Shown: piece after piece, positions 1 to 56,838 of the stretch | How positions within the stretch are numbered: the stretch's first letter is position 1 | Layout of the letters: the number at the start of each line of letters is the position of its first letter | Notes under the pieces: generated by a model | The model's input: only the letters and a program-made list of their open reading frames with translations | Databases searched by the model: none | What the model was told of the DNA's origin: nothing | Translations under genes and position numbers: made by a program | Source: a virus | Virus record (IMG/VR): IMGVR_UViG_3300037193_001909 | Location: 1-56,838 of that record | Reading direction: 5' to 3' (one strand) | Length of the DNA: 56,838 nucleotides

Positions 1-7
1 CCGGCCA

Positions 8-35
8 CCTCAGGAGCCCATCCTCAGGAGCCCGT
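8..35 (+). repeat. tandem 14-base repeat carrying a doubled Shine-Dalgarno
   Basis: Two adjacent copies of CCTCAGGAGCCC(A/G)T lie at 8-21 and 22-35. They differ at one base. Each contains AGGAG; the second sits 5 bases before ATG 36, so the repeat duplicates the ribosome binding site of the first gene. Confidence 0.7.
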
Positions 36-200
36 ATGCCCGGCCGACACACCATCCGACGTCCTCGAAAGCGCAAGGTCCAGATGAAAGCTCTGGTCTA
101 CGCGGTCGACGGCGCGGAGAAGTCGTACCCGGTCTATGAATTCGCGAACGGCAAGCGTCGCGTCGAGCGCCCGAGGCACAATCCCTTCGCTGACGCTTGA
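36..200 (+). CDS. small hypothetical protein, 54 aa
   Basis: Not recognised. The frame opens at ATG 36, with AGGAG 5 bases upstream, and closes with TGA at 198-200, which overlaps the TTG start of the next gene (TTGA). An in-frame ATG at 84 would give a 38-residue form. The N-terminal third is strongly basic (RRPRKRK). The stop/start overlap and clear SD support a real gene. Confidence 0.55.
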   Translation: MPGRHTIRRPRKRKVQMKALVYAVDGAEKSYPVYEFANGKRRVERPRHNPFADA

Positions 201-568
201 CCCGCCGCCGCATTTTTGTCTTCGGCTCGAACATCCAGGGCGTTCATTCCGCCGGCGCCGCGGCGTACGCGCGCGCGTATCACGGCGCTCGCGACGGAGT
301 GTCGGAGGGGCTCGCGGGCGACTCCTACGCCATCCCAACATGCAGTTGGGACGGGGAGACGTTAAGCCCGCTGCACCTGGATGAAATCCGGGCCGCCGTC
401 GCGCGCTTCTACCTTTTCGCTGCGCACCGGCAGGACTTGGATTTTCTCGTCACGTCTCTGGCGTGTGGTATCGGAGGTTACAACCCACGACAAATCGGCA
501 AGTTCTTCCGGTACTTCCCGGACAATGTGTACCTGCAGGCGAAGCTCATCTCCGAGGGTGTTTCGTGA
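197..568 (+). CDS. phage non-structural protein of the FGSN-motif type (A1S_2505-like)
   Basis: A 123-residue soluble protein. The start is TTG 197, chosen because it overlaps the upstream stop and places the conserved IFVFGSN block near the N-terminus. The pattern is FGSN, then G-x-H-x-A-G-A-A, a central SYAIPT strand and a C-terminal LACGIGGY. This is seen in small phage proteins usually labelled A1S_2505-like; their biochemical role is unknown, and the glycine-rich loops only suggest a nucleotide-type ligand. It ends in a GTGA overlap with the small terminase gene. Confidence 0.6.
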   Translation: MTRRRIFVFGSNIQGVHSAGAAAYARAYHGARDGVSEGLAGDSYAIPTCSWDGETLSPLHLDEIRAAVARFYLFAAHRQDLDFLVTSLACGIGGYNPRQIGKFFRYFPDNVYLQAKLISEGVS

Positions 569-1407
569 GCCAGGAATTACCCTCGAGGCCCCGGGACGTC
601 CCGAAGGCGAGCCTCAAGCAGACCGAGCCCATCGCGCCGCTCTTCGGCGCGCCGGCCGCGCTCACCCCGGCCCAGGTCCTCACTCGCGCCGGCGCCCTGA
701 CCGAGCCGGAAACCGTCACCACCAAGCAGTTCGAGATCATGCTCGCCGGGCTCGTGGGCGGCGCCAAGGTCGAGGCGATCCTCGAGCACGTGGGGTTGAC
801 CAAGGCCGACGTCGAGGCGTACCTCCGGGCCGACTCCAAACGGTACGACGCCTGGCGTAACGCCTTTCTGGCGGGCCTGCGGCGCGGCTGGTCGATCGAG
901 CTTTTCGACGACATCCTCGACAACATAGCTGGCGGCATGTCAGTGCAAGCGGCCTGTGAGAAGCACGGCAGGAACAAGATCGACTTCGTGCGCATCACGC
1001 GCCGGGATCCGGTCCTGAAGGCCATGTACGACGAAGCCCGGGAGATCGCGGCGGAGTGTGAGGGTGACGATCTCCGCGGCATTTCGGACGACGACAGTCA
1101 GGACGTGCTCGACGACGGCAAGGGCGGTCAACGTGGTAACACGGCCGCCGTGGCGCGCGACAAGCTCCGGATCGAAACCCGGCTGCGGCTGATGACCTCC
1201 TACAACCGCGACCGCTTCGCCGAGAATATTCCGCCGCCTCCGAGCCAGACCAATGTCGTCGTGAACGTGAGTCACGCCGACCGGCTCGAGTCGGCGCGCT
1301 CGCGCCTGCGCGCGATACGGGAGGCGCCGGCCACGGAAGGGGAATTCACGGATATTCCCGCCGCCAAGCCTGCGGACGATGAGGATTTATCGTGGCTCGA
1401 CACGTAA
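565..1407 (+). CDS. terS: terminase small subunit
   Basis: Predicted to recognise phage DNA and recruit the large subunit for packaging. The start is GTG 565 inside a GTGA overlap; the open frame runs further upstream but that part lies under the previous gene. The 280 residues have a central helix-turn-helix-like stretch (GMSVQAACEKHGRNKIDF, about 150-170). Then comes A-x-x-DKLRIETRLRLM, typical of phage small terminases, and an acidic C-terminal tail that may contact the large subunit. It overlaps the large subunit gene by 16 bases. Assignment rests on this motif and on the neighbour. Confidence 0.75.
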   Translation: MSQELPSRPRDVPKASLKQTEPIAPLFGAPAALTPAQVLTRAGALTEPETVTTKQFEIMLAGLVGGAKVEAILEHVGLTKADVEAYLRADSKRYDAWRNAFLAGLRRGWSIELFDDILDNIAGGMSVQAACEKHGRNKIDFVRITRRDPVLKAMYDEAREIAAECEGDDLRGISDDDSQDVLDDGKGGQRGNTAAVARDKLRIETRLRLMTSYNRDRFAENIPPPPSQTNVVVNVSHADRLESARSRLRAIREAPATEGEFTDIPAAKPADDEDLSWLDT

Positions 1408-2864
1408 TTCCTGACGACGGTCGCAAAGGTCTTACCGATCAAGAGTTTGACAACGAGCTGCTCAAGGAAATGGAGCAGTTCTACGACGACCCGTACGGGT
1501 TCGTCATGTTCGCCTTCGAATGGGGGAAGGGCGAGCTTGAGGATTCCGACGGCCCGGACGTCTGGCAGAAAGAACAGCTGGAGCGACTCGGAAATTTCCT
1601 CAAGAAAAATCCGGACGGCAATTACCGCGAGGCGATCGCCTCCGGCCACGGTATCGGGAAAACCTGCGAGGTGGCCTGGCTCATCCTCTGGGCCATGTCG
1701 ACCCGGCCGCACCTCTCCGGTGTCGTCACCGCCAACACCATGACGCAGCTCAACACGAAGACGTGGCGCGAGCTCGCCCTCTGGCACAAACGGGCGATCA
1801 ACAAGCACTGGTTCAAGTGGTCGGCCACGAAATTCTGGCACGTCGACCATCCGGAGACCTGGTACACGTCCGCCGAGCCCAACACCGAGCACAATTCTCA
1901 GGCGTTCGCCGGCCGGCACGCGAAATACAAGATCATCATTTTCGATGAGGCCTCGACGATCCCGAGCAAGATCTACGAGGTGACTGAAGGCGCCATGACC
2001 GACCCCCGGTCGCTGTGGCTCATCTACGGGAACCCAACCGAGAACTCCGGGAAATTCAAGGACTGCTTCGACATCGACCGCCGATGGGTCACGCACAACA
2101 TCGATTCGCGCACCTGTAAGCGCACGGACAAGAAGGAACTCGAGGAGCAGATCGCGGCCAACGGCGGCGAGGATTCTGATTTCACTCGCGTACGCATCCG
2201 CGGCCTGTTCCCTCGCAAGGGCTCGATGCAATTTATTGCGACGGCCGTCGTAGACAGAGCGATGGTGAACGAGATTCCATTCGAAGGATACTGCCTCATG
2301 CCGAAAGTCGTCGGCGTGGACGTGGCGCGGTATGGCGACGACAAGTCGGTCATCTCCGTGCGCCAGGGGCGCAAGCTCCTGGAGATGCACAAGTTCCGCG
2401 GCCTCGACACGATGGACCTCGCGCACCAAGTCGTCCTCGTGAACAAGAAGCACCGGCCCGTCGCGACCTTCGTCGACGGCGTGGGCGTCGGTGCCGGAGT
2501 CGTCGACCGTCTGCGCATGCTCGGCTACGAAGTGGTCGAGGTGAATGCCGGCGAGGTGGCGCGCGACGAGGAGCACTACGTCAACAAGCGCGCCGAGATG
2601 TGGGACGGCATGCGGATGTGGATGGAGACCGCCGACATCCCGGCCGAGGACACCGAGCTTCGCCGTGAGCTCGTCGCCGTCGAGTATTTTTACGATGAAC
2701 GCGAGCGCATCCGCATGGAGCGCAAGCGGGACATGAAGAAGAGGCTTCCGGATATCGGCAGCCCCGATTGCGCGGAATCGATCGCGCTCACGTTTGCCGA
2801 GGCGTTGGGAGATTTCGCATCGAATGCGTTCGAACCCAACGAGTTCGAACCCGAGAATTCGTAG
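1392..2864 (+). CDS. terL: terminase large subunit
   Basis: The ATPase-nuclease motor that fills the procapsid. The 490 residues start at GTG 1392, with GAGG about 7 bases upstream. Walker A is GHGIGKT (85-91) and Walker B is IIIFDEAS with D185 and E186. The C-terminal RNase H-like nuclease begins at VVGVDVARYGDD, with D310 as likely metal ligand, followed by TFVDGVGVGAGVVDRL. Length and motif order are normal for the family. It directly precedes a small gene and the portal. Confidence 0.95.
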   Translation: MARHVIPDDGRKGLTDQEFDNELLKEMEQFYDDPYGFVMFAFEWGKGELEDSDGPDVWQKEQLERLGNFLKKNPDGNYREAIASGHGIGKTCEVAWLILWAMSTRPHLSGVVTANTMTQLNTKTWRELALWHKRAINKHWFKWSATKFWHVDHPETWYTSAEPNTEHNSQAFAGRHAKYKIIIFDEASTIPSKIYEVTEGAMTDPRSLWLIYGNPTENSGKFKDCFDIDRRWVTHNIDSRTCKRTDKKELEEQIAANGGEDSDFTRVRIRGLFPRKGSMQFIATAVVDRAMVNEIPFEGYCLMPKVVGVDVARYGDDKSVISVRQGRKLLEMHKFRGLDTMDLAHQVVLVNKKHRPVATFVDGVGVGAGVVDRLRMLGYEVVEVNAGEVARDEEHYVNKRAEMWDGMRMWMETADIPAEDTELRRELVAVEYFYDERERIRMERKRDMKKRLPDIGSPDCAESIALTFAEALGDFASNAFEPNEFEPENS

Positions 2865-2872
2865 GAGGATCA

Positions 2873-3163
2873 ATGAGCAAGAAGTGGCATCAACTCGCCG
2901 AAGCGCAGCCCGGCTACCTCGTGACGCTGGCGACGGCAGAGAAGGAGCTGGTCGACCCGGCGGAGCCCGACGGCCCGCGCCGTGAGAAGGTCATTCCCGC
3001 AGCCCACATCACCCGCCTGCACGGCGACTACGCCCTGGTCGACGCGATGACGGGCGCCGTGATCCCGACCTGGCCGCCGGCCGCGGTCGACGCGCTGATT
3101 CAGTACCGCGCGAGCCGCGTGCAGGGCGCGGTGCCGCCGAAGGATCCGGCCGATGCGCAGTAG
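2873..3163 (+). CDS. hypothetical protein, 96 aa
   Basis: Not recognised. The start is ATG 2873 behind a strong AGGAGG, though the frame is open upstream into the terminase gene. No signal peptide or membrane segment is visible. The sequence has alternating beta-like segments (GYLVTLATA, DYALVDAMTGAVI). It sits between terminase and portal, so a minor head role is possible but unproven. Confidence 0.7.
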   Translation: MSKKWHQLAEAQPGYLVTLATAEKELVDPAEPDGPRREKVIPAAHITRLHGDYALVDAMTGAVIPTWPPAAVDALIQYRASRVQGAVPPKDPADAQ

Positions 3164-3196
3164 CACCGATCGCCTCGCTGTGCGGCCGACGCTGTA

Positions 3197-3643
3197 ATGA
3201 GCGGCCGCGTTCACATCATCGGCGAGACCAAGGGCAAGCAACCGGTCGCCGATTACAACGAAATCAACGTCCTGGAGCTGGAAAGCGCCAAGAGGGCGAA
3301 GATGGAGTTCTGGATCGCCAAGAAAATCGGCGAGAAGCTGGCCGAGGTGTACCCGAAGCGCCAGTGGGAGGTCATGGTCGACCTCGACGGCCAGATGCTC
3401 ATCGTGAAATGCCCGTCGCTTTCGCTGACCCACGGGTACCACATCGAAATGCGGCTGCGAAACATCAACGAGCTGCAGGAGCGCGCGATCCGTGGCGGCG
3501 GCGAAATTCTCGAGCGGCACAACCAGACCCGCGGCCGCGTGCGCGACATCGCCGTTTTCGATCATTTGCCGACGAATCTGCGCGGCGACGTGATCGCTCC
3601 TGACGCCAAGGGCGGCAATCCGCTCAAGATCATTCACCACTGA
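3197..3643 (+). CDS. hypothetical protein, 148 aa, terminase-portal interval
   Basis: Not recognised. A soluble, charged protein with a helical region (ELESAKRAKMEFWIAKKIGE) followed by a beta-like central part. No clear SD precedes ATG 3197. Its stop TGA overlaps the portal ATG (TGATG at 3641-3645), which ties its translation to the portal. It is probably a structural or assembly protein by position only. Confidence 0.75.
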   Translation: MSGRVHIIGETKGKQPVADYNEINVLELESAKRAKMEFWIAKKIGEKLAEVYPKRQWEVMVDLDGQMLIVKCPSLSLTHGYHIEMRLRNINELQERAIRGGGEILERHNQTRGRVRDIAVFDHLPTNLRGDVIAPDAKGGNPLKIIHH

Positions 3644-5853
3644 TGCCGGAAACGCTCACAGCCGACGGCGGGTACTCCCGCACCGCAGCCGACTTGCCGC
3701 CAGGGGAGACTCCGGCGGACAGCGCCGTGCTGGGCGCGGAAACAGAGGAGCAGGACGGCGGCTTCACGGATGAGTGGATCCTCGACAAGACGCGCGCGAT
3801 CTACACGACCTCGACCGACTACCGCGACACGAACATCACGAAGCAGTGGGAGCGGAACCTGTCCCACTTCCGCGGCGAGCACGCGCCGGGTACGCGCTAC
3901 AAGGCCTCCGACTGGCGCCGATCGCGCACCTTCCGGCCGAAGACCCGTGCCAACGTCAAGGCGCAGGAGTCCGCGTTCACGAGCGCCGCGTTCTCGACGA
4001 TCTCCATCATCGAGACGAAGGCGACGAATCCGGCCGATCCGCAGCAGGTGGCCGGCGCCGCGGTCGCCAAGGAGCTGATGCATCATCGGCTCAAGAACAC
4101 GATCCCCTGGTTCCTCTCGGCGGTCGGCGCGTTCCAGGACACGAAGAACTACGGCATCTGCGCAAGCCAGGTCTACTGGGATTACCAGACCGCCTCCGAG
4201 ATCAAGCCGGCGATGAACGAGGACGGAAGTCCGGTCGTCGAGATCGACGAAGCCACTGGCGAGCAAATCCCGATGGGTGAGGAGATCAAGAAGGTCCTCG
4301 CCGACAAGCCGTGCATCGACGTCTTCGAGCCCGAGAATCTGCGCTTCGACCCGATGGCCGACTGGCGCGACCCGGCCGGCACGAGCCCGTACCTCATCCG
4401 CCTCTGGCCGATGTACGCGGGCGACGTGCTCGAGCGCATGGAGTCGAGCGACGAGAAGAAGCGCTGGCGCAAGTACAACCTGGCAGAGATCCTGGGCACG
4501 CGCAAGCAGTCCGCGGATCGCACGCGCCAGGCCCGCGAAGGCCGGCAGCGCGTCGACCCCACGATGGCGCAGGAGGGCGACGAATTCTCGGTCGTCTGGG
4601 CGCATTACAATATCGTGCGCGTGAAGGGCGTCGATTATATCTGGTGGACGCTCGGCACCGAACTCATCCTGACCGATCCCGTGCCGCTTCTCGAGGAGTG
4701 CCCGTGGCTCGCGCCTGGCGAACGGCCGATCGACATCGGCTACAGCTCGATCGAGGCTCACCGGAACTACCCGGCCGGCGACGTCGAGCAGATCGCGCCG
4801 CTCCAGGAGGAGATCAACGATCTCGCCAATCAGCGGCTCGACAACGTCAAGCTGGTGCTGAACAAACGCTACTTCGTGCGTCGCGGCTCGCAGACCGACC
4901 TCGAAGCGCTCATGCGCAACACGCCGGGTGGCGGCGTCATGGTCAACGACCCGGAGCGGGACATCAAGACCGTCGACACCAACGACGTCACGAGTTCCTC
5001 CTACCAAGAGCACGACCGCCTCGACACGGCGCTGGACGAACTCGTCGGCGGGTTCAGCCAGGGCTCGGTACTCAACAACCGCAAGCTCAACGAGACTGTG
5101 GGCGGCATGGATCGCATGGCCTCGGCCGGCGGCGCCGTGCAGGATTACAGCATCATCATCTTCATCGAGACCTGGTACCAGCCGGTCTTGCGGAAGCTCT
5201 GGAAGCTGATGTCGTATTACGAGAACGACGCCACGGTTTTCGCGCTGGTTGCTGAGAAGGCGAAACTTATGCCGCGCTTCGGGATCAGTGCCGTCAACGA
5301 CGCGCTGCTCACGCAGAATCTCGTCGTCGAAGTGAACATCGGCGTGGGCAACACGGATCCCGTCAACCGGGTGAACCGGCTCACGCAGGGTATTCAGCTG
5401 GCGGTGGGTCTGCCGGGTGTTCCGGAGCGCTTGAAGGCGCAGGAGATCGCCGACGACATCTTCGGTGCCCTCGGCTTCCGTGATTCCTCTCGGTATATCA
5501 TGAACGACGAGGAGTTCAAGCAGAAGCAGGCGAACACCCCGCCGGCACCGCCGCCGCCCGAGATCGCCGTCAAGATGCGCGAGCTCGACATCCGGCAAGA
5601 AGACAACAAGCTGCGTGACGAACGCGAGCGGGCGACGAACGCCGCGAAGATCGAACTCGAGTTCCAGAAGCTGCAGAACGCGATCGAGCAGCGCATGGAT
5701 CAGATGGCCGCGCAACTCGGCATCGCGCAGATGCAGAACAAGACCAAGCGCGATACCACCGCACTGCAGGAAGCCAACAAGGTCGCGGCGGCGAATCTGG
5801 AGGCGAGCAAGCCTCCGGAGGAGACGCCCGGCAAACCTCCGGAGAAAAAGTAA
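3643..5853 (+). CDS. portal (head-tail connector) protein
   Basis: Forms the dodecameric ring at the packaging vertex. The 736 residues fit the large portals of short-tailed phages. A central region reads QEEINDLANQRLDN, then a long helical segment and TDPVNRVNRLTQGIQLAV, familiar in portals. The C-terminal 150 residues are a long charged helix (RELDIRQEDNKLRDERERA), comparable to a portal barrel, and end in a Pro/Lys-rich tail. It is followed without a gap by the next gene (TAA then ATG). Confidence 0.9.
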   Translation: MPETLTADGGYSRTAADLPPGETPADSAVLGAETEEQDGGFTDEWILDKTRAIYTTSTDYRDTNITKQWERNLSHFRGEHAPGTRYKASDWRRSRTFRPKTRANVKAQESAFTSAAFSTISIIETKATNPADPQQVAGAAVAKELMHHRLKNTIPWFLSAVGAFQDTKNYGICASQVYWDYQTASEIKPAMNEDGSPVVEIDEATGEQIPMGEEIKKVLADKPCIDVFEPENLRFDPMADWRDPAGTSPYLIRLWPMYAGDVLERMESSDEKKRWRKYNLAEILGTRKQSADRTRQAREGRQRVDPTMAQEGDEFSVVWAHYNIVRVKGVDYIWWTLGTELILTDPVPLLEECPWLAPGERPIDIGYSSIEAHRNYPAGDVEQIAPLQEEINDLANQRLDNVKLVLNKRYFVRRGSQTDLEALMRNTPGGGVMVNDPERDIKTVDTNDVTSSSYQEHDRLDTALDELVGGFSQGSVLNNRKLNETVGGMDRMASAGGAVQDYSIIIFIETWYQPVLRKLWKLMSYYENDATVFALVAEKAKLMPRFGISAVNDALLTQNLVVEVNIGVGNTDPVNRVNRLTQGIQLAVGLPGVPERLKAQEIADDIFGALGFRDSSRYIMNDEEFKQKQANTPPAPPPPEIAVKMRELDIRQEDNKLRDERERATNAAKIELEFQKLQNAIEQRMDQMAAQLGIAQMQNKTKRDTTALQEANKVAAANLEASKPPEETPGKPPEKK

Positions 5854-6207
5854 ATGCCCAGAGACAGAGAATTGCGCATCGCGGCTGCGGCCGCGTTCGT
5901 GTCCGACAAGTCCGCGCCGCTGGTGAAGTACACCGGCCGTCGCGTCAACCAGACCGTGGGCTCTTCGAGCTCCGCAGCGACGGCGCTGCCGGCCGGAGCG
6001 AAGATCGTCGAGCTACGGCTCACCGACGCGATCTACCTTCGTTTCGGCGACACGAGCGTCGGCGTCGCGGCGGCCGATGTGAACAGCGATCTCGTCGTGG
6101 GCGGCGAGAAGCTCGTAGTGGTGCCGGACGGAGCCACGCACTTCCGCGCGATTCGCGTGGGTTCGGCTGACGTCGCGCTGCAGATCGCGGAGGTCGAGAC
6201 CGAATGA
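5854..6207 (+). CDS. hypothetical protein, 117 aa, first gene of the accessory stretch
   Basis: Not recognised. ATG 5854 follows the portal stop with no spacer; CCGGAG about 11 bases upstream may serve as SD. The protein is Ala/Ser-rich at the start (VGSSSSAATALPAGA). It then becomes beta-rich (KIVELRLTDAIYLRFGDTSV, ATHFRAIRVGSADVALQIAEVE), like small head-decoration or stopper domains. It overlaps the next gene through ATGA. Confidence 0.7.
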   Translation: MPRDRELRIAAAAAFVSDKSAPLVKYTGRRVNQTVGSSSSAATALPAGAKIVELRLTDAIYLRFGDTSVGVAAADVNSDLVVGGEKLVVVPDGATHFRAIRVGSADVALQIAEVETE

Positions 6208-7445
6208 GGCGAGTCTGGCCGAGCATCTGCGGTCTGATCCTCGCGCTGGCGGCCGGCTTCGCGCCGGCCGGGCCCATTCACCAGGTCGACAAGCCGCGCT
6301 ATTTCGCGGCGAGCGCCGGCGGCGGTCTTGTCGATGGTGGCTTGGTCACGATCTCGGGCTCGGGCTTCGACAGCAATGTGCCGGTCGCCAACCAGGAATG
6401 GCAGGGCGGGGTCGACGGCGTCATCGAGACTGCGAGCAACGGCGCGGCCTGGAACACGGTCTACGGCTCCGGCTGGACGCGTCCGGGCGATCACAACCAG
6501 GTCATCGACAACACTCACAGCCTCAACGGCACGAAGTCGTTGTCATCTGGGGCGCTAAACCAGTCCACGAACTGGCAGTTCGGCTCGAAGTTCGACACGG
6601 GCACGGGCGGCTTCACCACGGCGCTGATCCGCTTCTCGGTCTACATGACCCGGGTCGGCGGCCAGTCCTGGCAGCAGTTGAAGATGGTCCGCTTCGCCGG
6701 TGGCGACGGCACGACCGAGAGCGGCATCAGCGACGCGGACGTGCCCAACTGGTACGTGACTCGCTTCGGCGCGAACTCGATGTGGGCCATCAACGAAGGC
6801 ACCGCGGCAACGCCCGATCCCTTCACGAACACGATCTACATCAGCGACGCTGGGCACACCGTCGTCGGTCCATGGCTTGATTTCGATGGTTGGTACACGA
6901 TCACCGTCGCTGCGCTCCGGCCGACCTCCGCGGGCACCACGAACGGCGCGCTGTATTGGCAGTCGGTGCGAGAGTCGGATGGCGTCGTGGTCGCGCATGG
7001 GGCTGCGACCGGCCAGCGCATGTGGGATAGCGCGACGCATCCCCCGCGCTTCCTCGTGCTGCAGGGCTTTTTCCAAGACACGTGGACCAACGGCGCGCAG
7101 TGGTGGTACGACCGGGACATCTACTTCGCCTGGTCGAGCTCGGGCACCACGCTTCCGAAGTTCATCCTCCTGTGCAATGCCGCGACGTTCGCCACGGTCA
7201 CGAAGTGCACGCTGTGCCCGTGGGAGGGCACCTGGTCGGACACCTCGATCACGCAAGTACGCGTGAACAAGGGCCAGCACGCGAACCTCACCGATGACCT
7301 GTGGTGGTACGTGATGAGCGCGCCTGGCACTGCGATCAATTCCAACGGAATCGCCGCCAATTCGATATGGCCGATGCTGCTGCTCGGCTGGCGGCGCCGC
7401 CGAGCGGCGAATGACGACAGTTTCTACGAGAGGAGGGCCGCATGA
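6204..7445 (+). CDS. secreted protein, possible lectin-like (jelly-roll) fold
   Basis: The 413 residues begin with a signal peptide (MRRVWPSICGLILALAAGFAPAG). The mature part is rich in Trp, Gly and Thr and alternates polar strands (WYTITVAALRPTS, ALYWQSVRESDGVVV). This pattern resembles concanavalin-like or polysaccharide-lyase-like domains, though no catalytic motif is identified. The C-terminus has a short hydrophobic stretch and an arginine run (WPMLLLGWRRRR) before a polar tail, like the start of a C-terminal sorting signal. Secretion is unusual for a gene between portal and capsid. Confidence 0.7.
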   Translation: MRRVWPSICGLILALAAGFAPAGPIHQVDKPRYFAASAGGGLVDGGLVTISGSGFDSNVPVANQEWQGGVDGVIETASNGAAWNTVYGSGWTRPGDHNQVIDNTHSLNGTKSLSSGALNQSTNWQFGSKFDTGTGGFTTALIRFSVYMTRVGGQSWQQLKMVRFAGGDGTTESGISDADVPNWYVTRFGANSMWAINEGTAATPDPFTNTIYISDAGHTVVGPWLDFDGWYTITVAALRPTSAGTTNGALYWQSVRESDGVVVAHGAATGQRMWDSATHPPRFLVLQGFFQDTWTNGAQWWYDRDIYFAWSSSGTTLPKFILLCNAATFATVTKCTLCPWEGTWSDTSITQVRVNKGQHANLTDDLWWYVMSAPGTAINSNGIAANSIWPMLLLGWRRRRAANDDSFYERRAA

Positions 7446-8086
7446 GTCTTTTCCGGAAGCTGAAATTCGGAGCTCTCTTTGCCGTTCTCGGCGCGTTCGT
7501 CGGCGTTGTCTCGAGTCCTCCGGTCGTCACGACAGTCGTCGTGGCGTCGGCCATCGTCACGCAAGACGCGCACGCGGCCAACGAGATTGGCTATTGGAAC
7601 AACGGCGCGGGCGCTCAGACCTCGGCGCTGTTCCCGGACGAGTACAAGGCCGTCGTCACGGCCGCGAATGCTTACACGGCGACAACCGGCGACACCATTA
7701 CGGCCGTCCGCATCGGACAATCGACCGCCGCCGCGCGCGTCATCGGTGTGGCGCTCTATGAATACGACGCAGGCACCAATCGCGCCACGGGGCCTGCGCT
7801 TCAGACTACTACGATCAGCACGACGGGGGCAGGCACTTTCGAGCGCACTGGGCTCACTTGGACGCTGACGAACGGCCTCGACTACGTGCTGGTTGCAGGC
7901 GACCCGGATAGCGTCGTCAATCTCACCGCGGACACGCTGACCGACGGCACGAGCATCGATGACAGCGGCGATGCGACATTCCCGACGTGGGGGCATACGG
8001 CCTACCAGGCATTGCAAATTGAGCTTGCAGGCGATGTGACGAATAGCGGAGGCGGCGGGCTACTGCTGCGCAGACGGAGGAATTGA
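7442..8086 (+). CDS. secreted hypothetical protein with GGGG-LLL-RRRR C-terminus
   Basis: The 214 residues start at ATG 7442 (ATGA overlap; GAGG upstream). The N-terminal 45 residues are a long signal or anchor (FGALFAVLGAFVGVV, then a second hydrophobic run), with possible cleavage after AHAA. The body is beta-rich and Thr-rich (TAVRIGQSTAAARVIGVALYEY, LDYVLVAGDPDSVV). It ends in GGGGLLLRRRRN, a miniature of tripartite glycine-hydrophobic-arginine sorting tails. Function is unknown. Confidence 0.7.
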   Translation: MSLFRKLKFGALFAVLGAFVGVVSSPPVVTTVVVASAIVTQDAHAANEIGYWNNGAGAQTSALFPDEYKAVVTAANAYTATTGDTITAVRIGQSTAAARVIGVALYEYDAGTNRATGPALQTTTISTTGAGTFERTGLTWTLTNGLDYVLVAGDPDSVVNLTADTLTDGTSIDDSGDATFPTWGHTAYQALQIELAGDVTNSGGGGLLLRRRRN

Positions 8087-8088
8087 CC

Positions 8089-9459
8089 ATGAAGAAGCTA
8101 CTGATTTCGTTGGCCCTGACTTTGGGCTTGGTGTCGCCGGCGCTGGCGGAAGTCTGGCAGGCGCGCTACGGCGTCGCCGAGACCTTCAACTTCAAGCTCT
8201 ACAACGCGGACGGTACGCTCGACGTCGACGAGGCGGACGGAGGCACCGAGGTTTCCCTGTCCTGCAACGAAGGTGCCGAGACCACGGCCACTAATGACTT
8301 CGCGGACGAGGGTACGTTCTATTCGATTGCGCTCACCGCATCCGAGATGCAGTGCGAGCGCATTGCGGTCGTCATCGCGGCAACCACGACCGAGGTCTTC
8401 TTCATCCAGACCTTCGGCAATGCGTCGGCGCTGACGCCGAGTATGGCGACGAACATGGGCGCCTCCGACTTCCAGGCAGGGGCCATAGATGCCTCCGCAA
8501 TCGCCGCGGACGCGATCGGCGCGAGCGAGCTGGCATCGAACGCTATCGGCGCTGCGGAGATTGCGGACGGTGCGATCGACGGCGCGACATTCTCCTGCCC
8601 CGTGTCGGCCGGTACGATGGCTGCACTGGGGATCATCGATTGCGGTACCGCGCAGGCGGCGACCTCGACCACGCTGCAACTGCGCAGTGCTGCGGCCTTC
8701 GCAGACGATGAAATCATCGGGGCCACCTGCCTCATCACCGGCGGATCTGCCGGTGTTGGCCAGTCGCGAGCCATCACGGACTACGTTTCTTCGACGGACA
8801 CGGCGACGGTCGCGACTTGGACGACGACCCCGACGGGTACCATCACCTACACCTGCTTCGGTACGTCTTCGGGCGGCGGCTCGGTCAGCATCGCGGCGGG
8901 CGGCATCACGAGCGCGAGCTTCGCGGCCGGCGCCATTGACGCGTCCGCCATCGCCACGGACGCCATCGGCGCGGCGGAGGTCGCGGCGAGCGCAATCGGG
9001 GCCAGCGAAATTGCAGACGGCGGCATTTCGGCAACGGAAATCGCCACGGACGCCATCGATGCCGACGCTATCGCCGCAAGTGCGGTAGGCGCCAGCGAAA
9101 TTGCAACTGACGCCATCGGTGCTGCGGAGATCGCAAGCGCCGCCATCGCTGCCGACGAGATCGCCTCCGACGCTATCGGCGCCGCAGAGATTGCAACCGA
9201 CGCCATCGGTGCTGCGGAGATCGCAAGCGCGGCCATCGCGGCGGATGAGATCGCAACCGACGCCATCGGCGCAGCGGAGGTCGCGGCGAGCGCGATCGGC
9301 GCGAGCGAGATCGCCACCGACGCCATCGATGCGGACGCCATCGCGACCGACGCCATCGGCACGGCGGAGACGGCGATTATCGACGTGAACGTGGAGCAGA
9401 TGAACGGTGTGACGGTGCTCGGCGCCGGCACCGAAGCCGACCCCTGGAACGGAGAGTAA
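8089..9459 (+). CDS. secreted pentad-repeat protein (fibre-like)
   Basis: ATG 8089 is chosen over TTG 8083 because GGAGG at 8076-8080 lies 8 bases away. The 456 residues have a clear signal peptide (KKLLISLALTLGLVSPALA). An N-terminal domain follows (about 20-120). A short repeat block (about 129-166), an intervening Cys-containing domain and a long repeat block (about 279-425) complete it. Repeats have five-residue periodicity with Ile at the centre (DAIGA-AEIAT-DAIGA-AEIAS). This is like pentapeptide-type beta-helices and the DGAVTTAKIAD repeats of tail fibres. It may be a surface-exposed appendage. Confidence 0.75.
   Translation: MKKLLISLALTLGLVSPALAEVWQARYGVAETFNFKLYNADGTLDVDEADGGTEVSLSCNEGAETTATNDFADEGTFYSIALTASEMQCERIAVVIAATTTEVFFIQTFGNASALTPSMATNMGASDFQAGAIDASAIAADAIGASELASNAIGAAEIADGAIDGATFSCPVSAGTMAALGIIDCGTAQAATSTTLQLRSAAAFADDEIIGATCLITGGSAGVGQSRAITDYVSSTDTATVATWTTTPTGTITYTCFGTSSGGGSVSIAAGGITSASFAAGAIDASAIATDAIGAAEVAASAIGASEIADGGISATEIATDAIDADAIAASAVGASEIATDAIGAAEIASAAIAADEIASDAIGAAEIATDAIGAAEIASAAIAADEIATDAIGAAEVAASAIGASEIATDAIDADAIATDAIGTAETAIIDVNVEQMNGVTVLGAGTEADPWNGE
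8473..8588 (+). repeat. pentad repeat block 1 (coding)
   Basis: Encodes roughly eight five-residue units of the type (D/S)-A-I-x-A / x-E-(I/L)-A-x, ending in EIADGAIDGA. The DNA copies have diverged at third positions, so selection on the protein pattern is suggested. Confidence 0.75.
8923..9363 (+). repeat. pentad repeat block 2 (coding)
   Basis: About 29 consecutive five-residue units built from GCCATCGGC-type codons. Several neighbouring units are almost identical in DNA (for example GACGCCATCGGTGCTGCGGA at about 9110 and 9200), which implies recent duplication within the array. Confidence 0.8.
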
Positions 9460-9460
9460 G

Positions 9461-9904
9461 GTGGGTTTCGGGCCGGGATTCGGCCAAGGTTTCGGCCCGG
9501 GCTTCGCACGAGCGGAGTCCGGGTCCGATCCCACCCCCGACCAGTTCACGTTCGTTGACCAGACGGACGTGCCGCTGTCGACGGTCGTCGTCTCGAACGA
9601 ACTCGGGCCGACGGCATTCGACACGCCTGCGGCCATCAGTGTCGTTGGCGGCGAGTACAGCCTCGACGGCGGGGCCTGGACGAGTGCCCCGGGCACTATC
9701 AACCCCGGGCAGATGGTGCGCGTGCGGCATACGTCGAGTGCATCGAACAGCACGGCCACGAACACCGTCTTGACTATCGACTCAGTTTCTGACACGTTTA
9801 CCAGCACTACGCTGGCAGCGCAGGGGCCGATCACCTCGGCAAGCGGTCGCAAACGCGACTCGCGCCGCAGAGGTTGGCTCGCTCGCTGGATGAACCGCGG
9901 GTAG
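9461..9904 (+). CDS. Gly/Phe-rich N-terminus plus bacterial Ig-like domain protein
   Basis: GTG 9461 begins right after the upstream stop, with GGAG 6 bases before. The 147 residues open with GFGPGFGQGFGPGF. A single beta-domain follows (about 22-125). Its pattern DPTPDQFTFVDQTDV, PAAISVVGGEYSLDG and TLTIDSVSDTFTSTT matches a domain repeated in many bacterial surface proteins. The C-terminus is Arg-rich (RKRDSRRRGW). No signal peptide is visible. It may be a decoration or adhesion domain. Confidence 0.65.
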   Translation: MGFGPGFGQGFGPGFARAESGSDPTPDQFTFVDQTDVPLSTVVVSNELGPTAFDTPAAISVVGGEYSLDGGAWTSAPGTINPGQMVRVRHTSSASNSTATNTVLTIDSVSDTFTSTTLAAQGPITSASGRKRDSRRRGWLARWMNRG

Positions 9905-9922
9905 CACAGGAGACCAGGAGAC

Positions 9923-10633
9923 GTGAGGAGAGCACCACCGGAGTACCCGGTCGTCCGCAGCGAGGAGGAGACACTCGAGGCGGTCCTTCAGGGCAAGAGC
10001 ATTGCCCGTTTCGGCGACGGCGAATTCAATCACGTCCGAGGCGGGAAGAACGTCTCCCAGATCGCGGATCCGAAGCTCACCACCGAGCTCACCGCGGTCC
10101 TCTGCGAACCGCAGAAACGGCTCATCGTCGGCATCCCGACGCTCGATGAGCGCAATCCGAAGTACAAGAACTGGCTGAAATACTCGGCCGGATACGCGTG
10201 CCACCTCAACGCGCGCATGACGTACTACTCATCGTTCATCTCCCGGCCCGACAACGCGCCGTGGATCAACACGGAAGAATTCTTCAATAAAATTGAAGGT
10301 TTGTGGAAGGGCGAGTACGTGACCCTGATTGCCAACGGCGAGCGATCACTCAAGCCGCAGTTCCTGCACGACACGGGCGCGAAGGACGTGTTCTTCGTGC
10401 AGTGCACCTACCGCGATTCGTACGCGCAGATCGATGAGCTCGAGCAGCGAGCGCTGCAGCAGGGCGCCGAGCGCGTGCTTCTGTGCTGCGGTCCGACGGC
10501 CACCGCGCTCGCCGCGCGCCTCGCAAAGCGCGGGCTCCACGCCATCGATCTCGGCCACGTCGGTCTTCTGTGGAGACCGTACCTCAAGGGCCGGCATTTA
10601 CTACAGGAGAACCAGGATGAAAGAACACCGTAA
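9923..10633 (+). CDS. GT-D-type glycosyltransferase (DUF1792 family)
   Basis: Predicted to transfer a sugar from a nucleotide sugar. The 236 residues carry the family signature near the start, SIARFGDGEF, in which the DGE replaces the usual DxD. A late CGPTATALAARLAKRG stretch and IDLGHVGLLW near the C-terminus also fit. GTG 9923 has AGGAG only 2 bases away but CAGGAGA 9 bases away. It is the first gene of a run of glycan-modifying enzymes. Its substrate could be virion proteins or host glycans; the sequence does not decide. Confidence 0.75.
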   Translation: MRRAPPEYPVVRSEEETLEAVLQGKSIARFGDGEFNHVRGGKNVSQIADPKLTTELTAVLCEPQKRLIVGIPTLDERNPKYKNWLKYSAGYACHLNARMTYYSSFISRPDNAPWINTEEFFNKIEGLWKGEYVTLIANGERSLKPQFLHDTGAKDVFFVQCTYRDSYAQIDELEQRALQQGAERVLLCCGPTATALAARLAKRGLHAIDLGHVGLLWRPYLKGRHLLQENQDERTP

Positions 10634-11225
10634 CCTTTGGTGGCCTGACTTCGAGCACAACCCGGAGGAGCTGTTCAAGTACATGCTCCGCCGCGTGACC
10701 GATGTCGACGTCGCCATGCAGCACGTCCGCACGAAGGGCGTCGCCGTGCAAGCCGGCGGATACATCGGCCTCTGGCCGCGCCGGCTGGCGAAGTTTTTCG
10801 AGCTCGTCTACACGTTCGAGCCGGTGCCAGAGCTTTTCGAATGCCTGAAACTGAACACGGATCGGTACTGCCCCGGGGTGATCGCGACGAACGCGCTGCT
10901 CGGCCCTTCAAGCGGCACGGCGCAGTACGTGATGAAGTCGGGCGGTCGCACGACGGCCATCAATGGCGGCGACCGGCATGCGGGGCAGTACTGCATCGAT
11001 GAACTCGACCTCGTGCGCTGCGACGCGATCTACCTCGACGTCGAGCGGTACGAACTCGAGGTGCTGAAAGGCGCCGAAGAGACGATCCGGAAGTTCAAGC
11101 CGGTCGTGACGCTGGAGGTCAAGGAGGACACGCAGCAGGAGTTCACCGACTTCATGCGAGCGCGCGGCTACTCGCTTGCGGCGAAAGTGCATGCCGACGC
11201 CGTCTACGTGCCGATCGCCAAATGA
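10617..11225 (+). CDS. FkbM-family SAM-dependent methyltransferase
   Basis: Predicted O-methyltransferase acting on a sugar. ATG 10617 (inside the previous gene, CAGGAGA upstream) gives 202 residues. Typical FkbM features are AGGYIGLWPRRLAKFF as a degenerate SAM motif I, YTFEPVPELFECLKLN after it, and YLDVERYELEVLKGAEE at about 140. The opening glycine loop has AGGYIG in place of the canonical DVGANIG. Neighbouring glycosyltransferases support a sugar substrate. Confidence 0.75.
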   Translation: MKEHRNLWWPDFEHNPEELFKYMLRRVTDVDVAMQHVRTKGVAVQAGGYIGLWPRRLAKFFELVYTFEPVPELFECLKLNTDRYCPGVIATNALLGPSSGTAQYVMKSGGRTTAINGGDRHAGQYCIDELDLVRCDAIYLDVERYELEVLKGAEETIRKFKPVVTLEVKEDTQQEFTDFMRARGYSLAAKVHADAVYVPIAK

Positions 11226-11641
11226 TTCACGTCGAACCGCAACACTTCGAATTCCTGGCCCTGCAGCGCGGCGGCATCTCCGATCTCGCGCACGACTTCG
11301 TTCCGTGGCTGAACGCCTACGAGGCGTCGCTGCAGGCGGATCTGCGATCGATGCTGCCGGCGCTGCCGGCCGAACCGCGCTGGATGCTCGACGTCGGCGG
11401 CGGGTTATCCGGGATCAGCGCCAAGCTGAACGAGCATTACGGCGGCATCAACGTCGCCGTGCTCGATGGCAAGGCGTGCGCGCCGCGCATCCGCAAGCAC
11501 GGCGTGCCGTTCAACAACGCCACGATGACCTCGCAGTTCCTCCGGCTGAACGGCGTGCAGAATCAGATCTTCTTCGACGCGGTTCGATTCGACCGCGACG
11601 CGTTCCGTGCCGGGCCGGGCCACGCTACGACCTCGTCGTGA
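11222..11641 (+). CDS. class I SAM methyltransferase, N-terminal part of a split gene
   Basis: 139 residues from ATG 11222 (ATGA overlap). It contains SAM motif I, LDVGGGLSGI (about 59-68), and acidic strand 2 (VAVLDGK). After ...FRAGP the reading continues as GHATTSS and stops at 11641. The next frame (-1) continues sensibly as RYDLVVSTQAWCFH. The gene therefore looks broken by one base near 11615-11625, within GCCGGGCCGGGCCAC. Confidence 0.6.
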   Translation: MIHVEPQHFEFLALQRGGISDLAHDFVPWLNAYEASLQADLRSMLPALPAEPRWMLDVGGGLSGISAKLNEHYGGINVAVLDGKACAPRIRKHGVPFNNATMTSQFLRLNGVQNQIFFDAVRFDRDAFRAGPGHATTSS

Positions 11642-11844
11642 GTACACAAGCCTGGTGCTTCCATTTCGAGCCGGAGGAGTACCTCTCGGCCATCGAAGAC
11701 CAGGTGCGCCCCGGCACCGTGATCATCCTCGACGTGCGCCGGCACAAGACCGAGTGGTTAGAGACGCTCGACGATGTGTTCGGCGAGCACCGGATCCTGC
11801 TCAATCGCGACAAGTGGTGGAGGTGCGCGTGGACTATCGCCTGA
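11638..11844 (+). CDS. class I methyltransferase, C-terminal part of the split gene
   Basis: 68 residues from GTG 11638, in a GTGA overlap with the N-terminal part. The sequence STQAWCFHFEPEEYLSAIED followed by GTVIILDVRRHKTEWLE looks like the second half of a Rossmann methyltransferase. The preceding in-frame codons encode RYDLVV, the expected strand 4, which a GTG 11638 start would leave out. Either two coupled half-proteins are made, or a frameshift joins them, or the sequence has an indel. Confidence 0.5.
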   Translation: MSTQAWCFHFEPEEYLSAIEDQVRPGTVIILDVRRHKTEWLETLDDVFGEHRILLNRDKWWRCAWTIA

Positions 11845-12476
11845 AGGCGTGCGCCATCGTCGCGGGCGGTTGGAGTGCGAGGCCGCACGAGATAGGTTGC
11901 TTGAACATGATGGCGAAGAGCCGCTTCATGGACCGCATCTGTGTGAACGACGCGTTCCGGTACGTAAGCGACATTTCATGCGTGGTCACGATGGACCGCA
12001 AGTGGCTCGAGAATCGGTACGACGAAGTACACGGCAAAGGCCTCCAGATTTTCTACCGCAGTTGCACGCTCAAGGGTCCTATCGCCGGGCGACTCGACCG
12101 GTACAAGCACGTCGGGTTCCACAACAATAACTCACCGGGGCCGATGATGGGGCAGACAGTGCCCTTCACGCTCAACGGAAACAACAGCGGTACGTGCGCG
12201 ATGAACCTCGCGTTCATTCGCGGATACCACTCCGTCTATCTCTTCGGTTTCGACATGCAAAAAGGGCCGAACGGCGAGAATCATTTCTACCCCGACTACG
12301 AGTGGAATAAGAACGCCACCAAGCCCGACACTTTGGTTCGGTGGGCGGGCAGTTTCCGAGAGGTGGCCGACCAGTTCACCCAGCGAGACATCAAAGTGTT
12401 CAACGTCAGCAATCGTTCGCTGATTCGCGATTTTCCCGTCATCTCGTTCAATGAATTCACCAGGAGATTTTCGTGA
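11829..12476 (+). CDS. MptE/DUF115-like putative glycosyltransferase (phage 'norphogenetic' type)
   Basis: The start is GTG 11829 with GGAGG 5 bases upstream, giving 215 residues. The pattern is an N-terminal AIVAGGWSAR loop, then RICVNDAFRYVSDISCVVTMD, then a late NSGTCAMNLAFIRGYHSVYLFGFDMQ followed by H and DY residues. It matches phage proteins related to MptE/DUF115 and sialyltransferase-like folds. In such families the GxS-type loop binds a nucleotide. It overlaps the next gene by GTGA inside the glycan cassette. Confidence 0.6.
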   Translation: MDYRLKACAIVAGGWSARPHEIGCLNMMAKSRFMDRICVNDAFRYVSDISCVVTMDRKWLENRYDEVHGKGLQIFYRSCTLKGPIAGRLDRYKHVGFHNNNSPGPMMGQTVPFTLNGNNSGTCAMNLAFIRGYHSVYLFGFDMQKGPNGENHFYPDYEWNKNATKPDTLVRWAGSFREVADQFTQRDIKVFNVSNRSLIRDFPVISFNEFTRRFS

Positions 12477-13192
12477 ACGACATCCATCTGATTTACCCGT
12501 ACTACTGCAACCGCAACATGCTGCGCCATCACGTGGCATGTTGGAACAAGTTCCCTCACTGGATGCACCAGTACCTGTCGATCCACATCGTTGACGACGG
12601 CTCGCCCGAGCAGGAGCGACCGGACGAGGAGCTGCGCGAGCTCAAGGTGCCTAACCACTTGGCGCGCGTCAAGGTGGACATTCCTTGGCATCAGCACGGC
12701 GCACGCAACCTCGCGGCCTCGCTCATGAAGCACGACGACGACTGGATGCTGATGACTGACATGGACATCGGCGTGCCGGAGTCCGTCCTCTGCATGCTCC
12801 TGCAGATCCGTCTCGACCGGCGCGTGCATTACACGTTCGATCGCCGGTACCTCGATGGACGCCCGAACAAGCCGCACTGCAACAGTTTCCTGGTCACCAA
12901 GGGCAACTACTGGAAGGCCGGGGGGTACGACGAGGACTTCTGCGGCGCCTACGGCGGCGATGGCCTCTTCCTGCGCGCACTCGCCAAGGTGGCGCCCGAG
13001 CACCGCCTCTCCGAGGCGCTTATCGGGTACGACGGCACCGTGGTCGACGCGAACACCCGCGGCCTGGGCCGCAAGGACACCGAGATGCATCACGAGTACA
13101 TCCGTCGCCGAGAGGCAAAGCGCGCCGCCAACGGCGGGCAGGTGCCGCGCCCGGAGCGCCCCGTGCGGTTTGCGTGGGAGCAGGTGTGGTAA
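12473..13192 (+). CDS. GT2-like (GT-A fold) glycosyltransferase
   Basis: 239 residues from GTG 12473 (GTGA). The N-terminal IHLIYPYYCNRNML and HIVDDGSPEQ are GT2-like nucleotide-sugar elements. MLMTDMDIGVPE (about 97) holds the DxD metal site. GNYWKAGGYDEDFCGAYGGDG gives the acceptor-loop GGYDE and the later GGDG. A basic tail follows. Predicted to be cytosolic, since there is no membrane segment. Confidence 0.75.
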   Translation: MNDIHLIYPYYCNRNMLRHHVACWNKFPHWMHQYLSIHIVDDGSPEQERPDEELRELKVPNHLARVKVDIPWHQHGARNLAASLMKHDDDWMLMTDMDIGVPESVLCMLLQIRLDRRVHYTFDRRYLDGRPNKPHCNSFLVTKGNYWKAGGYDEDFCGAYGGDGLFLRALAKVAPEHRLSEALIGYDGTVVDANTRGLGRKDTEMHHEYIRRREAKRAANGGQVPRPERPVRFAWEQVW

Positions 13193-14010
13193 AGGTCGTC
13201 GCCTTCAAGTGGCAGCGCCCGGGATACCGCAGCACCTTCGATGCGGCCAAGGTCAACACGCATTTTCGCACCTGGTGGCGCCACTCGACCGTCCCGTTCG
13301 AGGCCGTGTGCATCACCGACGACCCGGCGGGGCTCGATTCGGCTATTACCGCCGTGCCGATATGGGATTGTCCGGTTCCGAACTATGGCGGCGGGAACGA
13401 GCCGAATTGTTTCCGACGTTTGAAGCTCTTCGATGCTGACTTCCCCTGGATCTGGACCGATCTCGATGGTTTCGTCTGCGGGAACGTTGACCACATCCTC
13501 TCGGACCCGGCCGAATTTCGTATCTGGCGTCCTGACGGCGGCCGTTCGAAGTGCAATGGCAGCCTCGTCTCGCACAAGCCGGGCGCGCGGAGGCACTTCT
13601 GGACGAGTTTCGACCCATCGCAGATCGGGTCGGTCGCGGAATTTCGCGAGAAAACCCAGCATTTGGGCTCCGATCAGGCCTGGATTGCGTCGCACCTCAC
13701 AGAAAATGACCAGTTTTTCGGCCAATCTGACGGCGTGTACGCGTTCAGAAGCCTGCGAAACCAGCGGCGCGAGCGCGAATTGGCGAAATCGCGGCGCGTG
13801 CCGCTACGGCCGACGCTCCCGAGCCGGGTGATTACCCGGGACAGCGCGCGCCGGTCACGAATTTCGGCCCGCATGCTCGAGCGCAGGGACGAACGTATCC
13901 AGACTGCGCTGCCCGCGAACGCCGCGCTGGTGTATTTCCCCGGCCAGTTCCACCCCTGGGACCGGGAAATCCAGAAAGTCTACCCGTGGATCGAGGAGCA
14001 CTACCGGTGA
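13186..14010 (+). CDS. putative GT-A glycosyltransferase with DLD motif
   Basis: GTG 13186 is used because GGGAG lies just upstream and the gene then overlaps its neighbour by 7 bases; an earlier in-frame GTG exists at 13174. The 274 residues include RRLKLFDADFPWIWTDLDGFVCGNVDHIL (about 80-105), with DLD as likely metal-binding motif. HLGSDQAWIASHL, typical of late acceptor-site helices, follows. Residues 190-235 are Arg-rich and the end has FHPWDREIQKVYPWI. It closes the glycan cassette. Confidence 0.6.
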   Translation: MVKVVAFKWQRPGYRSTFDAAKVNTHFRTWWRHSTVPFEAVCITDDPAGLDSAITAVPIWDCPVPNYGGGNEPNCFRRLKLFDADFPWIWTDLDGFVCGNVDHILSDPAEFRIWRPDGGRSKCNGSLVSHKPGARRHFWTSFDPSQIGSVAEFREKTQHLGSDQAWIASHLTENDQFFGQSDGVYAFRSLRNQRRERELAKSRRVPLRPTLPSRVITRDSARRSRISARMLERRDERIQTALPANAALVYFPGQFHPWDREIQKVYPWIEEHYR

Positions 14011-14303
14011 CACAAGACGTTGAATTTGCTGACGATCGGCAGCGTTTGCTGTTTGCACGCGCGCAGCTTGGCGAGCAGGTGCGCGACTTTCTGGTGTCGC
14101 CGGTGGGCCGGTATCTGCACGAACGCGCCAAGGAAGATCTGGAGCAGGTGAAAATTCAACTACTCCACACGAATACCGACAGCTGGTTCGGCCGCCGCAA
14201 AGCGCGTCGGCTGCGAGAAACGGCCGCTCATTGCGAGCGGTTCATGAAATACTGCGTCGACGCGATCACGGACGGGGAAGTTGCCTTCCGCGAGCTCGAA
14301 TAG
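14007..14303 (+). CDS. hypothetical helical protein upstream of scaffold, 98 aa
   Basis: GTG 14007 starts in a GTGA overlap. The protein is almost entirely helical and charged (RDFLVSPVGRYLHERAKEDLEQVK), with no membrane segment. Similar small helical proteins lie between portal and scaffold in other short-tailed phages. Its role is unknown. Confidence 0.7.
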   Translation: MTQDVEFADDRQRLLFARAQLGEQVRDFLVSPVGRYLHERAKEDLEQVKIQLLHTNTDSWFGRRKARRLRETAAHCERFMKYCVDAITDGEVAFRELE

Positions 14304-14326
14304 CAGGAGAAAAACGGAGGATCCTG

Positions 14327-15400
14327 ATGCCGAAGAACAAAAATGCTGCGCCGGACGACGAAAACGTGACGCAGACCAACGACGAGACCGTCGAAACCAA
14401 GAAAACTGCCCCGGAAAATTCACGGCAGGCCGCGATCGACGCGATTGCCGAGAAAGTGTCCGCCCGGCACCGCGACGAACAGCAGAAAGCGATCGACGAG
14501 GGCCTGGCGGCGAAGACGGACGAGCAGGACCCGGAGGAAGGCGCGGATGCGCCGGCCGCCGAGGCCGAAGAGCAAGAAGAGGCTGGCGCCGCGCCGGAGG
14601 TCGAAGACCCCCTGAGCGGGTTCGCGGTCATCAAGGACGGCAAGCCCGTGGTCAAGCTCAAGGTCGACGGGCAGGAGCGGTTCATTCCGCTGGAACAGGC
14701 CCGTGCCGTGCTGTCCAAGAACGAAGCCGCTGACGCGCGCCTGCGAGAGGCGGCGCGGCAGCGCCAGGAAATCGAAGCGCGCGAGCGCGCCCTCCAAGCC
14801 CGCGAGGCCGAGGTGAACGCTCGAGCGCAGAAGTTGGGAACCCAGCCACCCGATACGGACGCTGGCGACCCGGACCTCAAAACTGAGGCCAAGAAGCTAG
14901 CCAACAAGCTGCTGACGGGCACCGAGGATGAGGTGGCGGAGACCCTCGTGACGGTTCTGACCCCCCGGCAAGCCAAGGCCCCGGTTGTGGATCCGAAGGC
15001 GATCGCGAAGGAAGTCCGCCAAGAGCTGACGGCAGAGCAGGCCCAGGAGAAACTCGTCGAGTCCTTGAAGAAGTTCGAGGAAGACTTCGAGGACATCGCC
15101 AAGGATCCTGTGCTGTACGCAGCAGCCGATGTGATTTCGGACCAAGTCAAGGCGGAGAACCCGACCTGGACGACGGACCAGATCCTGTCGGAAACCGGCA
15201 AACGGACCCGTGAGCGTTTCGGCCAGCCCAGGCCCGCCGTGACGACGACCGCGACCGTGAATCGCCAGGAACGCAAGAACAACTTGCGGCCGCTTCCGCA
15301 AGCGCGCGTAGCCGCGCAGGCGAAGCCGACCGAAGAGCGCCCGATGACGCCCGCGGAAGTGGTGCGTGAACAGCGGAGGGCTCGCGGTCAGGCCGTCTAA
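14327..15400 (+). CDS. scaffolding protein
   Basis: Predicted internal scaffold for procapsid assembly, immediately upstream of the capsid gene. ATG 14327 has GGAGG 6 bases upstream. The 357 residues are highly charged: an acidic disordered N-terminus to about 100, a short beta element (FAVIKDGKPVVKLKVDGQ), then a coiled coil (EAARQRQEIEARERALQARE). A helical part and a basic C-terminal tail (VVREQRRARGQAV) follow; scaffolds bind coat protein through such basic ends. Confidence 0.8.
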   Translation: MPKNKNAAPDDENVTQTNDETVETKKTAPENSRQAAIDAIAEKVSARHRDEQQKAIDEGLAAKTDEQDPEEGADAPAAEAEEQEEAGAAPEVEDPLSGFAVIKDGKPVVKLKVDGQERFIPLEQARAVLSKNEAADARLREAARQRQEIEARERALQAREAEVNARAQKLGTQPPDTDAGDPDLKTEAKKLANKLLTGTEDEVAETLVTVLTPRQAKAPVVDPKAIAKEVRQELTAEQAQEKLVESLKKFEEDFEDIAKDPVLYAAADVISDQVKAENPTWTTDQILSETGKRTRERFGQPRPAVTTTATVNRQERKNNLRPLPQARVAAQAKPTEERPMTPAEVVREQRRARGQAV

Positions 15401-15449
15401 CTAGTTCGTTCGACCCGTACAACAACAAGAACAAAAGGGGTACAACAAT

Positions 15450-16373
15450 ATGCAGCTGTGGGGAACCAACTCCCTCGGTGGCTTCATGTACAGCGACAAC
15501 CTGAGCAAAAAGCTCCGGACGGCGCTGCAGCCCGCGGTTCGTTTCCGCCAGTTCGCGGACGCCAAGGAGGCCTTCGGCCTCGGCGTCGGCGACACCTTCA
15601 ACTGGAACATCTATTCGGATGTTGCCGATGAGGGCGGAGAACTGCAGGAAACCGAGACGATGCCGGAAACCGGCTTCACGATCGACCAGAACTCGCTGAC
15701 CATCACCGAGTACGGCAACAGCGTGCCGTTCACGAAGAAGCTCGACGATCTGTCCGAACAGCCGGTCACCGAGATCATCCACAAGGTGCTCAAGAACGAT
15801 GCACGCAAGACGCTCGACACGGCTGCGTACAATCAGTTCAACCTGAGCCCGCTGCGCGTCACCGCGAGTTCCGCGACGGCAATCACCGTTGCGACCGGCG
15901 GCACGCCGGCGCTCGCGCACCAGGCCGAGCTCAACCACGATCACGTCAAGCTGATCGCAGACGAGATGGCCGAGCGCGAGATCCCGACGTACGACGGCGT
16001 GAACTACATGGCCGTCTTCCGTCCGCGCGCGCTGCGCGCGCTGAAGGATGACCTCGAGGCGGTCAACCAGTACACCAGCGAAGGCTGGCACGTGATCATG
16101 AACGGCGAGAAGGGTCGTGCGGAAGGCATTCGCTTCTGCGAGCAGACCAACATCGCCGCGGCGGACTTCACCTTCTCGGATCGTGGCTTCTTCTTCGGTA
16201 GCGATACCGTTTGCGAAGCCTTCGCGATCCCCGAGGAAATCCGCGGCAAGATCCCGACCGACTACGGCCGCAGCCGCGGCGTGGCCTGGTACGCCGAGCT
16301 CGGTTACGGCCTCGTGCACGACAGCGCCGATCAAGCCCGCATTCTCGTGTGGGACGGCCTGGAAGCGACCTAA
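15450..16373 (+). CDS. major capsid protein (N4-gp56 family, HK97 fold)
   Basis: 307 residues from ATG 15450, with AAGGGG about 9 bases upstream in an A/C-rich leader (15401-15449). The order fits N4-gp56-type coats: an N-terminal arm, GDTFNWNIYSDV, ETETMPETGF, the ITEYGNSVPFTKKLDDL strand pair, the spine helix EIIHKVLKNDARKTLDT, and a C-terminal GRSRGVAWYAELGYGLVHDSA. Position after the scaffold supports it. Confidence 0.9.
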   Translation: MQLWGTNSLGGFMYSDNLSKKLRTALQPAVRFRQFADAKEAFGLGVGDTFNWNIYSDVADEGGELQETETMPETGFTIDQNSLTITEYGNSVPFTKKLDDLSEQPVTEIIHKVLKNDARKTLDTAAYNQFNLSPLRVTASSATAITVATGGTPALAHQAELNHDHVKLIADEMAEREIPTYDGVNYMAVFRPRALRALKDDLEAVNQYTSEGWHVIMNGEKGRAEGIRFCEQTNIAAADFTFSDRGFFFGSDTVCEAFAIPEEIRGKIPTDYGRSRGVAWYAELGYGLVHDSADQARILVWDGLEAT

Positions 16374-16387
16374 GGAGGACATGAGCA

Positions 16388-16849
16388 ATGGGACGTAACA
16401 ACAGCGTGAGTTCCGGCTACGACAAGCCGGAGCGTCTGCACCACGAGCTGGGTCTGATCGACTTCGGCGCCGGCGCCGACGTCACGAAACTGATCCGCGT
16501 GCCGGCCGCCAAGTTCGGCGGCACGGGCATGCGCGGTCGCGTTCGCGGCGTGTTGATTTCGCAGGTCTCCGAAGACTTCGCGGGCAGCACTCTCGACGCC
16601 GGTGTCCAGGTCGGTGACGGCTCGGATGCCGACAAGTATTTCGACTCCGGTCGAGTACTCGACGAGACCGTGGATGTCGCCGACGGCGAGACGATTTTCC
16701 TCAACAACGACGACTCCGAGGGTGGGGCGGGCGAAGACGCGGAAGACATCGAGGCGGGTCGTTCGACCGTCACGGTGACTTGCCAAGTCGCGACCGGCTC
16801 GCCGACGGGGCAGGCCCATGTGACCGTCGTCATCGACTGGTACACGTAA
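16388..16849 (+). CDS. hypothetical head protein, possible decoration protein
   Basis: 153 residues, 14 bases after the capsid gene. Beta-rich, acidic and Gly-rich with many Val/Thr strands (VRGVLISQVSEDF, VTVTCQVATGSPTG, HVTVVIDWY). No signal peptide. Small acidic beta proteins next to the capsid gene are often decoration or cement proteins; that role is inferred from position. Confidence 0.75.
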   Translation: MGRNNSVSSGYDKPERLHHELGLIDFGAGADVTKLIRVPAAKFGGTGMRGRVRGVLISQVSEDFAGSTLDAGVQVGDGSDADKYFDSGRVLDETVDVADGETIFLNNDDSEGGAGEDAEDIEAGRSTVTVTCQVATGSPTGQAHVTVVIDWYT

Positions 16850-16862
16850 AGGGAGGTGATCC

Positions 16863-17126
16863 ATGAGTTCGTTCAAGGCAGGCAAGACCATCGACTCGCC
16901 GGAGAAGAGCAAAAAGAAGACGCTTTCCAACGGCGGCGGTGACGGCAAGATGTCCACGGAGTCCGCGGGCATCAAGACCGGTCTGTCGGAGCGCATGGCG
17001 CTGGACACGAAGAGCGGCGATCCGCAATTCGACACCAAGCGCAATTCGCTGACCGGCAACGCCACGGAGCGTCGCAAGCCGACCAACTACAAGTCGGTCG
17101 CTGGCGGCTTCCAGATCGAGGAGTAA
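16863..17126 (+). CDS. hypothetical protein, 87 aa, low complexity
   Basis: Preceded by GGGAGGTGATCC, an almost ideal SD, which suggests high expression. The 87 residues are Lys/Ser/Gly-rich and look disordered (PEKSKKKTLSNGGGDGK). Not recognised. A hairpin terminator-like element follows 14 bases after its stop. Confidence 0.7.
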   Translation: MSSFKAGKTIDSPEKSKKKTLSNGGGDGKMSTESAGIKTGLSERMALDTKSGDPQFDTKRNSLTGNATERRKPTNYKSVAGGFQIEE

Positions 17127-17140
17127 GCCGATACGACGAG

Positions 17141-17166
17141 GGCGGCCGGTGACGGCCGCCTTCGTT
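17141..17166 (+). terminator. hairpin with GNRA loop, probable weak or partial terminator
   Basis: GGCGGCCG (17141-17148) pairs perfectly with CGGCCGCC (17153-17160) around a GTGA tetraloop, followed by TTCGTT. The U tract is poor, so partial read-through from strongly expressed head genes into tail genes is more likely than full stop. Confidence 0.6.
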
Positions 17167-17178
17167 CATGGAGGATCC

Positions 17179-17373
17179 ATGAAGAGGAAACCCCAAAAGG
17201 CGCTGAAAGCTCCGAACGTGAGCATCAGCGACTACGACATCAAGCCGATGACCACCGAGGCCGCCTTCAAGAAAGGCGCCGACCTCGCCGAGGGCATCGC
17301 CGGGCGCGTGGAAATCAGCACGCGCTACGAGCAGGGAGAGGCCGACTGCAGCCACCCCGAGCAGCACTACTAA
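17179..17373 (+). CDS. hypothetical protein, 64 aa
   Basis: ATG 17179 lies 4 bases after GGAGG, just downstream of the hairpin; the in-frame GTG at 17149 falls inside the hairpin loop and is rejected. The N-terminus is basic (KRKPQKALKAP) and the C-terminus contains HPEQHY. Not recognised. Confidence 0.65.
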   Translation: MKRKPQKALKAPNVSISDYDIKPMTTEAAFKKGADLAEGIAGRVEISTRYEQGEADCSHPEQHY

Positions 17374-17386
17374 CCAGGAGCACCCC

Positions 17387-17806
17387 ATGACCGAGTCCAT
17401 CAAGACCCTCAACCGCGCCAAGCCGTTCATCGAGGTGCGCGACCGCGCGCGCCCGAACGTGAAGTTCCAGCAGGGCGAGGATCTGTTCGACCGCCGCGGC
17501 AATTTCTTCGCGAAGGCGGACGTCGAAATCAACCTGCCCGAACCGCCCCCGCCCAAGGTGACGGTGCGCGAGATCTCCAAGCGCACGATCGGTACGACGA
17601 AGAGCCTCGTGCAGAAGGTGACGGAGCTCGTGGTGGGCGACAAGACCGTCGTCACCTCCGAAGGCGCGGCACCCGCCGAAGTCAAGCGCGGCCGCGGCCG
17701 CCCGCCGGGCAGCAAGAACAAGACCCCCATTGGCGTCGCCGAGACGCTCCGAAAGGCGGCGCAGGAGAACGCCGTGGCGCGCGCGGCGGAATCCGCCGCG
17801 TCGTAA
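17387..17806 (+). CDS. hypothetical protein with AT-hook, 139 aa
   Basis: AGGAG lies 8 bases before ATG 17387. The N-terminal half is mixed, with a PEPPPPKV linker. Residues about 100-112 read KRGRGRPPGSKNK, an AT-hook (GRP core between basic residues) that binds the minor groove of AT-rich DNA. In a GC-rich phage head operon this could be a DNA-associated virion protein. The last 25 residues are Ala-rich helical. Confidence 0.65.
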   Translation: MTESIKTLNRAKPFIEVRDRARPNVKFQQGEDLFDRRGNFFAKADVEINLPEPPPPKVTVREISKRTIGTTKSLVQKVTELVVGDKTVVTSEGAAPAEVKRGRGRPPGSKNKTPIGVAETLRKAAQENAVARAAESAAS

Positions 17807-17812
17807 CACGAC

Positions 17813-18499
17813 GTGACCTATCTCCAGCTGCTCCAGGCGCTGCACCGAGAGTGCGGCGCGGCAGGCGCTGCGCCGAGCGGCGTCACGAATCTCACCGGCG
17901 AGGCTAGTCGGCTCGCCGGGTACATTCGCGACGCGAATCTCGACATACAGAATCTGTGGCTGAACTGGAAATTCCTGTGGGACCAGGACAGCCGTGCGCT
18001 CACACCTACGAGCAATGTACTCGCGGCTCCGACCGGCATGGGCGATGGTCTGTGGGATGAGGACACGTTCAAAATCACGCCGGCGGGCGAGACCGTAGCG
18101 CAGCCGCTAATCGTGCAGGAGTACGACGAGGTCAAGTCCGAGGACGTCGACACGACGGCCGGTACGCCGTGGCGCGCTGTCATCATGCCGGACAACTCAC
18201 TGCGGTTTGAAGGCACGCCGGATGCCGCCGACACGTTCACTGCCGACTATTTCCGGGAGCCGGACGCAGATGAACTCACGGCAGCGGGCGATGAACCGTC
18301 GATTCCTTCCCGGTTCCATCAAGTGATCATCGGCGCCGCGCTCATCAAGTACGCGACCTACGAAGGTGCGGAGGAGATCCTGACCAAGGGGCAGGGCATA
18401 TACGCGGAGTACCTCGCGCGGCTCGAGAATAGCCAGCTCCCAAACCAGAGCAAGGCGCGCTTCCGTACCGGCGGGCACTTCACCGTCCGCGCGGAGTAA
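17813..18499 (+). CDS. head-tail adaptor protein
   Basis: GTG 17813 follows 6 bases after the previous stop. The 228 residues start with a helical YLQLLQALHRECG and RDANLDIQNLWLNWKFLWDQD. The middle is beta-rich (TPWRAVIMPDNSLRFEG, FTADYFREPDADEL). A helical HQVIIGAALIKYATYEGAEEI follows. This layout is that of adaptor proteins (gp6/gp4-like) that sit beneath the portal in short-tailed phages; position before the tail hub agrees. Confidence 0.65.
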   Translation: MTYLQLLQALHRECGAAGAAPSGVTNLTGEASRLAGYIRDANLDIQNLWLNWKFLWDQDSRALTPTSNVLAAPTGMGDGLWDEDTFKITPAGETVAQPLIVQEYDEVKSEDVDTTAGTPWRAVIMPDNSLRFEGTPDAADTFTADYFREPDADELTAAGDEPSIPSRFHQVIIGAALIKYATYEGAEEILTKGQGIYAEYLARLENSQLPNQSKARFRTGGHFTVRAE

Positions 18500-18502
18500 G
18501 CC

Positions 18503-20638
18503 GTGCCCAGCGGCTTCGGCACCACCAAGACGAAGTATTACCGGCTCTCGGGCGGGCTCGACGTCGTCACGCCGGCCCTCAGCATTCCGCCAGGCCGGTG
18601 CTTGGCGATGCTGAACTTCGAGCCGTTCTACAACGGCGGGTACCGTCGCTGCGACGGGTTCGAGCGCTTCGACGGCAGGCCCAAGCCCAGTGACGCCACG
18701 TTCGTCGGATTCACGGTCGATGACAACACCTACTTCAGCGTTGGCGACAACGTCATCGGCAGCTCGAGCGGCGCGACCGGCGTCATCTGCGGCGTGTCTG
18801 GCGACTGGGTCGGCGTAACCAAGGTAGTCGGCGACTTCGAAGAAGGCGAGCTTTTGAACGGCGTCGTCGAGGTCACGAGCGAACCCGAGTCGCTCGGCGC
18901 CGAGGACCAGGACATGGAGGACGAGTTCCTCCTGGGCGCGCAGGATGAATACCGCGACGATATCCAGCCGGTGCCGGGCGAGGGCCCCGTGCGCGGCATC
19001 TGGCAGCGCGGCGAGACAGTGTACGCGGTGCGCAACGACGACGACAGCGCCGGGCAGGCCATCCTGCATCGCTCGAGCGCGAGCGGCTGGACGACTTCCG
19101 GCATCACGATGTGTTGGTATCTGTTCTTCGATGGCGGCGGCGGCGGTAGTGCCCAGGCACTCCCCGCGGAGGGCACGACGATCAACGGGCAGACCAGCGG
19201 CGCGACTGCGGTCGTGCACCGCGTCGTCGAGCACGGCGGCGCGACGGGCACCAACGATGCATACGGGTACCTAGTGCTGCGCAGTGTCACGGGGAACTTC
19301 CAGAACAACGAGAACTTGCGCGTCAGCACGACGAAGTTTGCCGACTCCGCTTCGGTGCATGCGCGCTTCGCACTCCCGGCGGGCGGCACCTACCGGTTCG
19401 TGAATCACAACTTCTACGGCGGCGCTGATACGTACCGCACCTATGGCGTGAACGGCGTCGGCCCCGCGTTCGAGATCGACGAGGACCACTACGTCTCGCC
19501 GCTGCTCCTGCCGCTGACCGCCGAGGAGGACCAGCCGCCGGCGAACACGCCGCATCTCATCGCGGAGCACAAGAACTACCTGTTCCTGGCCTTCCCTGGC
19601 GGCTCGCTCGTACACACCGTGGTGGGCGACCCTCTCGTCGTGAACGGCTTCCTGGGCTCTGCGGAGTTCGGCATCGGCGCCGAGATGACGGGCTTGCACA
19701 GCGAAGCGGGCAACGTGCTCATCATCACGACCGAGAAGTTCACCCGCGGCCTGTACGGCTCGGACACTTCCGACTGGGACATGAAACCCATCGGCAAGAA
19801 CATCGGCGGCAAGCAGAATGCGGTGCGCCAGCTCGACACCGTTTATTCACTCGATGATCTCGGCATCACGAGCCTCTCGCGCGTACAGGCGTTCGGCGAC
19901 TTTACTGGCGCGACGCTGTCGCAGCTCGTGCAACCGATCGTCAAGCAAATGCGTACGCAGATCACGGACTCCACCGTCGTGCGCGGATCCAACCAGTTTC
20001 GCGTGTACTTCGAAGACGGCAGCGCGCTCGTGATGTACGTAAAGGCCGCCGGCAGCGAAAGTCCCGCTTCGACGGCAGGCGTCGAGTTCGGATTCTTGAG
20101 CTACCCGTTTGCCGTGAACCGGATTTACAACAGCGAAGACGAGACCGATCAGGAGCGCACCTATTTCGCAACGGATGACGAGGAGGGCGAGGGGCTGGTC
20201 TACGAAGACCAGATCGGTACTTCCTTCGACGGAGAGGCGATTGCGAGCTATCTGCGTCTCGCGTTCAACCACGTGGGTTCACCGGCCTGGCGTAAGAAGT
20301 TTCGGCGTCTCGACGTCGAGCTCACGACCACACGACAGCTCGATCTGCGCATTGTGCAGGACCTGTCGTACGGATCCGAGGAGAGCTCGAGCGGGCAGAC
20401 GAACCTCGTCTCGAACGACATCGATCAGACCGACGTGTTCGGCGGCGGCGGATTTTGGAATTCGAGCCAGTGGGACGAGTTTCAATGGGACGGCCAGAGT
20501 CTTTCGAATGCACGCGCGCCGCTCTCCGGAACCGGTGAAAATATCGGTTTTGTGATCTTCAACGAGAGTGCGGTGGCCGATTCCTTCATCCTGCAGGGCC
20601 TTACGGTGCACTACGACATCCGGCGCTTGCAGAGGTAG
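18503..20638 (+). CDS. tail hub / head-stabilisation protein (P22 gp10-like)
   Basis: GTG 18503 begins 3 bases after the adaptor gene. The 711 residues open with a pattern common to podoviral tail stabilisation proteins: LSGGLDVVTPALSIPPGRC followed by GGYRRCDGFERFDG. Long beta-propeller-like repeats follow (HLIAEHKNYLFLAFPGGSL, NVLIITTEKFTRGLYGSD, VYSLDDLGITSLSRV). The C-terminus is a beta domain. Likely part of the tail tube between adaptor and fibre. Confidence 0.7.
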   Translation: MPSGFGTTKTKYYRLSGGLDVVTPALSIPPGRCLAMLNFEPFYNGGYRRCDGFERFDGRPKPSDATFVGFTVDDNTYFSVGDNVIGSSSGATGVICGVSGDWVGVTKVVGDFEEGELLNGVVEVTSEPESLGAEDQDMEDEFLLGAQDEYRDDIQPVPGEGPVRGIWQRGETVYAVRNDDDSAGQAILHRSSASGWTTSGITMCWYLFFDGGGGGSAQALPAEGTTINGQTSGATAVVHRVVEHGGATGTNDAYGYLVLRSVTGNFQNNENLRVSTTKFADSASVHARFALPAGGTYRFVNHNFYGGADTYRTYGVNGVGPAFEIDEDHYVSPLLLPLTAEEDQPPANTPHLIAEHKNYLFLAFPGGSLVHTVVGDPLVVNGFLGSAEFGIGAEMTGLHSEAGNVLIITTEKFTRGLYGSDTSDWDMKPIGKNIGGKQNAVRQLDTVYSLDDLGITSLSRVQAFGDFTGATLSQLVQPIVKQMRTQITDSTVVRGSNQFRVYFEDGSALVMYVKAAGSESPASTAGVEFGFLSYPFAVNRIYNSEDETDQERTYFATDDEEGEGLVYEDQIGTSFDGEAIASYLRLAFNHVGSPAWRKKFRRLDVELTTTRQLDLRIVQDLSYGSEESSSGQTNLVSNDIDQTDVFGGGGFWNSSQWDEFQWDGQSLSNARAPLSGTGENIGFVIFNESAVADSFILQGLTVHYDIRRLQR

Positions 20639-20641
20639 ACC

Positions 20642-22423
20642 ATGGCGAATCCGTACTTCACATTCTCGACCCCACTCACGCCGGGTACCCGCGCGCGCGC
20701 GAACGAAATCAACCAGCTATTCCAGGATATTGAAACCGCGTTCGACAATATCCCGGCCGTAGGATCGGCACCCTTTGGCACACCGACAGTCAAGGTCGGC
20801 CTGACGTTCGCGCAAGGCTCGGCCAATTTTGTGCTGCGCTCGGATGCCCAGCTGGCGTTGGATGAGTCGATCGCGCCCACTTGGACCGGCGCGCATACGT
20901 TCACCAGCAGCACTACGCTGTTCAGCGCAGCGTCTCCCGCGCTGCGTCTGCACGAGACGGATGGCGGAAGCAACGAAAAGTATTGGGACTTCGTATCCAG
21001 CGGAGGCGATCTATTCTTTCAGACGGTCAATGACGCGCTGAATGCGAGCACGACGTTCATGCGGGCCAACCGCACCGGTACGACGGTCGACAGCATTGCG
21101 CTTACCTCGACCGCACTCACGTGGAACGGCAACGCAATCTTCACGACCGCCAATGACGGTGCGGGCAGTGGGCTCGACGCGGATCTGCTCGACGGCGTGC
21201 AAGGCAGCGACTACGCCAGAATTTCCTCCGCCAACGTGTTCACCGGCACGACGATGCGGCTTAGCAATGCGAACGACGCGCGGTTCATCCTGGACGACTC
21301 CAACGCCACGTCCAACGAGCGGTACTGGGAGTTGCGATCCACGTCGGGACAATTCTTCCTGCGCGCGCAGCAGGATAACGACGCGACCGGTGTCAACGCC
21401 ATCGTCGTCGATCGCACCGGCACCACGATCGACAGCATCGCGCTCGCCTCGACGGCGCTCACCTGGAATGGCAACGCGATCTTCACGACGGCGAACGACG
21501 GTTCGGGCAGCGGACTCGACGCGGATCTGCTCGACGGCCAGGAGGGCAGCTTCTACCGCGACGCAGGCAACATGAACGCCGGCAACCTGGCGTATGCGCG
21601 ATTCTCCGTGAACCTGCTTGCCAACGACGGCGCGAGCAGCGGGCTCGACGCGGATCTGCTTGACGGCGTGCAAGGTAGCGACTACGCCAGAATTTCGGCG
21701 ACGAATACGTTTACCGGATCGCAGATCATCAGCAATGCGTTGCCGGAGTTGCGGTTCAACGAAACAGACGCGGCGGCCAACAACCGCCGGTGGGATATCC
21801 ATGCGGCATCCGAGGAGCTGAGCTTCACTGCCGTTAACGACGCAGCGAGCGTGGAGACGTCCTGGCTGACCGTGTCGCGCACGGGGACCACTGTTGATTC
21901 CATCGCGCTCGCCGCGACGGCGTTAACCTGGAACGGCAACACGCTCTTCACGACTGCGAACGACGGCGCGAGCAGCGGGCTCGACGCGGATCTGCTCGAC
22001 GGGCAGCACGGCTCGTTCTACCAGAACGCCAGTAACATCAACGCCGGCACGCTGAATGCCGCTCGGCTGCATACGACGGTTGATTCCGGCACATACACCC
22101 CGACGCTGACGAATACGACCAACGTATCCAGCAGCACGGCGGCGCAGTGTCAGTACTTGCGAATCGGTAACGTGGTTACGGTTTCCGGCCAGATCTCGGT
22201 AACTGCCACGGCTGCGGCTGGCACGGATACAAACCTCGGCATAAGCCTTCCCATCGCGTCAAACATTGGAGCCCAGACAAACTGCAGCGGAGCCGGAGCT
22301 TGCTTGACGGCCCCGGTAGGTATTGCGGGTGACGCCGTCAACGACAGAGCGACTGCTAACTGGGCGTCGGCATCCAGCGTCGCGCAATCTCTGCGGTTCA
22401 CTTTTACGTACCTAATAGTGTAA
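20642..22423 (+). CDS. tail fibre protein
   Basis: 593 residues. The N-terminus (MANPYFTFSTPLTPG, then NEINQLFQDIETAFDNIP) is a typical virion-attachment head. The shaft contains four copies of a unit around SGLDADLLDGxxGSxY (starting near residues 177, 293, 334 and 446) with intervening ALTWNGNAIFTTANDG units. The last about 110 residues form a distinct beta domain with two cysteines (NCSGAGACLTAP), the probable receptor-binding tip. It is expected to bind a host surface glycan or protein. Confidence 0.85.
   Translation: MANPYFTFSTPLTPGTRARANEINQLFQDIETAFDNIPAVGSAPFGTPTVKVGLTFAQGSANFVLRSDAQLALDESIAPTWTGAHTFTSSTTLFSAASPALRLHETDGGSNEKYWDFVSSGGDLFFQTVNDALNASTTFMRANRTGTTVDSIALTSTALTWNGNAIFTTANDGAGSGLDADLLDGVQGSDYARISSANVFTGTTMRLSNANDARFILDDSNATSNERYWELRSTSGQFFLRAQQDNDATGVNAIVVDRTGTTIDSIALASTALTWNGNAIFTTANDGSGSGLDADLLDGQEGSFYRDAGNMNAGNLAYARFSVNLLANDGASSGLDADLLDGVQGSDYARISATNTFTGSQIISNALPELRFNETDAAANNRRWDIHAASEELSFTAVNDAASVETSWLTVSRTGTTVDSIALAATALTWNGNTLFTTANDGASSGLDADLLDGQHGSFYQNASNINAGTLNAARLHTTVDSGTYTPTLTNTTNVSSSTAAQCQYLRIGNVVTVSGQISVTATAAAGTDTNLGISLPIASNIGAQTNCSGAGACLTAPVGIAGDAVNDRATANWASASSVAQSLRFTFTYLIV
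21171..22020 (+). repeat. tail-fibre shaft repeats
   Basis: A 55-base unit at 21171-21225 recurs almost unchanged at 21642-21696. Shorter related copies lie near 21520 and 21978. Each encodes SGLDADLLDG followed by a variable VQGSDYAR or QxGSFY segment. Confidence 0.85.
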
Positions 22424-22426
22424 AAT
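22397..22426 (+). promoter_or_regulatory. possible sigma70-type promoter
   Basis: TTCACT and TAAAAT are separated by 18 bases at the end of the fibre gene, in one of the few AT-rich spots of the arm. It lies 36 bases before the PagL-like gene, so it could give that gene its own transcription. The match is modest. Confidence 0.3.
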
Positions 22427-22461
22427 ATTCCAAGGCATACCTCAGCAACAAAGGAGAACGC

Positions 22462-22965
22462 ATGTTCAAGACCCCCTGGAACCCCGGCAAGAAGGCGGCC
22501 TACGCCGTCACGGCGCTGCTCATCCTGCTAGCTGTGGGCTTCTGTACGACCGCCCGCAGCGCCGAGCCGCCACACGTTCAAATGGCTGTCGGCAGCACGG
22601 TTGTCCGCGGCACCACCCCCGCGGTGAGCGTCAACGTGGTCTATCCGGGGCGGGTGGGCGACGCGAGTTACGAATTCGGCGCCACGTTCATTGGCGAGAG
22701 CTCGTTCCGTGACGTCCTTCAACGCAACAACTTCGCTCTTCATGCTGGGATCGTCGATGGCTTCGGCCGGTTCGACGTTGGCCTGGGCGTGGCGTATCTG
22801 CAGAACACCGACGAGTACAATGGCAGCAATTTGAATTTTCAGCTGCTTTTGGGCTATCGGTTCAAGAGCTTGCCGTTGACGGTGCGTCTACAGCATTTCA
22901 GCAACGGCAGCACGAAAATGCCGAACAGGGGCCGGGATATGCTCCTATTTTTCTACCGATTCTGA
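22462..22965 (+). CDS. PagL-like outer-membrane protein (putative lipid A 3-O-deacylase)
   Basis: AAAGGAG lies 5 bases before the ATG. The 167 residues start with a signal peptide (hydrophobic 14-28, cleavage likely after ARSA). The rest alternates like a small beta-barrel and ends in aromatic LLFFYRF, an outer-membrane C-terminal signature. RLQHFSNGS gives H145-x-S147-N148, as in the PagL active site, and D159 sits 12 residues after the serine, where PagL has Glu. PagL removes the 3-linked acyl chain of lipid A. Alternatively it could be a barrel without activity. Confidence 0.6.
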   Translation: MFKTPWNPGKKAAYAVTALLILLAVGFCTTARSAEPPHVQMAVGSTVVRGTTPAVSVNVVYPGRVGDASYEFGATFIGESSFRDVLQRNNFALHAGIVDGFGRFDVGLGVAYLQNTDEYNGSNLNFQLLLGYRFKSLPLTVRLQHFSNGSTKMPNRGRDMLLFFYRF

Positions 22966-22972
22966 GGGCCCT

Positions 22973-24265
22973 TTGACCGTCCTGAGCGATCTCTACGCGC
23001 AAAACCCGGGTGCCGCGCCGACAACGGCGGCTCCGTCCGCGGCCGCGCCGAAAACGCCGCAAGCTGCGCAGGCCACGGCGAGCAATACGGGTCCTGCGGC
23101 GCAAGCGCAGGCCAGCACCATCGGGCCGACTCAGCAGGCACAGGCCTCGAATGTCGGGCCTCTGGGCCAAGCGCAGGCGGAGCGCGCGACTGCCACCGGG
23201 TTCACCGCGCAGACACAAGACGTACCGACCGGCGAGTTGGCCAGCAGCCAGCTGAATTCGATCACCGCGCAGGACAGCCCGCTCATGAAGCGCGCCAGGC
23301 AGGAGGGGATTCTCTCGGCGGCCCGCCGCGGCCTGCAGAATTCGAGCATCTCTGCCGGCACGGCACAAGGCGCTATGGTTGACCGAGCGACGCCGGTGGC
23401 GACGACCAACGCCGCGCAGCTGTCGGAACAGCGGTTGGCAAACCAGGCCGCAACCAACCGGGCGCGCGAGGTTTCCACGGGGCGCGAAACCGATGTGTCT
23501 GTGCGCAACGCAGAACTCGGCACGCAGACGAGCCAGTTCAACACCGGGCAGGCTGCGGACTCTGAGCGGCTCAACGCGCAGCTCAATACGCAGACGAACC
23601 AGCTCAACGCGGCGCAGGCAAACGATGCCGCCACCCGCAACGCGGAACTGCGGACGCAGACCTCGCAGGCGAACGCGCAGATGCAGAACGAACTCGCGAA
23701 ACTCAATGCGCAGCTCGAGACCGCAACCTCGCAGGGCAACGCCCAGGAAGTGAACAATATCCGCACGCGCATGGCGGAGCTGCAGACGCAGATCAACATG
23801 CAGGGTGCGGACATCAAGGCCCGCGCCAACGAGCTTACCGCGCAGGCGGAGAACGATCTGCGACAGGCGACGCTGACGCAGAACGCCGAGCTCAATCGGC
23901 AGTACCTCACCGGTACGCAGCAGATGGACTTGGCGACGATCCAGGGCCAGTATTCTGCGCTCATCCAGCAGAATCAGGCTGCGGCGAATCTGTACGAAGG
24001 CTACTTCCAAGCGATCTCCTCCGCCATGAGCAACCCGAATCTGAAGCCCGATCGCGCGGCGCAGATCGTGAGCGCCCAGCAAACTGCGCTCGCCGCCGGG
24101 CTGAAACTGATCGAAAGCCTGAATGCGGCTCCCGGTGCAACACCGGCGCCCGCCCCGAGCACCGGAGTCGCCCCGCCGCCTGCCGTTTCGACCTCGCCAT
24201 CGGTGAGTCCAGGCGGCACGATCGGCGTCGGCCGCAACTCCGGCCTGAATATCCAGCCGCGATAG
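22973..24265 (+). CDS. ejection (internal virion) protein, coiled-coil repeat type
   Basis: TTG 22973 starts 8 bases after the previous stop, with GAGGG 5 bases upstream; no ATG fits without losing conserved-looking sequence. The 430 residues are rich in Ala, Gln, Asn and Thr. Residues about 170-320 are a long helix with recurring Asn-Ala-(E/Q)-Leu and Gln-Thr units (NAELRTQTSQANAQMQNEL), likely a coiled coil. The C-terminus has a Pro/Ala linker. Its position after the fibre and before other internal proteins suggests ejection with the DNA. Confidence 0.6.
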   Translation: MTVLSDLYAQNPGAAPTTAAPSAAAPKTPQAAQATASNTGPAAQAQASTIGPTQQAQASNVGPLGQAQAERATATGFTAQTQDVPTGELASSQLNSITAQDSPLMKRARQEGILSAARRGLQNSSISAGTAQGAMVDRATPVATTNAAQLSEQRLANQAATNRAREVSTGRETDVSVRNAELGTQTSQFNTGQAADSERLNAQLNTQTNQLNAAQANDAATRNAELRTQTSQANAQMQNELAKLNAQLETATSQGNAQEVNNIRTRMAELQTQINMQGADIKARANELTAQAENDLRQATLTQNAELNRQYLTGTQQMDLATIQGQYSALIQQNQAAANLYEGYFQAISSAMSNPNLKPDRAAQIVSAQQTALAAGLKLIESLNAAPGATPAPAPSTGVAPPPAVSTSPSVSPGGTIGVGRNSGLNIQPR

Positions 24266-24274
24266 GAGCCAAGC

Positions 24275-25138
24275 ATGGGCTTTTTCAGCAAAATCAAAAA
24301 GGCACTGAAGTTCGCGTTCAGTCACGGCAAGTCCATCATCAAGGGCATGTTCAAGAACCCTGCGCGGTTCCTCACGGGCCCCGGCATTCTCGGCACGAAG
24401 ATCCACAACACGCTCTTCGGCACAAAATACAAGCCGTTGATCAATACGTTCGGCGGCGCGACGGAGCAGCAGTTCCAGGATTACGAAGCCAAGCACGGTC
24501 CAGGATCGCTCGGCTTCGCTCGGACGTTTCAAACTATCGCGGATACGGTCGCTGGCTTCTACGCAGGCGGCGGGCTCACCAAGCTCGGATCCAAGGCAGT
24601 CGGCGCCGTCACCTCGAAAGTCGGGAGCGCCGCAACCACCGGGGCCGGTGGTACCGGCAGCGCGGCAGGTACCACGGCAGGAGAGGCAATGCCCGAGATT
24701 GTCGTGAATGCCACGCGCAGCGGCAGTACACCGGTTGCCGGGATCACGGGCGGCGGTTCGAGTTCGTTCGTGGCCCAGCCGCCGACCGGGCCGCATCCGT
24801 TGAGCATTCCGTATCCCTCTGACCAAGCGGGGGGAGGCTTCCTCAGCCGCGTCTGGCAGGGCGTCACCTCGGAAAACGGCTTGCAGCTTCTCGGCGGCGC
24901 GCTGCAGGGGTACCAAGCGGATCAGCAGCAACGGCGTGCGATCGACGAACAGCGCCGGTACAGCCGGGCATTTACGCCCGAGGAGCTCGCCAGCATCACA
25001 GGGGGCATGAATGTGCCGGCGCCAAGGTTCCTGGAGAACGCTCGGCGGGTGCGGGATTATCTCGACGGGCGGCCGAGCGTCGGCGCCCCGACCATGACGC
25101 CCGAACAAACTGCGGCTTTGGCTCGGTCAGGAGGTTGA
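24275..25138 (+). CDS. putative ejection protein with amphipathic N-terminus
   Basis: ATG 24275 has GGAG 8 bases upstream. The 287 residues begin with a cationic amphipathic helix (GFFSKIKKALKFAFSHGK, then SIIKGMFK), suited to membrane contact. The middle is Gly/Ala/Thr-rich (about 105-165) and the C-terminus helical (RRAIDEQRRYSRAFTPEELA). Such features fit internal virion proteins that help DNA cross the envelope; no enzymatic motif is seen. Confidence 0.55.
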   Translation: MGFFSKIKKALKFAFSHGKSIIKGMFKNPARFLTGPGILGTKIHNTLFGTKYKPLINTFGGATEQQFQDYEAKHGPGSLGFARTFQTIADTVAGFYAGGGLTKLGSKAVGAVTSKVGSAATTGAGGTGSAAGTTAGEAMPEIVVNATRSGSTPVAGITGGGSSSFVAQPPTGPHPLSIPYPSDQAGGGFLSRVWQGVTSENGLQLLGGALQGYQADQQQRRAIDEQRRYSRAFTPEELASITGGMNVPAPRFLENARRVRDYLDGRPSVGAPTMTPEQTAALARSGG

Positions 25139-25139
25139 T

Positions 25140-25709
25140 ATGGGCATGTTGAAAGACGGTCGCGCGACGAGCGAAGAAGATACTGCCGAACCGGAAGGCA
25201 CTGCGGTGCCGCCCGAAGAGGCGAGTGCTGCACCGGAAGCCGAGGAGGCCGGCGACGAGGAGGGCAGTGGCTGGCCGGAGCATCTGCCGGAGGATCAGCA
25301 AGATGCGTTCGAAAGCGCGGTGACGATGCTCTATGACGTGCTCTACAAGAACCCGCAGACGAGCAAAGCCGTGCTGGATCAGGTCATTGCCGACGAGGAT
25401 CCACAGATTCGCGTCGAGTCCGTTGCGCGTGCGTCGGTGCTCCTCGTCCAGCAGGTGGACGCGAAGCTGAACCTGCCGGAAGAGATCATCCCGTACTTCA
25501 TCGCGACCGTGGTCGACCGGCTGATCGAGCTTGCCGAGAAGGTCAAGAAGGCCGCCTTCGATGACAACGATACGTTGGCAGCGCTGGCCGCGACCGCGGA
25601 GGGCGTGCGCGCGCTCTTCGCGCCCGAACAAGGCGCCGACCCCGCAGCGCCGCAGCCGCCCGCCGAGGCAGCTCCTGCGGCCGCCCCGGCTCCGGGAGCG
25701 CCGGCGTAA
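25140..25709 (+). CDS. hypothetical acidic virion protein, 189 aa
   Basis: ATG 25140 follows the previous stop by one base, with AGGAGG just upstream. Residues 10-60 are Glu/Ala/Pro-rich and disordered, 60-160 are helical (AFESAVTMLYDVLYKNPQTS, ATVVDRLIELAEKVKKAAFD), and the tail is Ala/Pro. Not recognised. It lies among ejection-type genes and shares its last base with the next gene (TAATG). Confidence 0.65.
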   Translation: MGMLKDGRATSEEDTAEPEGTAVPPEEASAAPEAEEAGDEEGSGWPEHLPEDQQDAFESAVTMLYDVLYKNPQTSKAVLDQVIADEDPQIRVESVARASVLLVQQVDAKLNLPEEIIPYFIATVVDRLIELAEKVKKAAFDDNDTLAALAATAEGVRALFAPEQGADPAAPQPPAEAAPAAAPAPGAPA

Positions 25710-26374
25710 TGGGCATTCTTTCGAAAAACGCCGGCGTGCTCGGCGGCATCGGCCATGCTCTCTCGAACATGGGCGCGCAGAAGCGCGAGGAGCGGCTGCA
25801 GGCGCTGCAGTATGACCGTGAGATGGCGATCCGGAAAATGGAGCAGGAGTTCCAAGCCGGCGAGAAGCAGAAAGATCGCACCCACGACGCGTCAGAAGGC
25901 AGCAAAGACCGGCAGCAGCGCGTCGGCGATAGCATGCGCGCAGACGACCGCGCGCGCAACGAGTTGGAGTCTCGCGAGCGAGAAGGCGAGAAGGACCGGC
26001 AGAGCCGCAAGGAGATCGCCAAGATCGAGGCCGATTCGCGCATGGGCGCGGCCGCGACACGTGGCAACAAGAAGCGCTTCACGATCAACAAGGTCGCGAA
26101 CGAGACAATGACCAAGGAAGGCGGGATGTCGAAGACCGAGGACATCGTGCTCACGGACCACAACAACAGCGGCCTCACGTACCGACAGCAGGGCGACGTC
26201 TTCGTCCCGCAAGGTGCCACGCCGCGGTTTCACGCGAACCGACAAGCCGCTGAGGCGCGGCTGCGTGAGCAGCCGGAGACCGTTGATGATTTCGTTCAGA
26301 AGTTCGGCTATCTGCCAGCCTGGTTCATGAAGCAGCAAGCCTTCGAGGTTTCTTCCACCGACGACGAGGAGTAA
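25709..26374 (+). CDS. hypothetical ejection-type protein, 221 aa
   Basis: The start ATG overlaps the previous stop. After a short Gly-rich N-terminus (NAGVLGGIGHALSNMG) comes a long charged helix (about 25-120; QALQYDREMAIRKMEQEFQ), then a small mixed domain ending in acidic residues. Similar layouts occur in internal virion proteins. No catalytic motif is visible. Confidence 0.6.
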   Translation: MGILSKNAGVLGGIGHALSNMGAQKREERLQALQYDREMAIRKMEQEFQAGEKQKDRTHDASEGSKDRQQRVGDSMRADDRARNELESREREGEKDRQSRKEIAKIEADSRMGAAATRGNKKRFTINKVANETMTKEGGMSKTEDIVLTDHNNSGLTYRQQGDVFVPQGATPRFHANRQAAEARLREQPETVDDFVQKFGYLPAWFMKQQAFEVSSTDDEE

Positions 26375-26381
26375 GCGCCCG

Positions 26382-26398
26382 GGCCGCCATGAGCGGCC
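26382..26398 (+). other. hairpin before the giant gene
   Basis: GGCCGC (26382-26387) pairs with GCGGCC (26393-26398) around CATGA. No U tract follows, so it is not a classical terminator. It ends 12 bases before ATG 26411, which lacks a clear SD, so it may influence translation of the large gene. Confidence 0.4.
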
Positions 26399-26410
26399 GC
26401 GCGCACGAGT

Positions 26411-29400
26411 ATGGGTGCATACGACGACTTTGGCTTCGAGCAGGACGGGCAGTCCCAGCCCTACCATCCGGTCTACGATCCGAACGATCCGGCGCTAGCC
26501 GGGTTGACGGACGAAGAAAAGCGCGCAGCCTCGCAGCCGGCCGGCAATGCGTACGACGACTTCGTCTTCGAAGAGCCCTCCGCCGAAGCACCGGCGGAAG
26601 AGCCCGGCCTCCTGGATCAGCTCATTGCCGGGTACCACGACTGGCGCGCGACGGAGCGCACCAAGGATGCGCTCGATGAACTCGGTGCGCTCAACCGTCT
26701 CGGCAAGGACGACAACGGGCCGCTGCGCAAGTGGCTCGAGAAGGCCGCGCCGCGCGCCGCCGCCGAATCGCTGTCCGATGCCGCGGAGCATCGCGCCAAG
26801 GCGGCGCAGACGCCGCTATCCCCGGAGACGCAGGCCTTTCTCGACGAGAACAGCGACAAGACGCTGTGGGAAGCGTTCAAAGCGGCCCCGGCGAAGATCA
26901 TCCTCGAACTCGGTGCGCGCAGCGGTCCGGCATCTGGCGCCGCACTCGGCACGGGCATCCTGGGCGGCGTTGCCGCCGGCCCTGTCGGCTTTGTCGCTGG
27001 CACCGGCATTGGGTCCGCACGCATCGAGTATGTGAATTCAGTGGTCGACGCGCTGCGCAGCCGCGGTGTCGACGTGACGAACGCAGAAGCCCTGGGGCGG
27101 GCCGTCAGCAACGAGCAGTTGATGGCCGAGGTCAACAAGGAAGCGACCATCCGAGCCGCGACGGTTGGCGGCGTGGACGCTCTCAGCAGCTTCATCGGCG
27201 GCAAGAACCTCGTCCCCGGCCTCAAGAGCAAGCTCGCCAAGGAGCTCGCCAATCTGGGCGTTCAGGCGCCGACTCAAGCGGCTCTCGGCGCCGGAGGCGA
27301 AGCGCTCGGCCAGGCCGCCTCGGGGCAGGAACTCGACACCCGGTCGATCGCCGCCGAAGCGGCGGGCGAATTCGTCACTGCCCCCGTGGAGGTGGCCACC
27401 GCCGTCGCCTCGGGGGTGCGAGGGCCCAAGACGCAGCCCGGCGGCAGCCCGATCGACGATGCCGCAAAGGCCCCGCCGCAGCTCGATGCGGTCGAGGAGG
27501 CGAGGCAGAAGGCGAAGGCCGAGACTGCCGCGCGCGGCGGCGATGCGTTGGATCAGGAAGTGGCCGGCGCGCTCGCGGCGGCCGAGATCAGCGCCCACAA
27601 GCGCGCCGCCTACGACACCACGGTCCGGCAGGTCCAGGAGGCTGCGCGCACCCTGCAAGTCGAACAGGACTACGCGCTCGGCACGGCGCAGTCCGAAGAG
27701 GATAGTGCCCGGGCACACGTCCAGGCGGAAGCCGCGGCCCGATACGAGCGTGGGCTCCCGGCACCGGCGCCGGAGCCGTTGGAGGTAGTCAAGACGACCC
27801 CCGCCGTGCGCCTCGATCCCGGCGGCGCACCCAGCGTACTCAACGCGCGCACGACGCGCCCGAGCACCGTCACCAAGCGCGAGCCCGCGAACATTCTCGG
27901 TTCTCGAACAGAGAACCCGGTCTTCGACGTCGCGGAACGCGAGCAAGCAGCCGCCAAGGACGTCGATTTCGACCGCGCCCGGATCCAGCGCGACCAACAG
28001 GTGGCCGAAGAGGCGCCCACCAAGGAACCGCTACGGGCTTCGATCGGCGAGTTCGCGACGCTCCAGGAACGCCGCGCCGCGAAGTCGGTCGTGCCTGCGA
28101 AACCCGTATCTCCTACGCCTGTAGTAGAGGACGTGGGTACAAATGTCGGCACTTCTGCACAAGTGCCGACAAATCTACCCAAGGCGCTGCCCGCGCCGCG
28201 CGAGGCTTTCACCGAGGTGGCGCCGGACGGCACGCCCCGGAAGGTCTCCGAAGCGGAGGTCGAGCAGCGGCAGGCGGACGCCGGCAAGCCCGTGCGCCAG
28301 ACCCTCACCCTGGGGCAGCGCCGGCTCGAGAACGCGGCGCCGATCCGGGAAGCCGCACCGCGCACGCTCGCCGAGCGCCGTGCCGCGCAAGAAGCCGCTG
28401 CCAAGACGCAGGTGCAGGAGATCGAGAGTGCGGCCGCCGAGGCTGCGTCCAGCCCGAAGAACGAGCTCGCCGAGCCCACCGAAGGGCAGCGCTCGGCCGG
28501 CAACTACAAGATGGGCCATACGAAGCTCTACGGGCTCGGAATCTCGATCGAGACTCCGAAAGGCGGCCTGCGCACCTTCAAGCTCCCGAACGGCACGACG
28601 GGCTCCCGGCGCATGCGCGACCACTACGGTTACGTCAAGCGCACCAAGGGTGCCGACGGCGACCACGTGGACGTATTCCTGGGCGACCGACCGGACAGCC
28701 AGAAGGTGTTCGTCATCGACCAAGTGAAGCAGGAAGACGGCTCGTTTGACGAACACAAGGCGATGCTCGGCTACGCGGATCGCGAGAGCGCGGTGCACGC
28801 GTACACCCGGAATTACCAGTCCGGTTGGAAGGTGGGACCCGTCACCGAGATGACGGTCGAAGAATTCAAGCGCTGGAGCCAGGAGGGGGATACGAAGTCC
28901 CCGCTGAAGCCGGACGAGATCCGAGTGCGGAAAACGCTGGCGGCACGCCGGCGCCCGCCGCAGGGTGATGACGGACGGCTGGCCGAAGACAACCAGCCGC
29001 CGAAGACTTTCGCGGAACGCGTCAAAGAGAAACTCGACGTTCGCGAGCCCGATTTCGCCAAGACGATGCAAGAGAAAATGCACTTCGGCAAGTCGGAGCA
29101 GCAGCTCGAAAAGGAAATCGACGAACTCGGGCGCGAATACTGGAACGGCGAAATCCCGCAAGGCGCACGGTACGAAGAGTTCAAGCGGAAACAGGACGCA
29201 TTGCAGGATGCTCTGTGGCGCTTGCGACAAGCGCGCCGCAACGCCGAACGCGGCGGCAACCTGCGCGACGGCGACAAAACCGCTTCGGATCGTAGTATAG
29301 CTACGACGCCGAAGGAAAAATCAAATGCACCCACCGGCTGGCAGAGCACGGAAAAGGGCACCGATGCGCCGCGCAGGCTCACGGCCGCGAAGGTGAAGGC

Positions 29401-32400
29401 TGCGCTCAAGCCGCTGTTCGACGAGATCGGACACGAAGGTCACGAGGTGCTCGACTCGCCGGCAGATATGCCGGAGGAAGTGCTGCGCCGAATGACGACG
29501 CAGCACGGCGCGCGACGTCTCATGAATGCGCGCGGCCTGTACGACCGGAAGACGGGCACCGTCTACATCTTCGCCGACAACCACACTTCAACCGAAAAGG
29601 CGGTGAAGACCGCCGTCCACGAGATCGTGGCGCACAAGGGCCTGAAGCAGCTCCTCGGGAAAAAGTGGGGCGAGCTCATGCTCGACGTCTACAAGAACGC
29701 GACCGATCAGAAGTGGATCGCCGACTACGCCAAACAGCACGGCCTGGACCCCGCCACGAACGACTCGGTGAAGGCCATCCTCGCCGACGAGTACATCGCC
29801 TACACCGCGGAACGAGACAGCGGCGTCGATCCCACGATGCTCGAGAAGGTCATCGCGGCAGTGCGTGCCGTGCTGCGCAAGCTCGGTGCGACTCTCGAAT
29901 GGACGGACTCCGAAATCCGGGTCCTGCTCCAGAAGTCGAAAAGCCAGCTCGCAAGCCAGCACGCCCGTGAAGTCAGCGACGACAGCGGCCGTCTCGCCGA
30001 CGGCGAGGTCGACCCGCCGCGCCAGGAGGCGAGCCATCCGAGCGCCCGGCTGTTCAAGATGGCGGTCACGGCGGAAGACCAGGCCAACTACAGCCCGGGC
30101 TTCGTGCGTTCGCGACTCAACGCCATCAAGGATGGCGGCGTCGACGCGATTCCGAAGGTGCTGGCGCTCGTGCCGCGCCGCAATCTCCCCGACTTCATCT
30201 CGCCGATGAAGATGCCGAGCCTTCGCGCCTACGTGCGCGCCGCGCAGCGCATGGACGGCCGCCGCTCCGAGCTCCTGCAGGGGGCGGAGGAGGTGGCGCA
30301 GCGCTGGCTCGACTTCGTACGCAAGAACAAGGAGGAAGCACGGATCCTGGGCGAGCTCATGCATGCGGCGACGCTCGCCGGCACCGACCCGGCGAACGCC
30401 TTCCAGTCGCAGCTCAAGGACGGCCGCCGTCACTCTGTCGAGCAGCGGCAGGCGGATGCGCAGCGCCGCGGCCAGCATGCCGCGCTCAAGCGGCACTGGG
30501 ATCGGCTCTCGCCAGAAGCCAAGGCGATATACATCGATGTCAGAGAAGCGTATGCCCGGCACCGCGATCTCGTACAGCTCGGCCTCGAGAACCGGATCAA
30601 CCAGGCCGAGGCCGACGGCAAGACGAAACAGGCACTGATCAATGCGTTGCGCGAGAAGTTCGAAGCAGGGCGCGTCACCGGCCCGTACTTCCCGCTCGCG
30701 CGCTTCGGCGACTACTGGGCCGTCGCGAAGGACAAGGCCGGCACCGTCATCTCGTTCACGCGGTTCGAAAGGGTGAGCGAGCGCAAGGCCTGGGTCGCCG
30801 AGATGCAGAAGCAGGGCTACAAGGTCGACACCGGCGTGAAGGACTCCAACGCCGCGCTCACCAAACGCATCGATCCGGGCTTCGTGGCGAAAGTCGCGGG
30901 CATGCTGGACGAGATCGACTCTGAAATGGCGGATGAAGTCTGGCAGACGTACCTGCGGGCGCTGCCCGAGATGAGCATGCGCCGCCACTTCATCCATCGC
31001 AAAGGGCGCCTCGGCTTCACGGCTGACGCGCTGCGCGCATTCGCGCACCAACAATTCCACGGCGCGCACCAGATCGCCAAGCTCGAGCACATGCCGGTGA
31101 TGGATTCACTCGTGAACCAAGCCGAACTCGAAGCGAAGAAGCTCGAGGGCACGGACGAGGAGATCTGGGCGGCCCGACTGGCGCAGGAGCTCGGCAAGCG
31201 ACACGAATGGGCGCGCAATCCGTCGTCCTCGCTCTGGGCGACGCGGCTCACCGCGCTCGGCTTCGCGTTCCATCTGGGCCTCACCCCCGCGGCCGCGCTC
31301 GTGAACCTGACCCAGACGCCGATCGTGGCCTTCCCAACGCTCGCTGCGAAGTACAACTACCTGGGCTCGGGCACAGAGATTCTGAAGGCCGCGGCAAGCT
31401 GGGCCGGCTCGCGCGGACCGTTGAAGCAGCGGTTGCGCGGCGATGAGCTCAAGGCGTTCGAAGAGGCCGAGCGCATCGGTCTTTTCGACAAGACGCAGGC
31501 GCACGACCTTGCGGGCTTGGGCGAAGACGGCGCGATGGACTTCGGCAGCACGCGGCAGCGGATCTCGAACATCATCTCCTGGCTCTTCCATAAGACGGAG
31601 CAAGCGAACCGCGAGGTCACGTTCCTCGCGGCCTACCGACTGGCACGCAAGAAGGGCCTTTCGCACGAAGACGCCATTCTCTCCGGCGAGGATCTCACGT
31701 GGGACTCGCACTTCGACTACTCGAACGCGAACAGGCCGCGCGCCCTGCAGCACGACGCTGCCAAGGTGATGTTCCTGTTCCGGCAATACAGCCTGAACAT
31801 GACCTACCGGCTGGCGCGCGACTTCAAGGACAGCATCAAGCACGAGTCGAAACAGGTGCAGAAGGAAGCGCAGAAGCGCTTCGCCGGCATCCTTGGCATG
31901 ACATTCCTGTTTGCCGGCACTTCGGGGCTTCCGATGTTCTGGCTCGCGGCGTTCGTGCTGAACCACATCTTCGGCGACGAGGACGAACCGTTCGACACGG
32001 AAGCCGCGATGCGCGCGCACCTGTTCGAAATGGGCGGCGAGGGCTGGTCCAACGCCGTGATGGACGGCCCGGTCTCCGCGATCTCGGGCGTCGATCTCTC
32101 GAGCCGCGTAGGCTTGAACAACCTCTGGTGGCGCGACCCGCCGCCAGGCACCGAGGGCGCAGCGCTCGGCGCGCACGTGCTCAAGGAGATCGCCGGTCCC
32201 GTCGTCGGCATTCCAATCGCAATGGCGGAGGCCGTGGCGCTCAAGGACGAAGGCCACGGCGATCGGGCGCTCGAGAAGGCCGCGCCGAAAGCGGTCGCCG
32301 ACTCGCTCAAGGCGCTGCGCTATGCGCGCGAGGGCGTGGCCAACAAGCGCGGCGACACGCTCATCCCGGCCGAGCAGATCTCCTCGAAGGATCTCTTCGT

Positions 32401-32749
32401 CCAGTCGCTCGGCTTCGTGCCGCTCGACGTGGCGACGCAGTTCGACCAGAACCGTGCGGTGAAGGAGGCCGAGCAGCACATCACCGACCGGCGCGCGCAG
32501 CTCATGAACATGCTCGCGCTCACCGCGCAGAACGACGATCCGCAAGGCCGCGCCGAGGTGATGCAGCAGATCCTGAAATTCAACCAAAAGAACCCGGGCG
32601 TCCTGATCGACTTCGACGCGATCTGGGCGAGCGCGAAGGCGCGCGCGCGGTACAGCATAGAGGCCGTCAACGGTGTGCGCGTCGAGCCCGGCCTGCGATA
32701 TCTGCACGAGAAACTGCGATTCACTGAACAGGAGAACGAAAATGAATGA
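26411..32749 (+). CDS. giant polyvalent internal virion protein with InPase, HExxxH and PLxRFG regions
   Basis: 2112 residues, the largest gene. The N-terminus has Gly/Ala hydrophobic segments near 180-205 (AALGTGILGGVAAGPVGFVAG). An inorganic-pyrophosphatase-like domain of phage polyvalent proteins starts about 697 (NYKMGHTKLYGL, then DHYGYVKRTKGADGDHVDVF). Zincin-like HEIVAHKGL begins at 1070. The PLxRFG signature PYFPLARFGDYW is at about 1425-1436. A hydrophobic helix (MTFLFAGTSGLPMFWLAAFV) lies near 1830-1850. Such multi-domain proteins are thought to be injected with phage DNA and to act against host defences. Confidence 0.75.
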   Translation: MGAYDDFGFEQDGQSQPYHPVYDPNDPALAGLTDEEKRAASQPAGNAYDDFVFEEPSAEAPAEEPGLLDQLIAGYHDWRATERTKDALDELGALNRLGKDDNGPLRKWLEKAAPRAAAESLSDAAEHRAKAAQTPLSPETQAFLDENSDKTLWEAFKAAPAKIILELGARSGPASGAALGTGILGGVAAGPVGFVAGTGIGSARIEYVNSVVDALRSRGVDVTNAEALGRAVSNEQLMAEVNKEATIRAATVGGVDALSSFIGGKNLVPGLKSKLAKELANLGVQAPTQAALGAGGEALGQAASGQELDTRSIAAEAAGEFVTAPVEVATAVASGVRGPKTQPGGSPIDDAAKAPPQLDAVEEARQKAKAETAARGGDALDQEVAGALAAAEISAHKRAAYDTTVRQVQEAARTLQVEQDYALGTAQSEEDSARAHVQAEAAARYERGLPAPAPEPLEVVKTTPAVRLDPGGAPSVLNARTTRPSTVTKREPANILGSRTENPVFDVAEREQAAAKDVDFDRARIQRDQQVAEEAPTKEPLRASIGEFATLQERRAAKSVVPAKPVSPTPVVEDVGTNVGTSAQVPTNLPKALPAPREAFTEVAPDGTPRKVSEAEVEQRQADAGKPVRQTLTLGQRRLENAAPIREAAPRTLAERRAAQEAAAKTQVQEIESAAAEAASSPKNELAEPTEGQRSAGNYKMGHTKLYGLGISIETPKGGLRTFKLPNGTTGSRRMRDHYGYVKRTKGADGDHVDVFLGDRPDSQKVFVIDQVKQEDGSFDEHKAMLGYADRESAVHAYTRNYQSGWKVGPVTEMTVEEFKRWSQEGDTKSPLKPDEIRVRKTLAARRRPPQGDDGRLAEDNQPPKTFAERVKEKLDVREPDFAKTMQEKMHFGKSEQQLEKEIDELGREYWNGEIPQGARYEEFKRKQDALQDALWRLRQARRNAERGGNLRDGDKTASDRSIATTPKEKSNAPTGWQSTEKGTDAPRRLTAAKVKAALKPLFDEIGHEGHEVLDSPADMPEEVLRRMTTQHGARRLMNARGLYDRKTGTVYIFADNHTSTEKAVKTAVHEIVAHKGLKQLLGKKWGELMLDVYKNATDQKWIADYAKQHGLDPATNDSVKAILADEYIAYTAERDSGVDPTMLEKVIAAVRAVLRKLGATLEWTDSEIRVLLQKSKSQLASQHAREVSDDSGRLADGEVDPPRQEASHPSARLFKMAVTAEDQANYSPGFVRSRLNAIKDGGVDAIPKVLALVPRRNLPDFISPMKMPSLRAYVRAAQRMDGRRSELLQGAEEVAQRWLDFVRKNKEEARILGELMHAATLAGTDPANAFQSQLKDGRRHSVEQRQADAQRRGQHAALKRHWDRLSPEAKAIYIDVREAYARHRDLVQLGLENRINQAEADGKTKQALINALREKFEAGRVTGPYFPLARFGDYWAVAKDKAGTVISFTRFERVSERKAWVAEMQKQGYKVDTGVKDSNAALTKRIDPGFVAKVAGMLDEIDSEMADEVWQTYLRALPEMSMRRHFIHRKGRLGFTADALRAFAHQQFHGAHQIAKLEHMPVMDSLVNQAELEAKKLEGTDEEIWAARLAQELGKRHEWARNPSSSLWATRLTALGFAFHLGLTPAAALVNLTQTPIVAFPTLAAKYNYLGSGTEILKAAASWAGSRGPLKQRLRGDELKAFEEAERIGLFDKTQAHDLAGLGEDGAMDFGSTRQRISNIISWLFHKTEQANREVTFLAAYRLARKKGLSHEDAILSGEDLTWDSHFDYSNANRPRALQHDAAKVMFLFRQYSLNMTYRLARDFKDSIKHESKQVQKEAQKRFAGILGMTFLFAGTSGLPMFWLAAFVLNHIFGDEDEPFDTEAAMRAHLFEMGGEGWSNAVMDGPVSAISGVDLSSRVGLNNLWWRDPPPGTEGAALGAHVLKEIAGPVVGIPIAMAEAVALKDEGHGDRALEKAAPKAVADSLKALRYAREGVANKRGDTLIPAEQISSKDLFVQSLGFVPLDVATQFDQNRAVKEAEQHITDRRAQLMNMLALTAQNDDPQGRAEVMQQILKFNQKNPGVLIDFDAIWASAKARARYSIEAVNGVRVEPGLRYLHEKLRFTEQENENE

Positions 32750-32912
32750 AGGCGACGTGTATGCCATGACGACCGAAGGCCCGAAGTGGATTCCGCTGGA
32801 GACACTGCTTAAAGAACTCCGTCGCCGCCAAATGGCGGAGTGGGCACGCGAAATGGAGACACGCCGCGAAGAGCGCGCGAAACTGCCTTGGTGGAAGCGA
32901 TGCTTCAGCTGA
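32742..32912 (+). CDS. small hypothetical protein, 56 aa
   Basis: ATG 32742 overlaps the end of the giant gene by 8 bases, with CAGGAG 8 bases upstream. Highly charged helix (KELRRRQMAEWAREMETRRE) and a C-terminal WWKRCF. It overlaps the endolysin start by 13 bases. Not recognised. Confidence 0.6.
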   Translation: MNEGDVYAMTTEGPKWIPLETLLKELRRRQMAEWAREMETRREERAKLPWWKRCFS

Positions 32913-33538
32913 CGAGTGATCAGCTCCGGAAGATCATGCCGCGCTGCGCGAACCCGGATGCCTGGACCGCGGCGCTGCAGCCGGCCATGCACCGCTTCGG
33001 GGTCGCCGCCAACAAGGAGCGCGTGCATCGGTTCCTGGCGCAGGTCGCCGTCGAGAGCGGCGAGCTCACCCGGCTCGAGGAGAATCTCTGGTACACCCCG
33101 GAGCGTCTCATGCAGGTGTGGCCGAAACGCTTTCCGACTCTTGCTGCCGCAGAGCCGTATGCCCGCGCACCTCACAAGCTCGCAAACTACGTGTACGCGA
33201 ATCGCGAGGGAAATGGCGGCCCTGCGTCCGGCGACGGCTGGCGATACCGCGGCCGCGGGCCGAAAATGATCACGTTTTCAAACAATTACGCCTGGCTCGG
33301 TAAGGAGCTCCAGCTACCCTTAGTCCAGTGCCCGGACATGGTTTTAACTAAATCCGTGGGCGCTCTTGCGGCAGCACTTTTCTGGAGTGAGAGAGGGCTC
33401 AACGAATTGGCGGACGACCTCCCGGACGATGACCAGGATTCGGATTTCGTCACCATCACCCGACGCATCAATGGCGGGACGGTCGGCCTTTCGAAACGGC
33501 AGGAGTATCTCAAGCGCGCGGAGCAAGTGATCCTATGA
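32900..33538 (+). CDS. endolysin, glycoside hydrolase family 19 (chitinase-like)
   Basis: Predicted to cleave peptidoglycan glycan strands at lysis. ATG 32900 is preferred; the frame is open to 32840 inside the previous gene. The 212 residues contain FLAQVAVESGELTRLEENLWY (about 38-58) with the catalytic Glu region of GH19 lysozymes, then DGWRYRGRGPKMITFSNNYAW (about 112) and a late FVTITRRINGG. No signal peptide, so release depends on a holin. It starts the lysis block. Confidence 0.85.
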   Translation: MLQLTSDQLRKIMPRCANPDAWTAALQPAMHRFGVAANKERVHRFLAQVAVESGELTRLEENLWYTPERLMQVWPKRFPTLAAAEPYARAPHKLANYVYANREGNGGPASGDGWRYRGRGPKMITFSNNYAWLGKELQLPLVQCPDMVLTKSVGALAAALFWSERGLNELADDLPDDDQDSDFVTITRRINGGTVGLSKRQEYLKRAEQVIL

Positions 33539-33762
33539 ACAAATTTCAGTGGCTGGCCGACCTACTGGCCGCGGCCGGCGGCCGGCGGTTCCTCATGACC
33601 GTAGGCGCGGGCATCATCCACACGTTGCTGCGCGTGGGTGATTTCATCTCGCAGGAGATCTACCGCGAGCTCACGATGGCAACCGTCGTCGTGTACATCG
33701 CCGCGCGTACGTACCAGCACACGCAGGATTCCAAGAATCGTGCGGCTCCCGCAGCTGGCTAA
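33535..33762 (+). CDS. small membrane protein, holin candidate 1
   Basis: 75 residues in ATGA overlap with the endolysin. Two hydrophobic stretches (FLMTVGAGIIHTLLRVGDFI and MATVVVYIAARTY) are separated by a short charged part; the tail is hydrophilic. This layout is common for phage holin-like genes beside an endolysin. A second candidate lies at 34234, so which one is the holin is undecided. Confidence 0.55.
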   Translation: MNKFQWLADLLAAAGGRRFLMTVGAGIIHTLLRVGDFISQEIYRELTMATVVVYIAARTYQHTQDSKNRAAPAAG

Positions 33763-34120
33763 TCCGTGGGCGCTGCTCGGCGGACTGATCCTGGTGATCG
33801 GCCTCGTCGCCGGCGCGTACATCAAAGGCGGCCGCGATGCGCGGAACGCCGAAGCTGCGGCTGCCGCACGCGAAGAGAAGATCGGCCAGATCGCCTACGA
33901 CAACGCGCAGCGCGCGGCAGCCGAAGCAATCGCCGGCATCACCATCAAACACGTCACGACCAAGCAAACGCTCGAGAAGGAGATTATCCGTGATCCGATA
34001 TACCGTGATTGCGTCCATAGCGATCCTACTTTCGAGCTGCTCAACCAACTCCTACAAGGAGCGCCCGGTAAGTCCTCTGGTGGTCGCGAATTGTCCCCTG
34101 TCCCTGGGGGTCCTCAATGA
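33740..34120 (+). CDS. Rz: Rz-like inner-membrane spanin
   Basis: GTG 33740 gives 126 residues. One N-terminal membrane anchor (PWALLGGLILVIGLVAGAYI) is followed by a periplasmic helix (RDARNAEAAAAAREEKIGQI). The C-terminal DPIYRDCVHSDPTFELLNQLL is a typical Rz ending with a single Cys for dimer formation. The outer-membrane partner is nested in the +1 frame from 33990. The pair fuses inner and outer membranes at the last step of lysis. Confidence 0.8.
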   Translation: MRLPQLANPWALLGGLILVIGLVAGAYIKGGRDARNAEAAAAAREEKIGQIAYDNAQRAAAEAIAGITIKHVTTKQTLEKEIIRDPIYRDCVHSDPTFELLNQLLQGAPGKSSGGRELSPVPGGPQ

Positions 34121-34268
34121 CCCCTCGTTCGGTGCCACTACGCTCAAGCTCGCGGACGTCGTCATTCAATACTACAAGTGCGTCACCGCTATCTGCGGCG
34201 CGCAGGGCGAACATTGCCGAACAAGGAGCCTCGATGCTGTCACTGAAGATCCCCGCACACGCCGCTGA
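33990..34268 (+). CDS. Rz1: Rz1-like outer-membrane lipoprotein spanin
   Basis: GTG 33990 has AAGGAG 7 bases upstream. The signal sequence IRYTVIASIAILLSSC ends in a lipobox with lipidated C17. The 92 residues begin within the Rz gene in another frame and extend 148 bases past it. Rz1 proteins are usually Pro-rich and short; here the mature part has few prolines and three more cysteines near the end. Confidence 0.75.
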   Translation: MIRYTVIASIAILLSSCSTNSYKERPVSPLVVANCPLSLGVLNDPSFGATTLKLADVVIQYYKCVTAICGAQGEHCRTRSLDAVTEDPRTRR

Positions 34269-34455
34269 ATACGGAGCCACCGCCAGCATCTCAAGCGCCG
34301 TCGTCGCCTTCGCGGCGGAGGCCCTGCCCGTCGTTCAATTTGCCGCCGCGTGCGTCGCGATCGTGTCGGGTTTGGCAGCCACGGCATGGGTGCTGTACAA
34401 ATTCCACCTGGCCCTGAAACTCAAGAAGCAGAGCCTGCCCAAGGATGAAGATTGA
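34234..34455 (+). CDS. small membrane protein, holin candidate 2
   Basis: AAGGAG lies 5 bases before ATG 34234. The 73 residues contain two membrane helices (ISSAVVAFAAEALPVVQFAA and ACVAIVSGLAATAWVLYKFH) and a Lys-rich C-terminus (KLKKQSLPKDED). This is the class II holin layout. It follows the spanins rather than the endolysin. Confidence 0.6.
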   Translation: MLSLKIPAHAAEYGATASISSAVVAFAAEALPVVQFAAACVAIVSGLAATAWVLYKFHLALKLKKQSLPKDED

Positions 34456-34906
34456 CCGGCAAAAGCATGCTGTCGATGCGTGGGAAAAAGGCTGGGCCGA
34501 CTGGCACCGCCGCACGCTGACGCTCCCCGAGTCACGCAAGCTCGTACGTCGAGCCTGCGTGCGCTACGGCTTGAAGCCTCCTGCAGTTCGCGCCGTCCAC
34601 GGCGAGTCTACGCGCTGCATCCACCCCGACGTGATTCTCCTCCTGCCGGATCACCACAACCCGGCGAGTGTGCTGCACGAGACCGCGCATTACGTCTGCG
34701 ACTGGATCTTCGGCGACGACACCGAAGACCATTGCGCCGAGTGGCTCGGGATCTACCTCGTGCTCCTCGAGGAATTCAAAGTGGCGCCACCTGAAGCCCT
34801 TTATGCCTCCGCCCATGCGCAGCGGCTGCAATGGTGGCCGGCGTCAGCGGTGAGCCCTGCCGCCTTGCGAGCGCGGGCTCGTACCTCAAAGCGAGCGGGC
34901 AGTTAG
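34445..34906 (+). CDS. putative zincin-type metallopeptidase
   Basis: 153 residues; ATG 34445 lies inside the previous gene with AAGGATG around it. VLHETAHYVCDW holds an HExxH site (H78, E79, H82), followed by DDTEDHCAEWLGIYL, which offers H96 or E99 as third metal ligand, as in many phage zincin-like proteins. No signal peptide. It lies beside the lysis genes. The last about 130 bases overlap a convergent gene on the other strand. Confidence 0.6.
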   Translation: MKIDRQKHAVDAWEKGWADWHRRTLTLPESRKLVRRACVRYGLKPPAVRAVHGESTRCIHPDVILLLPDHHNPASVLHETAHYVCDWIFGDDTEDHCAEWLGIYLVLLEEFKVAPPEALYASAHAQRLQWWPASAVSPAALRARARTSKRAGS

Positions 34907-34988
34907 TCCAGTCCACGGCCTGCACACCGTCGGTGTGCCGCGGGAGCGCCCGGCCCTTCTCGCCGGCTTGTAAGATGTTCTCGTTCAT
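34776..34988 (-). CDS. hypothetical protein, 70 aa, end of the replication operon
   Basis: ATG (34988-34986) overlaps the helicase stop (ATGA) and has AAGGAGG 4 bases upstream, a strong start. The sequence begins NENILQAGEKGRALPRHTDG and has Ala/Arg-rich C-terminal residues. It overlaps the 3' end of the convergent HExxH gene by 131 bases, which is unusual here. Not recognised. Confidence 0.5.
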   Translation of the reverse strand: MNENILQAGEKGRALPRHTDGVQAVDWTNCPLALRYEPALARRQGSPLTPATIAAAAHGRRHKGLQVAPL

Positions 34989-36373
34989 GCTGCCTCCTTT
35001 ACCCACTCTCTCACTTTGATTCGCAGGTCCTCCTGCGTCGCATCCTTTCGGTTGAGCAACGGCAAGATTTGTGCGTCCTTCGTTCCGTCGCAGACGATGG
35101 CGTGAACGCGCACGCCCTCGCTGCGTCGATGCCCGCCAAGAAGGCGGGCGTTCAACTGCTGCCAGTATTCGAGGTTGTTAGTCAGGCCGAACCAGACCAA
35201 GTCCTTGACGCCCGACTTGTAGATGTCGTTGAGCCCGTGGCCACCGGTCGCCGGGTGTATGATTCCGTAGTCGAATTCACCGCGGCCCCAGCGCGCGAGA
35301 CTGTCGTCGGTACGCAGCACGGTCCACTTCTTGCCGCGCTGCTTACAGAATTTGTCGAGCTTGGCGCTGATTCGCTCGATGTCGTGCACGAAGGAGTAGG
35401 CCACGAGCGCCCGGTCCAGCGAGTCGAACATTTCGAAGAGCGCGTCGATCTTCTCCTGATGGATTTCGTGCCACGCGTGCGTTTTGTCGTAGACCGCGCC
35501 GTTCGCAAGCTGCAGCAACTTCCCGGAGAGCGCGCCAGCGTTGGCCGCATTGAGCGTGAGCCCCGCGACCTCGAGGATCTTCTCCCGCTCCATGCGCTTG
35601 TACTTGCCGAGGGCGGCCGGCGAGAGCTCGACGCGGATCAGGTTCGGCTCGGCGCGCGGGCTCTTGTCCTCGAGCGCGAGCGTGATGTCGGCGATCTGCT
35701 TGTAGATCTGATCCTTGGCGATGTCCCGCGGCACCCAGCGGGTGTACCCCTCTTCGTCGCGCACGCAGTCGAACCATCGGTCGCGGAACGGCGTGATGTT
35801 CCGGCCGAGGCGCACGCCGCGATCGATGAGCCGGTACTGCCCCCAGAGATCGTGCAGGCCGTTGGGCGCCGGCGTGCCGGTCAGGCCGACAATGCGCTGG
35901 AATCCGGGGCGCAGCCGCCGCAGCGCCTTGTGCCGCTCGCCGTCGTTCGATTTGTAGAGCTGGCACTCATCGAGTACGACGAGATCCCACATCCACTGCA
36001 GGCGCCATTTGTTTCCGTCGAGAAACTGAGCCTCCAGCCATTGCGTATTCTCGACGTTCAGGGTGTGTATGTCGGCCGGTTTGCGTAGCGCTTTCATGCG
36101 CTCGGCAGCGGTCCCGACGACGTGGCTGATCGAGAGCCCTTTGAGGTGCGCCCACTCGTTGATCTCGTCGCGCCACACCTTCCGCGCCACTCGCAGCGGC
36201 GCGAAAACGAACATGCGGCGCACGTCGATCGAGTTCAGCAAGTCGAGATATGCGGTGAGCGTGCTTGAAGTCTTGCCCGCACCCATGTATCCCATGATGA
36301 GACTCTCAGGGTGCGTCTTGATGTGCTCGACCATGGCGACCTGGTCGTCCGTGAACTGGGAGCGCGTCAGCAA
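34985..36373 (-). CDS. SNF2-type DNA helicase/ATPase
   Basis: 462 residues from TTG (36373). Walker A is GYMGAGKT (28-35), motif II is VVLDECQ (about 138) and motif III is GLTGTPAPNG (about 170). The C-terminal RecA domain has GGHGLNDIYKS and WQQLNARLLGGHRR (motif VI). This is the compact SNF2 form found in phage replication modules with VRR-NUC and DUF2815 genes. It overlaps the nuclease gene by 7 bases, so co-expression is likely. It probably remodels forks or strips proteins from DNA. Confidence 0.85.
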   Translation of the reverse strand: MLTRSQFTDDQVAMVEHIKTHPESLIMGYMGAGKTSSTLTAYLDLLNSIDVRRMFVFAPLRVARKVWRDEINEWAHLKGLSISHVVGTAAERMKALRKPADIHTLNVENTQWLEAQFLDGNKWRLQWMWDLVVLDECQLYKSNDGERHKALRRLRPGFQRIVGLTGTPAPNGLHDLWGQYRLIDRGVRLGRNITPFRDRWFDCVRDEEGYTRWVPRDIAKDQIYKQIADITLALEDKSPRAEPNLIRVELSPAALGKYKRMEREKILEVAGLTLNAANAGALSGKLLQLANGAVYDKTHAWHEIHQEKIDALFEMFDSLDRALVAYSFVHDIERISAKLDKFCKQRGKKWTVLRTDDSLARWGRGEFDYGIIHPATGGHGLNDIYKSGVKDLVWFGLTNNLEYWQQLNARLLGGHRRSEGVRVHAIVCDGTKDAQILPLLNRKDATQEDLRIKVREWVKEAA

Positions 36374-36711
36374 TCGAGTCTATCCAGTGCGTCCTTGAAA
36401 TCCTGGACGTTGTCCGACCAGCCCACCTCCGCCCCGGTCTCCCGCAGCTCGGTCATGCGCGTGTACTGCAGCGGCTCGGGCTTCTCGTCGGGCCGCTTCC
36501 ACTCCCACCACAGCTGCTTCTTACCCTTCTTCATGTACAGCCGGTCCGGGAATCCGGACTGGCCGACGAACCGGACCTTGTAGACTTCGAAGCCTTTGGA
36601 TTTCGCGTACCGGTTGCCGGTGTCTTCGTAGTGTCGCTCGCGCTTCGCTCGCGTGATCTTCACGGGCTCAAGCAGCACGTCGGCGCCGAAGGGGTCGAGC
36701 GGCTCCTTCAC
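36367..36711 (-). CDS. VRR-NUC domain nuclease
   Basis: 114 residues from GTG (36711), in GTGA overlap with the polymerase. The VRR-NUC core is present: RYAKSKGFEVYKVRFVGQ, then GFPDRLYMKKGKKQLWWEWK, with the PD and E-x-K metal-binding residues. Members cut branched or junction DNA and often pair with SNF2 helicases in phage replication modules, as here. Length is normal for the stand-alone form. Confidence 0.85.
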   Translation of the reverse strand: MKEPLDPFGADVLLEPVKITRAKRERHYEDTGNRYAKSKGFEVYKVRFVGQSGFPDRLYMKKGKKQLWWEWKRPDEKPEPLQYTRMTELRETGAEVGWSDNVQDFKDALDRLDC

Positions 36712-38870
36712 TTGCGGTACCTGAATTGGCGGTGACCGTCGATCGCCAGCGGCAGGCCCTTCGCCCACGTTGGAACGCGCGTCATGATTTTCCGTGCCTC
36801 CTCGAAGGAGCCAAAGGATTCGAGGGTCTCCGCGATCGGTTCGTCGTGCACGGATCCCACGATGTCGTAGCCGTACTCCTGGAGCCCGAACTTAGCGAAC
36901 ACCAGCAGATCACGGCTGAAGGCCTGGACGGCGTTCTCGTCGAGCTTGCCGCCGTAGGTGGAGGTTAGACACCAGCGGCGCGTGTAAGTGTCCGTGCCCC
37001 AGAACCGGATCGTCTTGCCGTCCTTCTTGTCGAGCTCGGGGCGGAAGTACCAGAGCACCCTCCCCGACGGCAGACGCATGCACAGCCACTGCCGCCAGAC
37101 GCGGAAGGAGAGCTTCCCGCCGGCGCACGAGAAGACCTTGCCGGGGTTCGCGATGGCGCCGCGGGCGGCGTCCTCGAGCTGCTCCCAGCCCTTGACGATG
37201 CGCGGGTGGGCGCGGCGCCACAGCCGCTTGAACGACTCGAGCGCGATGAATGTACGGATCGGGAGGTCGTGAGTCAGCCCGCGACCGCGCGCCCACTCGT
37301 AGAAGTCGGCGGCCTCGGCCTTGACGTCCTTCGGGAGCCCGTCCCAGGCGTCCGCCGCCATCTTGTTGAGATCGATGCCTGCCTGCTCGGCCATCGTCAC
37401 GAAGGCGCCTACGCCGCCCTGGTAGCCGAGAGCCAACTCCTGCACCTTGCCGACCTGACGCCCGGCCTTGTCGACCTTGTCTGGCGTGATGCCGAAGGAC
37501 TTGGCGTAGGCGACCTTGTAAAGATCGGGGCCTTTGCGGATAGGCTCCTTCTTGACGGGGTCCCACCCGATGATGGTGTCGTAATCCCGGAAGGCTTGGA
37601 GCTTCCAGTCCTCGCCCCAGAACCACGCGTTGACGCGCGCCTCGATGCCGGCGAAGTCGGGGAACACGAGCACCTTGCCGGGATCGGCGGTGAGCACGGA
37701 GCGCACGCAGCTGCCGAAGACGCGCATCGGCTCGACGTCGAAGTAGAACTTGATGTCGTCGAGGCTGCGGTTCTCTGCGATGCTGATCGCAAGCTCCGGG
37801 TCCTCGATCTTCGGCCGGTAGAGGTTGTGCAGCTGGACGATCTTCGACGACCAGCGGCCGGTGTCCGCGGCGTGGTAGAGGAACATGCCGCGCAGGCGCC
37901 CGTCCTTGCACATGGCGTTCAGCATGGCGGGGTACTTCGTCACCGCCTTCATGTTGTAGGTCGAGTACATCCGCAGGACTCGCTTCACGAGATCCGGGCA
38001 CGCGGGATCGAGGCAGGCCTTCTTCACGGTGTCGGCCTGCAAGTTCGGCAGCGACGGGTATCCATGCGCGCGGCACCAGTCTGCAAGCACGGCCGTCTGC
38101 CCGGGGCGTACCCCCGTGGTCTTCTGCACTTCCGCGGCAATGTTCGCCTTGTGCTCATTCACCAGGGCGATGAGATTCTCGATCGCTTTGCGGTCGGCGC
38201 GGATGCCGCGATCATTCATCGCCTGGTCGAGCTCGACGTAGACGCGCTGTTCGTCGGCGGAGAGGTCAGGAATGATGAGGTCGGCGGCGCGCTCGGCGAG
38301 CACGTCGTCGATACAGTAATCGTAGAGCCGGACGTAGCGCTCCGGGTCATCCTCAGGCTCGGCGAACGTGCCGTCCTTGCGGGGCTTGGCGAGATAGCGC
38401 ATGTCGTTCGCGCCCGTCTCGTTCTTCGGGTGCGTGCCGAGCGCTTGGGCGAGCTGGCCCAAGGCGGCGGGCAAGCCGTGCGCGGACGCCTTCGCCATCG
38501 TGCACACCGTCTGACTCGCGAGGATGCGCGGCATGCCGATGGCCGCCCCGGCGTGTCCTTCCGTATTCTTGCGCTCGAACATGGCGTTGTGCGCGCGCAC
38601 CTCTCCGCCGTGCACGATATGCGAGGCCACCTCCCGAGGCGGCCGGGGCTGCACGATCAGCTCGACGTTCGGCCGGCGCTTTTTGAAGCCGTCAACGACG
38701 GCATACGGCAGCGACGCCCGGGGCACCCACATCTTCGGCTCTTGCGAGCCGAAGACGTAGCCCATGCAGTGAATGGCCGTGCTCTCGTCCTCCGCGTAGC
38801 GGAAGAGCCCGGCCTTTTTCAGCTCGACTCGGGACCTGGTCTCGTAGTCGATGTGGAGCGCATTGCTCAA
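36708..38870 (-). CDS. family A DNA polymerase with 3'-5' exonuclease
   Basis: 720 residues. The N-terminal exonuclease starts with HIDYETRSRVEL (D and E metal ligands). The polymerase has motif A VFPDFAGIEARVNAWFW (about 400), motif B RQVGKVQELALGYQGG (about 475) and motif C IVGSVHDEP (about 673). All catalytic residues are visible. ATG 38870 overlaps the upstream gene (ATGA). It is the replicative polymerase of the module. Family A polymerases are also the type linked to 2-aminoadenine phages (DpoZ), but the sequence alone does not show that. Confidence 0.95.
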   Translation of the reverse strand: MSNALHIDYETRSRVELKKAGLFRYAEDESTAIHCMGYVFGSQEPKMWVPRASLPYAVVDGFKKRRPNVELIVQPRPPREVASHIVHGGEVRAHNAMFERKNTEGHAGAAIGMPRILASQTVCTMAKASAHGLPAALGQLAQALGTHPKNETGANDMRYLAKPRKDGTFAEPEDDPERYVRLYDYCIDDVLAERAADLIIPDLSADEQRVYVELDQAMNDRGIRADRKAIENLIALVNEHKANIAAEVQKTTGVRPGQTAVLADWCRAHGYPSLPNLQADTVKKACLDPACPDLVKRVLRMYSTYNMKAVTKYPAMLNAMCKDGRLRGMFLYHAADTGRWSSKIVQLHNLYRPKIEDPELAISIAENRSLDDIKFYFDVEPMRVFGSCVRSVLTADPGKVLVFPDFAGIEARVNAWFWGEDWKLQAFRDYDTIIGWDPVKKEPIRKGPDLYKVAYAKSFGITPDKVDKAGRQVGKVQELALGYQGGVGAFVTMAEQAGIDLNKMAADAWDGLPKDVKAEAADFYEWARGRGLTHDLPIRTFIALESFKRLWRRAHPRIVKGWEQLEDAARGAIANPGKVFSCAGGKLSFRVWRQWLCMRLPSGRVLWYFRPELDKKDGKTIRFWGTDTYTRRWCLTSTYGGKLDENAVQAFSRDLLVFAKFGLQEYGYDIVGSVHDEPIAETLESFGSFEEARKIMTRVPTWAKGLPLAIDGHRQFRYRK

Positions 38871-39073
38871 GCTGCCCGACGCGCCGCTTTGATCTTCGCC
38901 GCATCACGGCGAGAGGTGCCCGGCGGGATTGGTGCATGTGGATCTGCTAGGTCGACGCTGTCGATGATCAGCCGGCCGTAGCCCGGCCGCCGGTCAAGAT
39001 CAACGACAGTGCCGCGAATCTCCTCGCTGCGTGAGCCGACGCGCACGCTGTCACCAACGTGAATCTCTTTCAC
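38867..39073 (-). CDS. small hypothetical protein, 68 aa, beta-barrel-like
   Basis: GTG (39073) starts in a GTGA overlap. The N-terminal HVGDSVRVGSRSEEIRGTVVDLD looks like a small SH3/KOW-type barrel; the C-terminus is basic (KIKAARRAA). It sits directly before the polymerase gene. Not recognised further. Confidence 0.65.
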   Translation of the reverse strand: MKEIHVGDSVRVGSRSEEIRGTVVDLDRRPGYGRLIIDSVDLADPHAPIPPGTSRRDAAKIKAARRAA

Positions 39074-39261
39074 TGCTGCCTCTGCGCGACGCAAATGTAA
39101 TCCGCGTTCTTGACGCCGGTCGTGAACCGCTTCTTCGCGGCTTTGCCCGCGGCCTCGCACTCTTCTTGCGAAATGAAGCCCGGCACGTTGGTGAGGGAAT
39201 TCGAGTTGCCGGTACCGAGCGGGCCGACGTGCACGAAGATGATGAGAATGAACTTGATCAT
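39070..39261 (-). CDS. small hypothetical protein, 63 aa, with N-terminal hydrophobic segment
   Basis: ATG (39261) has GGAGG about 5 bases upstream. The first 12 residues are hydrophobic (MIKFILIIFVHV). The rest is hydrophilic with two cysteines (EECEAAG and YICVAQ), a pattern seen in short secreted phage proteins. A 100-base gap separates it from the single-strand binding protein gene. Role unknown. Confidence 0.65.
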   Translation of the reverse strand: MIKFILIIFVHVGPLGTGNSNSLTNVPGFISQEECEAAGKAAKKRFTTGVKNADYICVAQRQQ

Positions 39262-39361
39262 GGGTCCTCCTGGGAAAAGGTCCGGGGCGACGCAGCGCTC
39301 CATACGGAGGCAACTGTTTCGCTCGCAGTTTTGAGCGCAGTGCTGGCCGCCCCGGAGTTAC

Positions 39362-40018
39362 TCAATCGCTACCGAACGGTGCGTCTTCCTCGCCCGTCGG
39401 AGCGTCGGCCTCATCCAGCGCGTCGAACTCGTCCTTCGCGTTGATGGAGCCGGCGCCGAACGCCGTGTTGTCGCTCACGAACTGCACGCCGCGCAGGTTG
39501 AACCCGATGCGCTTGCCGAACTTGTTGTCCTGCGTCCACATCGTGTAGCTGAAGCGGGCGTTGCAGCCCGAATACGGCCACTGCTCGTCGTTCGGATCCT
39601 CGAGCGGATCGCCCTTGCGATTCGCGATGCCCGGCCGGTTCGTGTTGTGCATCGCCAGCACCCAGTTTCCGGCGTAGCCGTCGTACTCCTTGGTGTTGCC
39701 GTCGTACAGCGCATCGAACTTCACGCCGTCTTCCTTGACGCCCGCGGGCAGCGCCTTCTGGAAGCCGAGATCGACCGCCTTCTGGTGGATCGCCTTGGCG
39801 ACGAACCCCCACTTCAGCTTCGAAATGCGTGCCGCTTCCGTCAAGAGCGCCTTGAGAGCTTCCTTGCCCTTCGGGCTCGACGGGTCGACGAGGCAGGTGC
39901 CCTCGTATCGCGGCGTCTGCCCTTCTTCGAAGGCCTTCGGCTTGTCGATCCGCAGGAACGCGGCCCGGCCGGAGATCTTCAGCTTCTCGCTCGTGATCAC
40001 ATCATTTTTCTTCGCCAT
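39362..40018 (-). CDS. ssb: single-stranded DNA-binding protein, DUF2815 (Enc34-type)
   Basis: 218 residues. The sequence follows the DUF2815/Enc34 SSB pattern: KISGRAAFLRIDKPKAFEEG near the start, RYEGTCLVDPSSPKG, a central LYDGNTKEYDGYAGNWVL, RFSYTMWTQDN and a late GVQFVSDNTAFG. An acidic tail ends in EEDAPFGSD, as expected for SSB partner binding. AGAGG lies 7 bases before the ATG. It protects single strands during replication and sits upstream of the polymerase. Confidence 0.85.
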   Translation of the reverse strand: MAKKNDVITSEKLKISGRAAFLRIDKPKAFEEGQTPRYEGTCLVDPSSPKGKEALKALLTEAARISKLKWGFVAKAIHQKAVDLGFQKALPAGVKEDGVKFDALYDGNTKEYDGYAGNWVLAMHNTNRPGIANRKGDPLEDPNDEQWPYSGCNARFSYTMWTQDNKFGKRIGFNLRGVQFVSDNTAFGAGSINAKDEFDALDEADAPTGEEDAPFGSD

Positions 40019-40071
40019 TACAATTTACCTCTAAGCATTAGCATTAACGCCCCACTGGCTGCGCAGAGTAG

Positions 40072-41310
40072 TTAGTCCTCTTCGAAGTCCAGGTCGCCGA
40101 ACTCTTCGAGAACGGCGAGTGCCATCGGCTTTCGCTTGTCTTCCGGTGGCGCGAGTTTGGGTTTCCCGGGTGGCTTGCGCACGTATGCGCGCATGACCTC
40201 GTGCTGCTTGCCGAGGAGTGCCTCGGCCTGCGCAGGGGAAATGAGTTTCTTCGACCATATGACGTCCTCCTTCAGGTGTTCGGAGAGCGTCACGGCCATT
40301 GCTGATTCTTCGCGCGTCCACGCGCGGTTGCTGCGGCCCTCGACGAGTTTCCACTCGCCGCAGGGGTTGCCCTGCTGCAGCTCCTTCATGACGTGCGCCT
40401 GCACGTCCTTCAGGGTCTTGGTGACTCGATCCTTCAACGACAGGAGATACGCGGCTTGGTCGTTCGTGATCTTCGGGAGCTCACGCTCGAAGTCGTCCAG
40501 CGCTTCCTCGACTTCATCGAGATTGTCGAAATCGCCGATGTACTCCTGCAGCGTGCTGCGGATGCGAACCTCGCAGGTGCGGCGGGCTTTGCAGAAGCCC
40601 TTATTGCACCAGTCGCCGGCCTTGAACGGCGCGTTCTTGTCACGCGTCAGTTTGGCTTTGACCCGCAGCTCTTCGTCAGCCCACTTGAGAAGATCCTCGA
40701 GCGAGATGTCCCAGTAGTCGGTGTGCTCCTGCAGCCGAGGCTGCACGATGTGAAGCCGGAAGGTCTTGATGTTGCTCCACAGCCAGCCATAGGCCAGCCA
40801 CCAGCCGAGCGCGTACACCATGAGCTGCGCGTTCTTCGTGGCCCAGACTTGCACGCCCTCGCCGTCCTTGAAGTCAACGATATGGCACACGGTCTCGTCG
40901 GCGGAAGCGTGATCCATCGTGCCGAAGCCACCCGGTACGTAATCTTCGTAAGAAACCCTCTCCTCATAGAATTGCGTTCCTGGTAGTTCGTTGACGTAGT
41001 CGATGAAAAACTGCACCGAGTCGACACGCGGCTGGTCGACCAGGAATTCCTGATCCGGCTCGCCGTTGCGCTGTACGACGATCGTCCAGCCGAGGTACTT
41101 CTTCGGCTTCTCCTTGTTCCGCCGGCAGACATCCGACAGGTGGTGGCTCGCTGTGCCGCTTGCGGCGTACACCGAAGACGGCTCGCGCATCTTGCGCGTG
41201 GCGGCGACGCTGGCTGGGCAGTTCATCCATCGATCGGCGCTCGATGCGCCGAGAACGGAGTGCTCGCCGTCGGTTGCGAGCAGTTGCTTTTTCCAGACCT
41301 TGTCCATCAA
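40072..41310 (-). CDS. DUF2800 (PD-(D/E)XK) exonuclease
   Basis: 412 residues, ATGA overlap with the upstream membrane gene. The N-terminal SVLGASSADRWMNCPASVA is a hallmark of DUF2800 proteins. The nuclease core shows GTMDHA, then HIVDFKDGEG (D-x-K) and NAQLMVYALGW (Q-x-x-x-Y helix). Cysteines near 245 (GFCKARRTCEVR) may bind an iron-sulfur cluster or zinc. It lies beside the DUF2815 gene, as in Enc34-like modules, and probably acts in recombination or end processing. Confidence 0.85.
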   Translation of the reverse strand: MMDKVWKKQLLATDGEHSVLGASSADRWMNCPASVAATRKMREPSSVYAASGTASHHLSDVCRRNKEKPKKYLGWTIVVQRNGEPDQEFLVDQPRVDSVQFFIDYVNELPGTQFYEERVSYEDYVPGGFGTMDHASADETVCHIVDFKDGEGVQVWATKNAQLMVYALGWWLAYGWLWSNIKTFRLHIVQPRLQEHTDYWDISLEDLLKWADEELRVKAKLTRDKNAPFKAGDWCNKGFCKARRTCEVRIRSTLQEYIGDFDNLDEVEEALDDFERELPKITNDQAAYLLSLKDRVTKTLKDVQAHVMKELQQGNPCGEWKLVEGRSNRAWTREESAMAVTLSEHLKEDVIWSKKLISPAQAEALLGKQHEVMRAYVRKPPGKPKLAPPEDKRKPMALAVLEEFGDLDFEED

Positions 41311-41609
41311 CCCTTCTCGATCCCGCGCCGATTCTCCCAGCGCATCAGGTACCAGTGCGACGCCGTGGACCCTGCGACCGTCAGCACGATGTAGAAAATG
41401 AGCACGCGTGTGAACGCGGCGGGGTCGTCCTTGACCTGGATCAGCATGTTCACGATGTAGAACTGCGAAGCGAGCCAGATGCCGTTGGAGAACACGGACG
41501 CGATGCCGGTGTACCAGAGGCTCTTGGAATTGCGAGAGCGCGACGTCGCGGTGTGCGCGGCGTTCTGCAGAAACAAAAGAACTCCCCAGATCAGCCAGTC
41601 GGTCAGCAT
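41307..41609 (-). CDS. small membrane protein, 100 aa
   Basis: Three hydrophobic helices are visible: LIWGVLLFLQNAAHT, SVFSNGIWLASQFYIVNMLI and VLIFYIVLTVAGSTAS. Between the first two lies a basic SRSRNSKS loop. Similar short three-helix proteins occur in other phage early regions without known function. A terminator-like hairpin lies just upstream, so this gene may begin a separately regulated part of the operon. AGGAG precedes the ATG. Confidence 0.7.
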   Translation of the reverse strand: MLTDWLIWGVLLFLQNAAHTATSRSRNSKSLWYTGIASVFSNGIWLASQFYIVNMLIQVKDDPAAFTRVLIFYIVLTVAGSTASHWYLMRWENRRGIEKG

Positions 41610-41620
41610 GACGTACTCCT

Positions 41621-41652
41621 AGAGAAACGGAGGGCCGGCGGGATGCCGGCCC
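41621..41652 (-). terminator. rho-independent-type terminator
   Basis: Read leftward: GGGCCGGC (41652-41645) pairs with GCCGGCCC (41639-41632) around ATCCC, followed by TCCGTTTCTCT. It is placed after the AT-hook gene and before the membrane protein gene. It may attenuate transcription into the SSB-polymerase-helicase segment. Confidence 0.65.
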
Positions 41653-41664
41653 TCAATGCGAGGC

Positions 41665-42243
41665 CTACTTCGTGGCCTTCTTCGCCTTGTCGATCGCGGC
41701 CTGGGCAGCCTTGAACACGCGATTGAAATCCTTCGGTTCGAGCTTGCCCATCTCGTCGGCCTTGTTCGAACTGTTGTTCATCAGGATCTCCTTCGCGGCC
41801 TTGCTGCCGTGGCCCGGCAAACGCGCGACTTCGTGCAGCTTGTTGCGCACGTCCATCTGCGTCAGCGCCGGCGGCTCTTCTTCACTCGGCCCGTCATCCA
41901 GGAATCCGAGATCGTCTTCGGCGGCTCCCGCACTCTCCACACTTCCAGCCTCGGGGGCATCGTCGCCGCCTCCGCTGAGATCCAGTCCGCCATCTTCGCT
42001 AGCCGGTGGCTTGGCGGCATCGGACTTGGTGGGTGCAGGAGCGGCTTCTTGAACTGCCGCACTTTTGCGGGGGCGCCCGCGCTTCGGCGTGGACTCCTCC
42101 TTCGCCGGTTCGGCCGGCAGGCCGCCGCCGACCTCCGGAATATGCACTGTCGTGCTGCCCTGGGCCGCGGCGATGCTTTCCAGCGCAGCGGCGATGCGGT
42201 CTTGTTTCTCGAGCAGCTTTTCGAGGAAATGATTGATGTCCAT
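41665..42243 (-). CDS. AT-hook protein, 192 aa
   Basis: AAGGAG lies 4 bases before the ATG. The N-terminus is a helix (MDINHFLEKLLEKQDRIAAA). Residues about 53-60 are PKRGRPRK, a classic AT-hook. A long acidic/Ala-rich disordered middle follows. The C-terminal helical domain (TQMDVRNKLHEVARLPGHG to FKAAQAAIDKAKK) is compact. It may be a DNA-organising or replication accessory protein; no enzyme motif is present. Confidence 0.65.
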   Translation of the reverse strand: MDINHFLEKLLEKQDRIAAALESIAAAQGSTTVHIPEVGGGLPAEPAKEESTPKRGRPRKSAAVQEAAPAPTKSDAAKPPASEDGGLDLSGGGDDAPEAGSVESAGAAEDDLGFLDDGPSEEEPPALTQMDVRNKLHEVARLPGHGSKAAKEILMNNSSNKADEMGKLEPKDFNRVFKAAQAAIDKAKKATK

Positions 42244-42259
42244 GATACTCCTTCGGTAG

Positions 42260-42688
42260 TTAGAACTTTTTGCCGTTGTCCGCGGCGCGGGCTTCCGGCG
42301 TGTGATCGGCGCGGCGGGCGTTGTACTGGAGCTTCTCCAGGATCGCGCCGCCGATGTCGTACCCGCCGAGGGCCATGCGGTCGAAGATGCGGATGATGGC
42401 GTCGGCTGCCTCCACTTCTTCGGCCTTGCGGTGCGGCAGGTGGCTGTCCATCGTGTCCTTGCGGACGCCTTCGAGAGACTCGGAGAGCTCCGAATGTTCG
42501 AGCGCGATCATGGCCGCCTTCTTGAGCAGGAGGTCCTTGCCGGTCGGCACGACGGAGGAATGCCAGCCGGAGAGCAGCGCCAACTTGTGGCAGATGAGCG
42601 CCATGTCCGTGACCGCGGAGGCGCAAGCGGCTGCCTGCTGTAGCGCCATGCACTTCTCCATGTCGAGTGTGCTGATCTGTGCGTTCAT
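42260..42688 (-). CDS. MazG-like NTP pyrophosphohydrolase
   Basis: 142 residues, ATGA overlap with the upstream gene. The helix pair ALEHSELSESLEGVR and HRKAEEVEAADAIIRIFDR carries the ExxE and ExxD metal ligands of all-alpha NTP pyrophosphatases. GGAILEKLQYNARRADH follows, as in phage MazG-like proteins. It should hydrolyse a (d)NTP to the monophosphate. It is paired with a dATP/dGTP diphosphohydrolase-type gene, which points to dNTP-pool control. Confidence 0.75.
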   Translation of the reverse strand: MNAQISTLDMEKCMALQQAAACASAVTDMALICHKLALLSGWHSSVVPTGKDLLLKKAAMIALEHSELSESLEGVRKDTMDSHLPHRKAEEVEAADAIIRIFDRMALGGYDIGGAILEKLQYNARRADHTPEARAADNGKKF

Positions 42689-43113
42689 GCGGTCTCCTTC
42701 TTGAAGTGCGGGCACCTGTCGTCCCCTTCCGGGAACGCTGTGTAGTAGTGGGTCAGCATGAGCACGTTGCACATGACGTGGTCGATGTGTAGCTCGCCGC
42801 TGTCGGGATCACGATTCTCGCCGCGCTCGATCGCCGCCAGGTGGCGCTTCAGGCACCCGATCGGCACACTCCACGGCATGCCCTTCGCCCAGTTCCACTT
42901 CGGGTACGGATTGACGGGGCGCGTGGTCGCCTTCTGGAACACGCGCGCGGCGCCTTCGAGGAGGTGCAGCGGGATCATGTCGAGGGCGGGCTTGCCGCTG
43001 TTGAACCGGGCGCCCGTGCCCTTGGCTTCGGAATTGACGTCGCCGACGGCCGGCACCGGCAGCGCCTCGTTCAACTTCTGCGCAGGAGGGGAAAAACGGT
43101 ATCCTTCGGTCAC
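42685..43113 (-). CDS. dATP/dGTP diphosphohydrolase N-terminal-type protein (DUF5664)
   Basis: GTG (43113) starts in a GTGA overlap. The 142 residues show a conserved run: GARFNSGKPALDMIPLHLLE, then WNWAKGMPWSVPIGCLKRHL and a late SGELHIDHVMCNVLMLTHYY. This is the pattern of proteins labelled dATP/dGTP diphosphohydrolase N-terminal. Helical His/Glu/Asp residues suggest a metal site. Such enzymes are found in phage nucleotide-pool cassettes, some of which make 2-aminoadenine DNA. Confidence 0.7.
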   Translation of the reverse strand: MTEGYRFSPPAQKLNEALPVPAVGDVNSEAKGTGARFNSGKPALDMIPLHLLEGAARVFQKATTRPVNPYPKWNWAKGMPWSVPIGCLKRHLAAIERGENRDPDSGELHIDHVMCNVLMLTHYYTAFPEGDDRCPHFKKETA

Positions 43114-43214
43114 GGCTTGGCACCCCCGCAGTAACGCCAGTTGTCGACGACGCAGCGAGCGTCGGGCTTGGGTAGATAGGAACGACGATTGAAAAGCCAG
43201 CGCAGGAATTTCAT
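43110..43214 (-). CDS. small basic protein, 34 aa
   Basis: ATG (43214) overlaps the upstream stop (ATGA), and its own stop overlaps the next GTG (GTGA), which strongly supports translation. The sequence FLRWLFNRRSYLPKPDARC and WRYCGG is basic and aromatic with two cysteines. Not recognised. Confidence 0.55.
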   Translation of the reverse strand: MKFLRWLFNRRSYLPKPDARCVVDNWRYCGGAKP

Positions 43215-43372
43215 TCTTCGCCAACCTCCATGTCGATGTCGAACACGCCCGGGTTGCACTCCGTCACGTTCGTGACCTCGACGTTCGATTTGACACGCTG
43301 TGCGTTGATCCACTGCTGCACGGCCTCGTTCATCTCGGTCTGGTCGATCGTCAATTCGCGTTTGTGTTTCAT
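43211..43372 (-). CDS. small hypothetical protein, 53 aa
   Basis: ATG (43372) and the stop at 43211 each lie in ATGA overlaps with their neighbours. Acidic and mixed alpha/beta (MNEAVQQWINAQRVKSNVEV, then FDIDMEVGEE). Not recognised. Confidence 0.6.
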   Translation of the reverse strand: MKHKRELTIDQTEMNEAVQQWINAQRVKSNVEVTNVTECNPGVFDIDMEVGEE

Positions 43373-44973
43373 GCGTGAAACTCGCCTCCGATGATGTTTG
43401 AAAGGGTTCGCTTGCCGCCCTCGTAGATCCAGCCGTGTGTCTGAAGCCACGACGAAGGCCCTCGGTTGTAGCCTTGGCGGTAGAAGGATGACGTGCCGAC
43501 GCACATGGCGCCCTCGTCGATCCCTGGCGAGTGGACGTGGGCGTACACGCCCTTGACGCCAACGCGCCGCATGTTCTTGATCGAGCCGCGCGCGCCGTTC
43601 GGGCCGTGGTCGCCGTGCTGCCCCGTCTCGATCTTCTCGATCATGAAACTCTCGTCGCGCTCGAGCAGCACGGTGCGCTCCAGCACCTGCGCCGGCAGGA
43701 ACTGCCGCATCCAGTAAGCGAAAGCGCTCGGGGTCGAAGCGTGTCCGTCCACGTACTTCGTGTGCGCGATCTGCATCGCGACGGTCTGGTTGTAGAATTC
43801 CATGTTCGACGGATCGCGCTTCCAGTCGTGGTGCTTGATCCACTGATCGAGGAATTCGTCATGGTTCGACGCCACGACGACGACCTTCGCGTCATCCGGC
43901 AGCCAGGCGTACACTTCCTGCAGCGAATCGGCGGCGCGCTGCACCTCGCTCTTGACGCACAGCCGCCCGGCTTTGAACTGCGCGAGCCACCAGAACGGGT
44001 TGTGCCGCTCGTGATGGTTCACCGACCCGCCGTTGAAGAGGTCGTGCAGCACGAAGTAGCGCGGCTTGAGCAGCGCGCACATCTCCTTCGTGGCGCGCTT
44101 CACCTGCGGATCGGTGGCGTCGCTGTGCCAGTCGCCGCCCACGAGCGCCGCGACGCGCCGGTCTCGCACTGGCTTGCCGCCGGACCAGTCCGCGCCGTAG
44201 AGCGTCGTCATGTCGGAGAACATGCCGGTGTCCCGGTGCGCGTTGAGCTGGCGCATGTGGAACACCTTCCGGCCGTCGAGCTCGACGAGGATGGCGCCCT
44301 GGGTGTGGTGGAACTCGCCGAGCTTACCGGCGCGGGAGTCCGTGTAGTTGGGCACCGTCACGGCGCCGGTCGTCGTGAGAATCTTCGGGAGCTTGCCTTG
44401 CGGCACGGCGACCGTCTTCAGCTGCAGCTTCGGGTGCCCGAAAATGCCGGACTCCGAGTGCGTCAGCGCGTCGAATCCGGTGAGCGGATTCGTGGCCGTG
44501 GGCTGGACCTTGATATCGCCCGCGATGACGAGATTCTGGCCGAGCCGTTTTCTCGTATTCCAGAGATACGGCCGCACGTCCACCGCCCACTCCTCCGCGT
44601 TGGCCTGGCTTGCCGTCCAGCGCGAGGTCGGGTTCTTGTAGCGGTATGGGATGACGATGAGCTCGGCGTTCTTGTCGTTGCACGCCTGCTCGAGCGCGGC
44701 GAGGAACTTCGGGTGGACGGGTGTCGCATTCTGCGCCGCAGTCACGATGAACCGGGTGACGCTGCGACCGATGGTGCGCTTGTAGACGATCTTCTTGACG
44801 CGCTTCGTGCGGCCCGCCTGGTCACGCACGGTCGGAGCGTCCGGGTCCGTGGTTGAGTAGCAGTATGCTCGGTCCCCTCCGCCTTCGCGGCAGATCCAGC
44901 GTTGCCGGCCGCCAGGCGTAGGCGGGTGCTTGCGTAGTGTCTGCCGCTTGCACTTCGGGCAGAGCCGATTCAA
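43369..44973 (-). CDS. metallophosphoesterase with N-terminal zinc ribbon (T5 A1-like candidate)
   Basis: 534 residues. The N-terminus has CPKCKRQTL and later cysteines (WICREGG, YCYS), a zinc ribbon that could bind DNA or RNA. The catalytic part has metallophosphoesterase-type motifs: VGGDWHSD (about 280), VLHDLFNGGSVNHHERHN, VVVASNHDEFLD, and C-terminal GQHGDHGPNGARG and YAHVHSPG. This order resembles the phage A1 family named after the T5 pre-early protein linked to host DNA breakdown. Nuclease or phosphatase activity is inferred. Confidence 0.65.
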   Translation of the reverse strand: MNRLCPKCKRQTLRKHPPTPGGRQRWICREGGGDRAYCYSTTDPDAPTVRDQAGRTKRVKKIVYKRTIGRSVTRFIVTAAQNATPVHPKFLAALEQACNDKNAELIVIPYRYKNPTSRWTASQANAEEWAVDVRPYLWNTRKRLGQNLVIAGDIKVQPTATNPLTGFDALTHSESGIFGHPKLQLKTVAVPQGKLPKILTTTGAVTVPNYTDSRAGKLGEFHHTQGAILVELDGRKVFHMRQLNAHRDTGMFSDMTTLYGADWSGGKPVRDRRVAALVGGDWHSDATDPQVKRATKEMCALLKPRYFVLHDLFNGGSVNHHERHNPFWWLAQFKAGRLCVKSEVQRAADSLQEVYAWLPDDAKVVVVASNHDEFLDQWIKHHDWKRDPSNMEFYNQTVAMQIAHTKYVDGHASTPSAFAYWMRQFLPAQVLERTVLLERDESFMIEKIETGQHGDHGPNGARGSIKNMRRVGVKGVYAHVHSPGIDEGAMCVGTSSFYRQGYNRGPSSWLQTHGWIYEGGKRTLSNIIGGEFHA

Positions 44974-45143
44974 AACAGGGTCTCCCCTTCCGGGATCTCT
45001 TCGCGTTTGACTTGGGTGGCGACCGCACCTTTCAGCGGCCCCAGGAGGCGCTCGACCTTCTTGATGGCCGTCGGCCCGTTCGGCGCCTCGGCATACACCG
45101 GCAGCATCTCGGGGTCTTTCGGCAAGTGAACCTTGAAGTACAT
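44970..45143 (-). CDS. small hypothetical protein, 57 aa
   Basis: ATG (45143) has GGAGG 6 bases upstream; the stop overlaps the phosphoesterase ATG (ATGA). The sequence YFKVHLPKDPEMLPVYAEAP, then VERLLGPLKGAVATQV looks folded. Not recognised. It is the first clear gene downstream of the gene-poor interval. Confidence 0.65.
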   Translation of the reverse strand: MYFKVHLPKDPEMLPVYAEAPNGPTAIKKVERLLGPLKGAVATQVKREEIPEGETLF

Positions 45144-45174
45144 CGGTCCTCCAGAAAATTGGCGCCCTCTGCGT

Positions 45175-45273
45175 TTAATCCCGCCGGCAGATTAGCTCGG
45201 GCGAATCCGAGGGCTCAGACTCACCTTGCGCCAGAGCGCAGCATCCTTTATCGATCGGCCACGTCCACGGCAT
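45175..45273 (-). CDS. possible micro-protein, 32 aa
   Basis: ATG (45273) lies 4 bases after AAGAGG. It encodes MPWTWPIDKGCCALAQGESE and a Cys-containing end (LICRRD). It is the only SD-led frame in the 45.1-45.5 kb interval. Evidence is limited to the SD and size. Confidence 0.35.
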   Translation of the reverse strand: MPWTWPIDKGCCALAQGESEPSDSPELICRRD

Positions 45274-45535
45274 GTAACCTCTTGTTAGTCGAAGCCATGC
45301 TTTTCGACAGTCCGGCATTTAGCAAACGCCCCGGCTTGGGCGATGAAGAGGACAGAGAGGTTGTCCGTTTGACTGCGTGCCCTGCCTCGCGGCGACAGGC
45401 CCGGGATGCTCAACCTCTCCTATTCGATTTGCCCATCTCCTCGGCGGCGGTGCTTCTCCCGGTACTCCGCAGTATCGGCTGAAGCGTCGCCGAGCGGATT
45501 CCCTGCACGGGCCGGGACCGCCGCCGAGGCGGGAC
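45274..45535. other. gene-poor interval in the early arm
   Basis: No convincing gene on either strand; a 61-codon plus-strand frame (45298-45482) has no SD and mixed codon use. GTCGAA (45289-45294) and TTCGAC (45303-45308) form a weak inverted repeat. Such a gap is exceptional in this arm and could hold a promoter, origin or structured RNA, but no specific signal is recognised. Confidence 0.5.
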
Positions 45536-45904
45536 TCAGCGTTCGTCCGCCTCCAAGGGGACGACATTGTCCGCTTCGGCCGCAGGCGCCGCCGTTGCCT
45601 CGCGAGGACCCTCTTGCGAAGGTGCCCCTGCAAGTTGCTCGGCAGCGGCCGGCGTCTGCGGGCGCGAAGACTCTTCGTTGGCGGCACCGCCTTCCTGGAA
45701 CTGCAGGAATTTCTCGACGTCGGCCACCGAGACGAAGAAGGCGAAGTTCGCCAGCGAGTCCCAGTTCAAGACGCGGCGAAACGGCGGGGCGCCCGCGAAT
45801 TCCAAGATCACGTGCTCGCCGGCCTTCGTGGCCGCGAGAACGGTGCCGCGATTCAGGATCCGGTTGCCTGGACCGATCTGCAGAAAATGTTTGAAGCCTA
45901 TCAA
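45536..45904 (-). CDS. hypothetical protein, 122 aa
   Basis: TTG (45904) has AGGAGA 5 bases upstream; no ATG lies nearby. The N-terminal 65 residues are a beta-type domain (RILNRGTVLAATKAGEHVIL, then FAFFVSVADVEKFLQF). The rest is an Ala/Glu/Pro-rich disordered tail ending in acidic residues, as in proteins that bind DNA-handling partners. Not recognised. Confidence 0.65.
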   Translation of the reverse strand: MIGFKHFLQIGPGNRILNRGTVLAATKAGEHVILEFAGAPPFRRVLNWDSLANFAFFVSVADVEKFLQFQEGGAANEESSRPQTPAAAEQLAGAPSQEGPREATAAPAAEADNVVPLEADER

Positions 45905-45952
45905 GGGTCTCTCCTGTTTGGTAGGTAGTGTCTGTGACTAACAGCCCAGCAT

Positions 45953-48598
45953 TTAGTTCCGAAGAAAATCATCTTCTGTTGCAACTACCGACCAAATCTT
46001 CCCGTGGATGGCCTCCGGCTGGGTATCCATACGCATGCCGCCGATCACCCGGCCCACCACGCCGTTCAGCCACATCGCAACCGTCACGGCGTCGATCTTC
46101 GGCGCGCGGCGCCCGTAGGCCTGCTGGCAGGCGGTGGTCAGGATCTGCTTGAGTTCCTGCCGGGCGGTGGTGCTCGCCGCTTGTTCGTCCTCGTCCGCCG
46201 CGAAGCCGTCGTCGAACACGAGTTTCAGGGGCACCGCCCGGTCACCGAATGCGCGCCGCCAGGCAAGGAAAATGGCCTTCAAGTTCGCGAGCTTGTCGTC
46301 CTCGATTGCGATCAGCTTCTGGGTCTCGATGGGGTCCGGCTGCCCGAGCCACACCAGGGGCTCCGCGCACAGGCGCTGCCACTCCCCGAACCCGGCCAAA
46401 GTGCCCGTGGGCACTCGAACGTCCGCGGCGAGATATGACAAAACGATTGTGTAGAGGTCGGAGAGGATCTCGTGCCGGGCGGCCTGCACGTCGCGCACCA
46501 GGGTCGGGCGCTTGAATTGGCGGGTGTGCGGACTTTCCATGTGCGGGTCGAGCCGCACGCGCAGGAACCGGCGCACCAGGTCGTCGGCGATCTTGATGTT
46601 GTTCCCGTTCACGAGGGCGACCTGGGTGCACGGCACGGTCACGACGCGAGACTCACCCAAGACGCGGATCTGCCGCGACTCCTGGGTGAGCACTTGCGCA
46701 AGCGCGATGGAATTGAACGCCTCCCCGTCCACGACGTTGTCGATGACGATGACGGGCAGGCCCGCAAGCTGCACTGAATCGATGGCCTTGTCGACCTCCG
46801 CGCGTCCTGCACTAGCATTTATAACTGCCGATGGGCGGCCAGTGGCCAATACGTGCACGACATCGCAGAAGGTGCTGGCGCCCGAGCCGTAGTCCGGCTT
46901 CGACACTAGCATGCCGGGAGCGTGCGGGATGCTGGCGCGCAGCGCCGCGGTCAGCATAGCGCACACGGCCGAGGAGACATCAAGTGGCGTGTCGAGCGGG
47001 AACTCCTCGAGCCAGCCCAGGATGCGCTTCAAGGCAGCCTCGGCCGCCGCGCGCGTCTTGCCGGGCTCGGGCATGTTCCGCGGCGCCACGATCCAGGCGC
47101 GCAGCTCCCGGTTGTGTCCGCGCGTGGAATTCAGGACGCCCTCATGCAGCACGGGCGTCATTGTGATCCGATCGATGACTATGCCGGGGGACTTGTCAGC
47201 GGATACAAGGAGGGCCTTCGCCACACCGGCCGGACAGTCGACACGAACCAGTGGTACAGGCCCTCCGTCGTCAGGGGGTTTGCCTTTTCGGACGAAGTCA
47301 ATCCGGTGAGCCATGGCGGCAGCGAGACCAGTGGCTTCGTAAGGTACCAGCTCCACGGATTCAACGAGGTTGCCTCCGAAACCTTTCCGATCGCTGCACA
47401 GAACAGGACGAACGAAGCGATTTCCGAATACTGCAACCCCGATCTCTTCAGCACACTGCTCCACCGCAGATCGGGCAGGCTCCACCGCAGTGCCGAGCGG
47501 ACGGCCTGCCGTAAATTTGACCTTGAGACGTTCGGGCGGCTGCTCGGCTTGCGCTTGCTCTTCTTCATCGGTGAGGGGTCCCAGGTCATCGAATTCTTCG
47601 GAGACTTGCTGAGCTCGGAGTTCAGGAAGTACGGCGCAAAACTCGAGCATGGCCTTGTAAGAAGGGAGCGCGGTGACGTCATCGGTAGTGAACTCAGTAT
47701 CCTGCGCTCCAAAGCGGTGAAGTCGCACGAGATCGAAGGCGTTGTGCTGGCCATGTGCTGGGTCCGTATCGTGGAATGAGTGGAGTTTCAGCCCGTCGTC
47801 GAACTCTACCGCACCTTCGGGCCGGCTGCCACGCGTGAATGTCCACCGGCCTTCGATCTCGGTCTTGACGTACGGGAGGTCGAACTTCTCGATGGCCGCA
47901 CCGATGCTGAACGTGCGGCAGAAGAGGCCAATCGGATCGGGCTTGTTGCGCGGGTCGACCTTCTCCCCTTCCAGGTGCTGAACGTCGTGGTCTTTTCGCT
48001 GCGGCCAATTCTTCGGGTCCTGCCAATCGTCCGGCGCGTAGGACGCCAGTACCGCATCGGGGTCTATCCACTCGCCTTTGACATGCCGCGCTTCCCACTC
48101 GAACTCGCGCGCCGGATGCACCGCTGCGAGAAACATCATCTGGGCTGGCGTATCGGACTCCCGCGCCGACTTGTCGATGCCCGCCCGGTCCGCGACCTTG
48201 CGGCTGACTGCTTGGAACTCGTCGTAGTTCACCGGCCTTCGGAGAGGAAACACGAAGCGCCAGCGGATTTTGCCGCCGCCGTGACTCCAGGTCGTATACT
48301 CGACGTGTTCCACTCCCTCGTACGCAGCGCGGATCTCCTCGAGATCGAATTCGTCGATATGGTCGTAGTCGAAGGTGAGCGCGTAGCGCGCGACGAAGTT
48401 CTCGCCGTGGCGGTACGGCGGATCGAACTTGACGGGCGTCGACCAGCCGACGGTCGACTTGTCCGCCGTCACCGGCGGGGGCTTCAGGAACATCGCCGCG
48501 TACTCCTCCCACGTCAGCTCTTTGGTGGAGGTGACGATCGAGAGGTGCGCGTTGTTCTTCCTCGGCTTGCCGGAACCGAAACTAACTACCAGCTTCAG
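45953..48598 (-). CDS. primase-ATPase (AEP-like primase plus AAA-type helicase domain)
   Basis: The start is placed at CTG (48598), 9 bases after AAGGA and 6 bases after the previous stop, giving 881 residues; the first ATG (48493) would drop a well-formed 35-residue N-terminus. The primase part has YALTFDYDHIDEF (acidic metal site) and YTTWSHGGGKIRWRFVFPL, in AEP style. The ATPase part (about 580-730) has KPDYGSGASTF in the Walker A position, VIVIDNV as Walker B, VALVNGNNI as sensor 1 and RRFLRVRL as arginine finger. The P-loop lysine is absent. Confidence 0.75.
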   Translation of the reverse strand: MKLVVSFGSGKPRKNNAHLSIVTSTKELTWEEYAAMFLKPPPVTADKSTVGWSTPVKFDPPYRHGENFVARYALTFDYDHIDEFDLEEIRAAYEGVEHVEYTTWSHGGGKIRWRFVFPLRRPVNYDEFQAVSRKVADRAGIDKSARESDTPAQMMFLAAVHPAREFEWEARHVKGEWIDPDAVLASYAPDDWQDPKNWPQRKDHDVQHLEGEKVDPRNKPDPIGLFCRTFSIGAAIEKFDLPYVKTEIEGRWTFTRGSRPEGAVEFDDGLKLHSFHDTDPAHGQHNAFDLVRLHRFGAQDTEFTTDDVTALPSYKAMLEFCAVLPELRAQQVSEEFDDLGPLTDEEEQAQAEQPPERLKVKFTAGRPLGTAVEPARSAVEQCAEEIGVAVFGNRFVRPVLCSDRKGFGGNLVESVELVPYEATGLAAAMAHRIDFVRKGKPPDDGGPVPLVRVDCPAGVAKALLVSADKSPGIVIDRITMTPVLHEGVLNSTRGHNRELRAWIVAPRNMPEPGKTRAAAEAALKRILGWLEEFPLDTPLDVSSAVCAMLTAALRASIPHAPGMLVSKPDYGSGASTFCDVVHVLATGRPSAVINASAGRAEVDKAIDSVQLAGLPVIVIDNVVDGEAFNSIALAQVLTQESRQIRVLGESRVVTVPCTQVALVNGNNIKIADDLVRRFLRVRLDPHMESPHTRQFKRPTLVRDVQAARHEILSDLYTIVLSYLAADVRVPTGTLAGFGEWQRLCAEPLVWLGQPDPIETQKLIAIEDDKLANLKAIFLAWRRAFGDRAVPLKLVFDDGFAADEDEQAASTTARQELKQILTTACQQAYGRRAPKIDAVTVAMWLNGVVGRVIGGMRMDTQPEAIHGKIWSVVATEDDFLRN

Positions 48599-48604
48599 AC
48601 TTTG

Positions 48605-48799
48605 TTATCCTTGTAGTTCGCCTGCTGCAATGTGCTGGAGACGGGCGTCGAATTCGTTGGCGACCTCGGTGAGTTCCTGCCCGAGCCTGCCGTCCTCCCA
48701 CTCCTCGTCCGCCCGTGCCCTGACCGCCCACGCCAGGGCTTCGAGAGCCTTCGGCGTCAGCGCCAGGGTCACCTGCTCGTAGTACCTACCGGACTTCAT
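48605..48799 (-). CDS. small hypothetical helical protein, 64 aa
   Basis: ATG (48799) overlaps the upstream gene by 14 bases. It begins KSGRYYEQVTLALTPKALEA and continues as a charged helix (DEEWEDGRLGQELTEVANEF). It might contact the primase encoded next. Not recognised. Confidence 0.6.
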   Translation of the reverse strand: MKSGRYYEQVTLALTPKALEALAWAVRARADEEWEDGRLGQELTEVANEFDARLQHIAAGELQG

Positions 48800-49004
48800 C
48801 GGGGCCGACCGGTCGATCGCGCAGCTGATCGCCCCAGAACGTGCCGGTCGTGATCTTCGCGCCGTCATCCACGTACTCGACCACGTAGGTTGGCCGGTTG
48901 AAGCGAGCCTCGCAGATCATCACCCGGCCGCGGTACTGCAGGCCGTACGCGATCACGTACACGTGGTCGCCGGGCGCGAACTCGAACTCAATGACGGCCT
49001 TCAC
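48786..49004 (-). CDS. small beta-rich protein, 72 aa
   Basis: GTG (49004) in GTGA overlap. EFAPGDHVYVIAYGLQYRGR and YVVEYVDDGAKITTGTFW suggest a small SH3/Tudor-like barrel. Not recognised. Confidence 0.6.
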   Translation of the reverse strand: MKAVIEFEFAPGDHVYVIAYGLQYRGRVMICEARFNRPTYVVEYVDDGAKITTGTFWGDQLRDRPVGPDEVR

Positions 49005-49138
49005 CCGCCCCTCCGCGGCGTGAACGACGGCTTCGTGGGCTCGAGTGCCTGGTGCTTGCGGCGAGCGGCATCCTTGCGCGCCGCGCGCCGCTGGTTGAGC
49101 ACGGCCTTGCCTCGCTCGTTGTTGCGGGACTTGCTCAT
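49001..49138 (-). CDS. small basic protein, 45 aa
   Basis: ATG and stop both lie in overlaps with neighbours (ATGA, GTGA). Very Arg/Lys-rich (NQRRAARKDAARRKHQ), so nucleic acid binding is possible. Not recognised. Confidence 0.55.
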   Translation of the reverse strand: MSKSRNNERGKAVLNQRRAARKDAARRKHQALEPTKPSFTPRRGG

Positions 49139-49263
49139 ACGCCGTACCACCGCACCAAGTGCTTCATGACGAACATCGCAGTGGCGAGCACGAGCGGCAC
49201 GCCGAAGGCGATGAACGCCGCTACGCCCAGAACCGCAAGCACGGGCTCAAGTTTCTTGTTCAT
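49135..49263 (-). CDS. single-span membrane micro-protein, 42 aa
   Basis: ATGA overlaps on both sides. One long hydrophobic helix (VLAVLGVAAFIAFGVPLVLA, then TAMFVM) with a short cytosolic N-terminus. Possible early membrane effector; function unknown. Confidence 0.55.
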   Translation of the reverse strand: MNKKLEPVLAVLGVAAFIAFGVPLVLATAMFVMKHLVRWYGV

Positions 49264-50075
49264 TCGACGAACCCCGGGTCCGAGATGACGGTCATGACCG
49301 GCGCGTGCTCGTTGAGCAGGCCCGTCACCCACTTGGTGAGCACTTCGATCTTCACGTCCTTGTTGCGCCGGACGATCGTCAGCCGCTTGCAGCCGAGCGC
49401 GCGCAGGAAGGCGGCGTTGTTCTCGAAGGAGTACGGGTCTGCGTAGAGGCCCTTCGATAAGCCGGCTCGGCGCGGCATCTTGTCGCGCGCCCACGTAGGA
49501 TTGCGCCAGTGCAGCTCTTCGAGTTTCACGTGTTTGTTCGGCGGATGGTTGTAGATGCGCGCGTGGCCTTGGGCGTCGAGTACCAGCCACAGCGTCTCGT
49601 ATAGGCTGTTGGTTTTCGGCGCACCGAAGTCGACGGCGACGCGCTCCAGCATCTTGCGGCGGCTCTCGTTCAGCGCGCGCTCGTACCGCTGGCGCAACGG
49701 GAACTTGCGCCTGAACGCCTCGACGGCGTCCTTGTACGGATCTCCCGCAGGGAGAACAGTGACGCGCAGAACGCTGATCGTCTCGTCCGCGCCGTGAGCC
49801 ACCTCCGCGACTGCGGTCTTGTCGCCCGAGGGGGCGCCCTTGTCGACGAAGACGTACTTGTACGGGATGCGAAGGAACGGCATCGACATTTCGATGTGCG
49901 CGGTCTGACCGGCATACGGCGCGGCGAGCTCGGGCGCCTTCCCGACGAGCCGTTCGCTCTGCGACTTGACGTCCTTTGCTTCGAGCGCGGCGACGCGCTT
50001 GGCGAGCTGTACGAACTGCTGCTCGGTCGGCACGAAGTAGCTTGCACCGGATTCGGCGCTGAGAACTCGAATCAT
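49260..50075 (-). CDS. hypothetical protein, 271 aa
   Basis: ATG (50075) is used (ATGA); the frame is open 33 bases further. The protein starts with a helical leader (VPTEQQFVQLAKRVAALEAK). A domain with KYVFVDKGAPSGDKTAVAEV follows, then a second part with LYETLWLVLDAQGHARIYNH and a late TIVRRNKDVKIEVLTKWVTG. No known motif is visible, and it is the longest unassigned gene of the small-gene region. Confidence 0.7.
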   Translation of the reverse strand: MIRVLSAESGASYFVPTEQQFVQLAKRVAALEAKDVKSQSERLVGKAPELAAPYAGQTAHIEMSMPFLRIPYKYVFVDKGAPSGDKTAVAEVAHGADETISVLRVTVLPAGDPYKDAVEAFRRKFPLRQRYERALNESRRKMLERVAVDFGAPKTNSLYETLWLVLDAQGHARIYNHPPNKHVKLEELHWRNPTWARDKMPRRAGLSKGLYADPYSFENNAAFLRALGCKRLTIVRRNKDVKIEVLTKWVTGLLNEHAPVMTVISDPGFVE

Positions 50076-50254
50076 GACTTTCTCCTGGTCTTGCCCGTAC
50101 CGAGGCACTCAGGGCAACCACTGCCCTGCTTCTCGGTGCGGAGTTTGGTTGATTTGGGCTTGACGGCGACCATCTCGGTCGCGGTGCTGTGCGTGTAACC
50201 GCGGCCGCGGCAGGTGCCGCACTGATCGGGGCGGGCTCGAGCGATATCGGGCAT
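50072..50254 (-). CDS. DnaJ-type zinc-finger micro-protein, 60 aa
   Basis: Two CxxCxGxG units (CGTCRGRGYT near 12 and CPECLGTGK near 47) form one zinc-binding module like the cysteine-rich centre of DnaJ. GGAG lies upstream of the ATG and the stop overlaps the next ATG. It may bind an unfolded protein or nucleic acid. Confidence 0.7.
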   Translation of the reverse strand: MPDIARARPDQCGTCRGRGYTHSTATEMVAVKPKSTKLRTEKQGSGCPECLGTGKTRRKS

Positions 50255-50307
50255 CCGGGACTCCTGGACTAACGGGTCGTGACGGTAGTCAGAGTCGGAT
50301 TACATCG

Positions 50308-50505
50308 TCAAGTTCCGTTGTCCTGCTTGCGAACTGCGTCACGAGAGAAGCCGATTCCCTGGCACGTTCGAGAGCAATACGTGCGCGGATAGAGGTTGAA
50401 CTTACACCGCAAAAACTGGCGAGCGCAGTCCGGATTGGCGCACACGCACCAGACTTTCGTTCCCGTCCTGTGCGCCCTCCACGGATGCGCTCGGCTCGGC
50501 TTCAC
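50308..50505 (-). CDS. small zinc-finger-like protein, 65 aa
   Basis: GTG (50505) in GTGA overlap. Cysteines are paired (WCVCANPDC, then FLRCKFN and YCSRTCQG), suggesting one zinc site like HNH-associated or treble-clef fingers, but no HNH residues follow. Basic overall. Confidence 0.6.
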   Translation of the reverse strand: MKPSRAHPWRAHRTGTKVWCVCANPDCARQFLRCKFNLYPRTYCSRTCQGIGFSRDAVRKQDNGT

Positions 50506-50627
50506 TCGCCGTTCAACCTTCTGACGTACGCCTCCGCAGCAGAAATCAGCTCGGCGGGCACGTCTTCCATGTACGCAAACATCCAGCGGCCCCGCCATCG
50601 GAAGATGAACGGCACCGAGGGACTCAT
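50502..50627 (-). CDS. small hypothetical protein, 41 aa
   Basis: ATG (50627) overlaps the previous stop (ATGA), and its stop overlaps the next GTG (GTGA). It encodes a Trp-rich FIFRWRGRWMFAYMEDVPAE followed by a short helix. Not recognised. Confidence 0.55.
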   Translation of the reverse strand: MSPSVPFIFRWRGRWMFAYMEDVPAELISAAEAYVRRLNGE

Positions 50628-50854
50628 CGCGTCACCTGCACCAGCACGAACCCTTTCGCTTCTAGTTCCTTGACGAGAGTCAAGCCGCGATCGATCGGAT
50701 CACCGACGGAGGCGATGTGCGCCTTCGCCCACGCCTCCCCGATGCGCCACATCCGTACGTTCTGATCGCCGGTCCATTCCTGCGGCACGTAGAGTCCTTC
50801 CCTTCTGCGGTGCGCGCGCAGGAGCCGCACTTCGAGCTGCTCGGCGGGCGTCAT
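50624..50854 (-). CDS. hypothetical protein, 76 aa
   Basis: ATG (50854) in ATGA overlap. Helical start (TPAEQLEVRLLRAHRRREG), then NVRMWRIGEAWAKAHIASVG and a short beta end. Not recognised. Confidence 0.6.
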   Translation of the reverse strand: MTPAEQLEVRLLRAHRRREGLYVPQEWTGDQNVRMWRIGEAWAKAHIASVGDPIDRGLTLVKELEAKGFVLVQVTR

Positions 50855-51132
50855 GCGGTCCTCATCTGGTAGATAGACGTTTCGTTGTCGAAGATCCACA
50901 GACGCTCGGCTGCTCGCAGGTTGTACTCCGCAAGGTCCGCATTCAGCGTCTCTACGTTGTACCGGGCACCAATTGCGAACGGGCGCCCGGACTTCGTGAA
51001 GCCGACGGTGAAGAAGTGCTTCCGCGCGATGGCGACGAACCGCGACTCGCTATCCTGGAGCGGCCGGACGGGCTCGGCCTGGAAGTCGTTCTTCAGGACG
51101 TCGATGACGTGCCGGTCGGTGCGCGGGCTCAT
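50851..51132 (-). CDS. hypothetical protein, 93 aa
   Basis: ATG (51132) in ATGA overlap with the lipoprotein gene. KHFFTVGFTKSGRPFAIGAR and ERLWIFDNETSIYQMRT suggest a small alpha/beta domain. Not recognised. Confidence 0.6.
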   Translation of the reverse strand: MSPRTDRHVIDVLKNDFQAEPVRPLQDSESRFVAIARKHFFTVGFTKSGRPFAIGARYNVETLNADLAEYNLRAAERLWIFDNETSIYQMRTA

Positions 51133-51542
51133 TCCGGCAGACTCCCGATCGCGTCGGCCGCAATCTCGGCGGCGTCGATCGCGTTGCTCGAGATGGTTCC
51201 GCCTATGTCGTCGTACACCCACCCGCCGTGGCTCCGCGTGATCTCGATGTCGTCATACTTGCCGAGTTCGACGCAGTTGACGTCGCGCTCCGTGCGGATG
51301 ATGCCCGTCGCACGCGGGTGCCAGTCATCCGACGTTACCGGGTTGAACCACTCGGTCTTGCGGACCCAGCACCGGCCGTCCTTCTCGACTATCCCTACCG
51401 TTTCGCACTTCGTGGCCCACGTCGAGCACTGCAGTGCGAGGGGGACATCTGCCAAGTTCGCCGCGGCGACAGACTTCGGGACGTAGGGCTCCTCGGCGCA
51501 GCCGGCGAGCACCAGGACGGTGAGCAGAACGAGATTACGCAT
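51129..51542 (-). CDS. lipoprotein with one pentad-repeat stretch at its C-terminus
   Basis: ATG (51542) gives 137 residues. RNLVLLTVLVLAGC is a perfect lipoprotein signal (LAGC, Cys 15). The mature part has four further cysteines (LQCSTWATKCET, GRCWVR, VNCVEL). It ends in NAIDAAEIAADAIGS, the same five-residue pattern as the secreted repeat protein at 8089-9459. Early-expressed lipoproteins in phages sometimes block superinfection; here that is only a possibility. Confidence 0.7.
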   Translation of the reverse strand: MRNLVLLTVLVLAGCAEEPYVPKSVAAANLADVPLALQCSTWATKCETVGIVEKDGRCWVRKTEWFNPVTSDDWHPRATGIIRTERDVNCVELGKYDDIEITRSHGGWVYDDIGGTISSNAIDAAEIAADAIGSLPE

Positions 51543-51765
51543 TGTCTTTCTCCTTGTTGCCGGGCTGCGCGCCGCCAACCGCCGCAGCCAGGCAGCAAAC
51601 TCCAAACAGCAGAAATCCGAGGACGACAAAGAACGTCGTCGCGGCCCACGGGAAGCCCCACCATTGCAGGGTGACGTACTTCACATCGCGCACGAGCCAG
51701 GCCGAGAACCACACGCTTGCCAGCGCCAGCGCGAAAGACAGCACAGATAACGATAGAAATTTCAT
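51535..51765 (-). CDS. two-span membrane protein, 76 aa
   Basis: AAGGAG lies upstream of ATG (51765). Hydrophobic helices FLSLSVLSFALALASVWFSA and TTFFVVLGFLLFGVCCLAAA are separated by DVKYVTLQWWG. It overlaps the preceding micro-protein (ATGA) and the following lipoprotein (8 bases). Function unknown. Confidence 0.65.
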   Translation of the reverse strand: MKFLSLSVLSFALALASVWFSAWLVRDVKYVTLQWWGFPWAATTFFVVLGFLLFGVCCLAAAVGGAQPGNKEKDNA

Positions 51766-51935
51766 TGCTCTTTCTCCTTTCGAGTCAGAAATTGCACGCC
51801 GCCGAGCAGCATGAGGAAGACGCCGATCGTGACGACTCCGCCGGCCTTGAGCCATAACGTAAGCCATCCGATGCCGAAGATTACTGTCCAGAACGCAGCC
51901 TCGGGCGTACGCATTGAAGTGTCAGAAGATGTCAT
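51762..51935 (-). CDS. two-span membrane micro-protein, 57 aa
   Basis: ATG (51935) lies within the end of the upstream gene; the stop overlaps the next ATG. AAFWTVIFGIGWLTLWLKAG and VVTIGVFLMLLGGVQFL form a helical hairpin with a charged C-terminus (TRKEKEQ). Function unknown. Confidence 0.6.
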   Translation of the reverse strand: MTSSDTSMRTPEAAFWTVIFGIGWLTLWLKAGGVVTIGVFLMLLGGVQFLTRKEKEQ

Positions 51936-52134
51936 AGTCTGCTCCGTTTGGCGGTTCGTCGCAGCGCTCGAGCCCGTTCATCGTCACGAGCTCGTCCCAG
52001 TGTTCGAACTCGAACTCCTCGACGCTGCCGTCGTAGTAGAGGACCTCGATGAGCTCGTCGTCCTCGTCGATGGTGACGACTTTGAACGGGTCGATCTCGG
52101 GTGCCTTGTACCATTGGCCGATGACAGGCTTCAT
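51922..52134 (-). CDS. small acidic protein, DUF6763-like
   Basis: 70 residues, ATGA overlap. MKPVIGQWYKAPEIDPFKVV, then DEDDELIEVLYYDGSVEEFE matches a family of small acidic proteins of unknown function found in phages and Proteobacteria. Predicted small beta fold. Confidence 0.65.
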   Translation of the reverse strand: MKPVIGQWYKAPEIDPFKVVTIDEDDELIEVLYYDGSVEEFEFEHWDELVTMNGLERCDEPPNGADYDIF

Positions 52135-52361
52135 GAAGCCCTCCGACGGTGATCGATGGTGGCCGGCGGACGCGCCCGAGGACGCAGTCGCTCGGCATCC
52201 CGCTCGCGCTCGTGCCGCTTGATCGCGTAGTACGAGATGACGACCAGGACGGCGGCCGCGATGAGGAGCCCGGCGCGGTGCCAGGCGGACCCGGCCGCTG
52301 CGGACGGCAGCGCGAGGAAGAAGACGAACCAGGCGTACAGAAGCCCTGAGTGATTACGCAT
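52131..52361 (-). CDS. membrane protein, 76 aa
   Basis: GGAG lies upstream of ATG (52361). Two hydrophobic helices (LLYAWFVFFLALPSAAAGSA and AGLLIAAAVLVVISYYAI) are followed by a very basic tail (RHERERDAERLRPRARPP). Function unknown. Confidence 0.65.
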   Translation of the reverse strand: MRNHSGLLYAWFVFFLALPSAAAGSAWHRAGLLIAAAVLVVISYYAIKRHERERDAERLRPRARPPATIDHRRRAS

Positions 52362-52385
52362 TGTGTTCTCCTGCGTTGTTGGTGG

Positions 52386-52913
52386 TTAGAGGCCGCTCAC
52401 GTAGCGCCAGCGCAGCACCTTGAAGTCGCGTCGGTACGACGTGGCCGTGTCGCGAGCGCGCTTGCCGTCCTGCGTCATCCACGCGCCGTCGAGGTACTGC
52501 AGGACGCAATGCCAGCTTTTGCTGCGTCCTTCGAACTTGTTCCACTCGCTGTACTCCGCCAGGACGCGAACGCCGTTCTCCGGCACGAACTTAGGCGGTT
52601 CGTGCCAGCCGCTGTCGCCGTGCGAGTAGCCGGCGTGCGGGACGACGCACGGTTTCGGCGGGTTGCACTTCGGGCACCCGGTCTCGAGCTTCTTTTCAAG
52701 TGCGGCGACGCGCACTTCGAGGGGCTCGGGTTCGGGGACGAGATCCAGATGCGGGTCCGTGCCGCTCTCGTGATACTTGCCGTCAGCCATCCAGGACAGC
52801 TGTCTGTAGTCGACAAAGCCAACTAGCGGGTACGTGGCTGTGTAGTCCAGTCGGCGCAGGCAACGCACTTCCCTTCCGTCCCGAGTCCGGTACTTCTTCG
52901 TGAGGTCAAGCAT
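52386..52913 (-). CDS. hypothetical protein, 175 aa
   Basis: ATG (52913) is chosen because the frame upstream lies within the previous gene. The start LDLTKKYRTRDGREVRCLRR followed by ATYPLVGFVDYRQLSWMADG is a recurrent N-terminal pattern of short phage proteins of unknown role. A CPKCNPPKPC site may bind zinc in the middle. Confidence 0.65.
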   Translation of the reverse strand: MLDLTKKYRTRDGREVRCLRRLDYTATYPLVGFVDYRQLSWMADGKYHESGTDPHLDLVPEPEPLEVRVAALEKKLETGCPKCNPPKPCVVPHAGYSHGDSGWHEPPKFVPENGVRVLAEYSEWNKFEGRSKSWHCVLQYLDGAWMTQDGKRARDTATSYRRDFKVLRWRYVSGL

Positions 52914-53355
52914 GTGCGGTCGCCTCCGCGCGATTGAGCAGTTCGTCGATGCGGTCGGCCACCATCTTCGGGGTGATGCTGTCCATGCACGCGAAGTCGG
53001 TGTACTTGTGTGGGTTGAACAGGTACTCGGCATCTTCGTAGCCGATTCGGAAGAACTTCTCGGCGACCTGGTACCCGTCGGCGTATCCGAGGCCTTTGAA
53101 CCGCACCACGGCCATGCCGTCGAATGCGAAGTGCAGCGACAGCCCGAGCTTCTTGAGCTCCGGCAGCGTCGCGCCGAGGCCGAGCGCACAGCACGCGGTG
53201 CCGCAGCCGGGCGGCGCGCCTACTCCTCTGAGGTGCTCGGGGCGCTTCGTCGCCCATCGACGCATGTTGAAGTGGATCTTGCGGCGCTTGCGCTTGTTCG
53301 ATTCGTCGAACTTGAGCAGCGCGTCGCGCAGGATGATGAGTCTCTTCTTGATCAT
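52906..53355 (-). CDS. hypothetical cysteine-motif protein, 149 aa (paralogue A)
   Basis: AGGAG precedes ATG (53355). The core PPGCGTACCALGLGATLPEL resembles the CKTTHCVAGF site of the next upstream gene and a wider phage family with a C-G-T-x-x-C-A-x-G motif. The following LSLHFAFDGMAVVRF and YGYEDAEYLF-like elements suggest alpha/beta structure. Function unknown. Confidence 0.65.
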   Translation of the reverse strand: MIKKRLIILRDALLKFDESNKRKRRKIHFNMRRWATKRPEHLRGVGAPPGCGTACCALGLGATLPELKKLGLSLHFAFDGMAVVRFKGLGYADGYQVAEKFFRIGYEDAEYLFNPHKYTDFACMDSITPKMVADRIDELLNRAEATAHA

Positions 53356-53373
53356 TGACGTACTCCTGAGAAG

Positions 53374-53778
53374 TTAGAGCGTCTGGATGACGCCAGATCG
53401 AGCGATCTGCTGCAACTCGGCGAGCGTGGTCCCGCAATCGAACAGTTTTACGCGAAAACTGGTGCCGTACGGAACGCCCAGCCAGTGCGCAGCGCGATGA
53501 TCGCTGAAGCAGCGTCCCCGCTTCGCTTCGCGCATCATGTACGCCGCGGCTTTGCCGACGTTGGTCGTGCCGCTGTCGTCCGCCCACGCGCCGCCGTTAC
53601 CAAACGTGCCGCCGATATTCTTGTAGCCCGCCGCGATCATATCGCAGAACCCGGCGACGCAGTGCGTGGTCTTACAGTGCCAATGGCCTTGGTCCCAGTG
53701 CTCCGGATGCTGCTCGATGAACCGGACGATACGGCGCAGACGCGCGAGGCCGCGCTTGGTCATTTTGAAAGTCGTCAT
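53374..53778 (-). CDS. hypothetical cysteine-motif protein, 134 aa (paralogue B)
   Basis: AGGAG precedes ATG (53778). A helical start (KRGLARLRRIVRFIEQHPEH) leads to HWHCKTTHCVAGFCDM, then SDHRAAHWLGVPYGTSF. The Cys/His cluster could bind metal. It appears distantly related to the neighbouring gene at 52906. Function unknown. Confidence 0.65.
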   Translation of the reverse strand: MTTFKMTKRGLARLRRIVRFIEQHPEHWDQGHWHCKTTHCVAGFCDMIAAGYKNIGGTFGNGGAWADDSGTTNVGKAAAYMMREAKRGRCFSDHRAAHWLGVPYGTSFRVKLFDCGTTLAELQQIARSGVIQTL

Positions 53779-54292
53779 TGAGGTCTCCTGTGATTCGTGG
53801 CTCCGTAGAAGTGGAGCGTCGGACTGCCGCGCCGTGACGCAACGATCGCATCGCCGGTGTGAGGCTGTTCGGGTGCGACTTCCGAGAGGTAGCTACCCCG
53901 GAGGCCGCGGAAGTTGTTAGACGGGTTGCACCGGCATGCGTAGCGCCCGCCGAGGGGTGCGGGTGCGAGTGGCGAGTACCGAACGACACGCGCCATCGGA
54001 GCCTGTGACGTCTCGCGATCCTGCGCTGGGTGGCGTACGTGATGCTAACCTGATGAATGGTGTCGCAATTGATGCGCTCAAATCCGTCCACCCACCCCTT
54101 GGCAATATAGGTGAGGTCAAACCCGCTTGGCGCCGACAGCCCATTTCTAATGCGCGATTGGCTGTATTCGGCGCACCAGTTCCAGACCTGGTTAACTTCG
54201 ATAGCTGCAGCATTCAGCCACGGATACGCATCGCGTTTCACTTTCAGGCGAATGGTCTTCAGACGTTTCAACGCCAGTTTCTCAGTACTCAC
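53672..54292 (-). CDS. TnpB-like N-terminal fragment
   Basis: GTG (54292) in GTGA overlap with the upstream gene. The first about 100 residues (LKTIRLKVKRDAYPWLNAAA, then EVNQVWNWCAEYSQ, SGFDLTYIAKGW and YATQRRIARRHRLRWRVS) match the N-terminal part of TnpB-type transposon proteins, ahead of the usual ARRSLGWVPFK. After about residue 102 the frame turns into Arg/His/Ser-rich sequence and overlaps two downstream genes. No RuvC motifs are present, so it cannot be a nuclease. Confidence 0.5.
   Translation of the reverse strand: MSTEKLALKRLKTIRLKVKRDAYPWLNAAAIEVNQVWNWCAEYSQSRIRNGLSAPSGFDLTYIAKGWVDGFERINCDTIHQVSITYATQRRIARRHRLRWRVSFGTRHSHPHPSAGATHAGATRLTTSAASGVATSRKSHPNSLTPAMRSLRHGAAVRRSTSTEPRITGDLNDDFQNDQARPRASAPYRPVHRAASGALGPRPLAL
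53775..53996 (-). CDS. hypothetical protein, 73 aa, in the frame overlapping the TnpB-like gene
   Basis: Its stop overlaps the next ATG (ATGA), as for most genes here, and its codons mostly end in G or C. The start ATG 53996 lies inside the TnpB-like frame with only a weak CAGG upstream. The sequence has two close cysteines (ACRCNPSNNF) and AIVASRRGSPTLHFYGATNH. It may be an independent gene or the out-of-frame end of the upstream one. Confidence 0.45.
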   Translation of the reverse strand: MARVVRYSPLAPAPLGGRYACRCNPSNNFRGLRGSYLSEVAPEQPHTGDAIVASRRGSPTLHFYGATNHRRPQ

Positions 54293-54771
54293 TTCGCCCC
54301 CTGCTGCGCGAGGGCGGCGTCTATCGCACGCATGAGGCTCGTGTACTCAGGCCCGCCGGAATACTCGCCGTTGGTCTGTGCACGGTAGACCTCTAGCTTC
54401 TGGCGAGCTGCTTGCAACACCACGGCCAGCGCATCGCGTTGGGCGAGGAGGGCGGCGTGGGAGGCGCGGCATTCCTTGAATGCGTCGAATATGCCGTCGC
54501 TCACAGATGGGAAACCCTCGAAGCATCGAGCCTGTAGTTCGGCGTGCTCGTTTTCCTCACGCTCTAAACGATCGAGATGGCGCATAACGGCGCGAGCGTG
54601 ACGTTCGTCGTAGCCAATCATTCTGCGGGAGCGGAAATCCCCCTCGAACCATGCGCGGGCATCGGCAAGAGAGACTTTCTCAACATCCAACTCCCCGTAT
54701 GGAGTGCGGTCGCGGATGGCCTGTTCTTCCGGCGTCGGCGTCTGCGCCCCCTGTGTCGGATCGGTGGTCAT
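54289..54771 (-). CDS. hypothetical helical protein, 160 aa
   Basis: ATG (54771) and stop both lie in overlaps. A disordered start (TTDPTQGAQTPTPEEQAIRD) is followed by a long helical region (HARAVMRHLDRLEREENEHA) and a C-terminus ending in SLMRAIDAALAQQG, a motif shared with the gene at 54995 (ITMRAAIDAALS). Such endings recur in phage early proteins of the Ea22 type. Function unknown. Confidence 0.65.
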   Translation of the reverse strand: MTTDPTQGAQTPTPEEQAIRDRTPYGELDVEKVSLADARAWFEGDFRSRRMIGYDERHARAVMRHLDRLEREENEHAELQARCFEGFPSVSDGIFDAFKECRASHAALLAQRDALAVVLQAARQKLEVYRAQTNGEYSGGPEYTSLMRAIDAALAQQGAK

Positions 54772-54998
54772 GAAAGAGCCCTCACTATCTGCCTCAGCTT
54801 TCGCAACGGGATGCGCACGGTGTCGGTCCCGACGCCGGGTTGGTAAATGCAGACATCAATACTTCCCTTGTTCGTGTAGAACCAAGCATCACGGTAGACC
54901 GGTGCTGACCCGCGATTGGCCCATTTCAATGGGTATGGGCCGTTGCGCGGCTTGATTCGCCGCTCCGTCGTGTAGAAATCGTCAGTGCGTTTTTTCAT
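54768..54998 (-). CDS. hypothetical protein, 76 aa
   Basis: ATGA overlaps on both sides. Basic N-terminus (KKRTDDFYTTERRIKPRNG), then a beta-like AWFYTNKGSIDVCIYQPG and IPLRKLRQIVRAL. Not recognised. Confidence 0.65.
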   Translation of the reverse strand: MKKRTDDFYTTERRIKPRNGPYPLKWANRGSAPVYRDAWFYTNKGSIDVCIYQPGVGTDTVRIPLRKLRQIVRALS

Positions 54999-55399
54999 CC
55001 CTCCCTCCCCGCCATGCCGGCAGATGGGTGGGTGGAGAGGGCGGCGTCGATGGCCGCACGCATGGTGATCATGCTCCGACTGATGAAGCTGAGTCCGTTA
55101 CTGATGTCCACAACATGCCAGGACGTGCGTTCCGTATTGGCCATAACGCGAACGGCTCGTGATGGATCGGCTAACCAGTCCAACCGCTGCGTATCCTTCT
55201 CCGCCTCCCCCAGCCGCCGATGGAGGGCGTCGCGCTCATCCTCTAACGCAGCGATCTGCTCCGGTAGTTTGACCGCCTGTTCGTGCCAGAAGTCGCGGTC
55301 CCGCTCCAACTCCGCGATGCGTGCCTCCAACGCCTTGATCTCGTCGATTACCCATGGAGCGGCCTCGCTGTTAGGCCTGACGCGCTGGCTGAGGCTCAC
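54995..55399 (-). CDS. coiled-coil early protein, 134 aa
   Basis: GTG (55399) in GTGA overlap. A coiled coil (DEIKALEARIAELERDRDFW to LHRRLGEAEKDTQ) precedes RLDWLADPSRAVRVMANTER and MITMRAAIDAAL. The LDWL and AIDAAL elements occur together in many short phage proteins of unknown function. Confidence 0.65.
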   Translation of the reverse strand: MSLSQRVRPNSEAAPWVIDEIKALEARIAELERDRDFWHEQAVKLPEQIAALEDERDALHRRLGEAEKDTQRLDWLADPSRAVRVMANTERTSWHVVDISNGLSFISRSMITMRAAIDAALSTHPSAGMAGREG

Positions 55400-56103
55400 G
55401 GCGTTACCCCCGCCGCGCACTGCTCCGGCGTCAACCCGCGCTGATTCTCCGGCACGTAGCAATGCCCCTTCGCCTCCGGCGGACACGGCGCGCACATCGG
55501 GTAATCAACGCTCGCGATCCAGGCGCCAGCCTCGTGCGCCGTCGTCATCTCGGGCGCTGGCCACTCCTCGTCGGTGACGACATCAGCCACGGTATCGCCG
55601 CACTTGCGCAGCGGCGTCACGTTCTTCCGCCAACAGGACGACTCGCGCCAGCTCTGTTTGGTGTAGCTCACGGTCGATATCTCAAACTCCGTCGGGTCGT
55701 CCAGGCATGCCGTGTTCTCCAGCGTGCCGACGATGCGGAATTTCGGATCAGCGGTCCCGTCGCTCGGCTCCGTGACCATCGCGCCCTCGATGGCTTCCGC
55801 TGGCGGCGTCGGTTCGTTGTCGCACGTGCCGGTGTACGTGAGCAGATGCCGCTGCGTGCATGTGTACTTCGCCGTGTCGGCCGTGCTCTTGCGCAGCTCA
55901 GCCTCGCCTGCCGCGCGGCACTCCTCGAACGTGGCGCGCTTCACCTGCACGCGCTTACCGTCCACCAGCTCCGTGATGGGCGAACCGGTCACGCCATCGA
56001 ACAGCAGGAAATTCTGGTCTTCCTGCGTGACGACGACGCCAGCGGAGAGCGCAGCGCGCGTCAGCAGGCCGAGAGTGAGAAGAATGCCGAGGATCTGTTT
56101 CAT
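55396..56103 (-). CDS. secreted cysteine-rich protein, 235 aa
   Basis: ATG (56103) in ATGA overlap. MKQILGILLTLGLLTRAALS is a signal peptide. The mature part has at least nine cysteines (KYTCTQRH, TGTCDNEP, ESSCWRKNV, PMCAPCPPEAKGHCY, EQCAAG), consistent with disulfides in the periplasm. Beta-rich middle (FRIVGTLENTACLDD). Function unknown. Confidence 0.65.
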   Translation of the reverse strand: MKQILGILLTLGLLTRAALSAGVVVTQEDQNFLLFDGVTGSPITELVDGKRVQVKRATFEECRAAGEAELRKSTADTAKYTCTQRHLLTYTGTCDNEPTPPAEAIEGAMVTEPSDGTADPKFRIVGTLENTACLDDPTEFEISTVSYTKQSWRESSCWRKNVTPLRKCGDTVADVVTDEEWPAPEMTTAHEAGAWIASVDYPMCAPCPPEAKGHCYVPENQRGLTPEQCAAGVTP

Positions 56104-56429
56104 GTCTGCTCCTTGAGTGACGCCAAAGTGTCTGCGGGTACGTCGATGTATCCGCAGGAGTCCCACGACGACGTGGGGATCGACCTGCCGAGAACGGGAC
56201 CGAGATCCAGCCCGTCCTTGGAAAGCACGCGCCGGTAGTAGTCTTTCCAGTTCGCCTCCGGCTCGGCTGCCCGCGGCGCGAAGAACTGCGCCTCCGAGCG
56301 GCCGAGGTGCTCGGCCAGTACCCGCAGCCAGTCGGGCCGATCGATGCGCGACACGTGCCCGTACTTGTTGGACGTGCGGCGGTAGCCGGCGGCAATCAAC
56401 GCCGCGACGAATTCCTCCGGGATACTCAT
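56100..56429 (-). CDS. hypothetical protein, 109 aa
   Basis: ATG (56429) and stop in ATGA overlaps. Helical N-terminus (SIPEEFVAALIAAGYRRTSN), a central PDWLRVLAEHLGRSEAQFFA and late SWDSCGYIDVPADTL. Not recognised. Confidence 0.6.
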   Translation of the reverse strand: MSIPEEFVAALIAAGYRRTSNKYGHVSRIDRPDWLRVLAEHLGRSEAQFFAPRAAEPEANWKDYYRRVLSKDGLDLGPVLGRSIPTSSWDSCGYIDVPADTLASLKEQT

Positions 56430-56698
56430 CGCGCGTCGTCCCGGTCCCTGCGCTCCAAGCACTCGAGCATCGAGCGCGCCAGCGTGCGGGAGACCCACTC
56501 GATCGTCTGCGCTCGTCGCTCGACGATCTCCCTGCGCTGCTGCATCAGCCAGAAGTCGGGCAGCGGCGGAGGCAACGGCTCGAGCTCGGCCATGCGCTCA
56601 TCGAAGGCGTGCCGCACGGTGTAGCGCCTGCCGTCGGGCATCGTGAAGGTGATCTCGACGGTGGCCGACTCGGCGAGGAAGTCGCGAGAGACGTGCAC
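56426..56698 (-). CDS. hypothetical protein, 90 aa
   Basis: GTG (56698) has GGAGG about 4-6 bases upstream. A beta pair (TVEITFTMPDGRRYTVRHAF) is followed by a Pro-rich turn (ELEPLPPPLPDFW) and a C-terminal helix. Not recognised. Confidence 0.6.
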   Translation of the reverse strand: MHVSRDFLAESATVEITFTMPDGRRYTVRHAFDERMAELEPLPPPLPDFWLMQQRREIVERRAQTIEWVSRTLARSMLECLERRDRDDAR

Positions 56699-56699
56699 G

Positions 56700-56838
56700 T
56701 TAGGCCTCCGTGAGATACAGGAACTGGCAGCCAGGCGCGCCCATGCCGATGAGGATCTGGACAACGCCCTCGCAGTAGTCCGATAGCGCTTTGTCTCTGG
56801 TGGCGGCGGCGTCGGCGGAGGCGGCGGCGTAGGCGGCG
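56700..56838 (-). CDS. partial gene, Ala-rich helical protein (5' end beyond the window)
   Basis: Open from the window edge to the stop at 56700. The 45 visible residues start with alternating Ala, Asp and Tyr (AAYAAASADAAATRDK) and end in GMGAPGCQFLYLTEA. Ala/Tyr/Asp repeat proteins with such a layout are common in phage early regions. The start is not in the window. Confidence 0.6.
   Translation of the reverse strand, partial: AAYAAASADAAATRDKALSDYCEGVVQILIGMGAPGCQFLYLTEA

Follow-up and report, generated by a model that had tools for sequence, protein, structure and literature searches.

Genes between portal and scaffold

The window, i.e., the whole 56,838-nucleotide stretch of IMG/VR virus record IMGVR_UViG_3300037193_001909 that was analysed, encodes an SU10-type portal protein (3643..5853; PF23899, E 3e-32; phrog_1216), a scaffold (14327..15400; homologs in loci L003, L004, and L007), and a major capsid protein (MCP, 15450..16373; PF25209, 2e-7; phrog_1357, 3.5e-21). 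These and all other window genes described here are on the plus strand. The portal end (5853) and the scaffold start (14327) have ~8.2 kb between them, whereas the median over the 63 portal relatives in which a scaffold is visible is 436 bp; among these relatives, the next-largest gaps are 4763 bp, in a locus (L023) that has the enzyme cassette there too, and 2436 bp. The ~8 kb of extra genes reported at this site in a preliminary description was thus borne out, and all the frames listed are present where they were placed, with start positions corrected for the last enzyme (13186), the D115 gene (11829), the FkbM gene (10617), and the repeat protein (8089). The IMG/VR portal search worked with an alignment that included relatives' portals; a single-sequence query gave no matches.

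The portal gene forms the left border of the insert and a conserved small gene (14007..14303; tblastn homologs in 54 loci) the right border. Because this ~112-aa gene sits immediately 5′ of the scaffold in relatives, the insert runs from the portal to this gene, not to the scaffold. It is absent from the cultured relatives Vibrio phages 1.232.O and D279 and Escherichia phage PTXU04, and the portal-adjacent slot is variable in this phage group (Gly/Pro-rich ORFs, HNH, pentapeptide). The insert can be divided into an upstream half encoding five proteins of virion-like or exported type (5854-9904) and a downstream half made up of six enzyme genes that overlap (9923-14010).

The upstream half begins with a small virion-like protein lacking a signal peptide (5854..6207), followed by two exported-looking proteins, one of 413 aa (6204..7445) with an N-terminal signal peptide and an LLLGWRRRR tail, the other of 214 aa (7442..8086) with a signal peptide and the C-terminus GGGGLLLRRRRN. 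No relative was found for the first two or, in phages, for the third; a single-sequence scan of IMG/VR with the 6204 protein likewise gave no matches. The fourth protein (8089..9459) has a signal peptide, a fibre-like N-terminal domain, AIGAxEIAxDAI repeats, and PHROG tail fibre matches; a homolog that also has a signal peptide lies left of the terminase in another locus (L111:4778-6568; HMM 1e-18, conserved Cys pair). The fifth (9461..9904) is an Ig/IPT-like domain protein without a signal peptide, with weak matches to tail fibres and to a Synechococcus phage IPT/TIG protein, and with a counterpart at L137:4102-6984.

The six enzyme genes

The enzyme genes, in the order GT-D, FkbM, broken methyltransferase, MptE/DUF115-like transferase, GT2, and GT8-like transferase, lie in a single co-directional run that extends, with no break, through the small head gene to the scaffold. 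Seven overlapping frames had been described; the frames are there, but they make up six genes, the methyltransferase pieces being one broken gene.

The GT-D glycosyltransferase (9923..10633) is of the DUF1792 type (PF08759, E 7.5e-24, 85.2 bits vs. a cut-off of 27) and matched PDB 4PFX by profile with an E-value of 1e-36. Its RFGDGE motif is intact, with R29, G31, D32, G33, and E34 invariant in 24 sequences. An FkbM-type methyltransferase follows (10617..11225; PF05050, 44.2 bits vs. a cut-off of 22.7; phrog_8156, E 8e-24). The class I methyltransferase (11222..11844) is broken by a −1 frameshift near GGGCCGGGCC (~11613-11622), so that its first piece ends at 11641 and the rest is in the −1 frame. 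As all other loci found have this gene as one uninterrupted ORF, we attribute the split to a frameshift mutation or an assembly error and reject a programmed frameshift; what the preliminary description listed as a split methyltransferase is a damaged gene and not an architecture of its own.

The MptE/DUF115/CstII-like transferase (D115, 11829..12476) matched phrog_4603 (E 9e-22) and no Pfam family, MptE/DUF115 (PF01973) included. The best PDB match of its AF2 model (pLDDT 91.5) was the MptE-type HPPK 8sd5 (prob 1.00, TM 0.51, E 2.5e-3, with false matches at similar E), and profile matches to CstII and 5mu5 were weak. The next enzyme (12473..13192) scored under the Pfam cut-off for Glycos_transf_2 (PF00535) as a single sequence (17.9 vs. 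23.3 bits); intact, invariant DDxS and DxD motifs and a profile match in the PDB to GmaR at 5e-7 support its assignment as a GT2-type GT-A glycosyltransferase. The last enzyme (13186..14010; phrog_1962) had no Pfam match and is accordingly labelled only GT8-like. Its DxD motif is intact (D92 and D94 invariant), the best PDB matches of its GT-A-fold AF2 model (pLDDT 85.6) were LgtC, GlyE, and glycogenin (Foldseek prob 1.00), and it is also related to Skp1 galactosyltransferase. Alignments for structure prediction comprised the window and IMG/VR loci only, with cultured phage rows left out.

Apart from the broken methyltransferase, all the cassette enzymes keep their catalytic motifs, also across divergent copies, and none in the window has a hydrophobic membrane segment (maximum 19-residue mean hydropathy 1.27).

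Distribution and genomic position of the cassette

Counting a cassette when at least three homologous enzymes were present, and making clusters non-redundant, gave 38 cassette clusters, ~35 of them no more than 3 kb away from head or packaging genes. By the preliminary description's own criterion, enzymes standing singly or away from head genes in relatives would speak against its reading; what relatives have is multi-gene cassettes, nearly always at head or packaging genes. Four positions were seen: the portal-scaffold slot, after the MCP, the TerL-portal slot, and convergent to TerL. Such cassettes occur in unrelated phage groups, and their recurrence at head and packaging genes suggests that these phages coat their own particles with sugars. 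IMG/VR is enriched in contigs with head genes; contigs >25 kb gave the same positional pattern. In the one clear exception (L010/L057), ~26 kb separate the cassette from the portal, and an integrase lies nearby. An IMG/VR search with GT2 as a single sequence gave no matches, and an alignment that included the Tetraselmis viridis virus S20 sequence worked. Relatives' cassettes additionally carry genes for UDP-sugar dehydrogenase, PF02719 dehydratase, and sulfotransferase.

In the GT-D tree, SU10-portal phages and T7-like ones are interleaved; L032, for example, groups with L028-L030 at 100/96. This mixing of phage lineages implies that the cassette moves between phages while keeping its position at head or packaging genes. 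It might alternatively be neutral or selfish cargo without a virion role, given that the portal-adjacent slot takes many genes and that one enzyme is broken in the window. That catalytic motifs persist in a multi-gene cassette across divergent copies, and that other lineages have the cassette at head or packaging genes at different sites, makes this highly improbable.

Proposed function and acceptors

The closest solved relatives of the enzymes include several that glycosylate proteins, and the window enzymes resemble cytosolic protein glycosyltransferases. DUF1792/dGT1, the GT-D relative, has been shown to glucosylate Fap1 (PMC5063993), GlyE, a relative of the GT8-like enzyme, acts on PsrP (PMC12656782), and the MptE/CstII fold, which D115 may have, is also found in the flagellin transferase Maf (PMC11339370). 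Glycogenin and Skp1 galactosyltransferase, for the GT8-like enzyme, and GmaR, for GT2, belong in this list as well. We consider it probable that the enzyme half serves to glycosylate head or other virion proteins, as a horizontally exchanged virion-glycan cassette. The cassette would be expressed late, together with the head genes, and its soluble enzymes would take host nucleotide sugars in the cytoplasm. A short glycan would then be built and methylated on at least one virion protein (capsid, post-MCP protein, or connector) before or during assembly, yielding a particle with a lineage-specific sugar coat. Counting against this reading, GT2 and GT8 enzymes that act in cell-surface polysaccharide synthesis (e.g., LgtC) are likewise among the closest solved relatives. 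Also on that side are the broken methyltransferase in this record and the location of the L010/L057 cassette away from head genes.

Alternatively, the enzymes might modify the host surface by changing the precursors of its O-antigen or capsule in the course of infection, for instance so that superinfection or rebinding of progeny is prevented. GT2, GT8, and GT-D enzymes are known from surface polysaccharide loci too, cellular GT-D relatives occur in bacterial genomes (at 24-31% identity; a prophage and host search yielded nothing else, too little for a host assignment), and the integrase-proximal L010/L057 cassette is placed like a lysogenic-conversion gene. However, the window cassette lacks membrane proteins, flippases, and lipid-linked transferases, and O-antigen conversion of the gtrABC type involves a membrane flippase and membrane-bound transferases, whereas no enzyme here has a hydrophobic segment; moreover, nearly all clusters are in or next to late head genes, so that the timing would be late for exclusion. 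We regard host surface modification as unlikely.

Phage glycosyltransferases are also known to decorate modified bases of phage DNA (background cited in PMC12619734). Among 26 cassette-bearing records, some of them fragments, none had thymidylate-synthase or hydroxymethylase homologs, and positive controls were detected. Tet/JBP was likewise absent from all 26, a weak negative since its control stayed silent. The annotated genes of the window, whose right arm is largely unannotated, include no base-modifying enzyme. DNA hypermodification is, on this evidence, very unlikely.

The upstream exported and repeat proteins (6204-9904) are adjacent to and co-directional with the enzymes, and relatives of the GT-D and GT8-like enzymes have exported repeat adhesins as their substrates; the cassette could therefore be dedicated to these proteins, as with serine-rich repeat adhesins, for display on the particle or cell. 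Exported-looking proteins also adjoin cassettes in L032, L035, and L069, as a hint from a signal-peptide heuristic that missed known cases. Against this, the same site in L023 holds the cassette but none of the upstream secreted and repeat proteins, L111 has the repeat protein with no cassette enzyme found in the 22 kb covered, and searches with the remaining upstream proteins gave no relatives. We judge such dedication quite unlikely. The same two loci led us to reject the secreted block and enzymes as a single module and leave the earlier tie between the enzymes and a displayed repeat protein unsupported; we propose that the five upstream proteins are separate virion-like or exported cargo in the same variable slot. 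Of the pathway first envisaged, in which the phage glycosylates and methylates its own virion, the cytosolic glycan and methylation enzymes placed with head genes are supported, and the repeat protein as target is not.

For virion glycosylation, the post-MCP protein (16388..16849), probably a decoration protein, is a candidate acceptor only. It is 72% identical in cassette-bearing L023, and cassette-free relatives gave no match or <39% identity, but this correlation with the cassette is confounded with phylogeny. No gene was found that tracks the cassette independently of phylogeny.

More broadly, and more tentatively, a modular, horizontally exchanged capsid-glycan cassette may be widespread in uncultivated tailed phages, giving unrelated virions interchangeable, lineage-specific coats that are sometimes methylated, uronic acid-bearing, or sulfated; we put this at somewhat short of an even chance. 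It would be a phage counterpart of serotype-determining loci. Experimental reports of virion glycosylation in tailed phages concern, as cited in the literature consulted, a few mycobacteriophages; if the cassette keeps its head or packaging site while moving between unrelated phages, virion glycosylation would be a common trait, and there would be a definite, cloneable set of genes with which to look for the acceptor and the glycan and for what the glycan naturally does for phage particles.

Comparison with known systems

A literature search found no paper describing this head-gene cassette. The Tetraselmis viridis virus S20/SI1 cassette, between the MCP and head-closure genes, has homologous GT-D, GT2, and GT8-like genes (31-37% identity for three enzymes) and related FkbM and D115 genes, but differs from the window in its unrelated HK97-type head genes and gene order; the record annotation describes no function for the enzyme block. 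A D115 relative is also encoded by the cultured phage Psp6.

Streptococcal Fap1/PsrP glycosylation (dGT1/DUF1792, GlyE) shares the GT-D and GT8 folds and, if our reading of the window is right, sequential cytosolic protein glycosylation. Its targets are cellular surface adhesins, and neither an SRR protein nor a Gtf1/2 pair was identified in the window. Chlorovirus PBCV-1 glycosylates its MCP in the cytoplasm with enzymes of its own, a methyltransferase among them (PMC7826918). PBCV-1 is thus like the window, by description, in encoding glycosyltransferases plus a methyltransferase, which in its case act on the MCP, but it is a eukaryotic algal virus with multidomain enzymes and an N-linked glycan.

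Capsid glycans have been reported for mycobacteriophage Che8 (Freeman et al. 2023, as cited in PMC11256854 and PMC12619734), which, like the window, has a phage-encoded cluster of soluble glycosyltransferases. Che8 gp109 is a GT2 relative of the window GT2 at superfamily level only (hmmsearch 17 bits; hhalign 95% probability), gp108-110 include no homolog of the window GT-D, D115, FkbM, or GT8-like enzyme, and these genes are at the far right end of the genome, not among head genes.

A separable enzyme cassette between portal and scaffold

The 56.8-kb IMG/VR virus record encodes an SU10-type portal, and its portal, scaffold and capsid proteins are 34-36%, 31-32% and 51-57% identical, respectively, to those of Vibrio phages 1.232.O and D279 and Escherichia phage PTXU04. 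In these phages a single small gene separates portal from scaffold, with capsid next, whereas in the window 8.2 kb intervene between portal and scaffold. Across the 63 portal loci in which scaffold is visible, the gap has a median of 436 bp and exceeds 2.5 kb only in the window (8183) and in locus L023/L087 (4763), confirming the interposed block of the preliminary description. The insert runs from the portal to a small gene (14007-14303) that sits immediately upstream of scaffold and is conserved, with homologs in 54 loci. Because the portal-to-small-gene slot varies across the group and contains various small genes, the site is permissive; hypervariable cargo in L077, L078, L090, L098, L105, L125 and others includes Gly/Pro-rich ORFs, HNH and pentapeptide proteins.

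The right half of the insert (9923-14010) comprises six successively overlapping enzyme genes, the last of which overlaps the small gene preceding scaffold. GT-D and FkbM score above Pfam cut-offs, and the DxD motifs of the GT2 and GT8-like enzymes are retained across divergent alignments. The predicted GT8-like structure (pLDDT 85.6) matched LgtC, GlyE and glycogenin (probability 1.00). That of D115, an MptE/DUF115/CstII-like transferase (11829-12476; pLDDT 91.5), best matched MptE-type HPPK (probability 1.00, TM only 0.51), and profile searches gave weak matches to CstII and 5mu5; the central domain (pfam01973) of Maf, which glycosylates flagellin, resembles CstII (PMC11339370). The methyltransferase, previously called split, is frameshifted in the window record and a single ORF in all 22 other loci listed.

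L023, its gene content read from the same contig as L087, carries at the same site a GT-D (60% identical to that of the window), a second GT-D, and FkbM, D115, GT2 and GT8-like genes, but none of the left-half proteins; the two halves are therefore separable. Of the five proteins encoded by the left half (5854-9904), those starting at 6204, 7442 and 8089 have signal-peptide-like N-termini. The 8089 repeat protein has a signal-peptide homolog left of the terminase in locus L111 (L111:4778-6568), exported and related to phage fibre domains, with which it shares a Cys pair (C59, C89 in the 8089 protein); no cassette enzymes were found in that locus. A search for relatives of the remaining left-half proteins gave none, or weak domain matches only. 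The placement of the enzymes among head genes was borne out, whereas their tie to the repeat protein was not supported. The enzymes could be dedicated to modifying the exported proteins, but L023 and L111 contradict this as a general rule.

At or close to their C-termini, the 6204-7445 and 7442-8086 products combine a short hydrophobic stretch with RRRR (LLLGWRRRR, GGGGLLLRRRRN), resembling rudimentary sorting signals. The tail region holds a fourth protein that looks exported, judging by its signal-peptide-like start (22462-22965), and the 2112-aa product of 26411-32749 gave PHROG matches of the DarB-like and endolysin/minor-head types. Exported-looking proteins directly adjoin cassettes in other phages (L032:8836-9588, L035:8832-9455, L069:14406-14864); these had no Pfam matches.

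Recurrence beside head and packaging genes

Searching IMG/VR with enzyme alignments, head genes not being used as queries, gave 64 loci; 55 clusters combine three or more enzyme families, and collapsing those that are nearly identical leaves 38. Automatic profiles detected head or packaging genes no more than 3 kb away in 43 of the 55; a hand count from profile and PHROG outputs put about 35 of the 38 collapsed clusters within that distance, after adding L051, L067 and L069 (PHROG checks) and L058 (its GT-D is common to L053/L056). Not counted were the fragment L066, L034, whose cassette runs off one record end with terminase at the other, and L010/L057, whose portal is ~26 kb away with an integrase nearby. 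As a baseline, positions no more than 3 kb from a detected head gene make up 30% of the window. IMG/VR records are partly selected on hallmark genes, favoring adjacency on short contigs; on contigs >25 kb, roughly 19 of 21 clusters were adjacent (hand count). Because the clusters are related, no probability is claimed. Enzymes occurring singly or far from head genes, which would have spoken against the preliminary description, are thus not the pattern, L010/L057 excepted.

Cassettes occupy the portal-scaffold slot, follow the MCP, lie between TerL and portal, or are convergent to a T7-like TerL. In the GT-D tree, SU10-portal and T7-like groups are intermixed, L032 grouping with L028-L030 (support 100/96) and the window with L023 (98/92). 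This mixing, with the differing positions, indicates from sequence comparison that the cassette has moved from lineage to lineage and become established at various head or packaging sites.

Proposed virion glycosylation

The cassette overlaps run on into the head genes, and the enzymes are soluble. The cassette would be co-expressed late with the head genes, host-derived sugars would be transferred in the cytoplasm to a virion protein, and the glycan would be methylated. The original reading is partly supported: for a phage-encoded cytosolic glycan pathway placed with head genes, but not for the repeat protein as dedicated target as a general rule. In L023 the post-MCP protein (16388-16849) has a 72% identical counterpart, whereas cassette-free relatives lack it or carry a divergent version; since L023 is also nearest by capsid, the protein is only a lead as candidate acceptor. 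Modification of the host surface is less likely, because the window cassette has no membrane components and the timing would be odd given its head-gene placement, although in at least one carrier, L010/L057, the genes are positioned as in a conversion locus. Glycosylation of DNA is likewise less likely: TS-family base-hydroxymethylating enzymes were found in none of 26 cassette-bearing records, many of them fragments, with positive controls detected; a Tet/JBP search of the same 26 records likewise found none, but there the control was silent.

Virion glycosylation, our preferred reading, has precedents for single enzymes in dGT1 acting on Fap1 (PMC5063993) and GlyE acting on PsrP (PMC12656782), and for whole pathways in chlorovirus MCP glycosylation (PMC7826918) and the reported Che8 capsid glycosylation (PMC11256854). 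Phage-encoded virion glycosylation is already known; in the literature searched we found no description of a multi-enzyme cassette that is transferable and adjoins head or packaging genes. Relatives' cassettes include additional genes for a UDP-sugar dehydrogenase, a PF02719 dehydratase (twice) and a sulfotransferase (L027:13293-14081, L012:790-1761, L059:4570-5562, L068:9406-9966). In carrying sugar-nucleotide dehydrogenase, dehydratase or sulfotransferase genes, some relatives of the cassette resemble glycan loci.

Follow-up and report, generated by a model that had tools for sequence, protein, structure and literature searches.

A PagL family gene beside the tail-fibre gene of a tailed phage, probably encoding a lipid A 3-O-deacylase

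Phages alter the O-antigen and core sugars of lipopolysaccharide (LPS), whose buried anchor, lipid A, is not an exposed receptor. The closest described system to the locus analyzed here is PagL, with the solved structure 2erv of the Pseudomonas aeruginosa enzyme, which has a triad of His126, Ser128 and Glu140. LpxR (lipid A 3'-O-deacylase) is an outer-membrane enzyme with a larger barrel and another active site. Lom of phage lambda (Ail/OmpX family, PF06316) is a small phage-encoded outer-membrane barrel, and Lom proteins are not known to have the PagL catalytic motif. PMC3342100 places Lom in the outer membrane.

The accessible literature, in which subscription journals are thinly covered, yielded no description of a PagL, an acyloxyacyl hydrolase or a lipid A deacylase from a phage. 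Searching 50,697 records of deposited phages, a set from which those close to the window may be missing, by tblastn, which is less sensitive than a profile, gave no matches with PagL queries from two members of the viral clade described below (clade A) and one other phage gene (E limit 1) or with two cellular-type queries (E limit 0.1).

Comparison of the protein under study with 2erv revealed a predicted eight-stranded outer-membrane barrel, an H-x-S-N...N-x-G motif late in the barrel, an aromatic C-terminal residue and a signal-like N-terminus as common features. The differences are that the gene belongs to a phage, that aspartic acid takes the place of glutamic acid (as is usual in other homologues), that the protein falls in a separate viral clade with an FGR-x-[DE] stretch, and that its activity is a prediction. 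It resembles Lom as a small phage-encoded barrel and differs from it in carrying the PagL catalytic motif and in having no PF06316 match; this profile matched none of 10 viral records at E <= 0.001 and did match an E. coli control, and membership of the Lom/Ail family was ruled out by the missing match. In contrast to LpxR, PagL is the only Pfam family listed for the protein up to an E-value of 10.

The phage and the reading frame

The DNA used for the analysis (the window) spans an IMG/VR virus record from end to end (56,838 bases), and its gene content is that of a tailed phage. The genes that matter here are as follows.

463-2864: small and large terminase
3643-5853: SU10-type portal
15450-16373: capsid
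20642..22423, + strand: tail-fibre gene directly 5' of the PagL gene with 38 bases between (tail fiber protein families phrog_25747, 5342 and 8443)
22462..22965, + strand: PagL-like predicted outer-membrane barrel of 167 amino acids, ATG start, protein P0001 (PF09411, structure model and clade)
22973..24265, + strand: next gene, TTG start, 7 bases 3' of the PagL gene (no family scored above its cut-off)
32840-33538: GH19-like lysis candidate (22.9 bits, under its cut-off of 25.5)
33638..34120, + strand: Rz-like spanin (phrog_8821, 1152 and 1026, best E 7.2e-5)

The opposite strand carries genes for DNA polymerase, helicases, an exonuclease and a gp2.5-like protein. The Rz-like spanin suggests that the host has an outer membrane and fits a Gram-negative one. 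The first 25 kb of the window had no near match among the 50,697 deposited phages, and a search for relatives of the upstream tail protein (20642..22423) found none. A tyrosine integrase was not found in the record, which may be incomplete. A 2112-amino-acid protein encoded at 26411-32749 (+ strand) has an inorganic pyrophosphatase-like domain and LPD39, and its C-terminal part matches a DarB-like antirestriction family.

An earlier note on this DNA had described a PagL-like lipid A deacylase with a signal peptide beside the tail fibre, and its reading frame (22462-22965, + strand, 167 amino acids, ATG start) and its position next to the fibre gene were found to be exact. The following signals were identified in and ahead of the gene.

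22397..22426, + strand: sigma-70-like promoter pattern TTCACT-18-TAAAAT, weak (9/12 positions)
22450..22456, + strand: Shine-Dalgarno-like AAAGGAG, by its sequence a good ribosome-binding site
22462..22563, + strand: putative signal peptide, residues 1-34 (cleavage site placed by eye; model helix 8-27)
22894..22905, + strand: codons of H145-F146-S147-N148, aligned to 2erv
22936..22938, + strand: codon of D159, presumed third member of the triad, Glu in 2erv (alignment and position survey)

Read by eye, the N-terminus has a basic n-region, a hydrophobic stretch at residues 12-27 and then CTTARSA-E, and so looks like a signal peptide; the last residue is phenylalanine. This terminal residue and the signal-like N-terminal helix of the model are consistent with an outer-membrane protein. 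Of the promoter proposed in the earlier note, the pattern itself is present and is compatible with separate expression of the PagL gene, but such patterns are no more frequent here than chance allows: one was observed in 17000-27000 against a shuffle mean of 1.6 (sd 1.3), and one in 22300-23100 against 0.3 (sd 0.5), so that its sole support is its position just 5' of the gene. Terminator-like hairpins on the + strand lie at 22379-22397, where the fibre gene ends, and at 22927-22946, within the last part of the PagL gene; both strands of 22300-23100 taken together hold three such hairpins against 0.7 (sd 1.0) in shuffles.

Family, fold and catalytic positions

Comparison with Pfam placed the protein in PF09411 (PagL) with 39 bits against a cut-off of 23 (E 1.1e-9), over residues 104-166 only, and the same profile scored 39.2 bits on the window DNA. 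A match to the protein was absent from NCBIfam, and PHROGs gave one weak unnamed match (E 0.051). Among PDB sequences 2erv was the best match and the only one below an E-value of 1, with E 0.0015 for the single query and 1.3e-5 for a five-row phage profile; identity is 26% over 125 residues. H145, S147 and D159 align with the His, Ser and Glu of 2erv, and D159 lies 12 residues past S147. The H-x-S-N motif at 145-148 named in the earlier note is present in the translation together with the acidic residue, and the PagL-likeness claimed there is borne out by both the Pfam profile and the best solved match. Found by itself, H-x-S-N is weak evidence, since it occurred in 1,015 of 100,000 protein shuffles and, among the 531 open frames of at least 60 amino acids in the window, in two. 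For the complete motif, H-x-S-N-x6-N-x-G-x-[DEN], the counts were three of 100,000 shuffles and one of the 531 frames. The observation in the earlier note is confirmed and its reading as a PagL-type protein supported, and by Pfam the window protein is a member of the PagL family.

AlphaFold2 with an alignment of 20 sequences (nine phage and 11 cellular-type) predicted eight strands with a pLDDT of 84.3 and a pTM of 0.74; the other four models from this alignment reached a pLDDT of just 59-71. Because cellular PagLs could steer this model, the prediction was rerun with the five clade A sequences only, and the same eight strands were obtained, together with two short ones, each three residues long (pLDDT 77.9, pTM 0.70). 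The earlier note had named a fold other than an eight-stranded barrel as the outcome that would speak against it, and the eight strands appear in the predictions with and without cellular PagL rows. Foldseek placed 2erv first for both models (E 1.3e-5 and 7.3e-5) with moderate TM-scores of 0.56-0.63. VIA-align also gave 2erv as the best solved structure, with Z 17.9 and 18.3, an rmsd of 1.8 and 125 residues aligned; the runners-up had Z 15.5 and 15.1, which is 2.4 and 3.2 lower. Entries for PagP (lipid A palmitoyltransferase) scored Z 9.1-12.5, below PagL. A common barrel by itself would say little, but PagL ranks first by sequence as well. A comparison with predicted structures of viral proteins gave three matches at E <= 0.001, the best being a phage outer-membrane barrel of unnamed function, 12% identical, and the name PagL was absent among the 50 matches listed.

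The amino acid at the acid position was surveyed in a sample of 185 genomes of one class, in which PF09411 was found at E <= 0.001 in 51 and above cut-off in 48. The motif was present in 28 of the 30 best-matching loci (L058 and L064 lacked it and were not counted). The filter used for this prescribes H, S or T, N, N and G and leaves the acid position free. The 28 bacterial homologues have aspartic acid in 12, asparagine in 11, threonine in three, and glutamic acid and glutamine in one each, and one locus (L054) has a glutamic acid one place ahead of this position. Aspartic acid or asparagine is therefore the common letter in the bacterial sample, and the glutamic acid of P. aeruginosa is rare there. 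The earlier note had singled out aspartic acid in place of glutamic acid; D159 does align with the Glu of 2erv, but the exchange is not peculiar to the phage protein, and a special meaning for it was ruled out by this survey. A scan of a genome collection with four phage proteins gave 26 loci, of which 25 belong to Burkholderiales by title and one to a Bacteroidales bin. Asparagine occupies the acid position in 23 of them and aspartic acid in three; many are near-copies, and H-[FC]-S-N was part of the patterns by which all of them were retrieved. The Bacteroidales locus (L022, 7686-8825) encodes a 380-amino-acid protein with H-F-S-N-G-S near the middle, apparently a PagL-like barrel with more sequence attached. 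Three PagL-like copies of Herbaspirillum sp. RV1423 (L030, L032, L035) are located at the ends of contigs, a hint of a repeated element. From plasmids came four PagL matches, all weak (E 0.3-0.6).

Relatives in viral contigs and their genomic position

A search of viral contigs with the window protein alone found no relatives; the scans as a whole yielded nine distinct genes besides that of the window, namely L013 (= L006), L012 (= L008), L010 (= L011, one gene found unchanged on two contigs) and L082, and L040-L044 as more distant ones. A scan with the FGR stretch as bait gave 24 stretches, of which L006 and L008 were already in hand. Of the remaining 22, all new loci, three were recognised when searched with a profile, two of them (L081 and L092) being the L010/L011 gene again. 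Five further viral-contig loci (L002-L005 and L007) with a Pseudomonas-type PagL and glutamic acid at the acid position were set aside as cellular type, and L002 and L007 grouped with bacterial PagL when placed in the tree. A large-terminase match was found in six of the 10 records G000-G009, which hold the window and its relatives except L082, and in seven of 12 when two Pseudomonas-type records are included. In the record of L041 (G005, 625-1497) the terminase match runs through three TGA codons and one TAG, as in a broken gene or a recoded phage.

In a 49-sequence tree the window protein, L082, L010, L013 and L012 formed clade A with support 100/98 and no bacterial members. The other five phage genes were not reliably joined to it; their placement is uncertain because of long branches, and a single clade of all ten phage genes was neither favoured nor rejected (p-AU 0.43). 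Clade A proteins are 32-47% identical to that of the window. All five keep H145, S147, N148, N155 and G157, and the acid position is aspartic acid in four and asparagine in one; in L040-L044 the D or N was demanded by the search pattern and is not evidence. The FGR-x-[DE] stretch occurs in all five clade A proteins, where that of L082, fetched with this stretch as bait, does not count as evidence, and in none of the other five phage genes. In bacteria it was found in none of the 28 motif-holding survey proteins and in one (L022) of the 26 genome-collection proteins. By family profile, predicted fold and motif the window protein is a PagL, on a branch so far found only in viral contigs.

Analysis of gene neighbourhoods revealed that three of the five clade A genes follow a tail-fibre gene either directly or with a single gene between. 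The window gene follows its fibre gene directly; L010/L011 is separated by one gene from a fibre gene of the same type; and L082 comes 7 bases after a fibre gene of the lambda-J type and is followed further on by a lipoprotein-family gene and an Rz-like spanin gene. The PagL gene of record G006 lies one gene (877 amino acids) behind a T7-like fibre gene. On fragment G198 a gene of the PHROG 'lipoprotein' family 462 (L098, 15924-16199, + strand) comes directly after the PagL gene and is followed by an Rz-like spanin gene. Elsewhere the neighbours are replication genes: L012 lies between cytosine methylase and SNF2-type helicase genes near DNA polymerase, L013 about 4 kb from a primase-helicase gene, and L044 after a DNA-polymerase fragment and two small ORFs. 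No informative neighbours were found for L040-L042. The gene of L012 sits inside a replication module that its record has in common with the window. Between that record (G001) and window 34418-45174 the genes for DNA polymerase, helicase, exonuclease, a gp2.5-like protein and a 'DNA transfer protein' are common at 27-42% identity. These varied neighbourhoods suggest that the PagL gene travels by itself, as an accessory gene, and tends to settle near the fibre, as seen in four of 10 cases.

Proposed role in infection

The window gene most likely encodes an active lipid A 3-O-deacylase that would remodel the outer membrane of the infected host. We infer activity because the motif is intact. The protein would be exported by Sec and its barrel folded by the BAM machinery of the host, with the His145-Ser147-Asp159 triad facing the outer leaflet, where it would hydrolyse the ester-linked 3-O acyl chain of host lipid A during infection. 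Under-acylated LPS would pack more loosely and would favour curvature and the shedding of vesicles. The phage may in this way loosen the outer membrane at a late stage of infection, which would aid its release and cause LPS to be shed, and the cell or its debris would perhaps be a worse target for the progeny of the phage. In PMC4958258, active PagL expressed in Salmonella gave more vesicles, with a His163/Ser165-to-Ala variant as inactive control, and the rise was explained by membrane curvature. A mutagenic primer given there translates to A-F-A-N-G-S, from which the Salmonella wild type would be H-F-S-N-G-S, the same as in the window protein. On the strength of this vesicle result we consider outer-membrane loosening with LPS shedding the likeliest effect, and exclusion of further phages the next.

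The absence of a tyrosine integrase makes a role in lytic growth likelier than lysogenic conversion, weak as such an absence is in a record that may be incomplete. A PagL of a phage branch that deacylates host lipid A in infection and loosens the outer membrane is, taken as a whole, the explanation we consider probable, its benefit to the phage being the most conjectural part. Against it stand the asparagine in one of five clade members, the low identity to 2erv, the moderate Foldseek TM-scores, the partial Pfam coverage and the low pLDDT of four of the five models first predicted. With a spanin and a GH19-like candidate already in the window, extra damage to the outer membrane is not obviously needed. 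The earlier note had also suggested a change of the LPS receptor; lipid A lies buried, however, so that cutting off its 3-O chain would alone not do away with a receptor made of sugars.

The same active enzyme may instead act against superinfection or self-adsorption: encoded next to the tail fibre and perhaps expressed from a promoter of its own, it would change the outer membrane so as to block injection through LPS-dependent triggering by further phages or by the progeny of the phage. That four separate phage genes (window, L010/L011, L082 and G006) are found so close behind fibre genes of differing types, alike only in the window and L010, argues for this possibility, as does the position of the sole promoter-like site of 17000-27000 just ahead of the gene. 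We regard it as rather doubtful: L012, L013 and L044 near replication genes indicate that the link to the fibre is a loose one, accessory genes commonly land in the region behind a tail fibre, lipid A is not the exposed receptor, and the single promoter-like site is within chance.

It is improbable that the gene is cargo of benefit to the host (tolerance of cationic peptides, an altered surface), a moron like lom of lambda. A single gene without a counterpart found in deposited phages would suit such cargo; lom lies behind the J-type tail fibre of lambda just as the PagL gene of L082 does behind its own, and G006 carries an integrase. An integrase was not found in the other nine of 10 records searched, window included, several of which are fragments.

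Unlikely to about the same degree is a barrel of the PagL fold that is no longer catalytic and serves as a plain surface protein, like OmpX/Lom barrels. The asparagine of one clade member would agree with it, and predicted structures exist of other phage outer-membrane barrels for which no enzyme role is named; but His, Ser, Asn and N-x-G are invariant in the clade in spite of its divergence, Asp and Asn are common in bacterial homologues too, and an Ail_Lom match is absent.

That the gene is a bacterial stray, brought in by misassembly or on a chimeric contig, is suggested by the commonness of cellular PagLs (51 of 185 genomes of one class) and by a GC of 0.597, below that of the 14 other window genes compared (0.607-0.665). 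Such contamination is very unlikely and was rejected on the spacing of the gene inside the virion block (38 and 7 bases from its neighbours) and on its nearest tree relatives, all from viral contigs. Base composition is not decisive; GC3 (0.78) is inside the range of the other genes (0.652-0.881).

Beyond the window, we suggest only tentatively that several phage lineages exchange a dedicated, phage-evolved lipid A deacylase, often beside tail-fibre genes, for remodelling of the LPS anchor in lytic growth, a step for which the searches above gave no match in deposited phages. If the window protein is an active deacylase, the finding bears on lysis of Gram-negative hosts, on vesicle shedding and on how cells resist a second phage. 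By acting on the lipid anchor, such an enzyme would offer another way of altering the cell surface in infection, and its relatives would constitute a set of small, diverse deacylases.
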